A stretch of 64,000 nucleotides of DNA, from positions 496,001 through 560,000 of the forward strand of contig NC_060259.1 in NCBI RefSeq assembly GCF_921293095.1. The letters run 5' to 3'. Below the pieces are notes generated by a model, which made no database searches, was not told the origin of the DNA, and worked only from the letters and a program-made list of their open reading frames with translations. Both the position numbers and the translations under genes were made by a program. Source of the stretch: Ischnura elegans (taxonomy: Eukaryota > Arthropoda > Insecta > Odonata > Coenagrionidae). Shown in pieces: positions 1-64,000 of this stretch. The stretch's first letter is position 1, and each line of letters starts with the position of its first letter.

Positions 1-219
1 GGTGTTGTGGACACTACCCGTAACACCATAGGAAAACGGAAATAGCCAAATTGTGAGAATGGTTTGTTCTTACTAGGCGTGACTGGGAACCGTAACCTTG
101 ACACCCGTGCAACTGAAAATCCGACCTCAGTGCAATGGGGGCAGGAAAACGATCCTTCGTCTAAGTAAAGCAGGATTGACAAAGGAGAAATCAAGTATGC
201 CAGTAAAAGATATCATAAA

Positions 220-455
220 TTCAGAAAAAATTGATCCCCTACAATATTCCAAACCTGAAATTCTACACCTTGAAAATAAGGGCAAAAGGCTAGATATTTT
301 TACAGCAATTTGAAGCTGTGCAAAGTGATACAAATATGCTTATGAATGAACTACTATTTGTCACTCACTCACTCTCCTCTCCTTAAGTTCCCCTTCCCCA
401 AAGCAAATGGTCAAATTATTTCTTCACCCACTCCTTAACCGACTCAGCCCACAAA
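220..455 (+). mobile_element. Penelope-like element fragment (C-terminal end)
   Basis: The translation contains a block of the form PEILHLENKGKRLDI followed by NMLMNEL. A near copy (PEILHFESKGKRLDV, NMLMNEE) lies on the reverse strand at about 46219-46419, next to a recognisable Penelope GIY-YIG domain. From that link I infer this is the tail of a Penelope-like retroelement protein, downstream of the endonuclease domain. It is a short decayed scrap that runs directly into the transposase relic starting at 462. The call depends on the comparison with the second copy; the block alone would not identify the family. Confidence 0.4.
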
Positions 456-461
456 GAATTC

Positions 462-1587
462 ATGGCTAGTGATTTATTTTGTATCACAATTGTGCCATTG
501 CGTCTGTATATACCATCGAGTGACTTGACCGTATGGGAGAATCCACGGCCATCTTCGCCAAGATATTGCCGACCGATCAAGTTCTCTTTTAAAAAGGAAA
601 CTTGTAATTTAATCGTTGAGGAAAAGGCATACATGGACGAAGAGATAAATAAATTGAGGCCGTCCATTTGGTTTGATGTTGCAGTTGATCATCATTTGGT
701 TTTGTCGATGGTCGACGGTAAAGCCGTCAGTTCTATTACTGGTATTTCTTCCCAGACTTGCAATGTCTGCAAAGCTACTCCTTGCCAAATGAATGATATA
801 AAACAATTATTATTACGATCCGTAAACACAGATGTATTCGAGTTTGGCCATTCACCTCTTCACGCCTGGTTAAGGATTTTTGAGTATATGCTTCACATTT
901 CGCATAGAGTTGACATTAAAAAATGGCAAATTAAAATCGCCGAAGATGAATCCATTCTTTCAGCATGAAAAAAGTGTGTCCAGGACAGATTTAGAGTGGA
1001 AACGGGGTTGATTGTGGACATTACGAAGAAGGGAACTGGCTCCACGAATGATGGCAATGCAGCGAGGAGATTTTTCGCCCAACCAGATTTGTCTTCAGAA
1101 GTCACTGGAATCAGCAAGGAACGAATACAAAGATTAGGTACCTATCGTGTTGAAAACAGTGGCGTCAAAACGCGCAGTTGATGTGGAAGTTTTTAAGCAA
1201 TATGCTTTGGAGACGGCAAGGTTGTGCGTGGAGCTATACGGATGGTATTATATGCCAGCATATGTGCATAAAATGCTAATTAATGGAAGTGATATCATTC
1301 GTACGGCTCCCTTACCAATTGGTGTTTTGTCCGAAGAGCCAAAGGAGTCCCGAAATAAGGATATAAGGTGCTACAGGGAAAGCAACATGAGGAAAATCTC
1401 TACTGCTACGGTAAATGAAGACCTCTTCAACATTCTTCTGGTATCATCAGACCCTTTAATATCTTCCAAAAGCAAATTGAAAAAAGTGAAGAATTCCCCT
1501 TACCCACCCGAAGTTATGAATGTTCTATTGCCATCAATAGATGAAAATTATGGCTTAAGTGACTCGGATGGTTTTGTTTCTGACTAA
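462..1587 (+). pseudogene. Decayed DNA transposase with RAG1/Transib-like C-terminal block
   Basis: Three adjoining reading segments make one protein relic. The first (462-968) has IWFDVAVDHHLVLSMVDGK, a CNVCKAT cysteine pair and HAWLRIFEYMLHISHR. It ends at an in-frame TGA, after which the same frame continues through TGLIVD and STNDGNAARRFF. A frameshift near 1140 moves the reading to 1147-1587, with WYYMPAYVHKMLINGSDII, LSEEPKESRNK and DPLISS. The last block resembles the RAG1 region around catalytic Glu962 (HKTLAHVPEII, NESGNK), and NDGNAARRFF resembles NGNFARKL of RAG1, which suggests the Transib/RAG1 superfamily. Against this, the aspartate of RAG1 Asp708 (LHCD) reads LHAW here. Many arthropod proteins share this architecture. 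The N-terminal half is missing and no terminal repeats were found, so it is a dead remnant. Superfamily call is tentative. Confidence 0.5.
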
Positions 1588-2164
1588 GTAGGATTAACAC
1601 GAGTAAATTTCGCCTAATTGAAATTTCTAAAAGTGATTATTTTCTGTAAATTGTATAAACATTTAAGTATTGTGAAACACGTTGTAACATTGCTATTTCC
1701 ATTGTAAATTTTGAAATTAAAATTTGTCATTCAAAAAGGAGATACTAGAGTAATTTTAAAGTCACAGGTCATTTAGAAACTGCCCCACTAAATTAAACCT
1801 GGTAAGAACCTCTCATTAAATATGATGGGGCTAATAGCCATTGCCGTTATCTCTCATTCAAGGACGCAGAAAATTTTAAGCTATTGCAAATGAAAGATGA
1901 TAAAATATTTGACAGCTTAAACATTAATTCGCACAGAGTGATAATAATTTCAGCTAATAATTAATTTTCAGGCAATATAGTGAAAACCGGGGGGGATTCC
2001 CTAACCCCCTATTTTTGCCTCAGGTCAAGAGAAAATTATTTTAACCATTTAATAAGGTAAAGTTATCGATATTGAAGGCATTTCAAAAACATTTGCCACT
2101 TATGCGTGCAATATATGCGCCCGACAGACTTTTGTCCAGTCAGGCCGGCCTTTCCGACCACTGC
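1588..2164. other. AT-rich gene-free stretch
   Basis: No open frame of note, no RNA gene and no clear repeat was seen here. It probably holds the decayed 3' flank of the transposase relic and unrelated spacer. Confidence 0.5.
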
Positions 2165-2229
2165 GAGGCGTCTCTGCCGGCAAGCGCTCGGGGGAAGGCC
2201 TGCGGGCGGTCCGGGCGTCAGCGGTCTAC
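2165..2229 (+). repeat. GC-rich dispersed repeat core, copy 1
   Basis: A 65-bp GC-rich block containing GAGGCGTCTCTGCCGGCAAG recurs in the opposite orientation at 9657-9721 with only about two differences. Both copies are islands in AT-rich sequence, and both are followed by a less conserved AAGAAGCGG. The family is not recognised; a MITE or retroelement fragment is possible. Confidence 0.7.
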
Positions 2230-2607
2230 TTACTATCTTCCCACAGACGAAAGAAGCGGTGGGTGAACCGAGGACTAAACGATGGCCAATGTTTTCGAGG
2301 AATTTTTGAATAGCTTAAATTTGTACACATACCCTTGCCGGCTCCTGCTTCTAGTAAAGATTTTCAGAAAGGTTTGAGAGGAGTCATAAAACCCATTCCT
2401 TCCACCCTCAACTATTGTTGACTGAATGGGAAAACCAAAAGGTCTTCTCCATCTGGCGAATGACGTCGCCGTCTTCGGTACCTCTGTTTAAATCAGCAAA
2501 AATGCTTTTTCTACACCATTTGCGAAGTGAACTCCGAACGAGAACGAACAAGCGAGAGATTTTGTAGACGCGTGACCTGCAAAGCCGTTCCTTTTATTTT
2601 CATTGAA

Positions 2608-4347
2608 ATGGTGATTAATCCTAGGAATGTAGTAAAAATATTGGACAGCAAGTTTACTGCATGGATTTCCACAGAAGAACCAACTGATTACGAAATCGAG
2701 TTGGCGGAAATTTTAGCTGGTAAGTTTCATTAATTTTTCCTTGTTTTTCTTACTACGGTGAAGTTAATCGCATCCCATCCATTCTTTATTTTCCCCTGTT
2801 GTAATACAATTTTCCCATTTTCAGATTCCTTGAAGTCCTGTGTGGAAAGCGAAGGATCATCCTGTGTGGTAGAGGAGGATCTAATTTTTGACTTCGAAGG
2901 GAGGACGGAAGAGGAGGAAGTAGTAAGCGAAGATGAATGCGACAGTCCAGATGGAAATGGAGACGATGTTTCTCCTTCTTCTTCGACATCGCACGAGCCA
3001 TCTCCATTGAAAAGGAAGAAAGAGGGTGATGTTAGTATGTCGCAGAAGAAGATGGCAGTGGAATATTGGCGGTCCGGAAAAACTGGGCCACTAAAGATAG
3101 ATACTGTGAGGCACCGTTTTAGGTTCGTGACCTCAAGAAAACAGCTTGTCCGGTTTGAGGAGCAAATTAATCAGGCTGGCTCTCGGAGGGAGAAATTAAA
3201 CGCAATTTCTTCATGCTTAATAGAAAGATTTAGAAGAGCAAAAGAAGATTTCCTGATAGTGCACGACAGTGACTTACGAAGGTGGGCGTATGAGGATAAT
3301 GGCAAAATGACTAATCCCTTAGAAAATTTTTCTGCTTCATCAGGATGGTTGTGGAAGTTTAAAAAATCATATAATATAGTGTCTAGGAAAGTTACCAAAG
3401 TTGTTTCTCGGAAACAGAACTTTGACTGGCAAAAGACATCCGAAAAGGCACATGCTTTTGTAAACGATATCCGGCTATTATTGGCCCAGAAGCCAAATTA
3501 TTTTCTATTAAATACTGACCAGAGTGGGTTTAAAAAAGTATTACACTCGGGACGAACCTTGCATTTCCGAGGAGTGAAAACGGTGGAGTCAACGGTGCAG
3601 TCCCTAGGAGCGACGACCCATTCCTATACCATACAGCCGACGATCTCGATGGATGGTGAACTTCTGTCTCCTTTATTTATTTGCCTGCAGGAGAAAGGTG
3701 GAATTTTTCCAAAAAATGTTTCTGTGTTTGAAGCTCCAAATCTTCACGTCGTAGCTTCTAATTCCGGTTTGTTGACGAAAACCATTTTGCTCGAAGAGTA
3801 TTTTGGTAAAGTGCTGTTTCCAACTTTAAAAAAGGATACAATTCTCTTGGTGGACTCGTGGAGTGCCTTTAATGATAGGGAAGGAATTCTTTCCATGAAG
3901 ACAGGATCATTTCACTTTGAAATGCAGCAAATACCGCCCAAAACTACAGGCATCATACAGCCGTTGGATGTGTATTTTTTCCGTATGTGGAAGAATTTCG
4001 TGAGAAAATTCTCCGACCGTGTGTTGCTGGACCAAATAGACTTAAATTTATTTCAAAGAAATAATATTTTGAAACTTCAATCTCTGACTCACTCACAATT
4101 CTCTGCTCCTTTGTTTAAAAATTTCATTCGCTATTCCTGGTTTCGAGCGGGATACACGAATGAAAGACCAGAAGTGCATATTACACCTGTTGACTATTGT
4201 TTCGATAGTAATATTATGAAGGATAGATGTGAAATTATAGTTGAAGAACAAGGGTGCAACTTTTTGACATTCATCAGATGCGCTATCTGTGCAAACAAAT
4301 GCTGTTTTCACCATTTTTTCAATGAAAATCACAACTGTGAAAAATAA
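2608..4347 (+). CDS. pogo/Tc5-like DDE transposase (two exons, open)
   Basis: Exon 1 is 2608-2719 and exon 2 is 2825-4347, joined across a 105-bp intron with donor GTAAGT and acceptor TTTTCAG. The codon split across the junction reads Asp and the frame is kept, giving 544 residues without a stop. An acidic, serine-rich N-terminus is followed by a helix-turn-helix region like Tc5/CENP-B (GWLWKFKK, about residue 210). Next comes a DDE_1-type nuclease domain with candidate catalytic aspartates at about 269 (NTDQSGF), 381 (LVDSWSAFND) and 419 (IIQPLDVYFFRMWK). The C-terminus is Cys/His-rich (CAICANKCCFHHFF), probably zinc-binding. The protein would cut and rejoin transposon ends in the nucleus. 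The start is the first ATG in frame after upstream stops. Terminal inverted repeats were not found, so a decayed-end element or a recruited host copy both remain possible. Confidence 0.8.
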
Positions 4348-5040
4348 AATACTATAGATCGCCATTTTTGTTATTATTTTATCTATTGAATAGATGATTG
4401 ATTCATAATTATTTTGAGTATCAATGTTTTCACCATTTTTCGCTAAAAAATTAGAAAAATTTGTGCCCTATTTCACTTCTGAATGGGATTTCATTGTTTC
4501 AATTATTTTTATTGCGGACAGTTTTTGGGTGAATTTTTGCCTTGCATTGTATGCATTTTAAATTAAAACGGAAAACTTAAGGATTTTTGATGGCTGGGTA
4601 TCATTTGGAGTTGCGCAAGGAAGAGACTTCCACGAGGTTCATAGTTCAGGACTCGATAAACAGTTATAAACTCGATAATCGGAATACATTATTTGAAAGT
4701 GATCGGAAGTGTTTGAATAAAATCACTCATGAGAAATTCGGGTATCTTAACTTTATTTGGTTAATGGCACCTTTAAAATAACGGAATGTTGGTAAATTCT
4801 TCCAGAAAGAGAAAAAAAGAGTGGCTTGTGCTAAAGGTAGGGTTTTGTCTATTCCTTCACGGGGTGAGGGTAAACGATTGGGTTTTTCCTCAAGCTAAAA
4901 GGAATATTTTCTATTCGAGAATCCAGACAAGGGAGACGCCAACTATCGGCCGAATTCGAAAGTAGAGCTTCGAGGGAACCTTTTTGTGGCTAGGCATTTA
5001 CCGCAGTAAGCCACGTTGATCAAGCATTGGAATTGTTCGG
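4348..5040. other. 3' flank of the pogo-like gene, no gene seen
   Basis: AT-rich sequence with no supported coding region. It should contain the 3' UTR of the transposase gene and possibly the element's right end, but no inverted repeat matching the left flank was recognised. Confidence 0.4.
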
Positions 5041-5430
5041 TATTCTCTGATTTCTGTAGTTATTTTGTTGACATGAAGCTATCATTACGTCGTAAGCAAT
5101 ATATTTTATCCATTGATATTGTGCTTGAGGCTTTTAGTTTGGTTTAATTGCTACAATTCGTCACTCAACTACACAACGTTGGTAATATAGAAACACGTTG
5201 CGAAATCATAGGCATTGTAGGGTAGGTAGGGTAAGTAGTCAGTTTTCTCTGGATAAATTGTTAGTGTTAAGCTTCGATAACTTCGTTAGTAATGTATTTT
5301 ATGCATTTATATAAATGTGTTTGAGGTCTTTTAATTGATTTGATCACTGCAATTCATCATTCCCCTTGACGGTAAACCCCGACGGTGGGAAACCACGTTG
5401 AGAAATCTTTGGCATTGTTGGGTATATTGT
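5041..5430. repeat. Diverged direct repeat, about 191-bp period
   Basis: Two successive copies share landmarks in the same order: a TATTTTAT run, a CTTGAGGCTTTTA/TTTGAGGTCTTTTA block, a CAATTCGTCA/CAATTCATCA block, an AAACACGTTGCGAAATC/AACCACGTTGAGAAATC block and GGCATTGTAGGGTA/GGCATTGTTGGGTA. The copies are clearly diverged. They lie just outside the inverted arm at 5440-5640 and may be subterminal repeats of the same element. Confidence 0.6.
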
Positions 5431-5439
5431 GTTTTCTGT

Positions 5440-5640
5440 AATTATACTCGACGGCAAAAACAATTTTTTGAGACCTGATACCATTCCTGCTAATTATTAT
5501 GCAAAATGACCTCCTGAATCCGAACATGACATCCGCTTTCATCCATCACCTACCATTTTCAGGGGAAAGCCCCCACTCTAATTTTCATCACTTTCATATG
5601 TCTTGGAGGAATGAAAATGATTATATTAGAATTTATATTT
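5440..5640. repeat. Left arm of a long, diverged inverted repeat
   Basis: The reverse complement of about 8095-8285 matches this segment through GACACCATTCCTGCT, AAAATGACCTCCTRAATCCG, CCATCACC-ACCATTTTC and TTGGAGGAAT. The arms are separated by roughly 2.5 kb without genes. They could be the ends of an old long-armed DNA transposon or foldback element. Confidence 0.6.
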
Positions 5641-8094
5641 CTTATTAGGTTTTTTAGAGGTGAAAAGTTCTAAAACATGATAATTAATGGTAAGGTTGTA
5701 GATTTGGGGGGATTGATTTCCGTTAATGATTTAAAAAACCCATTAAAATGATGAACCTTTCCTTTTTTCGCCATTTTTTACTTATTTTCTTCATTTTTCA
5801 GCTCCTATTTTATTTTCCCCTACCCCAAATATCCTACAATGATGGAAAAATATACATATCAACAGATTATATCAGCAATAATAAAAATATTTAGGTACAC
5901 GGCATAGAAAAAATAATGAAAATGTGTGCCAACAGTTGAGAAGGTACGCTACCATGCTGGTGCCCTCAATACCACACGCGCATCAACAAAGAAAAAAATA
6001 ACCAGTGTGAAGTGAAGTAGAAGTTTCTCATGCAAAAACAGCAGTAGGCCTAATATATCAACATACCCGCATTCAATTTCCCTGAAAATCTCCTCACAAA
6101 TTTGATGATGTCTTTATAGAACCTTTCCCTGTGTTAATCTGAAACTGCTCCTAAATATTCTATGAAAATATCCAGGTGTGAATGAAGGAAATGCATTTTT
6201 AGTGACACGTTAAACCCCGTGGCCTAATACGCTGACAGCAGTTCACACGTTTCTGAGCTCATTCTCACAGCTAACACACGTTTCAGAATCCAAGCCAAGC
6301 TCGATTTTATTTATAATTCAGGTGTTTCATGTACGTCGAATCTTTGAAAAGTTTCCTAATCTGGGGGTCCACGAATTCCTTCCTTGGTTTTAGCCTCACT
6401 AATTGTAAGACGAGGAAATTAAGTTAGAAATTGAAATTCAGCTCCTGTCTTTTCGATTGCCTTCACAAAGTATTTCATCTGTCTTAATTTGATGTGCAAT
6501 GGTGGCAAGTGAATATTTTCTGTCGAAACCAGGGAAACATAAGCAACATTTTTATAACCATGAGTAAAGCTTTCTCGCCGAGGCCAATTCCGTACTATGT
6601 AATGAATTTTCACGGGCGCGGCTGTTGTATTCACAAAGAAAGCAGCACTATTTCGTGAAGCCTGATTGCAGTCCCATGAGTAGAGCGACAACTTTCAGAT
6701 CAGCGCAAACTTACCAATTATAATCACGATAATTCTTTCAAGGATTCAACAGAAATATCTGTACGTCTCCTTCATATCAGCAGAGTATGCAGACAGGACA
6801 GAAGGTAACTCATTCCCATTGGCCAACAGGTCCACTTTAAAGCTTGTCTTTGACGAATCCATAAACAGTCTCCATTTTTTGGGTCACATGGCATCATCAG
6901 TTCTATCAATAATGCATTTAATTACAGAAAAAAACAAGCCTTTACCTTCCATAAAAAGTAATTTCAGTGCTGACTGACAGGAAAAGATTTTTATGCCCTA
7001 TTCTAAGGGATTGTCATTCATTTACGCGAAACTATGTGCCATATGCTACAGTGGTTTGACCAAATATTTGTTTAAATTACTGTAACAAGTGGTGCAACAA
7101 ACACTTGGAGCTTAATTCTAGTCCTGACCGCCAACTTGACCGCCAAAGTAAAATTTATAAGCAGTTTTAAAAATTATAAGAAGAGGTAATTGTTGCGATG
7201 CTTAACTCAATTCACCGCAAACATAGTAGAAGCGATGAGGATGATTTTTACACATTTAATCTCGGTAATGATCACAACTCAAGCCCATATACTGACATTC
7301 ACTTGGAAAAAGCCGGAGTGAAACAACTTCTACTGTAATCCTTGTGTAGGCTTTCGCGGTGTGGTGAGGATTCAGCGTGGAGGTTTTCGGGGTTACTACC
7401 GCGTAGATTCTGTAGATTGATTTGCGATCAGATTTGTCTGCAGAGATGAATCTATATGTAACCCCGAAAACCTCCACACTGAACTTCTACTGTTTCGCAC
7501 AATTTTAACTACTTGGAAAAAAAGGATCATCCTTGTCCGAAACAGCGAAAAATGTTGACTCTGCGATTGCTAGAGATACCGAGGGAAGATTACGACAACT
7601 TCAGTACACACAATTGATTAGAGAGGCTGATACTTTGTGCAACTCCATTCTTATGGAGAAAGAATACTTTTTAACTGAAATGAGAATATAAAATCTTAGT
7701 CTTATATTTTTCGTGGAATAAGGAAGTATTACTTTTCCTTTTTGGCTGCGAAAGCTAAGAGTATTGCCGTCCAAGGCTAAGCGGGCGAGGCATTGTGAGG
7801 GCCAGCGTAGTAAAGTGAACCTTCCGAGGTATTGATACAAATTTTAACCATTGTTGCTATGCAGCAAAATATTTTTATTATTGCTGCTGTTTCTTGTTTT
7901 ATATATATTTTTATCATTCGGTGGAGGAAGACGTGAAATGGCAGCTGGAAAATTTAAAAAATACGTGAAAATTTGCGAAAAAATGGCAAAATTGATAATT
8001 CTTAATGCGTTTTCACACAATTTACGGAGACTTATTCCCCCCGAATCTACCTCCTTGCCATATTTGCACCCCTCAAAACCCTTAGAAAAAATTT
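5641..8094. other. Interior of the 5-8 kb inverted-repeat structure, no gene
   Basis: Only short random frames occur here and none has recognisable motifs. The one structured item is the hairpin at 7376-7479. If the flanking arms are transposon ends, this is its non-coding or fully decayed interior. Confidence 0.4.
7376..7479. repeat. Inverted repeat with 22-bp arms
   Basis: AGCGTGGAGGTTTTCGGGG near 7376 is matched by its complement CCCCGAAAACCTCCACACT near 7479, with about 60 bp between the arms. A shorter outer repeat (ACTTCTACTGT) occurs on both sides in direct orientation. It may be a small foldback or MITE core. Confidence 0.6.
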
Positions 8095-8285
8095 AAATGC
8101 TAAAGTAATCGTTTTAATTCCTCCAAATGACTGAAAAGTGGTAAAAAATGGAGGGGGAGCTCCCCGAAAATGGTGGGTGATGGGAAAAAACGGAGTTCAT
8201 ATTCGGATTTAGGAGGTCATTTTACAGTAGAAGCAGCAGGAATGGTGTCAGGGCCGATAATCATGCCGTCCAGTGTTATTTTGTT
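8095..8285. repeat. Right arm of a long, diverged inverted repeat
   Basis: This is the inverted partner of 5440-5640. The outer side continues into TTATTTTGTTAG and a GTAAGTAATATATGTTATGC block that recall the direct repeats at 5041-5430, which makes a shared element more likely. Confidence 0.6.
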
Positions 8286-9656
8286 AGTATTGTGATAACG
8301 TTGTAAGTAATATATGTTATGCGTTACCAACAGCCAATACTTTCCAAAGCCAATACTTTCAATTCACCGCCTTGCTGGCTTAGGCAACCAACGGAAATTA
8401 ACAATTCCCTAATTTAAAATATACTCTCCCTGCGTGGCACGGCCGCCATTCTTTGTTGCCCCTAGGTATCTATATACCTCTTCATAACCAAAAAAAATCT
8501 TCCTCGACATATTTCAATTGATACAGCGGGATGCCTCGACGATACTTAATACCACAGAGTTGTGCTCCTACTACGCCTATGCTATTATCAGAACCCTAAC
8601 CTCGCTGCGTCGGCCATATTGTCAGCGCCTGCAGCGCCGCCATCGGTGATTTGAGTCTCGAATAGGCCTGGGGATACTCGAAGGTCAAGGCACCATTTGT
8701 GGGAGTTCTTGAGGGTGGGGAAAACTGTGAACGTGAGGGAAACATTTGAAAGGAAGCGGGCGCCTTCTCATTGTGCGTTTTTATGTTTCCCGTCCCTATT
8801 ATAACTGCAAAAAAAGACCGAAGGGAGAGCCCCCGCGGCGTTGGGTCAGTGGCTACTGGTGGCACCCAAGCTAATGAGTGTCGATGGTCTTCGACTGTTC
8901 GGCATTGTCACAGTCACGAAAACGGATTTCAATCCACCTAGAAGGTAAAATCTGGCGCATGAGTATGTAGTTCCTCGCCATTGTGCGTAAATAAGTTCAA
9001 TGGACTCAAAAGAGAATGAGAAAAAAGTTGAGACATTTCTTAATGCACCGGCATTCACTGCAGGGTTAGAGGAAATTATTACGTCGTAGACGACCGGTGT
9101 CCGTTCACAACAAAAGGAGACCATACCCTCTCAAAGACTTCAATTTACCCTGATTTTCCAGTCTTCAAGAGGTGAAGGTACTCCTTGCCTGATATTAAAG
9201 AAATGAAGGAATATAGGATGCGGTATCTAATTATTTGTTACTCCGAAAATTCTTGGAGGCGCCTTCCCCCAAAATTCATGTGGAATGTTTCTTATTTACT
9301 ACAAAACTAAATGATTAAGTATGTCATTTACTTAATACGCAAATCTGCATGGAGCTAAATGCTATAACGTTAAATTCGCTATGAGTAACATTAATTTTGC
9401 CCTTTACGACATTAAGAGTTGATATGCAACTTAATTTGCTGGCAGGGTTAAATTCCCCGCAGGTGTACAGAGAGTACGCATCTTTTGAACTAAATTTATT
9501 ATTTCTTATGGAAATTTGTCAATCGACCACGGGAAAATTATCAGCATTTATCATTTATGAATTCTAAGGAAACTGGGCTACGGTGATTTTCATTCTTGAA
9601 TGCCTTAAAAATCCATAATTTCAATCTTTCCTCCGCTTCTTGTCAGCGAGAGGATG
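8286..9656. other. Gene-free stretch
   Basis: No coding region, RNA gene or repeat could be supported. Frames of 90 residues or so near 8600-9120 show no motifs and look like chance. Confidence 0.4.
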
Positions 9657-9721
9657 GTAGACCGCTGACGCCCGGACCGCTCCCAGGCCTTCCCCCGAGC
9701 GCTTGCCGGCAGAGACGCCTC
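9657..9721 (-). repeat. GC-rich dispersed repeat core, copy 2
   Basis: Reverse-orientation copy of 2165-2229. The flanking GC-rich sequence to about 9780 (GCCGGCC motifs) may belong to the same unit but is less similar between copies. Confidence 0.7.
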
Positions 9722-10272
9722 GCTGCCGGCCCGTAGTGAGGGGCCCTTCGCCTCAAAAAGGGTGGCCGGCGCGCAACTTTGGATGCAGATATCTCGGCTC
9801 ACAGGGCTTAAGGGCACGGGAAATTTTGCAAATTCCCATTAATTATGGAACACTACCATCCCACCAAATTTGAACGAAATCGGCGGAGGACACTTCGTGA
9901 ATGTTCCTTGTCAGTGCCACGGACTGGAAGTAGGGAAGGAAGCGTTAATGGATGGGGAAGGTACGCTCGCTCAGCACAAATATTTTACATTTTTCCTCAC
10001 CGCGAAAACTTGAAAGACCGCGAAATCCTAAGTAGTTCAGTGAATGCTGGTTTGGTTAGTGAGTTTGGAGGGCTGGGGGGCAAACTCTCTCACGTGCCCT
10101 CCCCCTATATCCGCCTATGGGCATGCACATTGCACATTCCTAAAATTTTCCGGTTGAGAGGTCTCCCATTGAGAGGGCCCCCATCATGAGCTCTAGCCGA
10201 GGGCCCCCAATCACCCCACATCGCCCCTGAATGAGTTGCCTTACTAAATCAATGCTAGCTCCTAAAGCGTAA

Positions 10273-10317
10273 AGGCTGGGACACAATCAACGCTAACGTG
10301 AAACGGTTACGGGAACC
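10273..10317. repeat. Left terminal inverted repeat of the Harbinger element
   Basis: Starts AGGCTGGGACACAATC and matches the complement of 17438-17482: about 29 bp are perfect, and the rest is recognisable but imperfect (ACGGGA-type blocks). Confidence 0.9.
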
Positions 10318-10460
10318 GGGAGAACGTGAGACGGGGAACGCCACTGAGCGGTCACAATTGACGTTCCCGTGGCCGGAAAGAAAATTGACTAACGCCCGCG
10401 CAGTGGTTTTGTTTGTGGTCTTCAGTCTTTTCGTTTGTGTGTAGGAAGAGTTTTTGAAGA

Positions 10461-11920
10461 ATGTTCGAAATTGACGAGGATACGGCCATGTACCTTGGTA
10501 TCATGTTAATGACATCAGGGTACATGCTGTACAAAAGAAGAAAACGGTGGTACAACAGGAGGTGGTGGGTTAGGCCGATTAATCAAGATCGGGAGCAACG
10601 AGGGGCATATTCCAACATTTTCGCGGCTATGCGGACCATGGACGAGGAGGAGTTTTTTAAATACACAAGGATGAGTCGAAGGCAATTCGACACATTAGTG
10701 AAACTCTTGACTCCGTTGCTCAAGAAAAGAAGCCAGAGGAAAGCTCTTTCCGTTGGTCAGAGACTGGCGATGACTCTTAAGTAAGTATTTGCGTTATTAC
10801 GTGGCAGTCTTCTCGTACCTATAATTGTGATGTTTATATTTATACCGTGTTAATTTTAACATTGACAGATACTTGGCACATGGAGGTAGCACAAGTGCAC
10901 TGGGGTGGGAGTACTACGTGGCTAAGTCGACTGCACAAAAGGTGCTGAAGGAGACATGCCAAGCCATTTGGAGAGCTCTCTCTCCAAAGTATTTGAAGAG
11001 ACCTCAGGAGGAAGACTGGCGACGCATTGCAGACGGCTTTCATTCAAAATGGAACCTCCCCAATTGCGTTGGTGCTATTGACGGCAAGCATATTGCCATA
11101 CAGGCACCCAGCAATGCTGGAAGTTTATTTTTTAATTATAAAAAAACGCATAGCATAGTGTTGATGGCTGCCTGTGATGCTGAATACAACTTCACGCTCA
11201 TTGATATTGGAGCATATGGTTAGTAATTTCTCAGATCGAACCAAATGTTATAAAGATGACCCTGTTGCCGTATCATCAACATTCACCCGCAGTGGTATTG
11301 AAATATATTTGTTAATTTCAGGTTCCCAAAGTGATGGAGGAATATTTTCAAGGGTTATCGGTAGAGCTGTGGAAACAGGTGACATTGTTTTCCCTCCTCC
11401 TGAGGTAATTCCAGGTATGGCCCAGGAGATGCCATATTACCTTGTGGGAGATGCTGCCTTTCCTCAACGGAAGTGGTTGATGAGGCCATATCCTGGAAGG
11501 AGCCTGAGCCTGCAAAAATCAATTTTCAACTACAGGCTCTCTCGGGGCAGGAGAACGATAGAAAATGCCTTTGGCATTTTAGCTTCGAGGTGGAGAATTC
11601 TTAGAAGTGTTATGGTTGCACAGCCTGACACTGTGGAGGCATATGTGTCAGCTTGTGTGTGCCTTCATAACTTTATCAAAAGTGAAACTTGTGGCTCAAG
11701 ATTTTATTGTCCCCCAAATTATGTTGATTCCGAAAATAATGGTGTGGTGAATGAGGGAAACTGGCGACTGGAGATGGCAGCATTGAGAGGTGTTGGGAGA
11801 TTAGGGGCCAATATAGCCACCAGGGTGGCATATGAACTCAGGGACATGCTGGCTAATTATTTCATTACAAGGGAGGGAGAGGTACCTTGGCAATATCACA
11901 AGGTAACCAGCATAAACTGA
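10461..11920 (+). CDS. Harbinger transposase (DDE nuclease), three exons
   Basis: Exons are 10461-10780, 10869-11218 and 11322-11920. The introns are 88 and 103 bp, with donors GTAAGT and GTTAGT and acceptors GACAG and TTTCAG. The spliced frame is open for 422 residues, a normal length for the family. The DDE_Tnp_4 nuclease fold is marked by GAIDGKHIAIQAP (Asp about 178), VGDAAFPQRKWLMRPY (Asp about 267) and RRTIENAFGILASRWRIL (Glu about 304). The GAYGSQSDGGIFSR block, broken by the second intron, also fits the family. The N-terminal region with FFKYTRMSRRQFDTLVKLL is the usual pre-nuclease segment. The enzyme would cut the element ends and insert at TWA sites, aided by the MADF partner encoded on the other strand. 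The start is the first ATG of the frame, 188 bp inside the left end. Confidence 0.95.
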
Positions 11921-12023
11921 TATAGTAGAAAATGTTATGTATCCACATATCCCACATCATAGTTACTTTCTATTTTATTCTGCCTCAAAATAGGCAACAT
12001 AGTCAAAGAAATGTAGGGTAGAG

Positions 12024-13510
12024 TGGGCCACAATGAGATTTTTCAAGTTTACCAATGCTTTTCGTTTTATGTTCTAGATTTAGGGTAGCAGAGGAAGGTA
12101 CATTGTATCAACTGGAAAATAATAATGTGAATGTTGTCTCATTGTAGCCCAATATCCCCTGCATTTATTTTACTATGTTCACTATTATGAGGCAGTGGTT
12201 AATTTTTCTAGTGTAGCATTGCTTTTCGTTTCATTTTATAGATCAATGGTAACACAGCAAGGTACATTGTATCCATTTGAAAATAATAATGTGAATGTTT
12301 TCTCACTGTGGCCCACTATCCCCTGCATTTATTTTACTATGTTGACTATTATGAGGCAGTGGTTAATTTTTCTAGTGTAGCATTGCTTTTCGTTTCATTT
12401 TATAGATGAATGTTGACACAGCAAGGTACATTGTATCCATTTGAAAATAATAATGTGAATGTTTTCTCACTGTGGCCCACTATCCCCTGCATTTATTTTA
12501 CTATGTTGACTATTATGAGGCAGTGGTTAATTTTTCTAGTGTAGCATTGCTTTTCGTTTCATTTTATAGATGAATGTTAACACAGCAAGGTACATTGTAT
12601 CCATTTGAAAATAATAATGTGAATGTTTACTCACTGTGGCCCACTATCCCCTGCATTTATTTTACTATGTTGACTATTATGAGGCAGTGGTTAATTTTTC
12701 TAGTGTAGCATTGCTTTTCGTTTCATTTTATAGATGAATGTTGACACAGCAAGGTACATTGTATCCATTTGAAAATAATAATGTGAATGTTTTCTCACTG
12801 TGGCCCACTATCCCCTGCATTTATTTTACTATGTTCACTATTATGAGGCAGTGGTTAATTTTTCTAGTGTAGCATTGCTTTTCGTTTCATTTTATAGATG
12901 AATGTTAACACAGCAAGGTACATTGTATCCATTTGAAAATAATAATGTGAATGTTTACTCACTGTGGCCCACTATCCCCTGCATTTATTTTACTATGTTG
13001 ACTATTATGAGGCAGTGGTTAATTTTTCTAGTGTAGCATTGCTTTTCGTTTCATTTTATAGATGAATGTTGACACAGCAAGGTACATTGTATCCATTTGA
13101 AAATAATAATGTGAATGTTTTCTCACTGTGGCCCACTATCCCCTGCATTTATTTTACTATGTTGACTATTATGAGGCAGTGGTTAATTTTTCTAGTGTAG
13201 CATTGCTTTTCGTTTCATTTTATAGATGAATGTTAACACAGCAAGGTACATTGTATCCATTTGAAAATAATAATGTGAATGTTTACTCACTGTGGCCCAC
13301 TATCCCCTGCATTTATTTTACTATGTTGACTATTATGAGGCAGTGGTTAATTTTTCTAGTGTAGCATTGCTTTTCGTTTCATTTTATAGATGAATGTTAA
13401 CACAGCAAGGTACATTGTATCCATTTGAAAATAATAATGTGAATGTTTTCTCACTGTGGCCCACTATCCCCTACATTTATTTGACTATGTTGCCTGTTGT
13501 GAGGCAGTTC
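12024..13510. repeat. 164-bp tandem array, about nine units
   Basis: The landmark GGCAGTGGTTAATTTTTC recurs exactly every 164 bp (12191, 12355, 12519, 12683, 12847, 13011, 13175, 13339), and the first and last units are diverged. Inner units differ at linked sites: TGTTGACACA goes with TTTTCTCACTG and TGTTAACACA with TTTACTCACTG, alternating from unit to unit, so the array has a 328-bp two-unit period. It lies between the 3' ends of the convergent genes. Open frames inside it are products of the repeat. Confidence 0.95.
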
Positions 13511-14005
13511 ATTAATAACATTTCCTTGTATGATTTTCATTTTATGTTTAATACATGCCTGTCTACCAGATCTGCTTATAGTTATTCATTATTGAGGGGA
13601 CAATTATTGTATAGAAAACTTTGACTCTACTCTTAGTCCTCAAAATAGCAAATACATTCTTTACTCATTCTGTTACCTCAAAATGCTGGTAATCTTCTTC
13701 ATTCAATTGTCAGATGATTAGTACTTTAGGTTTAGGGTGCTAGAGTTAGCTGCAAAGTTGTATGGGGACACACAGATGCTTGTACCATGCTACTGACATC
13801 CACAAATGATGCCATAAAGCAAAATTGGGAAGACTTCTACATTTTATGGTTGATAATTTGCAGAGCGCAGACCACAAGCTATTAGTAGCTCCTACAGAAA
13901 ATAAGTGGCAGAAATACACTGAGAGAAATGGAAAACTGGTTAAGAATTGTGAAGGATAAATATCAAAGGCAATCAGGCTTCTTCATTCGTTTGCTGAGCA
14001 TTGAT

Positions 14006-16670
14006 TTATTGGTCTTCAAATGAATACATAACTTCCAGAAGTTTTCTTTTAGCCTGATTCTGCTGCTTGCTCGAAAGCCTTCTTAAATTGCTCAAAAGGC
14101 TACGGCAAAACAAGTCATTCTCGTCTTCCTCATCCTTTTTCGCCTTCTTCTCGGAGAGGTACTTAGAAAATCCTGAGAGGCTGCTGACAAGTGCAGTCTC
14201 CAGGTCAGCTCCCTGCTTCCTTTTCCTCAAACTAAAGGTATCGGGGGAGGGAGAAAAAGACTGAGGTGTATGTTCAGGGGAAGGGGAGCCAATTGAAATA
14301 GTATCAGGTGATGGTGCGGAGACAGGGATGGTTAAGGAAGCAGATGAGGGACTAGAAGATTCTGTAAGCTCGAATGAAGTGGGTGAAGAAAGAGGTAAAG
14401 AGGGTTTAGGAGAAGGTGGTAGTTCTGGGGAATCAGAAAGAGTGAGCAGAGGGGAGTTAATAGGGTCCCTGCAGTTGCCAAAGGTCCTGCAAAGTTGAAG
14501 CAAATGACATAGATAATGCTCTCATATCGCTATGTGATTCATGATTTGTCATAATTCATTATAATACAGTAACAACAGGCATTTGTCATAGATTACTAAA
14601 TCCCACTCACTTCCGAGCCCTGATAAATGGCTGCAACCACATCATTGCCTCCTTAAGTGGCCATCCCCTTCTTGGCATTGCACCAGAGCCAGAGGGTAAT
14701 CCACTAGAATCCGCCTTTAACTCGCGGACAAAGCGATCACGAAGGGTCCCCCAACGTGAAGAGCAATCCTGACCTGTAAGAGATATGCATGATTTGATTA
14801 GATTAAAAGGACCAGGAAAGAGAACATGAAGAGTATTTAGTTTCCAGTAAATTAATGAACATCAAACCCCTCTAGAATATTTAAGATCTAGTAAAATTGG
14901 TCGAAAATGCCTTGCATTGTGGTTAATATAATTATCATATTTTTTATCCAGAAGATCATGTTACAGAGTGCCACAAAACATGGATACAGAACATGCCATT
15001 GAAGTTAGGCAACCAAAATATATATTTCCAAAATGTACATAGCATCATAATAGGGTCACGTGCACATATTAATGTGACTTGGTTAAGTTATCATGAATAT
15101 CTGATGAATATCTCCTGATTTGTCCTGAGCCTATGGAGGTTGAGCTGTGTTAACATACACAATAAAAATATGTATAGGCATGGTACTATGAGAAGTTCCA
15201 GCTCAACAAACAGTGGTCAACATGCATCTTATCTTCTTCATTTACCCATGATTGCTCTTAATGCCCTCTTCTGCCGGAGAAACTCTTGGCTTAGGAAAGT
15301 AACTGCTGATCCCCAGAATATATGGCATAATTGACTATACTCAGGAAGTTAAAATTAAACAAGGTCATAAGTACCCCATGGGATAGAAAGTTTCTTAAAA
15401 ACCTTAGTCCATACAGGACCACATATAATTTTACAGATAGATTGTTGACATATAAAGACCAAGTTCCAGTCTTCAATGATCAGACCCATGAATTTTGTTT
15501 TAGTTGTTGGACAGAGATGGAGATTTTATAATTCTTAGTGCTTAAAGGAGTATAATTATTTAATAGCAGTAGTTTGTTTTCAAGATATTCAAATTTAATC
15601 CGTCGGTTGCACTCTATTTCCAAACAAAACATCATCTCCTGACTACAGCAATGATGTTTGATCACATTGAGAGATATGCTGAAATCCTGCTCAACTATCT
15701 CAATAAGTACTCTGACATGCAACAGACTTGATTATTTTTATTTATCTACCAAAAGAATTCACACATTCAGAGGTACCTAGTAAAGCAGGTTTTTTCAGGA
15801 TTTTCATGCTTGTATACCATGCGATGAGCACTCGACGAAATCTTATTGCACTAGATCACATTAATACAAGTTCAGGACGAAAAAAAGTCAAAAAGACTTG
15901 GAAATTTTCATGACAAGGGAGGGACAAAAGTCACACATTGGGGTATGAGATAGCTAATATGCTGGAAGGATGAAGATGATCACACAGTCTTGCTAAATAT
16001 AACCTACATATTTGCATGCCTGATGCAGTTGATGACAACATTTAATGATGAGATCTCTCTTCAAATGTTTAGTTGTGGTGAGAATGTAGTCACTACATTC
16101 TCACCACAACTGTCAGAGAAGGATAGTCATTTCCTACGTCATAAGCTATATAATCAACACCCACTTGTAAATGTTTGTTAGTCTTACACTTGCTATTGAG
16201 CCCATTTCTTAACTTCTTAAAGAGCATGGTGATGATAAAAAAACATATATGCATTCTAGGGTATATTTGCTTCAAGTTATTTATGCTACTAACACATTTA
16301 TGACACAAAGCATGTATAAGTATTTAAGTTTTGCTGATAATTGTTACCAATTCAATATATCTGTATTACAGCTATTTGAGAAATCTAGGACGTGTAACAA
16401 CTATACGACCCAAAAGGACCAATGATCCGTTTTTTTGTTTACAAGAAAGATAGCGAATCGACCATTGACTCCAATGGTAAAAATCCTCCAGTGAAATGAA
16501 AAACTGCCAAGAAGTAAAACAAAAATTAACTTACCACTTGCTTTCAAGACTTCACCTATGGAAGCCCACACCCTGTCTTTCAGGGAAGTGTCCCGGAATT
16601 CCTTTCTGCTCCGGTCATACAACACCGGGTAGTTTTTTACCAGATCAATTAGTAACTCGTCATTCTCCAT
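14006..16670 (-). CDS. MADF/BESS DNA-binding protein of the Harbinger element
   Basis: Coding exons, in reading order, are 16670-16535, 14773-14611 and 14486-14006, giving 259 residues with all phases kept. The N-terminal MADF (Myb/SANT-like) domain starts MENDELLIDLVKNYPVLYD and contains KEFRDTSLKDRVWASIGE. Exon 2 carries its end, CSSRWGTLRDRFVREL, and a GWPLKEAMMWLQPF segment. The middle is rich in Ser, Pro and Glu. The C-terminus (DLFCRSLLSNLRRLSSKQQNQ) looks like a BESS protein-interaction motif. In Harbinger elements this second protein binds the ends and carries the nuclease into the nucleus; that role is inferred from family knowledge. The ATG begins directly after an acceptor (TTTCAG), and a donor at 17155/17154 suggests a non-coding leader exon and a 5' intron of 484 bp. 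Confidence 0.9.
16071..16111. repeat. Perfect 41-bp palindrome
   Basis: The 20-bp arm AGTTGTGGTGAGAATGTAGT is followed by one C and then its exact complement. It lies in the 1.76-kb intron of the MADF gene. In RNA from either strand it would form a near loop-less 20-bp hairpin. Confidence 0.95.
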
Positions 16671-17437
16671 CTGAAATATAAAAATGGATGTAGTGCAAAA
16701 TTTCGATACATTAATTCCATTTTATCCATAAATACACTAAATTTCAACCTCACTTCACATGAAACTCGCAAAACACATTAGGAAGTAGCTGTGAAGAAAA
16801 GTTGTATTAAACAGCATCCAAGTGCTATTACATTAAAAGTACATTATCAACGCGTCATTTTGTAAATAGCCAAACAGGAACTCAAAATGATGTACTAAAA
16901 AAAAACTCAACGAAAGGAATTTTGATTTTCGAACGTAAAAACTGTTAATTACGGGCTGAAAACAATGAAAACTTAGCGTACGTCAGTACTACCAGATATG
17001 CGTTAAAATTATGTGTTTAGCCGATGAATTTAAGAGTGTTTGGCACATCACCATGGGAAGATAGCATCTCGAAAGAATTAATATTTTCTTCAGTAAATAA
17101 TTGCCGAGAGGGGGACGATAGTATGCATGTAAATTAAATTAATTAATGGCTTACCTTAAATGAATCCTCTTCAGCTCACGTTGCACGACAACAACAACTG
17201 GTATATTCAGCAATGGGCGCCAAAAATGCTGTATCGCTGTGTGATGCCGTAGATACCTTTCTCTGCCAACAGGTGGCTCCCATTTTCGGGTTCCTCCGGC
17301 TCTTCTGATTGGCTTTCCGTGTACGGGACACGGGAAGAGATGAAAGTTGCCCATCTCTCGCGTTTACGTACTCCCCGTAAACGGTGGTTGTGTCCCTTCC
17401 ATAAGCTTTCCCTTCCGCCATCTTTTTACCGACTCCC

Positions 17438-17482
17438 GTTAACGGCTCGCGTCTCACGTTAGCGTTGATTGTGTCCCAGCCT
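17438..17482. repeat. Right terminal inverted repeat of the Harbinger element
   Basis: Ends in TTGTGTCCCAGCCT, the complement of the left end, and is followed by TAA. The leader of the reverse-strand MADF gene would begin just inside it. Confidence 0.9.
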
Positions 17483-17485
17483 TAA

Positions 17486-17903
17486 CACATAAGCAGTACA
17501 ATAGCGACGCCATTAAATGTCATTACAAGCAAATAACATTATGGCAACCTTGTGGCAGCAATAAAATCATAACAAAGCTATGGTTTAACACTGATAAGGC
17601 CTGCGTTGAAGAAAAGGAATACATGCAAGAAGGTGCTCAAGCCGGAATGATTATTAAAATATAACAGGTAAACTTACCTTAAACTACGATGAATTCCTAT
17701 TTTGAGCATTAACTGCGCGAAGTGTAGCACTAAAACATTGCGGGTAGAAACGTCTTTGTTTTGTTTATACAAGTCGTCACAGGCAAACTTTATAGCTACG
17801 TCTGGCGGTAACGAGGAAGTTATTCCTTAAATACACACAAATTACACAAGCAATATAAAAGCGAGTGAATGGCAGAGAAATATACAACGATTGCCATTAG
17901 AAT
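17486..17903. other. Gene-free stretch right of the Harbinger element
   Basis: AT-rich sequence with no supported gene or repeat. It runs up to the SINE pair. Confidence 0.4.
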
Positions 17904-17950
17904 AAATTCCCCTGGACCGGGAACCGAACCACGGTGTTAGGCCCTCGCGG
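17904..17950 (-). repeat. tRNA-derived SINE fragment, reverse copy
   Basis: Read on the reverse strand it has a pol III B box (GTGGTTCGGTTCC), then CCGGTCCAGGGGAATTT, which matches the forward copy at 18105-18200. The part that would hold the A box is poorly conserved. Confidence 0.55.
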
Positions 17951-18104
17951 TCCACCAAGGATGGAAACGCGAGGGAGAAAGGACTTCCAAGAAGCCACAA
18001 CCGGTTGAGAGCCTCAAATCTGCGCTAAAGCTGCGCAAAGCGGTATGCGTAACAGCTGGTACCATGAGCCTCGGTATGATTTCCACGAGAATTAAAGAAC
18101 CTGG

Positions 18105-18200
18105 ATAGCGTAGTGGTCTGCGCAGTGACCCGGAAATCCAAACGTCCGTGGTTCGATTCCCGGTCCAGGGGAATTTGTTCTCATGGAAATTCTTGCAAAT
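18105..18200 (+). repeat. tRNA-derived SINE, forward copy
   Basis: An A box (TAGCGTAGTGG) and a perfect B box (GGTTCGATTCC) are spaced as in a tRNA. CCTGGAT and GTCCAGG can form a seven-pair acceptor stem. The sequence continues past the tRNA-like part into GGGGAATTTGTTCTCATGG, which the reverse copy at 17904 shares, so this is a SINE and not a working tRNA gene. The two copies form a foldback with about 170 bp between them. Confidence 0.65.
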
Positions 18201-18311
18201 ATAAAAGCGAGCTTATAGTTTCAATGCAAATCATGACAATCAAACCAACGCAACGCCCAAACGTAGCATGAACATCATAACGTACGTGTGAGTGAAGAGT
18301 AACATATTTAA

Positions 18312-18533
18312 CCCTTTCTAACCGAGAGCTGTTTCTGGGAGAAATCAAATTTCAAGATTTTTCATTTGGAAAACTTGAAAATTTTACACTCAATGATAAT
18401 TACCCTGCCAGCTGAATATTTAGTCGTTAGAGTTTACAGTACAAAATACTATTTAGTCTAGATATCTCCTAAATAGAGCTGAAAGTTTAAACATTTTTGA
18501 TGTTACTTAGAAGCAAAATTGGGTTATAAAGTG
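18312..18533. mobile_element. 222-bp TTAA MITE, copy 1
   Basis: TTAA flanks both sides (18308-18311, 18534-18537). The termini CCCTTTCTAACC and GGGTTATAAAGTG are roughly inverted. Internal landmarks GCTGTTTCTGGGAGAAATC and AGATATCTCCTAAATAGAGC are shared with the copy at 43440. The TTAA duplication suggests piggyBac or Kolobok mobilisation. Confidence 0.85.
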
Positions 18534-18539
18534 TTAAGC

Positions 18540-19023
18540 TGCGTTACCGAAGGAGATTCAATAAAAGAAGGGATATACCGTTATATAGATGTTATGTACC
18601 GTAATAGATACTAATGAACCGCTTAAGCTCACGTATACTGGCCGACTGAATGCCCTTCGAAATAAAACAAAAAAAGGCGAAAGCATATGCCATGCTATTA
18701 ATAAACACATTTAAGTACAAAAAAAAACAACCTTTTGCACACCTGTCCACACTTGATTCTTCACTGTGTGCAACAATACTCGCTTTGTAACACAAGAGCT
18801 TTCACGGCGTAAATCCTGACATGATTAATTATAATAACACAAGTATTAAGGCACGTATTCAAATACATCTGCATCTATATTACCCCGTAAGTACTAGGAC
18901 ACCAACCGTTGACAAAATTAAACGGAATGCTATAACGAAGTTGCACCTAGCATTTATTAAAGTCCTTTATTGATTGGGAGATAAACAAATATCCATACCT
19001 ATCCCTTAGGCAAAATATCTCTC
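18540..19023. other. Gene-free stretch between two MITE copies
   Basis: No coding region was seen. A short CATCTGCATCTATATTACCCCG motif near 18867 weakly recalls the dispersed repeat at 39605 but is too short to assign. Confidence 0.35.
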
Positions 19024-19027
19024 TCAA

Positions 19028-19249
19028 CCCTTCATAACCCAGGGCTGATTCTGGGAGAAATTGTACTTCAAGACTTCTGATATTAAAAATGTGAAAATTT
19101 TATAATTATTTATTATTATTGCGGCAGCTACATATGTCGCCATTAAAATTCACAGCGCAAAAGAGCACATAGTTTAAATCTTTCCTGAATAAAGCTGAAA
19201 ATGTACACATGTTACATGCTACTTAGGAGCAACATTGGGTTGTAATGGG
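19028..19249. mobile_element. 222-bp TTAA MITE, copy 2 (diverged)
   Basis: Same length and orientation as copies 1 and 3. It starts CCCTTCATAACCC and ends GGGTTGTAATGGG. The right flank is TTAA; the left now reads TCAA. Internal identity to the other copies is lower, so this is the oldest of the three. Confidence 0.8.
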
Positions 19250-19253
19250 TTAA

Positions 19254-22200
19254 TTTGTCGCTCCTATCGGACCTATAAATTCAGTGAGGTTCTAATAAAA
19301 TGTTCTCCGTCTCGCTCTTAAAGATATCTATTACGCATGGTTAAGCAATCAAATCCTGGCGCACGGCCTTAGAGTTTCTAGCGGCTCCCACCCTAATTCG
19401 TTTAACATCTGTGTAACGCTAATCTTTTAACACCTACATAATTATTCTGTTATACGTCCTTCATCACCAGCCTCTATACCCAGAGAATTTGAAATTTCAA
19501 AAACATTCGGCGAAACATCTCTCATAATTTATCGTTCCTGGTTCCACTGATTCCGGATTAACTGTGGTACAGCTAACCGAGTAAAATTTGGTGACATTCG
19601 AGTCGCAACACTTTAGTCGGAAAAAAATTCATGATATGTTCAGGCTTTTTACCATTGAAAAGTTTAAATAAAAAGGAGGCAAGCATGCATTCCCTCCTTG
19701 TTTTAGTTTTAAGCCATTCTATCTTAGAAAAATATGGTTAGGAATACATACAATAGCATAAATGACAGATCATCCTTGTACGCTGCGGCTATTTCATCGC
19801 GCATGATTAATTTAAATAATTCAGACTCTTGCACTGTAATTTTTCTATATTTTCCTCCCATCAGGGAGAGGGCTCAGAACTTTATGCACCCCCCTGGAGA
19901 GAGTGATCCTTTGCCACGTCCCTCGCTGTGATCAGTGAAAATTCTTCACGAATGCCAAGTTTGGAATCTGCGGCTCCAAACCTCACTGCAGTGTGTGTCG
20001 TGTACAGCCCCCTCCAACTCGGCTGTTACGCCGCTAGTTGGCTGGCCCCAAAATCCTCCCACGTTATTCAATTTTTTTAGTTCGTTACAGAGTGGCACTG
20101 CGAGCCTGTCGCGCGCCCAGTATCGCGTTGCTGTTACATTCATTTCAATGGTGAACCAGCGAAGCTCATCACTTGGAAGATGTGTTATATTGCTGAAAAG
20201 CTATTAAATTTGAAGATGGATCGTGCATCGCGCTTTTGATATGTGTCTAATAATTCTACAAGATACAGGAAAACCAGGAAGGAATGCTGAGCTGAAAATA
20301 AGTTTTTTCAAAGCAGTGGTAAGTACTCAAAATGCGGTGGGTTACCGATGTTAGTTTTATGGCTCTGTTATCGTTAATTTGGTAATTTTTTCGTGGTTTT
20401 AGATCTCAGTGACCTCGTTTTTTAGTTGAAAATATGTGTTATTCGCTAAGAATAAATTAGCGGTGCAAATAGATAGCGGAAATACTGCAGTATCTGCAAT
20501 GGCGGCTTTGTTTACTATTCCATGCATGCCCTTTCTCTTGTTTTTAAAGAGGATTTGGCAAAGCATCCGATATTTATTTACGGAAATTTTTATTTTTTAT
20601 CTTCGCGGGAAATCAATGGTTCATGTTTTTCACATAATACCGAAATAATATCATGCCATGTTGCCGTGGAGGCATAGTTCCATCAGTTTTTACTAATTGT
20701 GTTATTGTACTTAATTACAATTGTATAACCTCGGTGGTTTCGTAGCTCGCTTTGCAATTAATTGATGGCTTTAGATATTTAGTGAAGAATTTTGTGTCAG
20801 TACAGAAAGAGGAGGAAAAATATCGCTCCACCACGAATTGAAAACTTGTATTATTTCATTCCTATTAGATACAGTTGTGCAGTGAATTTATGTTTTTATG
20901 ATCATGGTGAAAGTGTAAATGTGCATCCTACTCTAGTTTTAGGACTTAATGACAGTGAAATTATAATGGTAGCTTCTGTTATCTGGTGGGATATCATTTA
21001 TGGCGCCCTAGCGATAGTTATGCTTGCATCCATGCTCATTTTATGCAAGTATTGATGTTGTTTAGCGTACAATTATATACACGGACTAACGGTGATCCGC
21101 CTACGGATGTTGAAATATAATTAATTTCATATTTTTTTTACTTCTGTGGATTTGCTGCCATTGCAGTTTAGAAATTGTTGTAGTTGTAAACAAAGTGCAA
21201 CAACAGTAATGTGGTCATGATATTTTTTGCTGAAAAGGGGCAGGGGTTACTATCTGTAATAAAAATGGAAGTCATGAGAATAGAGTAAATGGTGGTAATA
21301 TTAAGAATTGAAAGGATGAATTTAGCTCTTGATATTTGCAATCGAAAATTTGGCCCCACCCTTTCATTATGATATTTTTCTCGTGCCTCAAAGCCTCACA
21401 TTTTTGGTGTGACATAACCTCGTGTAACGCCATTATTAGCTAACTGTGGAGATTTTTCGTGGTAAAAGTACTGTCATTCCACATTTATAACTGATACGAC
21501 CTATAGGATTGCAACTCATTTTTTTAATATATTTTTTAAAATTTTGCCTAATTTTGAAAAATTTCTATTTCTAGGCGGTCATTCATCTCCAGATCTTTTT
21601 TTGAAAAGTTATACCGCCACAACCGTGGAAAACCCTCAAATCTTCATGAACTTCGAGATTTATTTACATTTTTCACACTTCCAACCTTTGCCCTTATCCT
21701 TTAAGCTCGCCTGTACAGTGTTAATGATAGTGCTTGTGCTTTCATGAATAAATGCATTTTTAATTCAACAACAATCACTTCCTTCAACTACCGTTCCCAG
21801 ACGTCCCCTTTTCCTTTACATTGGTTGCTGTTTCGGTTGATCTTGTGATGTGTATTTCGGTGACTTTCTTGGGTTAAGAATTTAGCAAGGTGTTTTTGTT
21901 GTGCCTAGTCTTAATTAGGGTTCTCAAACGTACATTTTCCATTTCAGAATAACCCTTAAGTCTTAATCCAATCTTAATATGAGTCGTTATGTGAAGCTTT
22001 CAGTAATTAATTTTGGGCCAGTTTTTCTCATTGCGGATCTTGTAATTTCTGAATCGGAGATAACCGTATCCTCGTAGCTACCAGTTTAGGATTGCCTGTT
22101 TAAGGTGACTTGACTTGGAGGAGGAAACGCCGGCTCGATTGTCTGTATCGCCAATTTTTTTTGGGGGGACCGATACCTTGATAATTATATGTCAGGCAGT

Positions 22201-22470
22201 ATGCCGTTAGCGATAAATATATGATGATCAGGACGCAAATAACTTCTTTTTACGAAGTAGAGCTAATAAAATACGACTGCTAGCAGACGACAACATCTCA
22301 TTTTCAATTTCTTCTAAAGGCAATGTTTTTTGTACATGGACTTTCTAACTGGCTGTCAATGAAATTAAAAGGCTATTAAATTGCTTCTTAGTGTTCAATT
22401 CAGTTAAAGGCATTTTAAATTCGTTGTTCCAGCGATCAAGTATTGTATTTGGTTCAATGCAATTTCGTAA
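19254..22470. other. Long stretch without a recognisable gene
   Basis: One 87-residue frame without an ATG start (20792-21055) has a hydrophobic C-terminal segment (VASVIWWDIIYGALAIVML) but no known motif or supporting splice sites. A donor-like GTAAGTA at about 20321 follows a GC-richer patch (19900-20180) that might be a gene leader. Neither is firm enough to call a gene. Confidence 0.35.
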
Positions 22471-22479
22471 TGCTGGACG

Positions 22480-22985
22480 CGCAAACACCCACTAGCACCA
22501 TCTATCGGCGATTCCCTCGCACGGAAGCTTTTGGGCCACCTAGCGGCCGGGAGTTGGAGGGGGCTGGTCGTGTGCTATGATACGAGCGCCCCCCCTTTCG
22601 TCGCCTTCAAACCACCTCGTGTCGCATGCCGTCGTAATTTTCGTCAAAGGTGTCGTCGGCCGGACGCTGATGAAGTTCCCGTCCCCAAGGCGACCGACGC
22701 GGGGCCGTTCCGAGGAATTCCTCCCTCGCCAGCGGCAACACACAAGACGGCCCTTGCACATTGGGTTAGTTCCGGCCTCTCGCCACCTCCGGAAGAGGCG
22801 CTTCTCTCGCTCCGTGCTCTCCCGTAGACGCTTTGAGCTCGTCATCTTTCGTCGAGCGTCATCCGGGAGGCGGGTGGCGAAATATGGGGGCGTGCCTTCC
22901 GGCTGGAGCCCAAAGTGGGACGGCGTATTTCATCTCCGAGGGCGAGGCTTAAGGAGGACGAAGGGGGTATCGCAAGTCTCCGAGA
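22480..22985. other. CpG-rich island, no gene identified
   Basis: Base composition changes sharply to GC-rich with many CG dinucleotides. Overlapping frames of 98-139 residues occur on both strands, as expected in GC-rich DNA with few stops; none shows a domain. It could be a promoter CpG island, a GC-rich repeat or an old LTR. No TG...CA ends with a target duplication were found. Confidence 0.4.
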
Positions 22986-24656
22986 ACCCATATTAATGAC
23001 TGAGTCAACAAAATAATAGGTACTACACATAAACAGAGACATAGAATTGGTATAAACGACTTGCTGTCGAGTAAACTCGCAGCAGTGGAAGCCTCAGAAG
23101 AATATATTCCATGTTTTTGCCGTCCTGGAAAGACGAAATGACTCAATACTGAACCAAAATGTCTGCTAAAATAATATTTTAGCATGTTTTTTCGGTAAGG
23201 TAAATTTGTAAGTTTAATTGGGGTTTCTTAAGACTGTTCAAACAAATTTTATTAATCATATCTTCGTCAATAGCCAAATAAGTACTCGGTCATTTGCAAA
23301 AAAAATTAAGCTAAAATTTGAATTGATTTTCCATCCATAAAAATGAGAGATGAATTATATTTTAACTTTTACCTTGAAACATCAAAAGTTATTCAAGTTT
23401 AAGAAGCTTCACTAAAACTATTAGGCTCCCAAAAGAGCCCTCCTGTCACCTTGAGCGGTGGAACGATGGGATGTTAATATGAGAAGAGTGGACCCCAAGA
23501 TAGGACAACAGGAGATGAAGAGGAACCGAACGCGCATGTTAAGCACTTAATTCCACTTTCTTTGGATTTCATGTGAGGAACGGATCCTCAACGAAACCCA
23601 AACGAAGGATAGTACAATCAGATCCATAAATTAAGTTAGTTTTCAATGATAGCAAGAATGTATTTCTCGCATATGCTCAACCCTTCTTTATTCCATTCAT
23701 AAATGTCTCGTAGAAAACGATTTTCCCCAAATATATGCACACTATGCAGTAGATATGGTAAGTAATATCCGAAGAAACTTCATTTATATGCAACGGTAAG
23801 TCTATAAATAACAATGAATAGCTATGTGTAAGGGTGTCCTGCCATATTTCCTAATAATGCATCTGCAATGATTAGTCAAAATATTGTTCTGATGTTTATG
23901 ATATTGCCTTTACTTTTTTAATATCTACCCATTTTTAATGACAGAGTTTATGTACTGACAAATCAAAAATAAGCATTTTTTATTTGTAAAATTGTATAAT
24001 ATTTTAATCATATCTTGATAGCTACGGTGCAGCTAACTTTATGCACATATTTAGCTGCAAAACATTTAGCAATAATTTATTAAAACCATAAGTCCCAACC
24101 AATCACCAGAAATGCGTAAAATTTTAGAAACGCAGCCATTTCCTAAGAGACATATTTCTTATTCAGGCAGACCTCGAACCTGCGACGATCCGTTTAAATT
24201 TCGTTAAGCTTAGTAGAATATTCTCTCCTTTGGGATGAATGGAAAGTGCGGATCAAAAGAGGTTTTTGCCGGGAGGAAATAGAGAAAGCAGGGGTGCAGG
24301 AGATCAAAGCGTGGAGATGGGAAGATACTTGGTCGGGGGGTGGGGGGTCCCTGTGGTCTCCTGTGTGACCCCTCTGGGGGGTCCATCCACTCAGGTTTTC
24401 ATGGTTGCAGAGAGTGAGGTGAGTGGGATGGGTGGAGAGGTCCAAACAGAAGGACTGACTCTGGGAGCGAGCCAGGCGACCTTTGGGGTTCAAAGAAGAC
24501 GAAATAGGAAGCAGCTCCCGAAGACGGACTGCATAAATAGAGCGAGAGAGGAAAAGGCAAAAGAGGAAATGCGGGTCGCCTCTTACTTCCGCCCCGGGGT
24601 CCCACAGGGGCGTATCTTAGTGCGGCGGTGAACTTTTCCTCCTGCGTAGTCTTAAT
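22986..24656. other. Gene-free stretch
   Basis: AT-rich apart from a G-rich patch at about 24290-24640. No gene, RNA or clear repeat is supported. Confidence 0.4.
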
Positions 24657-27194
24657 TAGGGATGAGTCGATTCCACTTTTTTTCGGTTCCGATTCCATCG
24701 ATTCTTACTCCTTATAGCAGGTGGGATTTTGATTTATCTGTGGTATTGAGGTCTTTAAAATTTAAGAATTGAATGGAATAAAATAACTAGGAATGGACGG
24801 ATCCAGGAGTTTTGGAGCCTCATCTTTCGAATCGGATATTTTCGACTCCAAATGCATTTTCAAATTACTGCCATTAAACAAAGTCATTATTCAAGTTTAT
24901 TCTGGGTACATACAATTAATACAATGCTTTTTAGATTTTCATAAACATATTAATATTTTTATAAATCAAAAATCATTTTCATAGGCTTTCAAGTTGTTTT
25001 TTAAAAACATCTTTACATGCTCAGAACTGTTATGCTTGGGTTTGGAAACGAAAATAGGAAAAATCTTAGGATGGACCACTGACCAGGGGCATAGCGAGAG
25101 GACCCCCCAAAATATAAAAACACAATTACTTTCCTTCACAAAAGGAAACAAAGTATTTAAAAATCATGAATTTACAAAAATGAAAAAAATGAATACTTGA
25201 AAAATGAATTTTTTTCCATAATGAAGGGTGTTAAAATTACTTTGAAACCCTTTCCTTTGTACCCTGTTGTTTAAAAATTTCCCCCCTTGGTTTTGGACTG
25301 CCCCTTAACAAAATTCCTGGTTACCCCTTGCCATCGACTGAATTCAAATTCATCGACTGGATTCATGCTGGATTTTCGTATTTTTCCGCGCTCATCTATT
25401 TTACCGTGATTATGCGGTGATTTTTTTCTAGCATGAGCGATTTATTTAGAGTCATGGACATGCGGAGGACTGCCGAGAAACATGGTGAGTCGGAGTCAAG
25501 GTGATCAGCGCGCCGCGTAAGCAACTTCTCCGGGCTCCATTCGGCCTGCATGAGGCCGCGGATATATGACTACGAATCTGGTGTTATCATCGAGTTGAAT
25601 CTCCATCGACTTGTACGCATACTAAAATAAGATTCTACTTTTTTGGATGATGATGGATTTTGCGCACAGGAGGCTCATTGTCGAAACTCCGATTGTCATT
25701 CTCTTTTGACATAAAATAGCACCAGAAAAAATCTTTGAATCGACAGCGATATCATCCAGCCGCACGTCGGTATATGGGCTCCGGGATATCTGGATTACGA
25801 TGCAAAATAATGTTGTTCCGTTAGGAAAGAATGCTTTCACTCATGATCATGACAGGGGAAACACTTCCTCGGTTCTTTCGCTGTTCCTCCGTGGAAACTG
25901 ACCTTGAAATGGATTACAGAAAGAATCTTCTAGTGAACTACGCAAATGATATTGGGCCTCGTTTGAAAAGAGTAAGTAGCCAACTGGAAAAATATTGGGC
26001 TAACAATGGACTACCCGTAGAGAATAGAGTTGAAAGGGGCATAAGCCGTCAATCGAATACATTAGGAGGAAACCATCATTGTAGCGGCCCTCGGAGGATA
26101 ACTCTTGTCATCAGTCGTCACATATCATTGAAGTTCATGAAGTGAAGGATAAGGTAGTTAGAGGTTATCAAGGGATGACTTAGCTCCATTAGACTGGATT
26201 TGATACAAAAAGTGTCTGGTGTTTGGATCAGAAGGGGAGCGAAACATTACGAGACGACAAATCACCCAGCTTGCGAGTTGAAGGTCCCAGCGCTGCATTC
26301 GCGGAAGAAAGCAGTTGAAGAAGCATTCCCCGGTAGATTCTATCGACTCTTGGTAAACTTTCATGAGACCCTTCTTGTTGATGAGCAGAAATTCGAAGAT
26401 TTGGATATCATTTGCATGAGCCGTCATGAAATAACGTTAAATCGGGCAAAAAGATCTTGTACGGGAAATATTTTTACGACCATAAATGCGGAAAAACGCA
26501 AAATGAGGAAACACTACATACGGATAATTTTTACAATTTCCTAATAGGAAATGAATCGGGACCGCAAAAAATAAACGCTAAATGCGGAAAAACGTTAAAT
26601 GCGAAGACGTTAAATCCGGATCCAACTGTATTTGAATATTCAAGCAATGATTTAATATTCGAATTCGATATTCGAGTTCAAGAAATCTGCTATTCGACCC
26701 ATCTCTAATTTCGATCTATTTTACTTTAAAATTGGTGGTCCAGATGAATTCTTGGGATGTGATTCATAATCGCAATAATTTGATTTGCCGTGACCAGCGG
26801 TTGATAAAAGAACGGAAAACGCATGCATTGCTTCACGATCCCGTGGTTTCAAATTTTTTTCTCTGAGAGTTGCTCATGAACACGAGGCATCTCAGGGTTT
26901 GTCTCTCTTGCCGACATTTTCATGTTTCCGAGGCCTCTTTAGGCAAGTTCGTCGCAACACCCGCGTGCCAGGCGTATTCTCTGCGCGGGCAAGGCTGGCA
27001 CCGCGGCCGCTTAGGAATGTAGCGGCCGCGTATGTAGGCCTATATGCCCCAAACTTATCGTCTAAGCTCAAAACATACATCTTCCTGGAATTGATGGAAT
27101 CGGAATCGACTTTAGGCGATCGATTCTCGATTCCGATTCCATGCCCGAGAATCGGTGGAATCGAGAATCGACATTTGGAATCGACTCAGCCCTA
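24657..27194 (+). mobile_element. hAT-like non-autonomous transposon (2.5 kb)
   Basis: The 8-bp duplication GTCTTAAT flanks the element on both sides (24649-24656, 27195-27202). The ends TAGGGATGAGTCGATTCC and its near complement GGAATCGACTCAGCCCTA are inverted repeats of about 18 bp. Both subterminal regions are packed with GAATCG motifs, as in hAT elements with repeated transposase sites. The first 700 bp recur in reverse at 42547-43294. No hAT transposase could be read inside; frames near 25831-26145 and 26200-26544 lack known motifs. A second terminus-like sequence (ATTCGACCCATCTCTA) at about 26693-26708 hints at a nested hAT-type insertion. Confidence 0.8.
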
Positions 27195-27202
27195 GTCTTA
27201 AT

Positions 27203-28825
27203 ACCCCCTGAGTGCATCCTACGCTGCGGCAACGTTAAATAGATGAACTCGGACCTCCCTTTCAGTTCCGGTATTGAAGTCATAATCCTGGCTGTTTTTT
27301 TTTATTCGCATCTATTACATGATGACTTGCACAGGAAAGAAAGGAATTTGACGAAGTAAGTCAAAAATCCCTGAGCGTAAATTAGACTTTCAATTATAAT
27401 TTTTTATAACGACTTGTTTGCCGTAAAATCGCAGAAAAAGGTCTTCTATTCTTCATTCCCGGCTGATTGCTTTTCTTTATCTCAGGTAACAATAATACCC
27501 AAGTATCTTCGTTGAACTAGCATTACATATGTTCTATCAAGTTAAACACAAAATCGATATTGCAATCGGCTATGCAGCCGGATCGACGATCGATATGCGA
27601 CGTTTCGATGGTCGAATCGTTCATCAGTCTCAGGGCTATCATCAACTAAGGACGATGGACGACTCGATCATCGAGATGTTGACAACCATGGAGATGTTGA
27701 CGCGGCAGCAAACCCGATAGCATTTTATCGACCTTATATTCCGGGAAATCATCACATTTTTCCACAACATACATGAATAAAGAGAATAGGGAGTAAGGCG
27801 GCAAGATATTTGTCAAAATCGGGGAATGAAAAAGTTATTTCAAGGATTTGTGGTAAGTAATAGTATTAGGCGGTTGAGAGCAAATTGAGTGAGCTGGGCT
27901 TAACTAATGCGCACTAAATACTCAAATCACTGAAAAACCTTTTCCTTTGTGTTTCCATACTCTTTTCCTCTTTTTTAAAGTAAGAACAAAGAAAAATTGG
28001 CAATAAAAGAGGAGGTTATTCAGCGATAATTGTCTTCTGAGCTTAAACATGAAGTATCCCAGTGTGGAAAGTTTTTGCAGAATTAAGTTTGAATTACTTC
28101 AAAGTATGTGCATAGTTGAATTAATTCAGAATGTATGTGCATAGATCGTGCTTAGAACATGCAAAGTCCGTTTCCCGCTGGACTAACTTTGAACATGCGC
28201 AAGGTGAACGTTCTCAGCACATTCTTTGAACTAAATTAGGGAACTAATTCGAAGATTGTTCATTTTGTACATTATTTCACTGATGTCCGCGGGTTTTACG
28301 ATCTCAGATGCCAACGGATTCTACAGAACACCTCCCAATTCACATGGAGTTCGAAGATTGTTTCATATTTTCCCCCCAAATGCCTACACAAGGTGCGAGC
28401 GATGGTCAATTGATTACTCAAGCCTTTATATAATTTAAAATTCACGGAAATTCTGAATTTTAAAATTTTGGCACGCAAATCAATAAGCTAGGTTTTATAA
28501 TAGGGAAAAAAACTTTCTTCTTATTTAACACAATAATAAAAAAATTCTGTTGATTCCACACCAGGCGAAGCTGATGGAAGGGAACATATGGAGTTGGGGT
28601 AGATACTCGCCCTTCTGTATCGAGTTGTTAAGAGACTATAAGGGCAGCGTGAGGACTTACGAATTGGTTAGCTGACTTGTAATGTAGCCAACTATTTGCG
28701 TATATCCTTAATGCATGTTTCTGAGTTTTCCTAGTATTTCTAACAGCATGCTTTGCACGATCTATCTTCATGAGCAGATTGCCTTCATTAGTAGTTGGCA
28801 AGTTGTACCTTTGAATGAATGAGGA
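27203..28825. other. Gene-free stretch with diffuse short repeats
   Basis: No gene is supported. Around 28025-28260 short motifs recur (GTATGTGCATAG twice; AAGTATCCCAGTG; ACTTTGAAC). They reappear near 34120-34790, which suggests fragments of one repeat family. Confidence 0.4.
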
Positions 28826-28943
28826 AGAAAAGTTTGTAAGAATGTGTAACATTTTTATGGCGGTGTGGTTAGCATGTGAGAATCCCCTTGCATTTTGATG
28901 ATTGATCACCCCCTGCCAAACACCCTAGAGGTGACTCATAGCC
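28826..28943 (-). repeat. Dispersed repeat, reverse copy
   Basis: Read in reverse it gives AGGTGTTTGGCAGGG-type sequence and shares landmarks in order with 39605-39735: CCTCTAGGGTGTTTGGCAGG, then a GCAAG-GG block, CACATGC, ACCACAC and a CATARAAATRTTAC block. It resembles a motif common in insect genomes, perhaps a SINE or LINE 3' end. Confidence 0.65.
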
Positions 28944-29604
28944 CCGTCGCCACTCCGGTCGCCAATGGCTACCCATATTGGTAACGCTGCGTTATAGCAT
29001 ACGGAGCTTCTAACACTAGGTCGCCAGTCTCCCGTTGCCACTCAGTAAGTACACATCGCTGGACAATGGGAAAAAAACGCGAAAAGCTCTTGCTACTGAA
29101 CTCGTTACTAAGTTAGTTAGCCAGTGCGACGCCAGCTAATGTCGCTGGCTACCTCGTCTAATAAGAGCCGAAATGTATATGTTGCGATTTAACGGCTCTG
29201 CAGAGCTTACGGGTGAAAGTAAAAAGAGTTGGGGGAAGGGGAAGGAGGGGAGGAGAATGAAGACGGGAGAATCTAAAGTTTGTAAAGAAATTATAACGTT
29301 CGCGGAAGCATGCCCAAAGAGTTGTTTTAGCGGCTTCAACTGACACCACCTACTCTGAATTGCAACTCCGTCACTCTTTCGTGAACTCGTGGTGAATGCA
29401 GTTGTGAGCTGAGAAGGGACCCCAGGAACTGGAGTGGAAGAGGCAGCTATCAATTGCAACCACTAACGCCGATTTATTCTAGGTGAGTACGTAGTATTTA
29501 CCATATTACTAAATTTGTTTCATTAGTTAATATATTTATTATTAGAATTTTTGGTTCTCAGATTAGATGTATGAATTTTGCGAGACTCTACACATAAGCT
29601 CACT
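28944..29604. other. Gene-free stretch; possible leader exon
   Basis: No protein motif was found. TCTAG|GTGAGTA near 29483 is a good splice donor after a GC-richer patch, so a non-coding first exon of the gene whose last exons are at 30652-31108 is conceivable but unproven. Confidence 0.3.
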
Positions 29605-30460
29605 TGTTGCATATTCGGTTTGTGGTGATCGGAGGATACTCTGCGTGGCGGGAATGGAGGCGTGACGCTACTTTTCCCGCCCTAGGGTGCGGGGGTCCAA
29701 GGGGCATTTCCGAGAATTTGGACCATGCACTGGGGTACACTCCCCTTTCCCGCTGCGACCCCTTCCCCCTCACGCGCACCCCCGGGAAGTGGACATATAG
29801 GGCAGAAATTCTGTCCCGCGTGGACAGTTTTTCATGGCAGTACAGTGAGTGCGTTAATGCTGGTGCCTGGGTTGGACGAGTTCGTCGTTCGAGGACTTCT
29901 GCGATTCTCCATCCGGGGACTCTTCGGGACCTTGACGCGGAAGCTGCGGTAGTTCTCGAGCAACAACTCGTGTGGGAATCGAACCGGGTACGACCAAGTC
30001 CACGACCATCAGCACCGCCTCTCCCTACTCGCCGCCACGTAAGTTCTATACCCAAGCATTCCACCTCCGTGCGCGCCAGCCTCAAATCCCCCCCGTGAAA
30101 GTGTACGAACGGAATAACAGCGAACAATAAAAGCTGAGTTAGTTACTCCCAATGAGCATTTGATTCGCTCTCCCTTCGGGACCTTATCCAGGCAGAAGAC
30201 CTACTAGTAGGTAGCAGTGTCGTCCCGTCGCGACATTTTGGTGTCACGTGAAAAATTAATTTATCCAAAATTCATTTTACTTTTCGGGGGCTTACTTTGC
30301 AGTGAATAATCTAAAGGACATTTACTCCGATTTTTTTGTTATTTTCGTTATTTTATTTTATTTTTGTGTGTGTTTTAATTTTGATATTACTTCAGTATGG
30401 CCTGGCCACAGGAAAATTTTCCTTTAGAACGAAACTCGAATCCATTATTTCGGCAGGAGC
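29605..30460 (+). mobile_element. LTR retrotransposon fossil: LTR plus leader
   Basis: A GC-rich block contains a TATA-like CATATAGGG near 29800, a poly(A) signal AATAAA near 30126, and ends in GCGACA at about 30235. TTTTGGTGTCACGTG follows at once and looks like a tRNA primer-binding site. After an AT-rich leader, a frame beginning MAWPQENFPLERN near 30396 could be the first residues of a gag protein. The rest of the element is absent and no second LTR is present, so it is a broken, partial copy. The left end is approximate; the family (Gypsy or BEL/Pao) is undecided. Confidence 0.45.
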
Positions 30461-30651
30461 ATAGCTCGCATTTAATTGATTTCTGTCTATCCGTATAACC
30501 ATAACCCCAAATGATTCAGAGAATTTACCTCATCTGCCATTCCCTACACCTAACTCCGCAATCCCTCACACTCTTGGGGGACAAGTATATTTTATTCCGT
30601 TATCTGCTTCCCTGCATTTCCATTAATAAAGAAGTTCGAACTTAATTTCAG

Positions 30652-31108
30652 ATCAAATTCATGATAGCCCTAGCTGGAGGAAAAAAAGGCCTGTTGATAT
30701 CGCCAACATTGTGATGGGGACAATAATGACTAATTATTGTGCTGCTCATTATGTGTGGGATGGTGTCCATAAAAGGGGGAAAGGAGATAAATTAGCCCTG
30801 AAATCATCATTGCCCGTGCTGGAGAAGTGCCTCCAAGGTTTGTTATTGAATTTCTGAATTATCTGCTGAATTATAGTTGCTTAGCGATCCAAAATCGTTT
30901 CAATGTACCAATAAATTTTTTTCTTGCAGAGATCATGGAAAGAGTGAGCACACCTAATATTCAGGGAAAGGAGGTGAAGAAATGTGCGGGTAGATTTTTA
31001 ACACTTGCACCATCACGGCAAGGCAAAAATGACCCGCCACTGGCATTTCCATGGACGTACAGACAGGCAGAGCCAATGGGGGAAGAGGCGAATGAAGAAG
31101 CCCATTAA
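30652..31108 (+). CDS. Last two exons of an unrecognised gene
   Basis: Exon a (30652-30837) and exon b (30930-31108) are bounded by acceptor AATTTCAG, donor G|GTTTGT, acceptor TTCTTGCAG and a TAA stop. The frame passes across the 92-bp intron. The joined part is about 121 residues, with VMGTIMTNYCAAHYVWDGVH, GDKLALKSSLPVLEKCLQ and KEVKKCAGRFLTLAPSRQ. The pattern of a Trp-Gly block followed by Leu-rich helices faintly recalls the DUF4806 C-terminal domain of insect transposon-linked proteins, but this is a weak resemblance. Upstream exons were not found and may have been lost or lie far upstream. It could be a host gene end or an exon of a transposon gene. Confidence 0.5.
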
Positions 31109-31431
31109 AAATTTCATTTTTAAGCTTCAACATAAGTATGCGTGCTTTGCCTATTTGCCGTGGAATAATTTTTATGTGGAAACAATTAGTATATATGTAT
31201 AATTGTGTATTCTTTTCATGCTTTGTGTTATCATCATCAATCATTCCTCAATTACTTTTATTCGCTCGCTTTCACATTGTTTCTATAATATTTGCCATTT
31301 AATATGAATGTCATTTTTTATGAACATAAATTTTTACATTAAATACCTATATTACATTATTATTTTATACCCTCCTTCTTGGATTTATTTCCAAAATGAA
31401 TGTACATAAGATTTCTCCTTCGCCTGTCCCT
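31109..31431. other. 3' flank of the exon pair
   Basis: AT-rich, likely the 3' UTR of the preceding gene. AATAAA-like signals are frequent and no single one stands out. Confidence 0.4.
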
Positions 31432-31818
31432 TAGGCCGGCCCTTATTTTTCAGAATTGCGAAAAGTTGTGTTTTCCTAGTCTCAAAATGATCCAAATGAA
31501 GTTTATATTCACATGTTAAAATTTGGTTACTTTAAAATAAGGGCAACCCGTGCCCCAAGGGCCCTAAGTACTGAGGACCCTCAATTGAGTTTTTTGGAGC
31601 AGAAAAAGTGCTATCCCTATGTAAAACGTAAAAGTAAAGGTCTTAAGGGCCGATTTTCTGTTTGTTTTTACCTATCTCTAAGCGTTTACGAGATATCGTC
31701 CGTCGTAATGCAATCCACCCCCCAGGGCGCTACCCCGCACCACGGCGCCGCTGAGGTACGCGCCGCACCACTTACTAGACACTTCCCCTCCACCCCCTCC
31801 CCTCCCTCGACAAAGTCT
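31432..31818 (+). repeat. Left arm of long-armed transposon copy A
   Basis: Near-identical inverted partner of 33550-33936. Both arms keep an open 111-residue frame with an ATG (31513-31848 here, 33856-33521 in the partner), including KIRATRAPRALSTEDPQL and CYPYVKRKSKGLKGRFSV. Whether this is translated is unknown. Confidence 0.9.
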
Positions 31819-32059
31819 TTACTCCCACTAGCAATATCTAGCCCCTAAAAAAAGTGCTTACTTTAGAAAGAATTAAATTGCAATGACAATATTTCCAATC
31901 CAATTGATCAATTTATTTTCACGCTAGTCATGAATTTCAGTAGATATCAACCAAAATAAAATAAATTTTCAGAGTACTTCTAATCTTTCACTGAAACCCC
32001 ATATTTGGCAATTAAAGTGTCTTTGCGCACTTTAGGGGTTGTATTTCGTTGAAAATTCG

Positions 32060-33286
32060 CACTTAGTAATAAATTTTTAAAGCTTTCTTCCTTAACTGAC
32101 TAAAAACCTTGAATTTGTTTCAACCCTCTCTCTGCACAATCATTCACCACTTGTGGACCGAGAATAATTTGCAAATAGTTCTTGGATGTTCATCCCATCC
32201 TGGCATGTGCGCATCAAATAATGGAGTGCATATTTACAATGTATTAAATAGCTTTCTCGAATTAGTGGTGACAAAATTTGATAAAGATACCTTAGTCATG
32301 TCTTTATGTTTATAGAATGCCTTCTTCGGTGGATCACATTTTCCCCCGCATGTCCTCAATACGGAGTATCACGTTTTCCTTGTTATACCTAGAAAAGGAT
32401 CCGTCAAAGAATGCCAGGCCTACAACTCCGCACTCAGGTACCACAAGTGGTTTGAAAACCTCTTTTGTACTGCTTTCGCTATGTCCAGGTTAACACTTTC
32501 GCAATTAACAATCCTTTTTAGGAACTGCGGGTCCCTGTTGGGAGCGGAGAACCACATCTTTTTCTTTCTTTTTGAATATATTGAAATCTATTCCACTAAT
32601 AACTGCAATTAGTGCTCCTCTTTGATTGCGTAAGAATTTTACTTCTTCAGCCCAAGCACATTTATCCGAGAGATTAACTGCACTTTCCTCCTCGGGCGTC
32701 AAAAATTCAATGGTACCGCTCCTTTCAATGTCAAACAAATCATCAAATTTTGTTACGAAAGATTCTCTTCTCTTCATATCCACTGTATTTCGCGCTCTCT
32801 CTTTATTTCGTCGCACGTTCATCCATTCTTTGCGTCATTTTTCTAGCTTTTCAATCGCTTTATTTTACCGTAATAGCAGGAATTCTCGTTTTGTACTATG
32901 GATGAAACGCATCTCTTACGGTTTTTCTCGCACTTAGTCTCATGCATTTTGAACCCATTAGGTGATAGAGAAAACACACAGTACTCTTCTCTCTGTAGGT
33001 AACTTTCAGCCAAGTTTTTCTTCACTTTCTTTTCCAACCAGTTCAATGCCTGGATTTAGTCTTGATTTCATGCCTTTCCTTGTTGGCCTATTCTTAAAAT
33101 GAATGTCACGTGTATTCATGATAAACTACTTATTTCGCCATTATTCTCCTTACATCCTAAAAAACTTAGCACTTCCTATCCTTTGCACATTGTACACTAG
33201 AACTATCTCTCCACTGTCCGTGAACTGACTGCCTCGTTTCTTCTTCCTTGAATATTTCTATCTACTGTTGGAGCCTTGGAAGCCAT
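32060..33286 (-). pseudogene. Decayed transposase of long-armed transposon copy A
   Basis: A candidate start MASKAPTVDRNIQGRRNE lies at 33286. Further along the reverse strand are NWLEKKVKKNLAESYLQ, FVTKFDDLFDIERSG, EEVKFLRNQRGA and, near 32150-32105, VVNDCAERGLKQIQGF. Several stops and frame changes separate the blocks. I recall KFDDLFDIAHA and NDxAERGVxLI as blocks of one widespread arthropod transposon protein, so the order and spacing support a shortened version of it. The middle of that protein appears to be missing. Copy B has the same gaps, which points to a deletion derivative that was itself mobile. Confidence 0.65.
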
Positions 33287-33549
33287 GTTCATCTCCTTCA
33301 TTCCTTCATAACTCACAGACACAATGCTTGTAATATTTTGTACATAAAGAGCATTTTGGAACTTGCTGGAATGGTTCGCGGCCGTATGGTGGCAACAAAT
33401 TAAGGTTTAAGGGGTCGGTGCCCAGTGCATAGGATGGCACTGAAGGGTTAAAATTGATATTGTAGGCTTAAACAACATTAATCATGACACAAGAGGAACG
33501 ACCTGTTCAACTCTGTACCACTAGCATGTAAATATTGTCATCAGGAGGA

Positions 33550-33936
33550 AAGTCTTTGTCGAAGGAGGGGAGGGGGTGTAGGGGAAGTGTCTAGTAAGTG
33601 GTGCGGCGCGTACCTCAGCGGCGCCGCGGTGCGGGGTAGCGCCCTGGGGGGTGGATTGCATTACGACGGACGATATCTCGTAAACGCTTAGAGATAGGTA
33701 AAAACAAACAGAAAATCGGCCCTTAAGACCTTTACTTTTACGTTTTACATAGGGATAGCACTTTTTCTGCTCCAAAAAACTCAATTGAGGGTCCTCAGTA
33801 CTTAGGGCCCTTGGGGCACGGGTTGCCCTTATTTTAAAGTAATCAAATTTTAACATGTGAATATAAACTTCATTTGGATCATTTTGAGACTAGGAAAACA
33901 CAACTTTTCAAAATTCTGAAAATATGGGCCGGCCTA
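33550..33936 (-). repeat. Right arm of long-armed transposon copy A
   Basis: Inverted partner of 31432-31818; see that entry. The two arms of this copy are more alike than either is to an arm of copy B. Confidence 0.9.
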
Positions 33937-33989
33937 CTGTCCCTACAATTGGTATAGCACTGAACTTGAAGCAGCTTTGATCATTCTTG

Positions 33990-34600
33990 CGGATTCATAT
34001 AGCCAGAGGCAGTGCATCATGCATCCTATCCTATGGATCCTATTATATCCTATTCTATGGATCACCTTTGTTCCTTCTCGCTGTAGAATTTCGCCGGGTG
34101 TAGTGCACGATGCGTATCCTAAGGAGCAACTATGAACCTTCACAATGTAGGATCTGCTAAGAGGTGGTGCTCGATACATATCCTATAAAACAACTTTGAA
34201 CCTTCTCAATGTAGGATCTGGTAAGGGGTAGTGCACGGTGAATAGCCTATGGAGCAACTTTGAACCTTCCTCAATGTAGCATCTAGCCAGGGGTAGTGCA
34301 CGGTGCATATCCTATGAAGTAACTTTGAACCTCCTCAATGTAGCATCTAGCCAGGGTTAGTGCAAAATGCATGTCCTATGAAGTAACTTTGAACCTTCTC
34401 AATGTAGCATCTAGCTAGGGGTAGTGCACAATGCATATCCTACGTAGCAACTTTGAACCTTCCCAATGAAGCATCTAGCCAGGGGTTGTGCAAAATGCAT
34501 GTTCTATGAAGCAACTTTGGACCCTCTGGCAAGAGGTAGTTCACGATACATATCCTAAGAAGCAACTTTGAACCTTCTTATCGCACGATCTGGCCATAGG
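33990..34600. repeat. Minisatellite, about 65-bp unit
   Basis: The landmark GCAACTTTGAACCTTC recurs at roughly 64-66-bp steps (near 34189, 34255, 34319, 34385, 34449, 34513 and 34563), with GGTAGTGCACGGTGCATATCC-like linkers (shown in part: GTAGTGCAC, GCATATCCTA). Eight or nine diverged units are visible. Confidence 0.85.
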
Positions 34601-34800
34601 TAGTGCAAGATGAATAACCAAAGAACATCCTTTGCACTACTGCAGGAGAATGTTCTTTGAACTCGGATAGTGCGCCATTTGTTGGTTCTTTGGACGTTCA
34701 TGAAGAACATTCTTTGCACTAAAGTTGCTTCGCTGGAGAATATTCTTTGCATATCTTTTGAACTAACTTTTCCCCACTGGGATACTTCAGTGAAAGACCA
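34601..34800. repeat. Short-motif repeat tail next to the minisatellite
   Basis: AGAACATTCTTTGCACTA and close variants recur four or five times on one strand, linked to ACTTTTCCCCACTGGGATACTT, whose complement resembles sequence near 28050. It is probably the end of the repeat family that gave rise to the minisatellite. Confidence 0.5.
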
Positions 34801-35946
34801 TAGAATCAGGAAAAATAACTGAAGGCGCAACATTAAGCACGCACCACAAAAAAAGTCAGCATCATGGCAGGAAAAAATATCCTAAACGGAAAAATATAAT
34901 GTGGAAAGAGATTCTATTACAGTGCGTTTGCAGAAATTGTAATGGTTCGCCATGTTTGATGTACGACGCAGCTTGTCTCCAATGGATCCATTATTCTGGA
35001 AGTATACAATTTCGATCAATAGGAGGCGAAACATCGCAGTTATGTGAATACAAGCTCCAAGTAGCTTTAACGAAATAGAAGACAAAAAGCCTGCTTAAAA
35101 ACGGTACTTCCTAGATAGAGAGCAATTAAATAAATACTGCACCCCACGATCTTCTTTTTCTTTGATTTGGGAGATCAATATACACAAACAATATAAACTT
35201 GACACAAACACACGTTTTTCTGCAACGGCTAAATCACCTACACACATATGAATGTCATTTTCAGTAAGTACTTCAAATGATTTTTCAAAGCTGGTCGAAT
35301 AAATAATAGCAAAAGTGAGATTCGGAGATAATTTTCCCAAATGATCCCCCTCCTCAGGAAATCATTCACTATTTAGCAGCATACATGAGAATTACGTAGG
35401 TAGCAGCTAGGTAATTTGCAGAAACATTACGTTGGGTAAGCCGCAATTAATTCACAGAAATACGAAAAATTAAGCAACTAAATGCCCACTACATAACACA
35501 GGGAAAACTTTTCCTTATGTGTAACAAATTTCAATTGCATGACACTTACTGATTGCTCTCAGAGTATTTAATATTTAACTTTGGTACGTATAAAAACGCT
35601 GCCTCTTACAGTGTAGGTACACCAGAGGGCAAGAATTCTTTTACGTATTTGATATTAATCTTTGACTTTTTTTCTCATGTTTTTCCCCCTAACGGCAGGT
35701 TTCTGCTCAAGTCAAAAAGCTTCCAATCAAAAGACTGGAACACTATCAACATACACTCCATAGTTCCCCGAAAAATCGACAATGTGGGAACAATGGGACA
35801 CCATTATTCTGCTAAAAAAGGACAAGCCGGCTGAAAATGTTCACACGAAAGTTCAGATCTCTAAGATAATTAAATTTAATTTTGCCTGGGTCAAAAGGAA
35901 CTGAGAGAAAAAGAATTCGGCAGCGCAAAAAGTTTCAGTATAAAAC
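34801..35946. other. Gene-free stretch
   Basis: AT-rich. No coding region, RNA gene or repeat could be supported. Confidence 0.4.
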
Positions 35947-38125
35947 ATTATTATTATAGTATTCTACCGATTAAGGTAGGTTTCCATGGATGCTAAAGAG
36001 GTGATCTGGGAGCCTCCCTTTCCTTCCAGCACTGCCTTCTTTAATTCACAGTAAGGCCTACTCTCTTTCAACCTATCTAAAAATCCTATTCTTTTCCTTC
36101 CCCTCCCTAGTTTCCCCAACATTCTACCCTCCAAAACCATTTTCAACATCCCCTCACCGCTAAGCACTAACTCCATCCAAACCTTCTGTCTCCTGCGTAT
36201 CTCATCTAAAAGCGTTCTCTCCTCGCCAACCATATCAAGCACTTCGTCGTTCCTTTACCTCTCCGTCCATTTCACCCTCTCCATTCTTCTCCATACCCAC
36301 ATCTCGAACGCCTCCAATCTTCTCTCGTCTTCTTTCCTCAGAGTCCACGTTTCCGCACCGTAGAGAGCTACACTCCAAACCAAACTCTTCACTAACCTTT
36401 TCTTTAAACTCTTACACAACGATCCTCTCAGAAGCTCCTTCCTGCTCATGAACGCCTCCTTTGCTAATGCTATTCTCTTCCTGATGCCCTTACTACTGTA
36501 TCCATTTTCCTCTAACGTACTGCCTAAATAGTTGTATTGCTCAACCTGCTCAAGTTTTTCACCACCCACCTTTATCTTGAGTCTCACATTCCTCGCTCGT
36601 GATGCTTTACAAAACCGCATTACCTTAGTTTTCTTGTGATTAATCCTCATCCCAAACTCCTCGCAACGTTCGTATAACGCATCCACTAGGGCCTGAAGCC
36701 CCCTTGCTGACTGACTGATCAACGCCTGGTCATCCGCGAATCTCACTGATTTGAACATCATTCCTCCCACTTTTATCCCAGCTTCTAACTCATCCCACGC
36801 TTCCCTTACCATCTCTTCAGCATACACGTTAAAGAGCAGTGGCGATAGAGGACAGCCTTGCCTCACACCTCGGCCAATGCTTGCCCACCCAGATTCTCCG
36901 TCCGCTATCCTCACTTGCGCAGTCTGGGCCATATACAGATTACAAATCAGTCGTCTATCCCTCCCGTCTACACCTATTCTCTTGAGTATATCCATTAACT
37001 TTACCCAGTTCACCCTATCAAACGCTTTTTCAAAATCCACGAAACACACATATACGTCCTGCTCATATTCTAGGTTCCTCTCCACGAGGGCCCTCATTAT
37101 TGCTATTGCATCACGAGTTGACTTCCCTTTTCTGAAACCAAACTGATCTTCGCACAAATACTCGTTTGCCCTCGCCTCAATTCGTCTGTTCAATATCCTC
37201 AGCACTACTTTAGCCGCATGGGATATTAGGCTGATAGTCCTATAATCTCCGCATTCCACAGCTTTCTTCTTTTTCGGAAGCGGAATTAAAACCGTCTCCA
37301 CGAAATCCTCCGGCCAACATCCCTCCTCATAGATCTTGCGCACTAGTTCGAAAAACCTTTTCTTACCTTCCTTCCCTAGATTCTTCAGAAGCTCACACGG
37401 GATGTTGTACACGCCTACTGCTTTCCTAGCCTTCATATCACGGAGTGATCTCTCTATTTCTGAATCTAATATCTCCGGCCCAAGATTATCCTCCTCCACT
37501 GCACTTTCCTCCTCTAGAGTCATTCTCTCTGGTCTGTTCGTTCCGTCATACAGGTCCTCCACGTATTCCTTCCACCTACCCTGTACCTCTTCTCGCTCGG
37601 TTAGCATCCTCCCATCTTTAGCCTTAATTTTAGACATGGCTTGTCCTCTTTTGCCGACCGATATCGACTTAACTTTGGCGTACAACGCGCCTACTTCTCC
37701 ATCCTTCTGGAACTTTTCCATTTCCTCGCACTGTCTTTTCCACCAAGCCTCCCTTGCCCTCTTAGTTTCACGTCGTAATCGATTATTCAATTCCCTATAC
37801 ATTCTTTTGCCCTGTTCTGTGTCCACGTTTTCCACTTCCTCCTCTCCTCCATTTCATTTACCATTGCCTCCGTTATCCACGGCTTCTTTATCCTTCTACT
37901 GTCAACGTAACCAATTGACTTCTCCGCCGCTTTGACTATTCCCTTTTTTATATTATCCCATCTTTCCTCTACCGTCTTGGTACTTTCAATTGCCCTTATA
38001 CTAATGTCCACTAGCTCCTGATATTCTCTCCTCATACTTCCCTTCAGGGCTTCTACGTTCCATTTCTTCGCCTTTCTAACTTTCATAAGTCTTTTGAATC
38101 TTACGTTACGTTGAGTATAAAACAT
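35947..38125 (-). mobile_element. RTE-type LINE, 5'-truncated
   Basis: The element reads on the reverse strand. Its 5' end starts inside the linker before the reverse transcriptase, so the endonuclease is missing, as is common for LINEs. It ends in a short 3' region with TAATCGGTAGAATACTATAA and an ATT microsatellite tail at about 35947-35958, typical of RTE. No target duplication was resolved. Confidence 0.8.
35964..38125 (-). pseudogene. RTE-like reverse transcriptase
   Basis: Three segments follow in order. 38125-37787 is the linker (KKWNVEALKGSMRREYQELV, KKPWITEAMVNEMEERRKWK), and a frameshift near 37830 leads into the main frame at 37835-36255. That frame holds the whole reverse transcriptase: GDYRTISLISHAAKV, QFGFRKGKSTRDAI, CFVDFEKAFDRVNW, GVRQGCPLSPLLFNVY, the catalytic FADD box at 36729-36740 and YNYLGSTLEENG. 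Its tail is YGAETWTLRKEDERRLEAFE. One stop at 36255 interrupts the frame, which then continues as 36242-35964 (GRGRKRIGFLDRLKESRPYC). With only one frameshift and one stop visible, this is a fairly young dead copy. RTE is chosen over CR1 from the YGAETWT/WRRM tail and the short microsatellite end. Confidence 0.85.
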
Positions 38126-38314
38126 AGATATGGAAAAAAATATCGCACGGTGAGGAGCAATCAGAAAGAATAGTACAACTCCAAAATGAGATCCACATTC
38201 AACGTCAAGGCAACACGAAATAACGCAATATTAAATTACAGGAAGCAAAAGAAAAAGATGGGGTAAAAATTTAAACCAAGGATGTAACTAAGCATGAGAA
38301 AATCATTTGGTTTA
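38126..38314. other. Spacer, nothing seen
   Basis: Short AT-rich sequence between the RTE 5' end and the tRNA-like block. Confidence 0.3.
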
Positions 38315-38440
38315 ACCGGGATTCGTACTCGGATGTCTCGATTTGAGATTCGCCTTGGAAGAAGATGCCTTGTTGGCATAACTATAAGTTCACCCGACCG
38401 GTAACTTGGAGCTTTGAGTTCGAATCCCGTATGAGCTAAT
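38315..38440. repeat. tRNA-like (SINE-type) foldback
   Basis: Two B-box-like motifs face opposite ways: GAGTTCGAATCCC near 38415 on the forward strand and GAGTACGAATCCC near 38330 on the reverse strand. The forward block has an A-box-like stretch (TGTTGGCATAACTATAAG). The arrangement parallels the SINE pair at 17904-18200, but the sequence differs and the tRNA fold is poor. Confidence 0.35.
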
Positions 38441-38984
38441 TGATATTTTCAGGGAGAATTTCAATCTTAGAGTAAATTTGCACCCATGTGCGTGACAGCT
38501 TTCAAAGTTATTTGTTTTATGCAACGCTTTGGGGGCAACAAATTTCGAATATACAGAAACACGCAGTTATCTAAAAGGTGGCAAACAGCGTAACATTTCC
38601 TCCAAAATTTAGTGAAAAAGGCATTGATTATGAAAGTGGAAATGTGAATTTGAATAAGTCGGGAAAGAATGGAAAAAATATGAGGTCGACAATATAATGT
38701 GAAGGATAATTCATTATGGGCGCCAGGGAAAGGTACTCTTAACTTGAAAAATATATCGCGCAATATTACTGCAGCTTTGTTATGTACAAAATAAAATAGT
38801 AAAATTGTTATTCTCGCACAATTTTATGTAATGAATTATCGACCATAAATCTTAATGGCTCTCCGGCGCTTTCAAACTTTTGCATTATTTTTAACTTAAC
38901 ACTATTTGAACGGGAAGTTCTTGCTCAGGAAAAAGCAACAGGTCTCATAGAAATTCCGCGCACAACCCTCAAGGTTTGAGCCCC

Positions 38985-39135
38985 AAAGAATTGCAAATAT
39001 TTCCGGCCAAAATATATAAGTTCCATGAATAATTCAAGTAGTGTAAAATAAAAAAAATTGCAAAGAATTGCAAATATTTTCGGCAAAAAATATAAGTTTC
39101 ATGAACAATTCAAGTAATGTAAAATAATGCTTCAC
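38985..39135. repeat. Tandem duplication, 77-bp unit
   Basis: AAAGAATTGCAAATATTT starts at 38985 and again at 39062. The following TATAAGTTYCATGAAYAATT and GTGTAAAATAA/ATGTAAAATAA blocks match, with scattered substitutions. Confidence 0.85.
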
Positions 39136-39604
39136 TCCCGAAGGCGGTGGAAAAAAATATATACTTCGCGTTTGCTCGAGTCGGGTCCAAAAATAAAGCA
39201 AATATTCAATTAAAAAGGGAGAATTTTTAAAAAAATTCGTGGCTCAAATGAATGAAAAAAATGGATAAAAATTCCCTTACCTTCTCTCTCCACCCGTCAC
39301 GTCGTGTTTTTCGCACCTTAGAGCCTATTACACTTTCAAATTAAGAAGCACTAACGCCCCCTTTCAGATCCTGTACATTCACCCGGTAATAAATGTAACT
39401 GTATCGCGCACATAACTGGAAGAATTGGAGGGAAGTAAAGGATCCAATGAAAATGTTGGCGAGCATTCAGCATTCCAAATATTTTCGGTCAAACGGTGAG
39501 ATAACGACTATCAAGCGGTGAAAACCACTTTCGACAACAATTGAAGGGGTGAGAACTGAGAAGCCAATGGGTACACGTGAATTTTTTTCTAAACAGAGTT
39601 CTAC

Positions 39605-39735
39605 ATCTACATGATCCCTGCGAGCCACCTCTAGGGTGTTTGGCAGGGGGTGACCAATCACCAACATGCAGCATGCAAGAGGACCGCCACATGCACACCA
39701 CACGGTCATAGAAATATTACGCACACTAGAAAAAT
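39605..39735 (+). repeat. Dispersed repeat, forward copy
   Basis: Starts CATCTACATGATCCCTGCGA and continues through CCACCTCTAGGGTGTTTGGC. It shares more than 100 bp of ordered landmarks with 28826-28943 in the opposite orientation. Confidence 0.65.
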
Positions 39736-39739
39736 ATAC

Positions 39740-42546
39740 ATGTTTATTCATAAAAAAAATGCTAATGGTTAGTAATTCCTAGAGCAAATACATGCAAGGT
39801 TAAAACTACGAAAAAACATGCAATGAGTGATCCTAGCGAGCGTTGCCATTAATCCTTTCAATTGAGACTACGTTGCTATCCTTGATAGAACGAGGGAATT
39901 TTTAAATCTCTCTGTTTTGCAGTCTATTTCTTTTATTTTTTCTCATGGTTAAGCCGTGGTCCCCTCGGCGATCCCGATCCCCTTTTCCACTCCATGTTTA
40001 CACAGAGAAGAGACTCACTCGAATTCCTTGGCCACCAAGTTTTTATGTATTTTTAAATTCAATTTCTACAATTAATTCTGTTTAGATAAAAATCCCTCGT
40101 ACTCCTCGACTTCTCACGCCCCTCAATTAGATTAAGCGTCTGATATTGTGGCAGCAGGAGGTTTTATTATCTCACGATCCTGTATCATACCCTAAATTCC
40201 ACAAAAAACTGTAGAAAACTAAGTATCTCTCTCTACCTTAAAACCTTAGTTATACATGAGCAAATAATGTATCCAGATGATATAGCATTAAATAATTAGG
40301 TAAGTAGATAATTTTCAACCTTAGTTATATGTTGCACAAAAGTAACTTGAAAATTTACGTCCAATGCAAATATTCAATGTTAGGGAAATATAATCGTACC
40401 ACCGAGCATCCGCGCAACTTTTTTAGGGAGAAGATCATCCAGGCCCATAATCCTTAATAAGTCATTCCATAGCAGAATATTATGCTGCTCAAATTTATGG
40501 CTATGAAACCATAGTTTTTAACAATGAGTAATTGTCCGCTAAACTTGCACTCAAATGGTGTTGGATCTGTGTAATTTCCTCGTATCATCCCTTAGACTTT
40601 TTCTTCACACACAAGGATACTAATCCTCCTGCATCAGCGTCAATAACTCCTTATCGTGCAATACAGAACACTTCACAGAAATCTTAGCAAGTTCACTTCT
40701 TATTTATATTAATTCGTCGAAAGGACACTTTTATTATCTGTATCGTAATACATGATAATAAACATGCTTTCGCAGTACTATACCGGTGTAGTTTATCAAA
40801 CTGGATTTCATAAAACAATAACAATCAGAGCCAGAATCTGCAAAAACCAATTAAAAAACACATTTAGACCATCAAACGACAATTTGAAACATGACTTTTA
40901 ATTGCGTAAGATCAAGATGCCAGAAAATTAGTTTTTAAATGGCATAGCCACAAAGCATAGCACTAAAGGTATCTCAAATAAGGATAAAAATCTTTTACCA
41001 TGAACCGTTTAAAGTTGATGGGAACAGTTTACAAATCGAAACTTTGCGAGGCCTGAGGTGAACGATGAGGGTCGACATTTAACGAGACCGGAGAAAAAAA
41101 GGCGGAGTTCCTATTCAAACCGCTATATTTTAAAACTGTTAGAGAACCGAGAGAAGTCTGCATCGCCATAAAATATAAAACTCGAATGGATGACGCCTGA
41201 TGGACGAGAAACCTTTGCTTCCCTCACATAAACACCCCACGCCACATAACTCTACGGGAACTCCAAGCCACGCTCAAGGCTATCCTTCGTAAGGAAAGTA
41301 TACCCTAACTTAAAAGGCTTCTCACGAATAAATTCCGTTTCTCTCACTGTAAAATGCGCATTATCCATTCAACTCACCGCATTGCATGGCTTGATCGGCT
41401 TTGAATATTATTCCATCACTTCGGACTCCATAGAAATCCATCGCCTTAAATATATACACGTCTCGTGCTTCAAAGTCTACTGAACAGCGCTTGCACGAGT
41501 GATACCTCAAGCAGGGACACAGGTATCCTAACGAATTAACGAATCCTAACGAATGAGAGAGTTTTATAGGGTGAAATGAATACTTAAATTATGAATCTAT
41601 TACATCTTGTAAACTTTCTCTGCGGCTACCGTACTTCACGCAAAACTATTGACAAAGAAGTTTATGATGGGAGTTTAAAGATGGGAGTTTATACTTCTTT
41701 CTGTCCCCTTTTTTTATGTAGTCCTCAAGGCGCCCGAAAAATCTGTCTGTTCAATTGTTTTCCCCCCAAAGAACGACCATTAGGTTTTAGTTTTTTACAA
41801 AATTGTGACTATGATTCTCATTGCTCTTACAGAATTGGAGGATATAGCCTATAATCAGTCGCGTGAAACAAAATACATTTTCATACATTGGACCATAAAT
41901 AATTTGTCTTCTAAGGAAAATATTAAATCACAAGAAAACAACTGAAGCGTGTTTAATCTCTACCTCGTCTCACCAACTGACCTTTTTTTGGCCTACCTGC
42001 TTCAGTTCTCCGTTTCTAGACGACAAATGCTAGGAGAGTGACACTCTGGGCCCGAAGATATCTCGATAGCTTCGACAATTAAATGAAATGCACGAGATTT
42101 AAAAAAGAATTAGACCAAACGAGACGCATTCCTGACGATATTACAGTTTATTTTTCAGCTGTAATTGATTGCCACTCAGTTTTCTATCTACAATTCTACA
42201 ATTAGACTTTACTGATTACGCGCTTCTGCTGCCCACCCCTTCCTCATGCTGAGCGGTGGAGCACCTCGTCGCACGTGACGTTGATGCCGTTTCAAATACT
42301 GTTTATTGTGTTGCTGATTGCGCAGTTGCAATTTAATTTAATGATACACCGATAAAAATGTCTTTCATTGTGTTTAAACATTTCCATTGAGATAAGGAAA
42401 ACCAATGAGTGCCGTGTGCGTGCACTGTGGCATAAATTATCGCGAGGATGTGCTAAATCCACCTCACCATACTGAAGCATTTTCGGGTAAAACACAAGTC
42501 GGTATGCAATGAGAAAATAAAATTCGGGGGAAATATGCTAGAGGAA
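39740..42546. other. Long AT-rich stretch without a recognisable gene
   Basis: No open frame longer than about 90 residues and no motif, tRNA or repeat was found. ACGAATTAACGAATCCTAACG near 41531 is a small local repeat (in part: CTAACGAAT twice). This is the longest quiet stretch in the window. Confidence 0.4.
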
Positions 42547-43294
42547 AATTTGAATTCAGTCGAAGGCAAGGGGGTAGCCAGGAATTTTGTTAAGGGGTGG
42601 TCCAAAACCAGGGGGAAAATTTTTAAACAACAGGGTACAAAGGAGAGGGTTTCAAAGTAATTTTAACACCCTTCATAGAAGAAAAAGGTTCATTTTTCAA
42701 AGATTCATTTATTTCATTTTTGTAATTCCATGATTTTTAAATATTTTGTTTCCTTTTATGAGGGAAAGTAATTGTGTTTTTATATTTTGGGGGGTCCTCT
42801 TGCTATGCCACTGGTCAGTGGTTCATCCTAAGATTTTTCCTATTTTCATTTCCAAACCCAAGCATAACAGTTTAGGTCCTGAGCATGTACAGATGTTTAA
42901 AAAAAAAACAAGTTGAAAGCCTATAAAAAAGATTTTTATTTTATAAAGATATTAAAATGTGTACGAAAATCTAAAAAGAATTCCATTAATTATATGTACC
43001 CAGAATAAACTTGAATAATGACTTTGTTTAATGGCAGGAATTTGAAAATGCTTTTGGAATCGTAAATATCCGATTCGAAAGATGAGGCTCCAAAAATCCT
43101 GGATCTGTACATCCCTAGTTATTTTATTCCATTCAATTCTTAAATTTTAATGACAGCAATGCTACAGATAAATCAAAATCCCACCTGTTAGAAGGAACAA
43201 GAATCGATGGAATCGGAATCGAGAATCGGGAATCGATTTGAAGGAATCGGAATTGGAATCGGAATCGAAAAAAAGTGGAATCGACTCATCCCTA
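42547..43294 (-). mobile_element. hAT-like element fragment (second copy)
   Basis: The reverse complement matches 24657 to about 25345 in order, including TAGGGATGAGTCGATTCC at the end (43277-43294), the GAATCG cluster, TATTCTGGGTACATA and GGCAAGGGG. The match stops after TGAATTCAAATT, so only the left-end 750 bp is present. No matching duplication lies across it. Confidence 0.8.
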
Positions 43295-43299
43295 GTAAA

Positions 43300-44515
43300 A
43301 ACCTCACATTGTGCAATAATAAGTTTAAGCATCTCTCCTGAATGCCACTGCGGAAAATACGAAATGGACGGAAAACCAGCTGAAAAAATATTTGATATTG
43401 CGATACACTTGGGGCATAAACACGTACAACTATGATTAACCTTTAATAACTCAGAGCTGTTTCTGGGAGAAATCAAATTTCAAGAATTTTCATGTTGAAA
43501 ACTTAAAAATTTTACACTCAATGATAAATATCCTGGCAGCTTAATATTTCGTCATTAAAATTTACACTCCAAAATAATGTTTAGTTTAGATATCTCCTAA
43601 ATAGAGCTGAAATGCTTAACATTTTTGATGTTGCTTAGGATAAAAATTGGGTTATAAAGAGTTAATGAGCCATAAAACCATGAAAAATGCTTCATAAAAT
43701 CCCCATAGGTATATTTGATGCATAAATTAACAAGTATTAGAAAGATTTGTGACGTAAAATTTTCATAGAAACTCCTTTCGGAACATGCAGTTGGCGGAAA
43801 GACAGGGGATGGTGGGTTTTAAGTTTTGGGGGCGAATTGTAAAAGTGATGACGCAAGGGAGAAAGGAGCAGAAGTAGGTAATATAAAACTAAAAAAATCA
43901 TAAAATCACTTTTTAGGAGGGCATTCTATGTCTTATATATTGGGCAATATTAAGAGTTCAATGACCTTTCCAGAAATCTTCTCGGAGAAATTCGAAATGG
44001 ACGGAAAAACTACCGAAAAAAGGGTTTAATTAACAATACATCTGTTGAAGAATCCTAGCATTTACGTTGATAATTTTAAAAATAGGTTTTAATTAGCAAC
44101 ATTCCCAGTATTTCCATAAAAAATGTTTGTAACACTAAGGAACCCATTCAAGGTAAAAAAAAAGATGAACAAGAAAAGTTGATTCATTGATACTCAATAA
44201 GATAAAAGATACGTTTACAACTGAGAGGAAATAATTGGCAGCAAAAACAGAGACCATCAAAAATGTCTAAATAATATCTTATACACGTATTTGCATCATA
44301 AATGAAAAAGTGCAAAAATAACTGGTGACGAGATTTTTGATACTCCTCTCAGGAAATTTAGTTGATAGAGATGATAGGTTTATTTGTCTGGGACGAATCA
44401 TGCAAGTAATACGAGAGAGCAATGAGATGAAGCACTATAAAACTAATAATGTCATTTGTAACCATTTTTTCAGGGCAAGGAAAGCCTTAAATTGAGCTAT
44501 AAAGAGTTCAGTGAG
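43300..44515. repeat. Diverged tandem repeat block, units of about 0.5-0.6 kb
   Basis: Landmarks recur: ATACGAAATGGACGGAAAA (43357) and ATTCGAAATGGACGGAAAA (about 43989); TTTGATGCATAAATTAACAA and TTGCATCATAAATGAAAAA; GATGGTGGGTTTTAAG and GATGATAGGTTTATTTG; AATATAAAACTAAAAAA and CTATAAAACTAATAATG; AAGAGTTCAATGACCTTTCC and AAGAGTTCAGTGAGCTTTCC. These indicate two to three old tandem units. The first is interrupted by the 222-bp MITE. Confidence 0.6.
43440..43661. mobile_element. 222-bp TTAA MITE, copy 3
   Basis: TTAA on both sides (43436-43439, 43662-43665). Exactly the length of copies 1 and 2, and close to copy 1 in sequence. It interrupts the tandem block at 43300-44515 and is therefore younger than that block. 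Confidence 0.85.
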
Positions 44516-44519
44516 CTTT

Positions 44520-44965
44520 CCTGATTGCCGAGACCTGCGCGTTCCGCGCCACGCATAAGATGCTCCCCGCCTTGGAGGTGAATCGTGGCACCCGGGAGCA
44601 TTTATTGAGATTAAAACTGCCCGCACCCGGAAGGTTTAATGACCCGATGGCGACGCTGCTGCGGGGATGGCTGGTTAGGGAAGGCGAAGACGGTGACGAG
44701 AGACGAGGCAGGAAGGTGTGGAGCAGCAATTTGCGATCTCGTCCGACGCTGCAACGAAGGGATGGAACCCCCACCAAATATATTATGCAGCGCTCCGCGT
44801 TTTTCCGCATTTTCCCCCTTGCTTCGGCTCATTCTTCCCCGCAACCCACCCCCCCTCGCAGAGTGCCGCCACCTAAAGAGCGTTTGATTCGATCAAACTT
44901 TTCGGAACTTCCTCCTCGCAGTGCACAGCTTCGCTCCTGGAGATATTGACGGCGGGACCCTCCCA
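44520..44965. other. CpG-rich island, no gene identified
   Basis: A sharp GC-rich patch with open frames of 77-129 residues on both strands, none with motifs. It may be a promoter island or a GC-rich repeat. Overlapping frames on both strands argue against reading any one as a gene. Confidence 0.4.
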
Positions 44966-45680
44966 CCCTTATGGGAAGCGCTCCCCATCCACCAGACTCC
45001 TCCACTTTTGTATTAGGAGAGGGAACAGGGGACAGTCTATAGATGAAGAGATGTAGAGAGGGTCTATAGATGAAGAGATGGATCTAGCTGGGAGCTAAGC
45101 GAAAGCTGGGACCACTATTCCAGCCATGTCACATTATTACGATCATTAATTATTACTCGCATCAATATTGGTACTACGATAATAAATCTAAAGTTTAAAT
45201 GGAATCATACGCAGCAGTTTCACGTATTCCACCGTTTTGAGGTATCCACCTCTCCGGTATTCATCCGCATGTAAATAGAGTTCACGTCCATGCTTACTTT
45301 TCAAATGCAGATACACTTTTTTGTTTTTATTTCAGAATTCTGCTAGTTTTCCATGGAGTACTTACGACGTATTCTCGCGGTCTTCCTCCCTTCATGGACC
45401 CCTTCCCGTAATCTTCAATTCACAACACGGCCTACTCCCTTCTATTTTGCCTAAAAATTCTCTTCTCCTCCTTCCTCTCTCTCGTTCACTCAACTCATTT
45501 CATTCAATTTTCACGTCACAGGATCTCAATAATTAAGCAAACCAACAAATCTCTATCAGTTTATAATTTAAAAACATGATTTTAGCCTTATACTATGCGT
45601 TGCCATAAATTTTGAGTTGGTTAGATTTAATCTGTGACAGAAGAAAAAAACAAAAGAAATGTAAATTTTCAAGGATAGTT
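44966..45680. other. Gene-free stretch
   Basis: Only a short direct repeat is visible: TCTATAGATGAAGAGATG at about 45039 and 45064. Confidence 0.4.
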
Positions 45681-45754
45681 ACTTATTAACACGGCGTTTT
45701 GGGAAAGTATCATCGTACAAGATTTACATAGAGTTTTTACCACAAGAATTTTTA

Positions 45755-45809
45755 ACGCGTACAAGGCGTTTCGGATCACTGAGCCATCATCTGGTACAAG
45801 ACACTTCAA
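45755..45809 (-). ncRNA. Hammerhead-ribozyme-like motif of the Penelope element
   Basis: Reading in reverse: TTGTAC, then CAGATGATGGC, a short stem, CCGAAACGCC and TTGTACGCG. Penelope-like elements commonly carry minimal hammerheads with CTGATGA and GAAA cores. Here the first core reads CAGATGA, so it probably does not cleave. The placement downstream of the protein end supports the assignment. Confidence 0.35.
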
Positions 45810-46487
45810 AACATTTGAAAATCCCTTTTATACCCTTGAGTTAGGTTGGGGAGGATTTCACATGTTTGAGGAAGGGGGTATGAACGGGTACAGAGTAGAG
45901 ACCGTGGAAAAAGATACAACTACGGGATGTGGGGAACCCACGTTGGAAGGAAAGTTCCTGTCATAACTGTAAAATGGCGACACGTGGGGAAGATACACAG
46001 AAAAACGTGAAGGGGGTTGAAAAGAGTGAAAAAAGGGGGTTAGGGTAAAACGAGAGGCCGCGTGTCTTCAGAAAGGGAGAGGAGTCCCTTATGGTTAGTT
46101 GAGAAGGAGTGAAAGTTAGCAGGTGTGCAAGGGAGGTAATTGCCAGCAAAAGAAAATGGTCAAACAATATGAGGAGAGAATGGGCGGACGGGAAACACCC
46201 CATGGATGTTGAGGTCGGTTACGGCGTGGGTGAAGAAAGAATTTCACCATTCGTTTTCGGGTAGGGTATCTCAAGGAGATGAGAGTGGGTAAAAAACACT
46301 TCTTCATTCATGAGCATATTCATATCACTCAGTACAATTTCGAATTGCTCTAAAACGTCAAGTCTTTTGCCCTTACTTTCGAAATGTAGAATTTCGGGTT
46401 TAAAATTATAACAATGCAAAGTCTGTAGTAGGTGTTTGGCGAGAAGTGACGTTTCATCCCCATTTTTCCACCACCTTCTATGTTCAT

Positions 46488-49029
46488 TAAGCCGGCCCTT
46501 ATTTTTCGGAATTGCAAAAAGTTATGTTTTCCTGGTCTCAAAATGATCCAAATGAGGTTTATATTCACGTGTTAAAATTTGGTTACTTTAAAATAACGGC
46601 AACCCGTGCCCCAAGGGCCCTAAGTACTAAGGACCCTAAATTGAGTTTTTTGAGGTCAAAAAAGTGCTATTCCTATGTAAAACGTAAAAGTAAAGCCCTT
46701 TTGGGCCAATTTTCTGTTTGTTTTTACCTATCTGTAAGCGTTTAGGAGATATTGTCCGTCGTAATGCAATTCCCCCCCAGGGCGCCACCCCGCACCGCAG
46801 CACCGCTGAGGTACGGCCCGCAGCACTTACTACAGACCTCCCCTCAACCCCCTCCCCTCCCACGGCAAAGACTTTGCTCCTGGTGACAACATTTACATGC
46901 TAGTGGTACAGTATTGAATAGTTTATTCCTCTTGTGTCACGATTAATGTTGTTAAAGGCTATAATGTCAATTTTAACCCTTCAACGCCGACCTATGTACT
47001 GGGTACCGATCCCTTAAACCTTGATTTTTTGCCGCCACACGGCCACGAACCATTTCAGCAGGCTTTGTTCCAAAGTGCTCTTTATGTACAAAATATTATA
47101 AGCATGTGATACAATTGTGTTTATGAATTATAAAGGAATGAAGGGAATGAGCAGGGCTTACAGGGCTCCAACAGTAGATAGAAATATTCAAGGAAGACGA
47201 AACGAGGTAGTCAGTTCACGGATGTAGATCACTGTGGAGAGATAGTTCTTGTGTATAGTGTGCTAAGGATAGAAGGTGCTAAGTATTTAAGGATGTAAGA
47301 AAAAATGTAGTGAAATAAATACTTAATCATGAACGTGACGTTCATTTTAAGAATAGACCAACAAGGAAAGGCATGTAATCAAGACTAAATCCAGGCATTG
47401 AACTGGTTGGAAAAGAAAGTGAAGAAATACTCGGCTCAAATTTACCTACAGTGAGAGAAGTACTGTGTTTTCTCTATCATCTAATGGGTTCGAAATTTGT
47501 AAGACTTAGTGCGAGAAAAACCGTGAGAAATGCGTCTCATCCATGGTACAAAACTAGAGTTCCTGTTATTACGGAAAATAAGGCGATTGAAAAGTTAGAA
47601 AAATGACGCAAAGAATGGATGAACGTGCAACGACATAAAGAGAGCGCGAACTACAGTGGAGATGAGGAGAAGAGAATCTTTCGTAACAAAACTTGATGAT
47701 TTGTTTGAAATTGCAAGGAGCGGTACCATTGAATTTTTGATGCACGAGGAGGAAAGTGCAGATAATCTCTCGGATAAATGTGCTTGGGCTGAAGAAACAA
47801 TCTTCTTACGCAAATAAAGAGGAGAACGAAATGTAGTCATTGGTGGAATAGATTTCAATATATTCAAGAAGAAAGGAAAAGATGTGGTTCTCCGCTCCTT
47901 GTGCTGCATTAGCTTCCAGCAGTGACCCGGAGTACCTAAAAAGACTTGTAAATTACGAAAGTGTCAGCCTGGACATAGCGAAAGCAGCACAAAAGAGGTT
48001 TTCAAACCACTTGTGGTTCATGAGTGAGGAGTTGGTAGGCCTGTCATTCTTTGACGAATCCATTTCTAGGTGTGAAAATAAAAACGTGATACGCTGTATG
48101 TGGTCGTGTGAAGGAAAATATGATCCACCGAAGAAGGCATTCTATAAACATAAAGACATGACTAAGGTATCTATACCATATTTTGTCACTACTAATTCGA
48201 GAAAACTATTTAATGCATTGTAAATATGCATTGCATTCTTTGATGTGCACATGCGAGAATGGGATGAACATACAAGAACGATTTGCAAATTATTCGGGGT
48301 CATCAAGTGGGAAATGATAGTGCAGCGAGAGGGGTGAAACTAATTCAAGATTTTTAAGCAGTCACGTTGAAGGAAGAGGGCTTTCAAAATTTATTACTAA
48401 GTGTGGCTTTTCATCGCAATACAACCCATAGGTGCGGAAAGGCACTTTAATTGTCAAATATGGGATGTCAATGAAAAATTAGAAATACAATGAAAATGTA
48501 TTTTATTTTGGATATTGTACCGAAATTCATGGACAGTGTGAAAATAAATTGATCTCTTGGATTGGAAGTATTGTTATGGCAATTAAATTCTTTCTAAGGT
48601 TTCTAACATTTCTTCAGAGGCTAGATCTTGCCAGTGTGAGCAAAGTTTTTGCCGTGGGAGGGGAGGGGGTTGAGGGGAGGTCTGTAGTAAGTGCTGCGGG
48701 CCGTACCTCAGCGGTGCTGCGGTGCGGGGTGGCGCCCTGGGGGGGAATTGCATTACGACGGACGATATCTCCTAAACGCTTACAGATAGGTAAAAACAAA
48801 CAGAAAATTGGCCCAAAAGGGCTTTACTTTTACGTTTTACATAGGAATAGCACTATTTTGACCTCAAAAAACTCAATTTAGGGTCCTTAGTACTTAGGGC
48901 CCTTGGGGCACGGGTTGCCGTTATTTTAAAGTAACCAAATTTTAACACGTGAATATAAACCTCATTTGGATCATTTTGAGACCAGGAAAACATAACTTTT
49001 CGCAATTACGAAAAATAAGGGCCGGCCTA
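46488..49029 (+). mobile_element. Long-armed DNA transposon, copy B (2.5 kb)
   Basis: ATGTTCAT is duplicated on both sides (46480-46487, 49030-49037). The ends are TAAGCCGGCCCTTA and the complement of TAGGCCGGCCCTTA. Arms of about 388 bp (46488-46877 and 48642-49029) enclose a decayed forward-strand transposase. It is inserted in the Penelope element, whose two halves fit together across it. Confidence 0.9.
47140..48450 (+). pseudogene. Decayed transposase of long-armed transposon copy B
   Basis: The same protein blocks as in copy A, spread over several frames: NWLEKKVKK near 47405, FVTKLDDLFEIARSGTIEF near 47680, SIPYFVTTNSRKLFNAL near 48170 and GNDSAARGVKLIQDF near 48310. Stops interrupt nearly every block. 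The TNSRKLFNAL segment matches a motif I associate with the same transposon family. More decayed than copy A. Confidence 0.6.
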
Positions 49030-49560
49030 ATGTTCATTTATTCTGGTAATGAAACTTCTGCCTGTTTGACCGATGTAACACATGTTGCATGATTCAAAAT
49101 TAACTTTGTAAATGCCAGATTGATGAATGGAATCTATTTTGTCTTTGTTACGACACAAAACTTCACCGAGAGTGTAGGGGTTATAGAAAGAAACATTGAA
49201 TTTATTTTTGGGGAATTTGCGAGCAAGCCTTTTTGAAAGATCCCCCACAAACAAAGCCGGCACCATTTTTTAGATTTCTCTGTGATGAGGGGAAGGGTGC
49301 AAAGCTGTGAGATGGCTCGCGTTTTCCACTTTCTCTGAAGCATTTTGGTAATAATTTTTACACTATAGCCATTTGAAACTGCAATTGATTTAATAATGGA
49401 AAGTTCACAGTTGAAATTCACAACAAATAACGGTAGATTAACCAATCCATGCAACATGGAATGAAATGACGATAATTTCTGTGAGGTTGAATGACATGAG
49501 TCACTTGGAATGACTATATCGCTATAGCAACGATTTCTTTATGCACCAAATTCATGTTTG

Positions 49561-49889
49561 TCACCAACTATGGATATGGAGAGATCAAGAAAGTTAAATC
49601 AAGAAAGGGGAGATCAAGTCAAGTTAAAAATTCTTGTGGAAAAGTGCTACGATCTTTTATTTATTTAAATATGTCTAACTTCCACCAATTGAAGCCTGAA
49701 TCTGTTGGACTTATTAGATTTTACCTTTAAAAACCTCAAACCCAGGGAGTGGAAGATGAGTAAAATGAGAACATAAGACTTAAGACATGAAAATGGACAC
49801 GCCAGCCGTTCCCATCAACACCGAATGTTATTGTTTATTTCAGATATTCCGATTACTATTCAATAATCCTCAAGTCCTCAATAATCAAT
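49561..49889. other. Spacer before the CR1-like LINE
   Basis: No feature was recognised; it probably includes degraded 5' sequence of the LINE. Confidence 0.3.
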
Positions 49890-51511
49890 TTGTCAAAAGT
49901 GAACCGCAAATCTCCCTCGAACCTCATATCCCAACCTCCAGCGAATCATAATCAGTTCTTCTTCTCACATGTCTCATCGTCCTCAGTTTTTAGCGCAAGC
50001 AAAAAAATCACCTCCAATGCCAAAGGACATGATAAAATTCCCATTTCTTGCATTAAGAAGGCTCTACCTGTCATTTTTCCCTCGATCCTAAACATAATAG
50101 ATGCCTCACTTCAAACGGCACCCTATCCTGCGACCTGGAAGCACTCCCTTATACACCCAATTGCTAAATGCCCCCAGCCCTCTACACCTGATGACTTCAG
50201 ACCGATAGGAATTTTATGTGCTTTTGCCAAGATATTTGAGCGGATTGTATTTCAGCAAATAAGCTCATATACATCCACTGCTAACTTACTAAACCCCTTG
50301 CAGTCTGGCTTCCGTGGTCGACATAGCACTCAAACTGCACTCTTAAAAATTGGCAATGACAAACGCCAGGTGACGATCTTAGTATTATTCGATTTCACCA
50401 AGGCTTTCGACTCCGTTTGCCATGCATTGCTCCTCCGCAAGCTGAGTACCCTAAATTTCTCAAAGAGTGCTGTTTACTGGCTTAGATCTTATCTCAGCGG
50501 TCGCACTCAAGCAGTGGTGGTCAGTAGTAACCTACAGTCAAATTGGATCCCTAATCCCGTGGGGATGGTACAAGGCTCAGTTCTTAGCCCACTTCTTTTT
50601 TCTCTCTTTATAAACGACCTCCCTGATGTCCTCATGCATTGTGACTACCACCTTTACGCCGACGATTTTCAAATTTATCGTCATTCATCGCCGTCCAATA
50701 TTATTAATTCAATAGCACTTATCAATGAGGACATCGAGAGAATTAACAGTTGGGCGCAGGCCAATCATTTGGTTCTCAATGACAAGAAAACAACAGCAAT
50801 AATTATAGGGAGCAATTATTTCTTTTCCCAATTAGACCATGAAAATCTACCAAAAATAAGACTTGGTAGCCACAATATACCTTATGAGGAAACGGTAAAA
50901 AACCTTGGAGTCATATTCGATCGAACCCTTAGCTGGAAGCCTCAAACAAATTATGCGAGGCGTACATTTTTGGGACCACCGCATCAACTTGTCAGAGCCA
51001 GAGAAATACACCCGACATACGAATTTCATTAGTTAAAACACTAGTCTTCCCTCACTTGGATTATTGTACAGCCTTATTCACTAACCAAAACGACGCAAAC
51101 AATAACAGACTCCAATTGGCCATGAATTCGGCAGTAAGATTTATTTACGATTTAAAAAAATGGGACCATATTAGTAACTATTACAACCGCCTTAACTGGC
51201 TTAAGTATAAAGAGCGTCGCACCCTTCACATAATAACTCTAGCCTTTAGTGTCTTAACGACCGGTTACCCGCCTTACTTCTACGAGAAATTCGTTAGAAA
51301 ATCTGAGGTTCATAATATACCTACCCGTAATCATAACATTGACCTCCATATTCCAAAACATCACACGCCTCATATGAACAAATCATTCATAGTAAGCACC
51401 TCACGAATAAAGAACTCTCTCCCAGCCCAAATAAGAAGCAGTACAAACATCAATAGGTTTAAACACAGCACATATGGGTTTCTGAAGAATGCCTCCTTAT
51501 CCCCAAGTTAA
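49890..51511 (+). pseudogene. CR1/Kiri-like reverse transcriptase
   Basis: The first frame (49890-51032) contains GHDKIPISCIKKALPVIFPS, DDFRPIGILCAFAKIFERIV, SGFRGRHSTQTALLKI, LFDFTKAFDSVCHALLLRKL, MVQGSVLSPLLFSLFINDLP and the catalytic YADD at 50655-50666, then DKKTTAIIIGS and a NLGVIFDRTLSWK block. A frameshift at about 50960-51020 moves the reading to the frame ending at 51511, with VKTLVFPHLDYCTALF, NRLQLAMNSAVRFIYDLKKW and YFYEKFVRKSEVHNIPTRN. That C-terminal half with the NRLQLAxNxAVR block is characteristic of CR1/L2/Kiri LINEs. No ATG start: the frame is cut at the 5' side. Confidence 0.85.
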
Positions 51512-51536
51512 ATTTCTTTTGTTTATGTTCACTTTC

Positions 51537-51668
51537 TTATGTTCATATTTATTGTTTATATTCACTGTCTTATGTTCATATTTCTTGTTTATATTCACTT
51601 TCTTATGTTCATATTTCTTGTTTATATTCACTTTCTTATGTTCATATCTCTTGCTCATATTTCTTTTG
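51537..51668 (+). repeat. 33-bp tandem repeat in the LINE tail
   Basis: TTATGTTCATATTTCTTG starts at 51537, 51570, 51603 and 51636. The four units are nearly identical and lie just 3' of the reverse-transcriptase frame. Confidence 0.9.
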
Positions 51669-51920
51669 TTTGTCACCTTAAATTTTGTAATTTGTGTGTT
51701 ATATCTAAGTGCGATTATTTATTTTTTTGTCGAAAATATTGTATTGTTTTTTTTTCATGCACTAGGCGATATGCACTGTTCACATTCGTCTGTATATGTA
51801 TATATATTTATTTACTTTTTTCTTTTATTTATCTATCTCAATGTGAAATGTAGAAAGCTGTACTTAAAGTTTCTCATGGACCCCAGTGCCTACGAAAATA
51901 AACGATATTATTATTATTCT

Positions 51921-52846
51921 AACTTAGAATTCTCTTTTATTACCGTCCTATCTCCATCTGCCAAAGATTCTTCTCTACAGAGCGCTTCTCAGCATCCGAT
52001 TATCTCTAAGGATTAAGAGGAAGCAAATTGGTACATGAAATCTTTCACGCTAAATAATCGGATGAAGGGGCGGCCATAGGTGATTGTGGGACCTCGGCTG
52101 GGGCTCATGATGGGGCCCTCCTTACTGGGGAATTTGGGAGTCCTACCCCGGAAAATTTTGGGAAATCGCATGCCCAGAAATGGAGTTTGATTTGATTATT
52201 CTGGCTCTTAAAATCAAGAAAAAGGCTAATAAAAGATTTCGTAAATACAGATACTTCGAAAAATGAAATTTCACAGATTTTAAATTTCAGTAAGGTATGA
52301 TGGTTCTATTATCTATTTTGTGTATTTGTTCCTTAATACCGCGCTGAAATCTAAAAACACTTTAGATTAAATTTTTCGAATAACAGTCTCTAAAAGCATA
52401 CGGTACCAACCTTCCAAGTTTTTACCGACCCGACCACATCAGTTAAGTGGGGCTCGTGGGTGTCTACATATTATTGGAAACAATAGTACATACACATGTT
52501 TTTCAAGGAACACTCGCGCAGTGACCACACTATTTTTTCCTTGAGCTGTTTCTTTAGCCACCGTGTTTTCTGTGTAGCTGGTCACCAAACATAGGCTTGA
52601 GGTAGCATAAAATTATCTCCAATTCCATTCCTTCAATTGTGAATAAGTCCTAAATAAGCAACACGTCAGTGAAATACAGGCACTTGACGTTTGGTTTCAT
52701 TGAAGAAATCAAGACCCGAATTCAGGATAATGCTGTTCTTGGAAATGTAACAATGAACTGTTCTCATCTCTTATAGCCTTTAAAATGACCAAGTAATAGA
52801 CTTTATTTTGGTCCAGTCTGGTGAAAAACGCTAAAGAACCGTCTCA
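51921..52846. other. Gene-free stretch
   Basis: No gene, RNA or repeat was recognised between the LINE tail and the Helitron. Confidence 0.4.
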
Positions 52847-54596
52847 TCTATATATATAAAAGAAAGTCGAAAATCGTGTTAGTTAGAACACTTATAACTC
52901 GAGAACGGCTGCACCGATTTTAGTGACATTAGGCTCTTTGGATTCGTCTCAGCCGCGGATAACATATAGGACAATAGGAAAATAGGAAAAGTTCATTAAA
53001 AAAATTCAACTTTCTCTTAGAGATATGTTTTTAGGAGTTGATTGTTGAGACGGTCAAAAAAATAAGATTTGTTTTCGAGTTTACTAATGTATTGACTGAT
53101 CTTTTTAGCAATATTAAAAAAAAAAATGTTCAAACATGTTAAAAATATTAAAGTAATAGTAAAATAGTATTAAAATAATTGAATTAAATATAAGCTCAGC
53201 TCGAATTGAGTTGTCAACAAACACATAACTACCGTGTGTGTAAACAAATCTCCAAGCAATTGTTGATTATCAGTAATGTTCATGTACTCTGCATGAATTC
53301 AAATCTTTTAACTTTGTTATAAACGAAGACGAAGTCACCAACTATCTATCTGAATATTTAAAATCCTTGGAGGCACCTGGCTTACCACGGCACGATTTAC
53401 AGCTAAAGGTAGGCTCTGTGTTCATGATCTTTCGAAACCTAAACCAACTAAAACTATCCAACGGAACGTGTTTGGTTATTTAAAAAACTGATAATGAAAG
53501 TGATTCACGCCACTATACTCAAAGGAAAATTCAAAGATGAGGAAGTTCTCAATCCGAAGACTCCATGATCCCAACTTATATGCCCTTTTGAGCTTAAACG
53601 TATTAAATTTCAAATTCGTGTAGCATTCGTGATAACGATTAACAAATCGCATGGTCAGTCTTTCAGTTTTTGTGATGTTTGTTCTCATGTGTCAGTGAAA
53701 ACCCATGATTTTCTCATGGTAAATAATATGCGGTATGTTTACGAGTCGGTAAACCATCCGCTGTATTTCTTCCTTCGCTTCAAGGGCGCAGCTAGGAATT
53801 AAGGATTGGCGCAGCTAATACTGGCGGGTCTGTAGGGTATAGAAAACTCGCCAAGGTAAGCGAGAGGTCCTAAAAAATGTCTGGGGGCCCTCCCCAGACA
53901 TATTTTAGGATAAAAGGTTCAAAATGGTAGGTTTTGCGGCTGTGTGAACAGTTAAATATTTTGTGACTCATCCGTCCCCCTAATATTAATAACCAAATGT
54001 TTTATAAAAAGTTTCTCTGAGATTTTGGGTGGGTTTTAACCCCCAAAAACCCCCCTCGCTGCGTACCTGCTTCGCTTCGCTATTTTTATTTAGCTTCATT
54101 CGCTTTATCTTGCGCCTGATAACAAAACAAAAACTGTTGTTTATAAGAAGGCGCTTGACGCAAGACATTAAACCCGAATGGTGGTGCGTTTACGCATGCA
54201 GCACGTTTACGCAGTGCATTTTTTCCAAACAGAGATACTATAACTGGCGCGCTTAAAGTCATTTGATACAAAAGCAGCTTCATAGGGGCTTTTCTTACAC
54301 TATTTTGAGCATCAGTCAAGCGTCGGTCTAGCGTTGCGCTAACCCGTGAACAATCCAAGTTTACTCTACGGACTTCCGGAGGAACAAAAGACCTAAAAAC
54401 ATTTTTTTACAGTTAATAACACAAATACCCAACAACTGAATGCGTATAATTTTTATTTCATCAATATTTCCTCATTTAATTTATAATAAATCGCATATGA
54501 GTAAAACGATACAGCCGCTCTTTATTCATAAATGGTGCAATTCAACTATAAGTTCATTGAATGTTAGGCGGTACGAAGTTCGCCGGGTCAGCTAGT
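52847..54596 (+). mobile_element. Helitron (rolling-circle transposon), internally deleted
   Basis: The 5' end TCTATATATATAAAAGAAAG, followed by AACTCGAGAACGGCTGCACC, is the standard start of a common insect Helitron group. The 3' end ACGAAGTTCGCCGGGTCAG-CTAGT carries a GGCG/CGCC hairpin (54567-54584) a few bases before a CTRRT terminus. The 5' flank is A as expected; the 3' flank is A where T is usual. The RepHel gene survives only as helicase scraps (53324-53700). Confidence 0.85.
53324..53760 (+). pseudogene. PIF1-type helicase remnant of the Helitron
   Basis: EDEVTNYLSEYLKSLEAPGL followed by PRHDLQLKVGSVFMIFRNLN and QLKLSNGTCLVI matches the conserved late helicase region (LxLKVGxxxMxLRNLNxxxLxNGTRL). 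A second block near 53585-53690, FELKRIKFQIRVAFVITINK followed by SHGQSFSFCDVC, matches the TINKAQGQS motif. The Rep nuclease and most of the helicase are gone, and stops and frame changes occur between the blocks. Confidence 0.8.
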
Positions 54597-56155
54597 AACC
54601 AATTAAACAGACTTTCATTTGCTTTTTAAAAATATTCCAAGCACGAGATCCGACGCCAGGATACTAAAAGTCGGTTCTTTCGGCAGGGAGATTTGAGAGT
54701 GACATGCAACACTTTCATTGTTTCGACCATTAATACATCTATTTCCTACCCTCTTATATCAAGTGACAAATCATGTTGCTGTACAAAACTACCACATTAT
54801 CGTCCGTCATTCACACTTGCTTTTTATGTTTTACCATACGGTTTAAATTATCATCTAGCGGTTTCTCAAAAACTCTGCAACAATTAGATAACTATTTTTC
54901 CCCTGAAAATTGCCCATTTATATGGCATTATTTGATTTGCGGTGTTTATTGCTGCGATATTTTAATCCAAGCAAGTGTGTTATTTCACTAGGTTCTTATC
55001 CTTTCCCCAGAACATGAAGTGTCAAACATTCAGAATGGGAAATGTTTTTAAAGAGGAGGAATTAATTTCAACAGCGATACAAACAGGGCGTCCAAAAACT
55101 CTTTTACGAAAGTAATGAAACATTTACTCAGCAAAATAAAAATAAAGAAAATAACGCAATAAAATTTATAATAATCAATGGTGGATAACTCTATTGGGGT
55201 TTAAATTTCTTTCGCCAGGCCCTTCCCCAAAATCCATTCACGGGGAGAGAATTTAAGGCACCTCTCGATTGAAGGTGGCGCTCTCGTTCGTTTTACTGCG
55301 AAATCATACACATAAACAAGGTAAGAGGAAACAATACGAAAGAGAAAGAAGCAATGCTCTTAGTCCGCGTTCTGCAATAGAGCAGGAAAAGGCATTTGGA
55401 AGTAATACAATGAAAAGATCTCCTCTTGACTCACGAAGGACGCAAACGATTTCCCAGATGACCACCGCGCAGAGATAGATAGGCATAAAATGACCTATGG
55501 ACGCCCTATCCTTCTGTCTTCATCCACTTACTACTTCATGACGTCCGAAAATATTGCTGAACGTAAGTATACGCGCAAAACCAACTTTAGGGACCCAAGG
55601 CAAACCCTTTCTACGCAATCACCTCGGGTGAGCAGGCGGTTTTCACACATTACATTTATCCTTTTCCCCATAGAGAGCTACAGGCATTCACGTAGAGAGA
55701 TGAAGGACGTTGTATACGGCCCTGTGACGCTAACAATACGCTCTTCCACAGAGAAAGGTGCGAGATGAGTCAAACGGCCGGGAGACTTGGGCGTGAATTC
55801 TTTGTTACAGTCGTAAATACTACAACTTCGGCATTACTTAAGAATTGAGCTTATGTCTTAGGGGAATTCAAAGTTGGAACTATTAATTTTGATAAAGTAA
55901 AAGATGTTTCATAATGCTGTCGTGAAGGAGTTTTAAAAGACTACATTGAAATTGAAGATACGACAAAAAATAAAATCTGAATAATTAGGCTGAGGTCGCG
56001 TTTTTACCACCATATCGCCTAAGTATTTCCAGATTTTACACTTGCATCTTCATGTATGCTAGAACACGCGCAACCTTAAATGATTTACCTCTGATTACCC
56101 ATTTACTGCCAAGAAGAAGGCTTCTACTTCTTTTTTCTATTGCTCTCCCCCAAAA
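54597..56155. other. Gene-free stretch
   Basis: Short frames near 55269-55770 have no motifs. No RNA genes or repeats were recognised. Confidence 0.4.
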
Positions 56156-56160
56156 GAGGG

Positions 56161-56527
56161 TGTTGGGTATTTCCCCCTCCCCTTCGGCGAGTGTCGTCGC
56201 CCCCGGGGCTTTCCAAGGACCAGCCGAGCCCCTTTCTCATGGTCTCCGCCAAGAGGACTCGACTCACACCCTTTTGGAGTGAGGGAGTGCCGTTACTCGA
56301 GGGTCAGTAACCCTTAGACCCTAGCATCCAATGCCCTCGCCGACGGCGTGGATTTATAGTCAGTGTAGAGCGGGTGGAGTTTCGGCGTGCGGAATAAACC
56401 GCAAGTTGCGTGCGAAATAAACCGAATTCGATTGAAGGTGTCCTCAGCTTTCATTTTATCATAACCCGGGGCACACGTCCCCGCGCGCACTTCTTCTGAG
56501 CCACCTTCGGGCCGGATTGCGCGAACA
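56161..56527 (+). mobile_element. Solo LTR of an LTR retrotransposon
   Basis: A GC-rich block begins TGTTGGGTAT and ends GCGCGAACA, flanked on both sides by GAGGG (56156-56160, 56528-56532), the 5-bp duplication of LTR elements. It contains poly(A)-type AATAAACC signals near 56391 and 56415. No internal region is present, so the element was reduced to one LTR, presumably by recombination between its two LTRs. The exact match of the duplication suggests a moderate to young age. Confidence 0.8.
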
Positions 56528-58564
56528 GAGGGAGTTTTGGAAATTAACGTAGAGAAATGAAAGCCCGTGCGACCCTAACAATGTCTACTTCACATTGGCT
56601 AAGAACGTAAGTGAGCCTATATTTATTACTATTGAACAATCTTTACATTGATAGAAATATATTTTACCACATATTATTCCAAATAAGATATTTTAGTCAG
56701 TTAAAGCGGATTTTACAAAAGCAAACCTCATAAAGTAAACTCAATGTGAGGTACCCTGAACGACTATATTAATTTTATTTCATTAAAAGGTGATATAAAT
56801 CGTACATACAGAAAGCTGAAATTTGATTGAAAATCCTTCGACCGCATGTTCGATTCAAACTTTCATTGATTTCATCGCCAATCCATGGGGAAATACTGGG
56901 GTTGACCTTTGACACCTAATTCGTGACAATGGTTCTATTATGCTTTATCTATTGAAACTGGCGTTTTAATGGCTGATGTTTTTTTTCTTTGGACTTTAAT
57001 CCTCGACATCAATGACTCGATTTACCGCCTTTTTCCCCCTAACAAGGGCTCTGGCGGTCGTGGAAATTTTCCAATTTTCGCCATCATCCAATGAACCACT
57101 GGCCATCCCATTCCATTTCCTACCCCGACCACCCTCAACACTTCGTTCGTCTGTTAAAGAGACAGGATGGGGGTCAACGAGTGCGGTGGGGTGGAGGGCG
57201 TGGTAAAAAGCACTGGCGTCCGCGAGAAATACTTGCAGGTTCACATGTGATGATGCTAGGACGTGGGGTGGGGAGTAATTGGATTGCGGGACAGTTTCCG
57301 TGGCACGCGGAGAGCGATAGGTGGCACACGAAGGCACAGAGTCAATTCAATTTCGAGCTCAAAGGCAATCACCGAAGGCCACACGCTGATATTGAACCGT
57401 AATTGAACTGCACCACATTCCACATAATTTAGCATTAAAGTAGACTTCAAGAGTGAATCCTCACAAGCTTTAAACTCCTCTACAGGCCATTATTTAAAAT
57501 TCTAATTCACACATAAGAGATGCCGAGTATTATTGATACATTACATTTTTATTCCACTTTTCAATAGGCGATCTTCATAAGCTCGACCCATAAATAGCAA
57601 AAGCTTTGGAGGCAATTGCAGCGCTTTTAACCGGAAGTTGTCAAGGTACGCGGAAGCCGAACAAAGGTTGCATTCTCAAACAACATTTGCTCCCGAGACT
57701 TTGGATGGCGCGGCCATGGAATAAGAAATAGTATGAAGGAAAAATATTTTCATCGGCCCAAAGTGGAATGATGAACAAATATAAGAATTGTATGGATGTT
57801 ATGCTGTATTCGCTTGAGTTGTTGAATAAATACATGGATAATAGGAAGAAGGGGCAAGCAGATAAAAATCTAAGTAGAATTTAGCTACGTAAGTGGAAGG
57901 TCTAAGCTTCACCTAGTAGGAATATTTCACGAGAAAGCGATACATTAGATGAGGCTACAAAAATTATTGATTTATTTAGATGATGGGAGTGAATAAACCC
58001 TATACTAAGCAAATATTTCCTTGGATAGAAAAAGGGAGATATGGATTTGGAGGATGCATTTTTTATTCTTAGTGCATAAAATCAGTGGCAGTCAAATAAC
58101 GGGGTGCTATATCGAGGAAAATGCCATCCAAGGCAACCAAAAAAAGGTCAAGGTCAGATCTCAGCAAACAGGAAAGGCGAATATATAAAGCTATTTTATA
58201 GCACTCTTAATTAGTCAGTGATATACATGTTTAAATAATGAATAAAAGTGAGACATTAATTTAAAAGTTAAACGCCACGATTTTAACAGAATTGGTTGTG
58301 CATGTGCACGGAATAAGATCATGATTAAGAAGGAACTAATTTTACCACTTTATAAACTAGAAAAATATTTGATAACTTATGATGCCTGTCCGGACATTTA
58401 TCAACGGATCCGGATTATCATAGTAAGTAAAACAAACCTAACGGAAATCAATAGATAATTTAAGATGACATTTAAGACATTTTAAGAAAGCAAATAAAAA
58501 GGATTTTGAGATGAGTGGAACGCTATCAATGATCTATGGTACACGAAAGAGGAGAAAGTCGCCG

Positions 58565-58612
58565 TAAGGAGAGAGAGAGAAAGGCAGGGGCCAGAGAGAG
58601 AGAGAGAGAGTT
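58565..58612 (+). repeat. GA microsatellite
   Basis: Two runs of GAGAGAGA separated by AAAGGCAGGGGCC-type sequence. Confidence 0.9.
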
Positions 58613-60276
58613 TCACAGAACAGCCCTCCTTGAAAATGACGACAAGGGGGGAAGGCTTTACAATATCATCCTTCCCGCCAACGTTTCCAGGGAAACAGGA
58701 AGTCGCCTTAACTCTTTGAAGTCACTATCCTCCTCCAGCCTCCATTGTCCGTCCCTCTGTCGCACTTTCCGAGTCAATAGGACACGACGCACGAGGGGAA
58801 AAGAGTGAAGATGATAGACTCCCTCTCCAGAACCTCACGACGCGTCGGTGACTTCGCCCACTCACGCAGTACACGCATAAAAGGAGATGGCGGAGAAACT
58901 AGGCCAGAATGAGGAAGAGAAAGAAGGTGAAAGAGAATGGACACCATAACAGATGATTGCGACGGTGGAAAGAGTGGGCGAGGGCAGCGCTTCTCCCTCC
59001 GAGGAATTCGCACACACAAATATCGACACATGGTCCGCTCCACGAACAATTAAGTATCCACTCACGTCATTTCGGCTTCTGCAGAGTAATAATGGTATGT
59101 TTAAGGAATGTGCGACAAGTACTTTTTGATCTCGAGTCGAGTAGAGTAGTCATGGCAATTCCTGAATAATGCAATACATCAATGCATGTTCCAGAATGTT
59201 CTCATTTTTCCAATTCCCCCGTGAATCTTCTATTCCGACTGCTTAGCTTTATTTAATCGGCAAAGATAATGAGGAATTTTGATGGCAACCATATCAAAAT
59301 TTGGAGATGAATGAAAATTAATGTGTCTTCAATAGTTCAATAAGCACAATTTAAATGAATTTACCTCTAGTGATGCGTCGTCAATTTAATCAATGTGTGT
59401 ATCTAAACTGCTCAGAATAGCCCTCAGTGATGGCAGTTGTACAATTTCAATAAATATAATGCACGCAAACGAAATATGTTACAATTGATCCTTTGAAATT
59501 CTCATGCAGAAAAACTAATTGTTCTACATAGTCAGCAGGTTTTGGCGTCTCAATGTTACAGTATTATCTCCTGTAGAACATTGTCGAGCCTAATCGAATA
59601 ATCCATTTAAACAACAGAAGTAAAAATGTAAAATTACTTGTAAAAAAACAAAGGACATTTTGGGGCCACATAAAGACTTTTGATTGTTATGCATTAATTA
59701 TGTATAATTCATTTTTGCATAGCATATTGATGTAGTCACGTAGCTTTTATCCATACTGGTTGGCTATAACTGTTTTTAAGTGTAGAAAAAACCGCTAAAA
59801 ACTAGTTCATATCACTCTACTCATCAACAAAGAACTGAGTGACACTCGATAAAAGTTGATCAGCGTACTTGAATGACGGTTGTAAAGACGGAAAGCGACG
59901 GAGTAAGCGAAGGAAAAATGGACGGTGGGAATGTACGTGTGATTCTGAAAATGGCGATTCAAGTTATCACACCTTCGGTCTCCGAAAGCTATCCCTGGAG
60001 CTATCCCTATGACTCTGAGGGACGGAGAAATTGATCGTATGTTTCAACCTTAAGTCTAGACACGATAGAGAATTTCCGAGAGAAAAACCGTATTAGGGTG
60101 AAGTTTATGAAAGGTCAAGGCAGCAAAAAATACGACTTAGCTCATCCATCCTCGAGCTTCTGGCGATGACCGATGACGAAGCGTAGGGGTTGGCGGCCGG
60201 AGCAGCAGGAGTCAGCCGGGAAATCAGTTGATCCGAGAGGGATTAAGGGGATAGGATACTTCGGGAGAACTCCGCT

Positions 60277-60316
60277 GCAACGGTCGCTGGAATTTAGTTC
60301 CGAAAGCGACCGTTGC
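60277..60316. repeat. Hairpin with perfect 12-bp GC-rich arms
   Basis: GCAACGGTCGCT (60277-60288) and AGCGACCGTTGC (60305-60316) are exact complements around a 16-bp loop that itself contains GGAA...TTCC. It sits in a GC-rich island. Confidence 0.85.
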
Positions 60317-61338
60317 GTTTGAATTGGAGGGGAAGTTGACTGGGTGGAAGGGGGACTCGAGAGCGAAGAAAAATTCATGGTTGGGGAGAGGGACTGAACT
60401 CCCCTTCTGCGGTGTCAGATTTCGGTCCGCTGGCGGTCGGGATCTCGGATAACCTATGCAGACCCCACGGAGTTGTTTGTGTTGCAAAAAAACTCTTTTG
60501 TGTTTTTTGTGTTAATTTAGTTGATCAGCCCTTCGGTCGGTCTCTTTTTCTCTGGATAGTTCCCGCATTGAATTCCGCTCGCTTTCTTCACGGTGTCCCA
60601 TTTCTATTCATCCTGTACCTCAATGAATGCATCGTAAATTGCAGTTTATAATTTATAATATAAAAATAAAATAGACCGTATGACTTGACTTATTCCACGC
60701 CGGTAACCAATATTGCACAATATAATTAATCGAAACGAGAACGCGAGAAATCGTGTATCACTTTCGTTAATTGCAGTTTCATTTTTCTCTCTACCGTTTG
60801 TTGTTGCAATCCTTCACAAAATCCACGTTTATATTACTTCAATACTCCGTTTTATTGCGCACTTCAATTATAATTTTTTCCTATGATGGCAACGACAGCA
60901 TCATTTTTAGTACAGCTGGGAGGAATCCTAAATTACCTCTATTTCGTAAGCTTCAACTCCAAGTATGAAGGGTGAAAGTATGTCTTAAAATTCGAAAACT
61001 ATTACAAGTGGTCTATTTCAAATGATACATATACGTGTTTATGATTACATTTATAAAAATTCATACACAGTTATTAAATCTCAACTCCCCTGGGATCATG
61101 CAAAATTAATTTTTTCTTAACTTTGAAGTCTGCAGCGCTGTAATCGGCACTGAAGCTGAGGAGTCATGATATCCTCATTTTTTTATCTTACTCGTTTGAA
61201 AATGCCCGGAGAAAATTAATGTCGCGCCGCAGCACGAAAAATTTCGACTCGGTTCACAATTGGTGAAGGGTATTCAGAGGTGGAATTAGTAACTTCATGT
61301 ATTGCGATCTCATTACCCTGTAAGAATCCCATCTCTAA

Positions 61339-61572
61339 AGGCCGTTTTACACGGTACACGGAATTGCGCAATCTGACGTACGTGCGAAGGCGCAATCAAA
61401 ATTGCGTCGTGTAAAGCGGTGAATTGCTAGAACACATGCGAGAATGCGTGGATGCGAGACGGCAAAATAGCCACTGTTTTAATTTCGTTCATGCATTCGC
61501 GCAATTCCGCGCCATTTTAGAAATTAATGCAGCTCTAACCTGCGCAATTCCGTACCTCGTGTAAAACGGCCT
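61339..61572. mobile_element. Harbinger-type MITE (234 bp)
   Basis: The ends AGGCCGTTTTACACG and CGTGTAAAACGGCCT are inverted, with the repeat continuing imperfectly to about 36 bp (GGAATTGCGCA). TAA flanks both sides (61336-61338, 61573-61575). No coding capacity. The TAA duplication fits PIF/Harbinger, but the termini differ from those of the 7.2-kb element, so a different transposase would have moved it. Confidence 0.88.
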
Positions 61573-61575
61573 TAA

Positions 61576-62021
61576 TGCTGAAGCCGGAAACTTTTGATGC
61601 GCGCGTGACTCGATAAACAATGCGGTTCGCGCGGCTGATAGCTATTAATTATTTCGATGTATGTATAGCATATTGTAAGCACTAATGGAAGTCGCACTTA
61701 AATTTGTTACAATATTAATTAATTAATAAAATTGGTCGAGAAAAGAAAAATGCGTCTTACTCAGCCATGCCATAATATACATGCGATAATCCAGGAAAAA
61801 CCAGTGGCCGGGGCAGAAGGCTGCTGTTGGCCGCACCGCGATATACAGGGATAAAATATTACCATATTTAGTCTCCAGGAGGCCGGTGTGCAAAGAGAAA
61901 TGAAGGGTAAAAAGTTGAGGGAAAGTATTGATTAAAAAACATCAACTCCGGTACAATTATTTATTGTAACCAGGTGTATTCTGGCATATTTTAGGCAACA
62001 TAAAGTTCAGGTAAAACTCTT
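61576..62021. other. Gene-free stretch
   Basis: Nothing recognisable; probably the 3' flank of the reverse-strand gene that follows. Confidence 0.4.
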
Positions 62022-63958
62022 TTAATTTATCCACCATTGCTGTGGCCCAAAACTGCTTTCCCTTTGAATTCTGTCAATTATAATCCCATGAGGAGACCAC
62101 ACAATAAAATCGCAATATTGTTTATCCCATATTTCCAGCTGTCCCTGTACTCGATACTGTACTTGGCCCATGCGATTCACTTTGTACATCAGAAACAAGC
62201 CCATAATGCTTGTCTGGTCCCTCAATTCGCAGACGTTTCTTTTTTGAAGTTTCAGAGAATTCCAGTCGTTGCTTTCTTATGTACTCCCTATTCTTTTTGT
62301 AGGAAAAAGAATGTTTTTGGGCATTCTCCTGGGCTCTTGCTCGTCAGTCCTTTTATGAATTATGCGATGTACTACATCATCTTTCACATTGAAGGCTACC
62401 GATGCAATGGCACACCTAGTTTCATAGGCCCCCCTTAAACATAAATTTAACCTTTTCCCTCCTACGTACTTAGCTACATAAGAGTTGTAGGACTCCGCAA
62501 GATTGTTTGTCACGTTGTATATCAAACTAGCGGAGTGACGAGATAATAGACTGTTGGCATAGGTGATATCCTCCCATATGCCGCAACTAATGAAATGAGG
62601 GACCAAGTTCTCCTCTCCTTCTTTGGACCCTTTGCAATAATATTTGTCACATTTATTATGGTCACCAAAAACATGATTCGATCCTTGCTCTATGTCCTTC
62701 TGTAGGAGTTCGACCCTTTCCGACCCGGCCATTTTCGCTCTGAAGGAGATTGCCCCACTCACAGCTACCCTCAATCTTTGCAAGTTATTGTTTATTGTTC
62801 TCCTGTACCCAACGGGCACTGCCCCTTTTGAATTTCTTGGCCGTCGTGCAATATCTTGCAGTCTACTGCTGTAATTTCTAAGTAGGTGGTTGACGCATTC
62901 TACTTTTTGCACTGGTAACTGCTGCCCATATGGCATTTCCATAGACAGCCTTTGCATTATGCTACTATCACCATCACCTGTAATAAAGAGGATTTCATTA
63001 CTTGAGAGCGATGTTGTTTGATTGTGAATGATTTCATGATAAAAATATATTAAATATTCAAGTTTTAAAATTAACTTCCAACTAAAGTATTGAAAGAAAA
63101 TGAATGCATATAGCTTCTAATGAACAAATATTTTATGCACATTAGCTACGTAAGAGTTGTATGACTCTACAGGATTGTTGGTGACATTATATATTAAACT
63201 AGGGGCGTACAAAATAGGAGACGGTGAACTACATTAAAATGCGTTTTTCAATTCTGTGAGTTTGCGTATTCAAAATTATGTTCCGAGTAATTCAACCTAA
63301 CCGAATCAACAAATCCACCAAAGTCTTATTGCAATTACCTATCCGTTTTTTCCAAATGATCCTCAACTCTGAGAAGGCAATCGTCTACGTCTGATTGCTC
63401 AGCTCGTCGACATTCATCCTGTTCCTTAGGGTCCATTTCTCCACCATGCCAATTGCTGCATCCAGGATGAGGTGATGATGGCCTAAGGGGAAAAAACGAA
63501 TTCTGAGAAAACGAATTTGCTGACGGTGATGTAATTTACACGTTAATTATAATTAGCAATTAGCGCTCCATTGAATATTTCTGAACTATTATCAACTAAA
63601 TCGTAGGTATAACATTTAATGTAATTATTTTGCAGCAATATTTACCTTTCCACTACACCTGTTCCGGAACCCAATGGCGATGATTCTTCGGAATGAACGC
63701 TTCCGGCTTCAACTGCTACAAAATAAATGTGTAATAAGGCTTCAGGCAAAGGAGGGAATTTTTATTCTCGTTATTTTTCTTGAAGCTTAAATAATTGGTA
63801 CACTATTAATGCAAGAGAGTCATTTTTTAAACGCAAAATGAATTGAATTTCATTGTGAAATTACCTGCTTCCTTAGGTTTTGGAGGGTGATATTTCCTCT
63901 TCTTTGGCTGATAACACTTACGATATCTCCACTTCAGGTAAGGAGTTGGTTTTTCCAT
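62022..63958 (-). pseudogene. Mutator-like transposase with YqaJ exonuclease remnant, multi-exon
   Basis: Reading leftward, exon A (63958-63865, from MEKPTPYLKWRYRKCYQPKK), exon B (63715-63646) and exon C (63482-63339) join in frame through good splice sites. The large exon (62977-62277) follows an acceptor TTATTACAG and starts GDGDSSIMQRLSMEMPYG. It contains KVECVNHLLRNYSSRL, a NNLAESYNSYVAKYVGGKRL block and LRGAYETRCAIASVAFN, the core of the Mutator-like domain I recall from insect and cnidarian proteins. Exon C does not join it in frame, so at least one exon is lost. After a stop, YRVQGQLEIWDKQYCDFIVW (62022-62225) matches the end of a YqaJ/lambda-exonuclease domain; its catalytic part is missing. 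The gene may extend beyond the right edge. It is a decayed transposon gene with most splice sites preserved. Confidence 0.65.
63143..63212 (-). repeat. Duplicated fragment of the Mutator-like exon
   Basis: This 70-bp segment in the intron repeats 62471-62531 with substitutions, encoding LIYNVTNNPVESYNSYVA against LIYNVTNNLAESYNSYVA. It is either a partial internal duplication or a scrap of a related element. Confidence 0.75.
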
Positions 63959-64000
63959 AATCTGCTGTCCACAATCAATCTCGACACTGACCCGTCGAAA

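Follow-up and report, generated by a model that had tools for sequence, protein, structure and literature searches.

PIF/Harbinger elements in which a MADF gene accompanies the transposase gene have been described in insects (PMC9710019; Casola et al. 2007, cited therein), and the kind of element that we report here is therefore already known. Studies of rice and zebrafish elements, as presented in PMC9710019, indicate that both element proteins are required, and the Myb-like partner of the zebrafish element is required for nuclear co-localisation. When mPing and PIF/Harbinger proteins were combined in yeast, two element proteins were required and MITEs were mobilised (PMC2836001). According to PMC9710019, pairs of PIF transposase and MADF genes have been co-domesticated repeatedly in insects, and the absence of terminal inverted repeats (TIRs) and target-site duplications (TSDs) is treated there as support for domestication.

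Here we analyse an element in a 64-kb window (the whole stretch of DNA under study, G000:C19:496001-560000) of a genome of 1.72 Gb that was searched for related copies. We consider it, with a probability of about 0.95, to be a complete, recently inserted PIF/Harbinger DNA transposon of the autonomous type. This reading is carried by its ends, its target duplication and clean insertion, its open frames and catalytic motifs, the selection on both of its proteins and the related copies elsewhere in the genome.

Table 1. Features of the element, in positions of the 64-kb window
Feature	Position	Strand	Remark
Left target-site duplication, TAA	10270-10272		single TAA at empty sites
Left terminal inverted repeat, 33 bp	10273-10305	+	32/33 identical to right end
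Left internal TIR-like motif, weak	10349-10363	+	11/15 against TIR core; 9 of 1000 mononucleotide shuffles as high
Transposase exon 1	10461-10780	+	sequence-read splice sites
Transposase exon 2, first D of putative triad	10869-11218	+	sequence-read splice sites
Transposase exon 3, second D and E of putative triad, stop	11322-11920	+	sequence-read splice sites
Tandem array, 9.0 units of 164 bp, between the convergent genes	12038-13508		2.0-9.0 units among copies
MADF/BESS gene exon 3, BESS motif, stop	14006-14486	-	sequence-read splice sites
MADF/BESS gene exon 2	14611-14773	-	sequence-read splice sites
MADF/BESS gene exon 1	16535-16670	-	ATG directly after AG
Right internal TIR-like motif	17382-17396	-	13/15 against TIR core; 3 of 1000 mononucleotide shuffles as high
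Right terminal inverted repeat	17450-17482	-	outer 33 bp against left end: one mismatch
Right target-site duplication, TAA	17483-17485		read directly

Ends and insertion site

The element occupies exactly positions 10273-17482 of the window and is 7210 bp long; AGGCTGGGACACAATCAACGCTAACGTGA starts at 10273, and its reverse complement finishes at 17482. Two features that mark PIF/Harbinger elements are present at its borders, namely TIRs (32/33 bp) and a 3-bp duplication of a TWA target, in this case TAA. The exact pattern of TWA followed by the TIR occurs 81 times in the genome (36 forward, 45 reverse; ends of full-length, deleted and MITE copies pooled), whereas the reversed control pattern occurs 0 times, and the ends are therefore not a product of chance. 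Past the TIRs, the inner parts of the two ends resemble each other no more than chance would allow, since 94 of 1000 shuffles reached a likeness as high. Short motifs resembling the TIR core lie inside both ends and are candidate binding sites. With a tolerance of up to four mismatches, two further matches to the core turn up in the element body; the left motif, which has four, is therefore not distinctive, and only the right motif, with two, stands out.

As an empty-site query, we placed 250 bp from either flank on the two sides of one TAA and searched the genome with the product. Among the best 40 of 939 candidates, the joined flanks were found uninterrupted at no fewer than eight places, two of them 100% identical to the joined query (500 bp), one 99% and five 88-94% identical. 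Because the joined flanks exist whole elsewhere, the element has landed inside a copy of a dispersed repeat, duplicating the TAA, and the insertion in the window is clean, with its target duplication. The left flank is 99.45% identical over 362 bp to another copy of this repeat (C2:145320500-145325500). An earlier sequence-only reading of this DNA had contrasted the element with decayed elements around it, a contrast that is only half right: the interrupted repeat is itself 99.67% identical to that same copy over 2441 bp of the right flank, as far as the fetched sequence reaches, and the window has three more open frames from transposons or retrotransposons (413-537 aa).

Two convergent genes and the array between them

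The predicted transposase exons, with GT donors and AG acceptors, splice to one open frame of 422 aa, the product of which matches the whole DDE_Tnp_4 profile (PF13359, 1-158 of 158) with an E value of 1.7e-29. The family motifs point to D178, D267 and E304, with spacings of 88 and 36, as the putative catalytic triad. A search for relatives in the PDB gave 0 at E values up to 1. On the plus strand, none of the signals AATAAA, ATTAAA, AGTAAA and TATAAA occurs within 2.4 kb past the transposase stop; we considered this absence as a special feature of the gene and rejected it, because a first-order Markov simulation, with the array collapsed to one unit, gives zero signals in 9.8% of runs, so that the absence lies within chance and is not significant.

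The second gene is convergent with the transposase gene, and its predicted exons join to an open frame of 259 aa. The encoded protein matches MADF over the whole profile (PF10545, 1-84 of 84; E 6.8e-19) and also matches BESS (E 3.2e-6), which gives the element the second gene with a Myb/SANT/MADF-like DNA-binding domain that characterises PIF/Harbinger elements. As the ATG abuts an AG, a noncoding exon presumably lies upstream. The sequence-only reading had described a complete two-gene Harbinger with TIRs, a TAA duplication, D, D and E residues, a convergent MADF/BESS gene and two open spliced frames, and this description was confirmed.

The array between the two genes differs in length among copies of the element (named as in the next section), with 9.0 units of 164 bp both in the window copy (W) and in C2 (6.4+2.6 units, counted across a fetch boundary), 7.0 in C11, 4.6 in C7, 3.9 in C1, 3.0 in C19b and 2.0 in C4; the near-identical copies alone span 4.6 to 9.0 units. 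Even W and C2 do not have their unit variants in the same order, and the array thus turns over faster than the rest of the element. We also considered the 164-bp unit as a genome-wide satellite and found no such satellite: in a search with a 276-bp query (13 candidates, very common words being skipped by the search), the array was seen only inside the family of the window element, and matches to the unit outside the family were limited to two short, partial ones (48 and 52 bp). Each unit contains AATAAA once on the MADF strand, and at 11980-12038, just past the transposase gene, there is a 59-nt inverted copy of part of the unit that is 83-90% complementary to it. None of these observations pointed to a function of the array. 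It is conceivable, if quite unlikely, that the array serves as a fast-changing module with a function, perhaps by ending transcription and so keeping the convergent transcripts apart, or by giving rise to dsRNA.

Copies, age and selection

The searches with the left and the right end were evaluated for the best 40 of 149 and the best 40 of 164 candidates, respectively, so that our copy counts are lower bounds. We examined 12 non-MITE copies, W included. Both ends are present in seven of them (W, C7, C2, C1, C4, C19b and the short deletion copy C6d), and the two TWA repeats are identical in six of these seven, with one mismatch in C4. Three copies are near-identical to W: in the 1269 bases of the transposase CDS, C7 has 0 differences and C11 and C2 have 1 each, and in noncoding DNA the counts are 5/3076, 10/3494 and 8/3546 for C7, C11 and C2, respectively (0.16-0.29%). 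The MADF gene of C7 is missing its 3' end, together with the adjoining stretch, C11 stops 79 bp before the right end, and in C2 transposase intron 1 holds an insert of 4.57 kb with a 6-bp repeat, the two frames being otherwise open; C6d is an internal deletion copy, likewise near-identical to W. An older set, C4, C1, C6h and C19b, shows a noncoding divergence of 2.6-4.2%; the transposase gene is frameshifted in C4 and C1, incomplete in C19b and was not detected in the stretch fetched for C6h. C9 and C19d, at 9-11%, are of still greater age, and for C19c only the right end was found in the fetched stretch. Among the 12 copies, W alone has both ends and two open frames and carries no insert. The genome also contains many DDE_Tnp_4-type loci outside this family: in a separate listing of the best 150 of 765 candidates, 11 rows come from 9 copies of this family.

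Segmental duplication instead of transposition could likewise account for the near-100% identity of these copies along the element body, but the flanks of W, C7, C2, C6d, C11, C4 and C1 show no mutual BLAST similarity at E 1e-5, and the target-site duplications differ between copies. We therefore rejected duplication, which the unrelated flanks of these seven copies contradict and which we regard as extremely improbable.

The sequence-only reading had called the element a recently active copy and a good reference for its family, and had proposed searching the genome for further copies with the same ends and comparing synonymous with nonsynonymous change between copies. The search led to the 11 other copies examined above, and recent activity is shown by the low noncoding divergence of C7, C11 and C2 and by the two empty sites that match perfectly over 500 bp; W is a good reference, being the sole uninterrupted, open and two-ended copy of the 12. 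A recent insertion may nevertheless be silent today, intact in sequence and with its expression turned off by host silencing, and we give this possibility somewhat less than an even chance. It is compatible with the PIF/Harbinger identity and differs from an active element only on present activity. The near-identical copies (C7, C11, C2 and C6d) are few and each is altered, and their high identity could reflect a single past burst, now silent; against this, the frames, predicted splice sites and ends of W are intact, and two of the empty sites have kept full identity across 500 bp.

We also fetched seven short copies of 503-537 bp, in each of which the left 210 bp are joined to the right end, and all seven are flanked on both sides by TTA. 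As short internal-deletion copies that share both ends and the type of target duplication, they are Harbinger-derived MITEs. They are 94-99% identical among themselves and 94-95% identical to W, and this distance from W implies that they predate the latest full-length burst and were not amplified by exactly the window copy.

The comparison of codon changes, in which the counts exclude C19c and C6d, returned an excess of synonymous change in both genes. For the transposase, dN/dS was 0.18-0.35 in five comparisons of W (with C4, C1, C19b, C9 and C19d), and for the MADF gene it was 0.17-0.37 in four (with C4, C1, C6h and C19b); a further MADF comparison, with C9, gave 0.20 from 44 codons only. 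Synonymous exceeded nonsynonymous change in 9/9 one-sided Fisher tests (p 1e-17 to 0.034), which used rounded counts, excluded the C9 MADF comparison and are not independent, because the copies share ancestry. Since the older copies differ from W mainly at synonymous sites in both genes, selection kept both proteins, as would follow from a role of both in transposition. Because the older copies are in decay, the constraint along the active lineage is probably stronger than the measured dN/dS suggests.

A Harbinger-derived gene pair that the host had domesticated would also leave such a synonymous excess in both frames, and co-domesticated pairs of PIF transposase and MADF genes are on record in insects (PMC9710019). 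A domesticated pair would be a fixed locus without TIRs and TSD, yet here the TIRs and the TSD are intact, unoccupied sites exist elsewhere and copies are dispersed. We rejected domestication on these grounds and consider it hardly credible for this locus.

Proposed mechanism and comparison with known systems

How the reaction proceeds, how the two proteins share the work and how the MITEs were moved, we argue by analogy with the superfamily. The DDE transposase would excise the element at the 33-bp inverted ends and insert it into a TWA target (TAA/TTA), which would be duplicated. Like the ORF1/Myb-like proteins of known Harbinger elements, the MADF/BESS protein most likely binds the ends, perhaps also the internal TIR-like motifs, and most likely recruits the transposase to the DNA and carries it into the nucleus. 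The proteins of this family most likely also moved the MITEs of about 500 bp with which the element has its ends in common.

The finding leaves the picture of the superfamily unchanged: the element is clean and well supported but ordinary. Its value is that one assembly offers an intact copy together with the empty sites, the sister copies and the MITEs, a combination that makes it a useful reference for annotating the family. It is also useful for testing the partner role of the MADF/BESS protein in transposition, which underlies the co-domestication that such pairs have undergone repeatedly in insects (PMC9710019).

Convergent MADF and transposase genes are found in at least one other Harbinger family of the same genome (L062, G000:C4:59879200-59881600), with protein identities to the window element of 38% for the transposase and 39% for the MADF protein. 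Outside animals, mPing is a plant element. Its system has in common with ours two element-encoded proteins and MITEs with shared ends (PMC2836001). Harbinger3_DR of zebrafish likewise has two proteins, the partner interacting with the transposase; this partner is called Myb-like in PMC9710019, whereas ours is MADF/BESS, and the two are likened by description. With the insect MADF-type PIF/Harbinger elements as described in PMC9710019, the window element shares a transposase of about 400-500 aa, a Myb-like/MADF protein, a 3-bp TSD and TIRs. It differs from those descriptions in its TIRs of 33 bp instead of about 15 bp, in the variable 164-bp array between its genes and in the BESS motif of its MADF protein, the term 'bess' being absent from the main text of PMC9710019. 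The window element represents a new family within a kind of transposon that insects are already known to carry.

The host repeat interrupted by the element

The Harbinger element interrupts a dispersed host repeat, the flanking parts of which are 99.4-99.7% identical to a copy elsewhere in the genome assembly (G000:C2:145320500-145325500); this repeat is itself young. Within its right part, we found that a 228-bp stretch recurs at approximately 73% identity.

Divergence among element copies

Copy C2 is near-identical to the window element apart from a 4.57-kb insert in intron 1 of the transposase gene. When compared with the older copies C4, C6h and C19b, the MADF gene (window 14006-16670) had a synonymous divergence of 0.08-0.11, and noncoding divergence between the window element and the same copies was lower, at 0.03-0.04.

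Poly(A) signals and other mobile-element frames

On the transposase strand (+), none of the common poly(A) signals that we looked for was found in the 2.4 kb past the stop (window 11921-14320); as a special feature of this strand, their absence was not significant once the 164-bp tandem array between the two genes was collapsed. The window also holds frames of other transposon types, and the two reverse-transcriptase (RVT_1) frames are probably parts of non-LTR retrotransposons.

Locations of the host repeat, the C2 insert and other frames
Feature	Location	Strand	Evidence
Host repeat, interrupted	window 9911-10272 and 17483-19923 or beyond		
Insert with 6-bp repeat, copy C2	L024 (fetched stretch) 1570-6138		
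Tc5-type transposase domains, open frame, 537 aa	window 2734-4347	+	Transp_Tc5_C, E 1e-12
Mutator-like transposase, fragment	window 62277-63116	-	PF20700, E 7.2e-18
Open frame, 532 aa	window 36255-37853	-	RVT_1 domain
Open frame, 413 aa	window 49791-51032	+	RVT_1 domain
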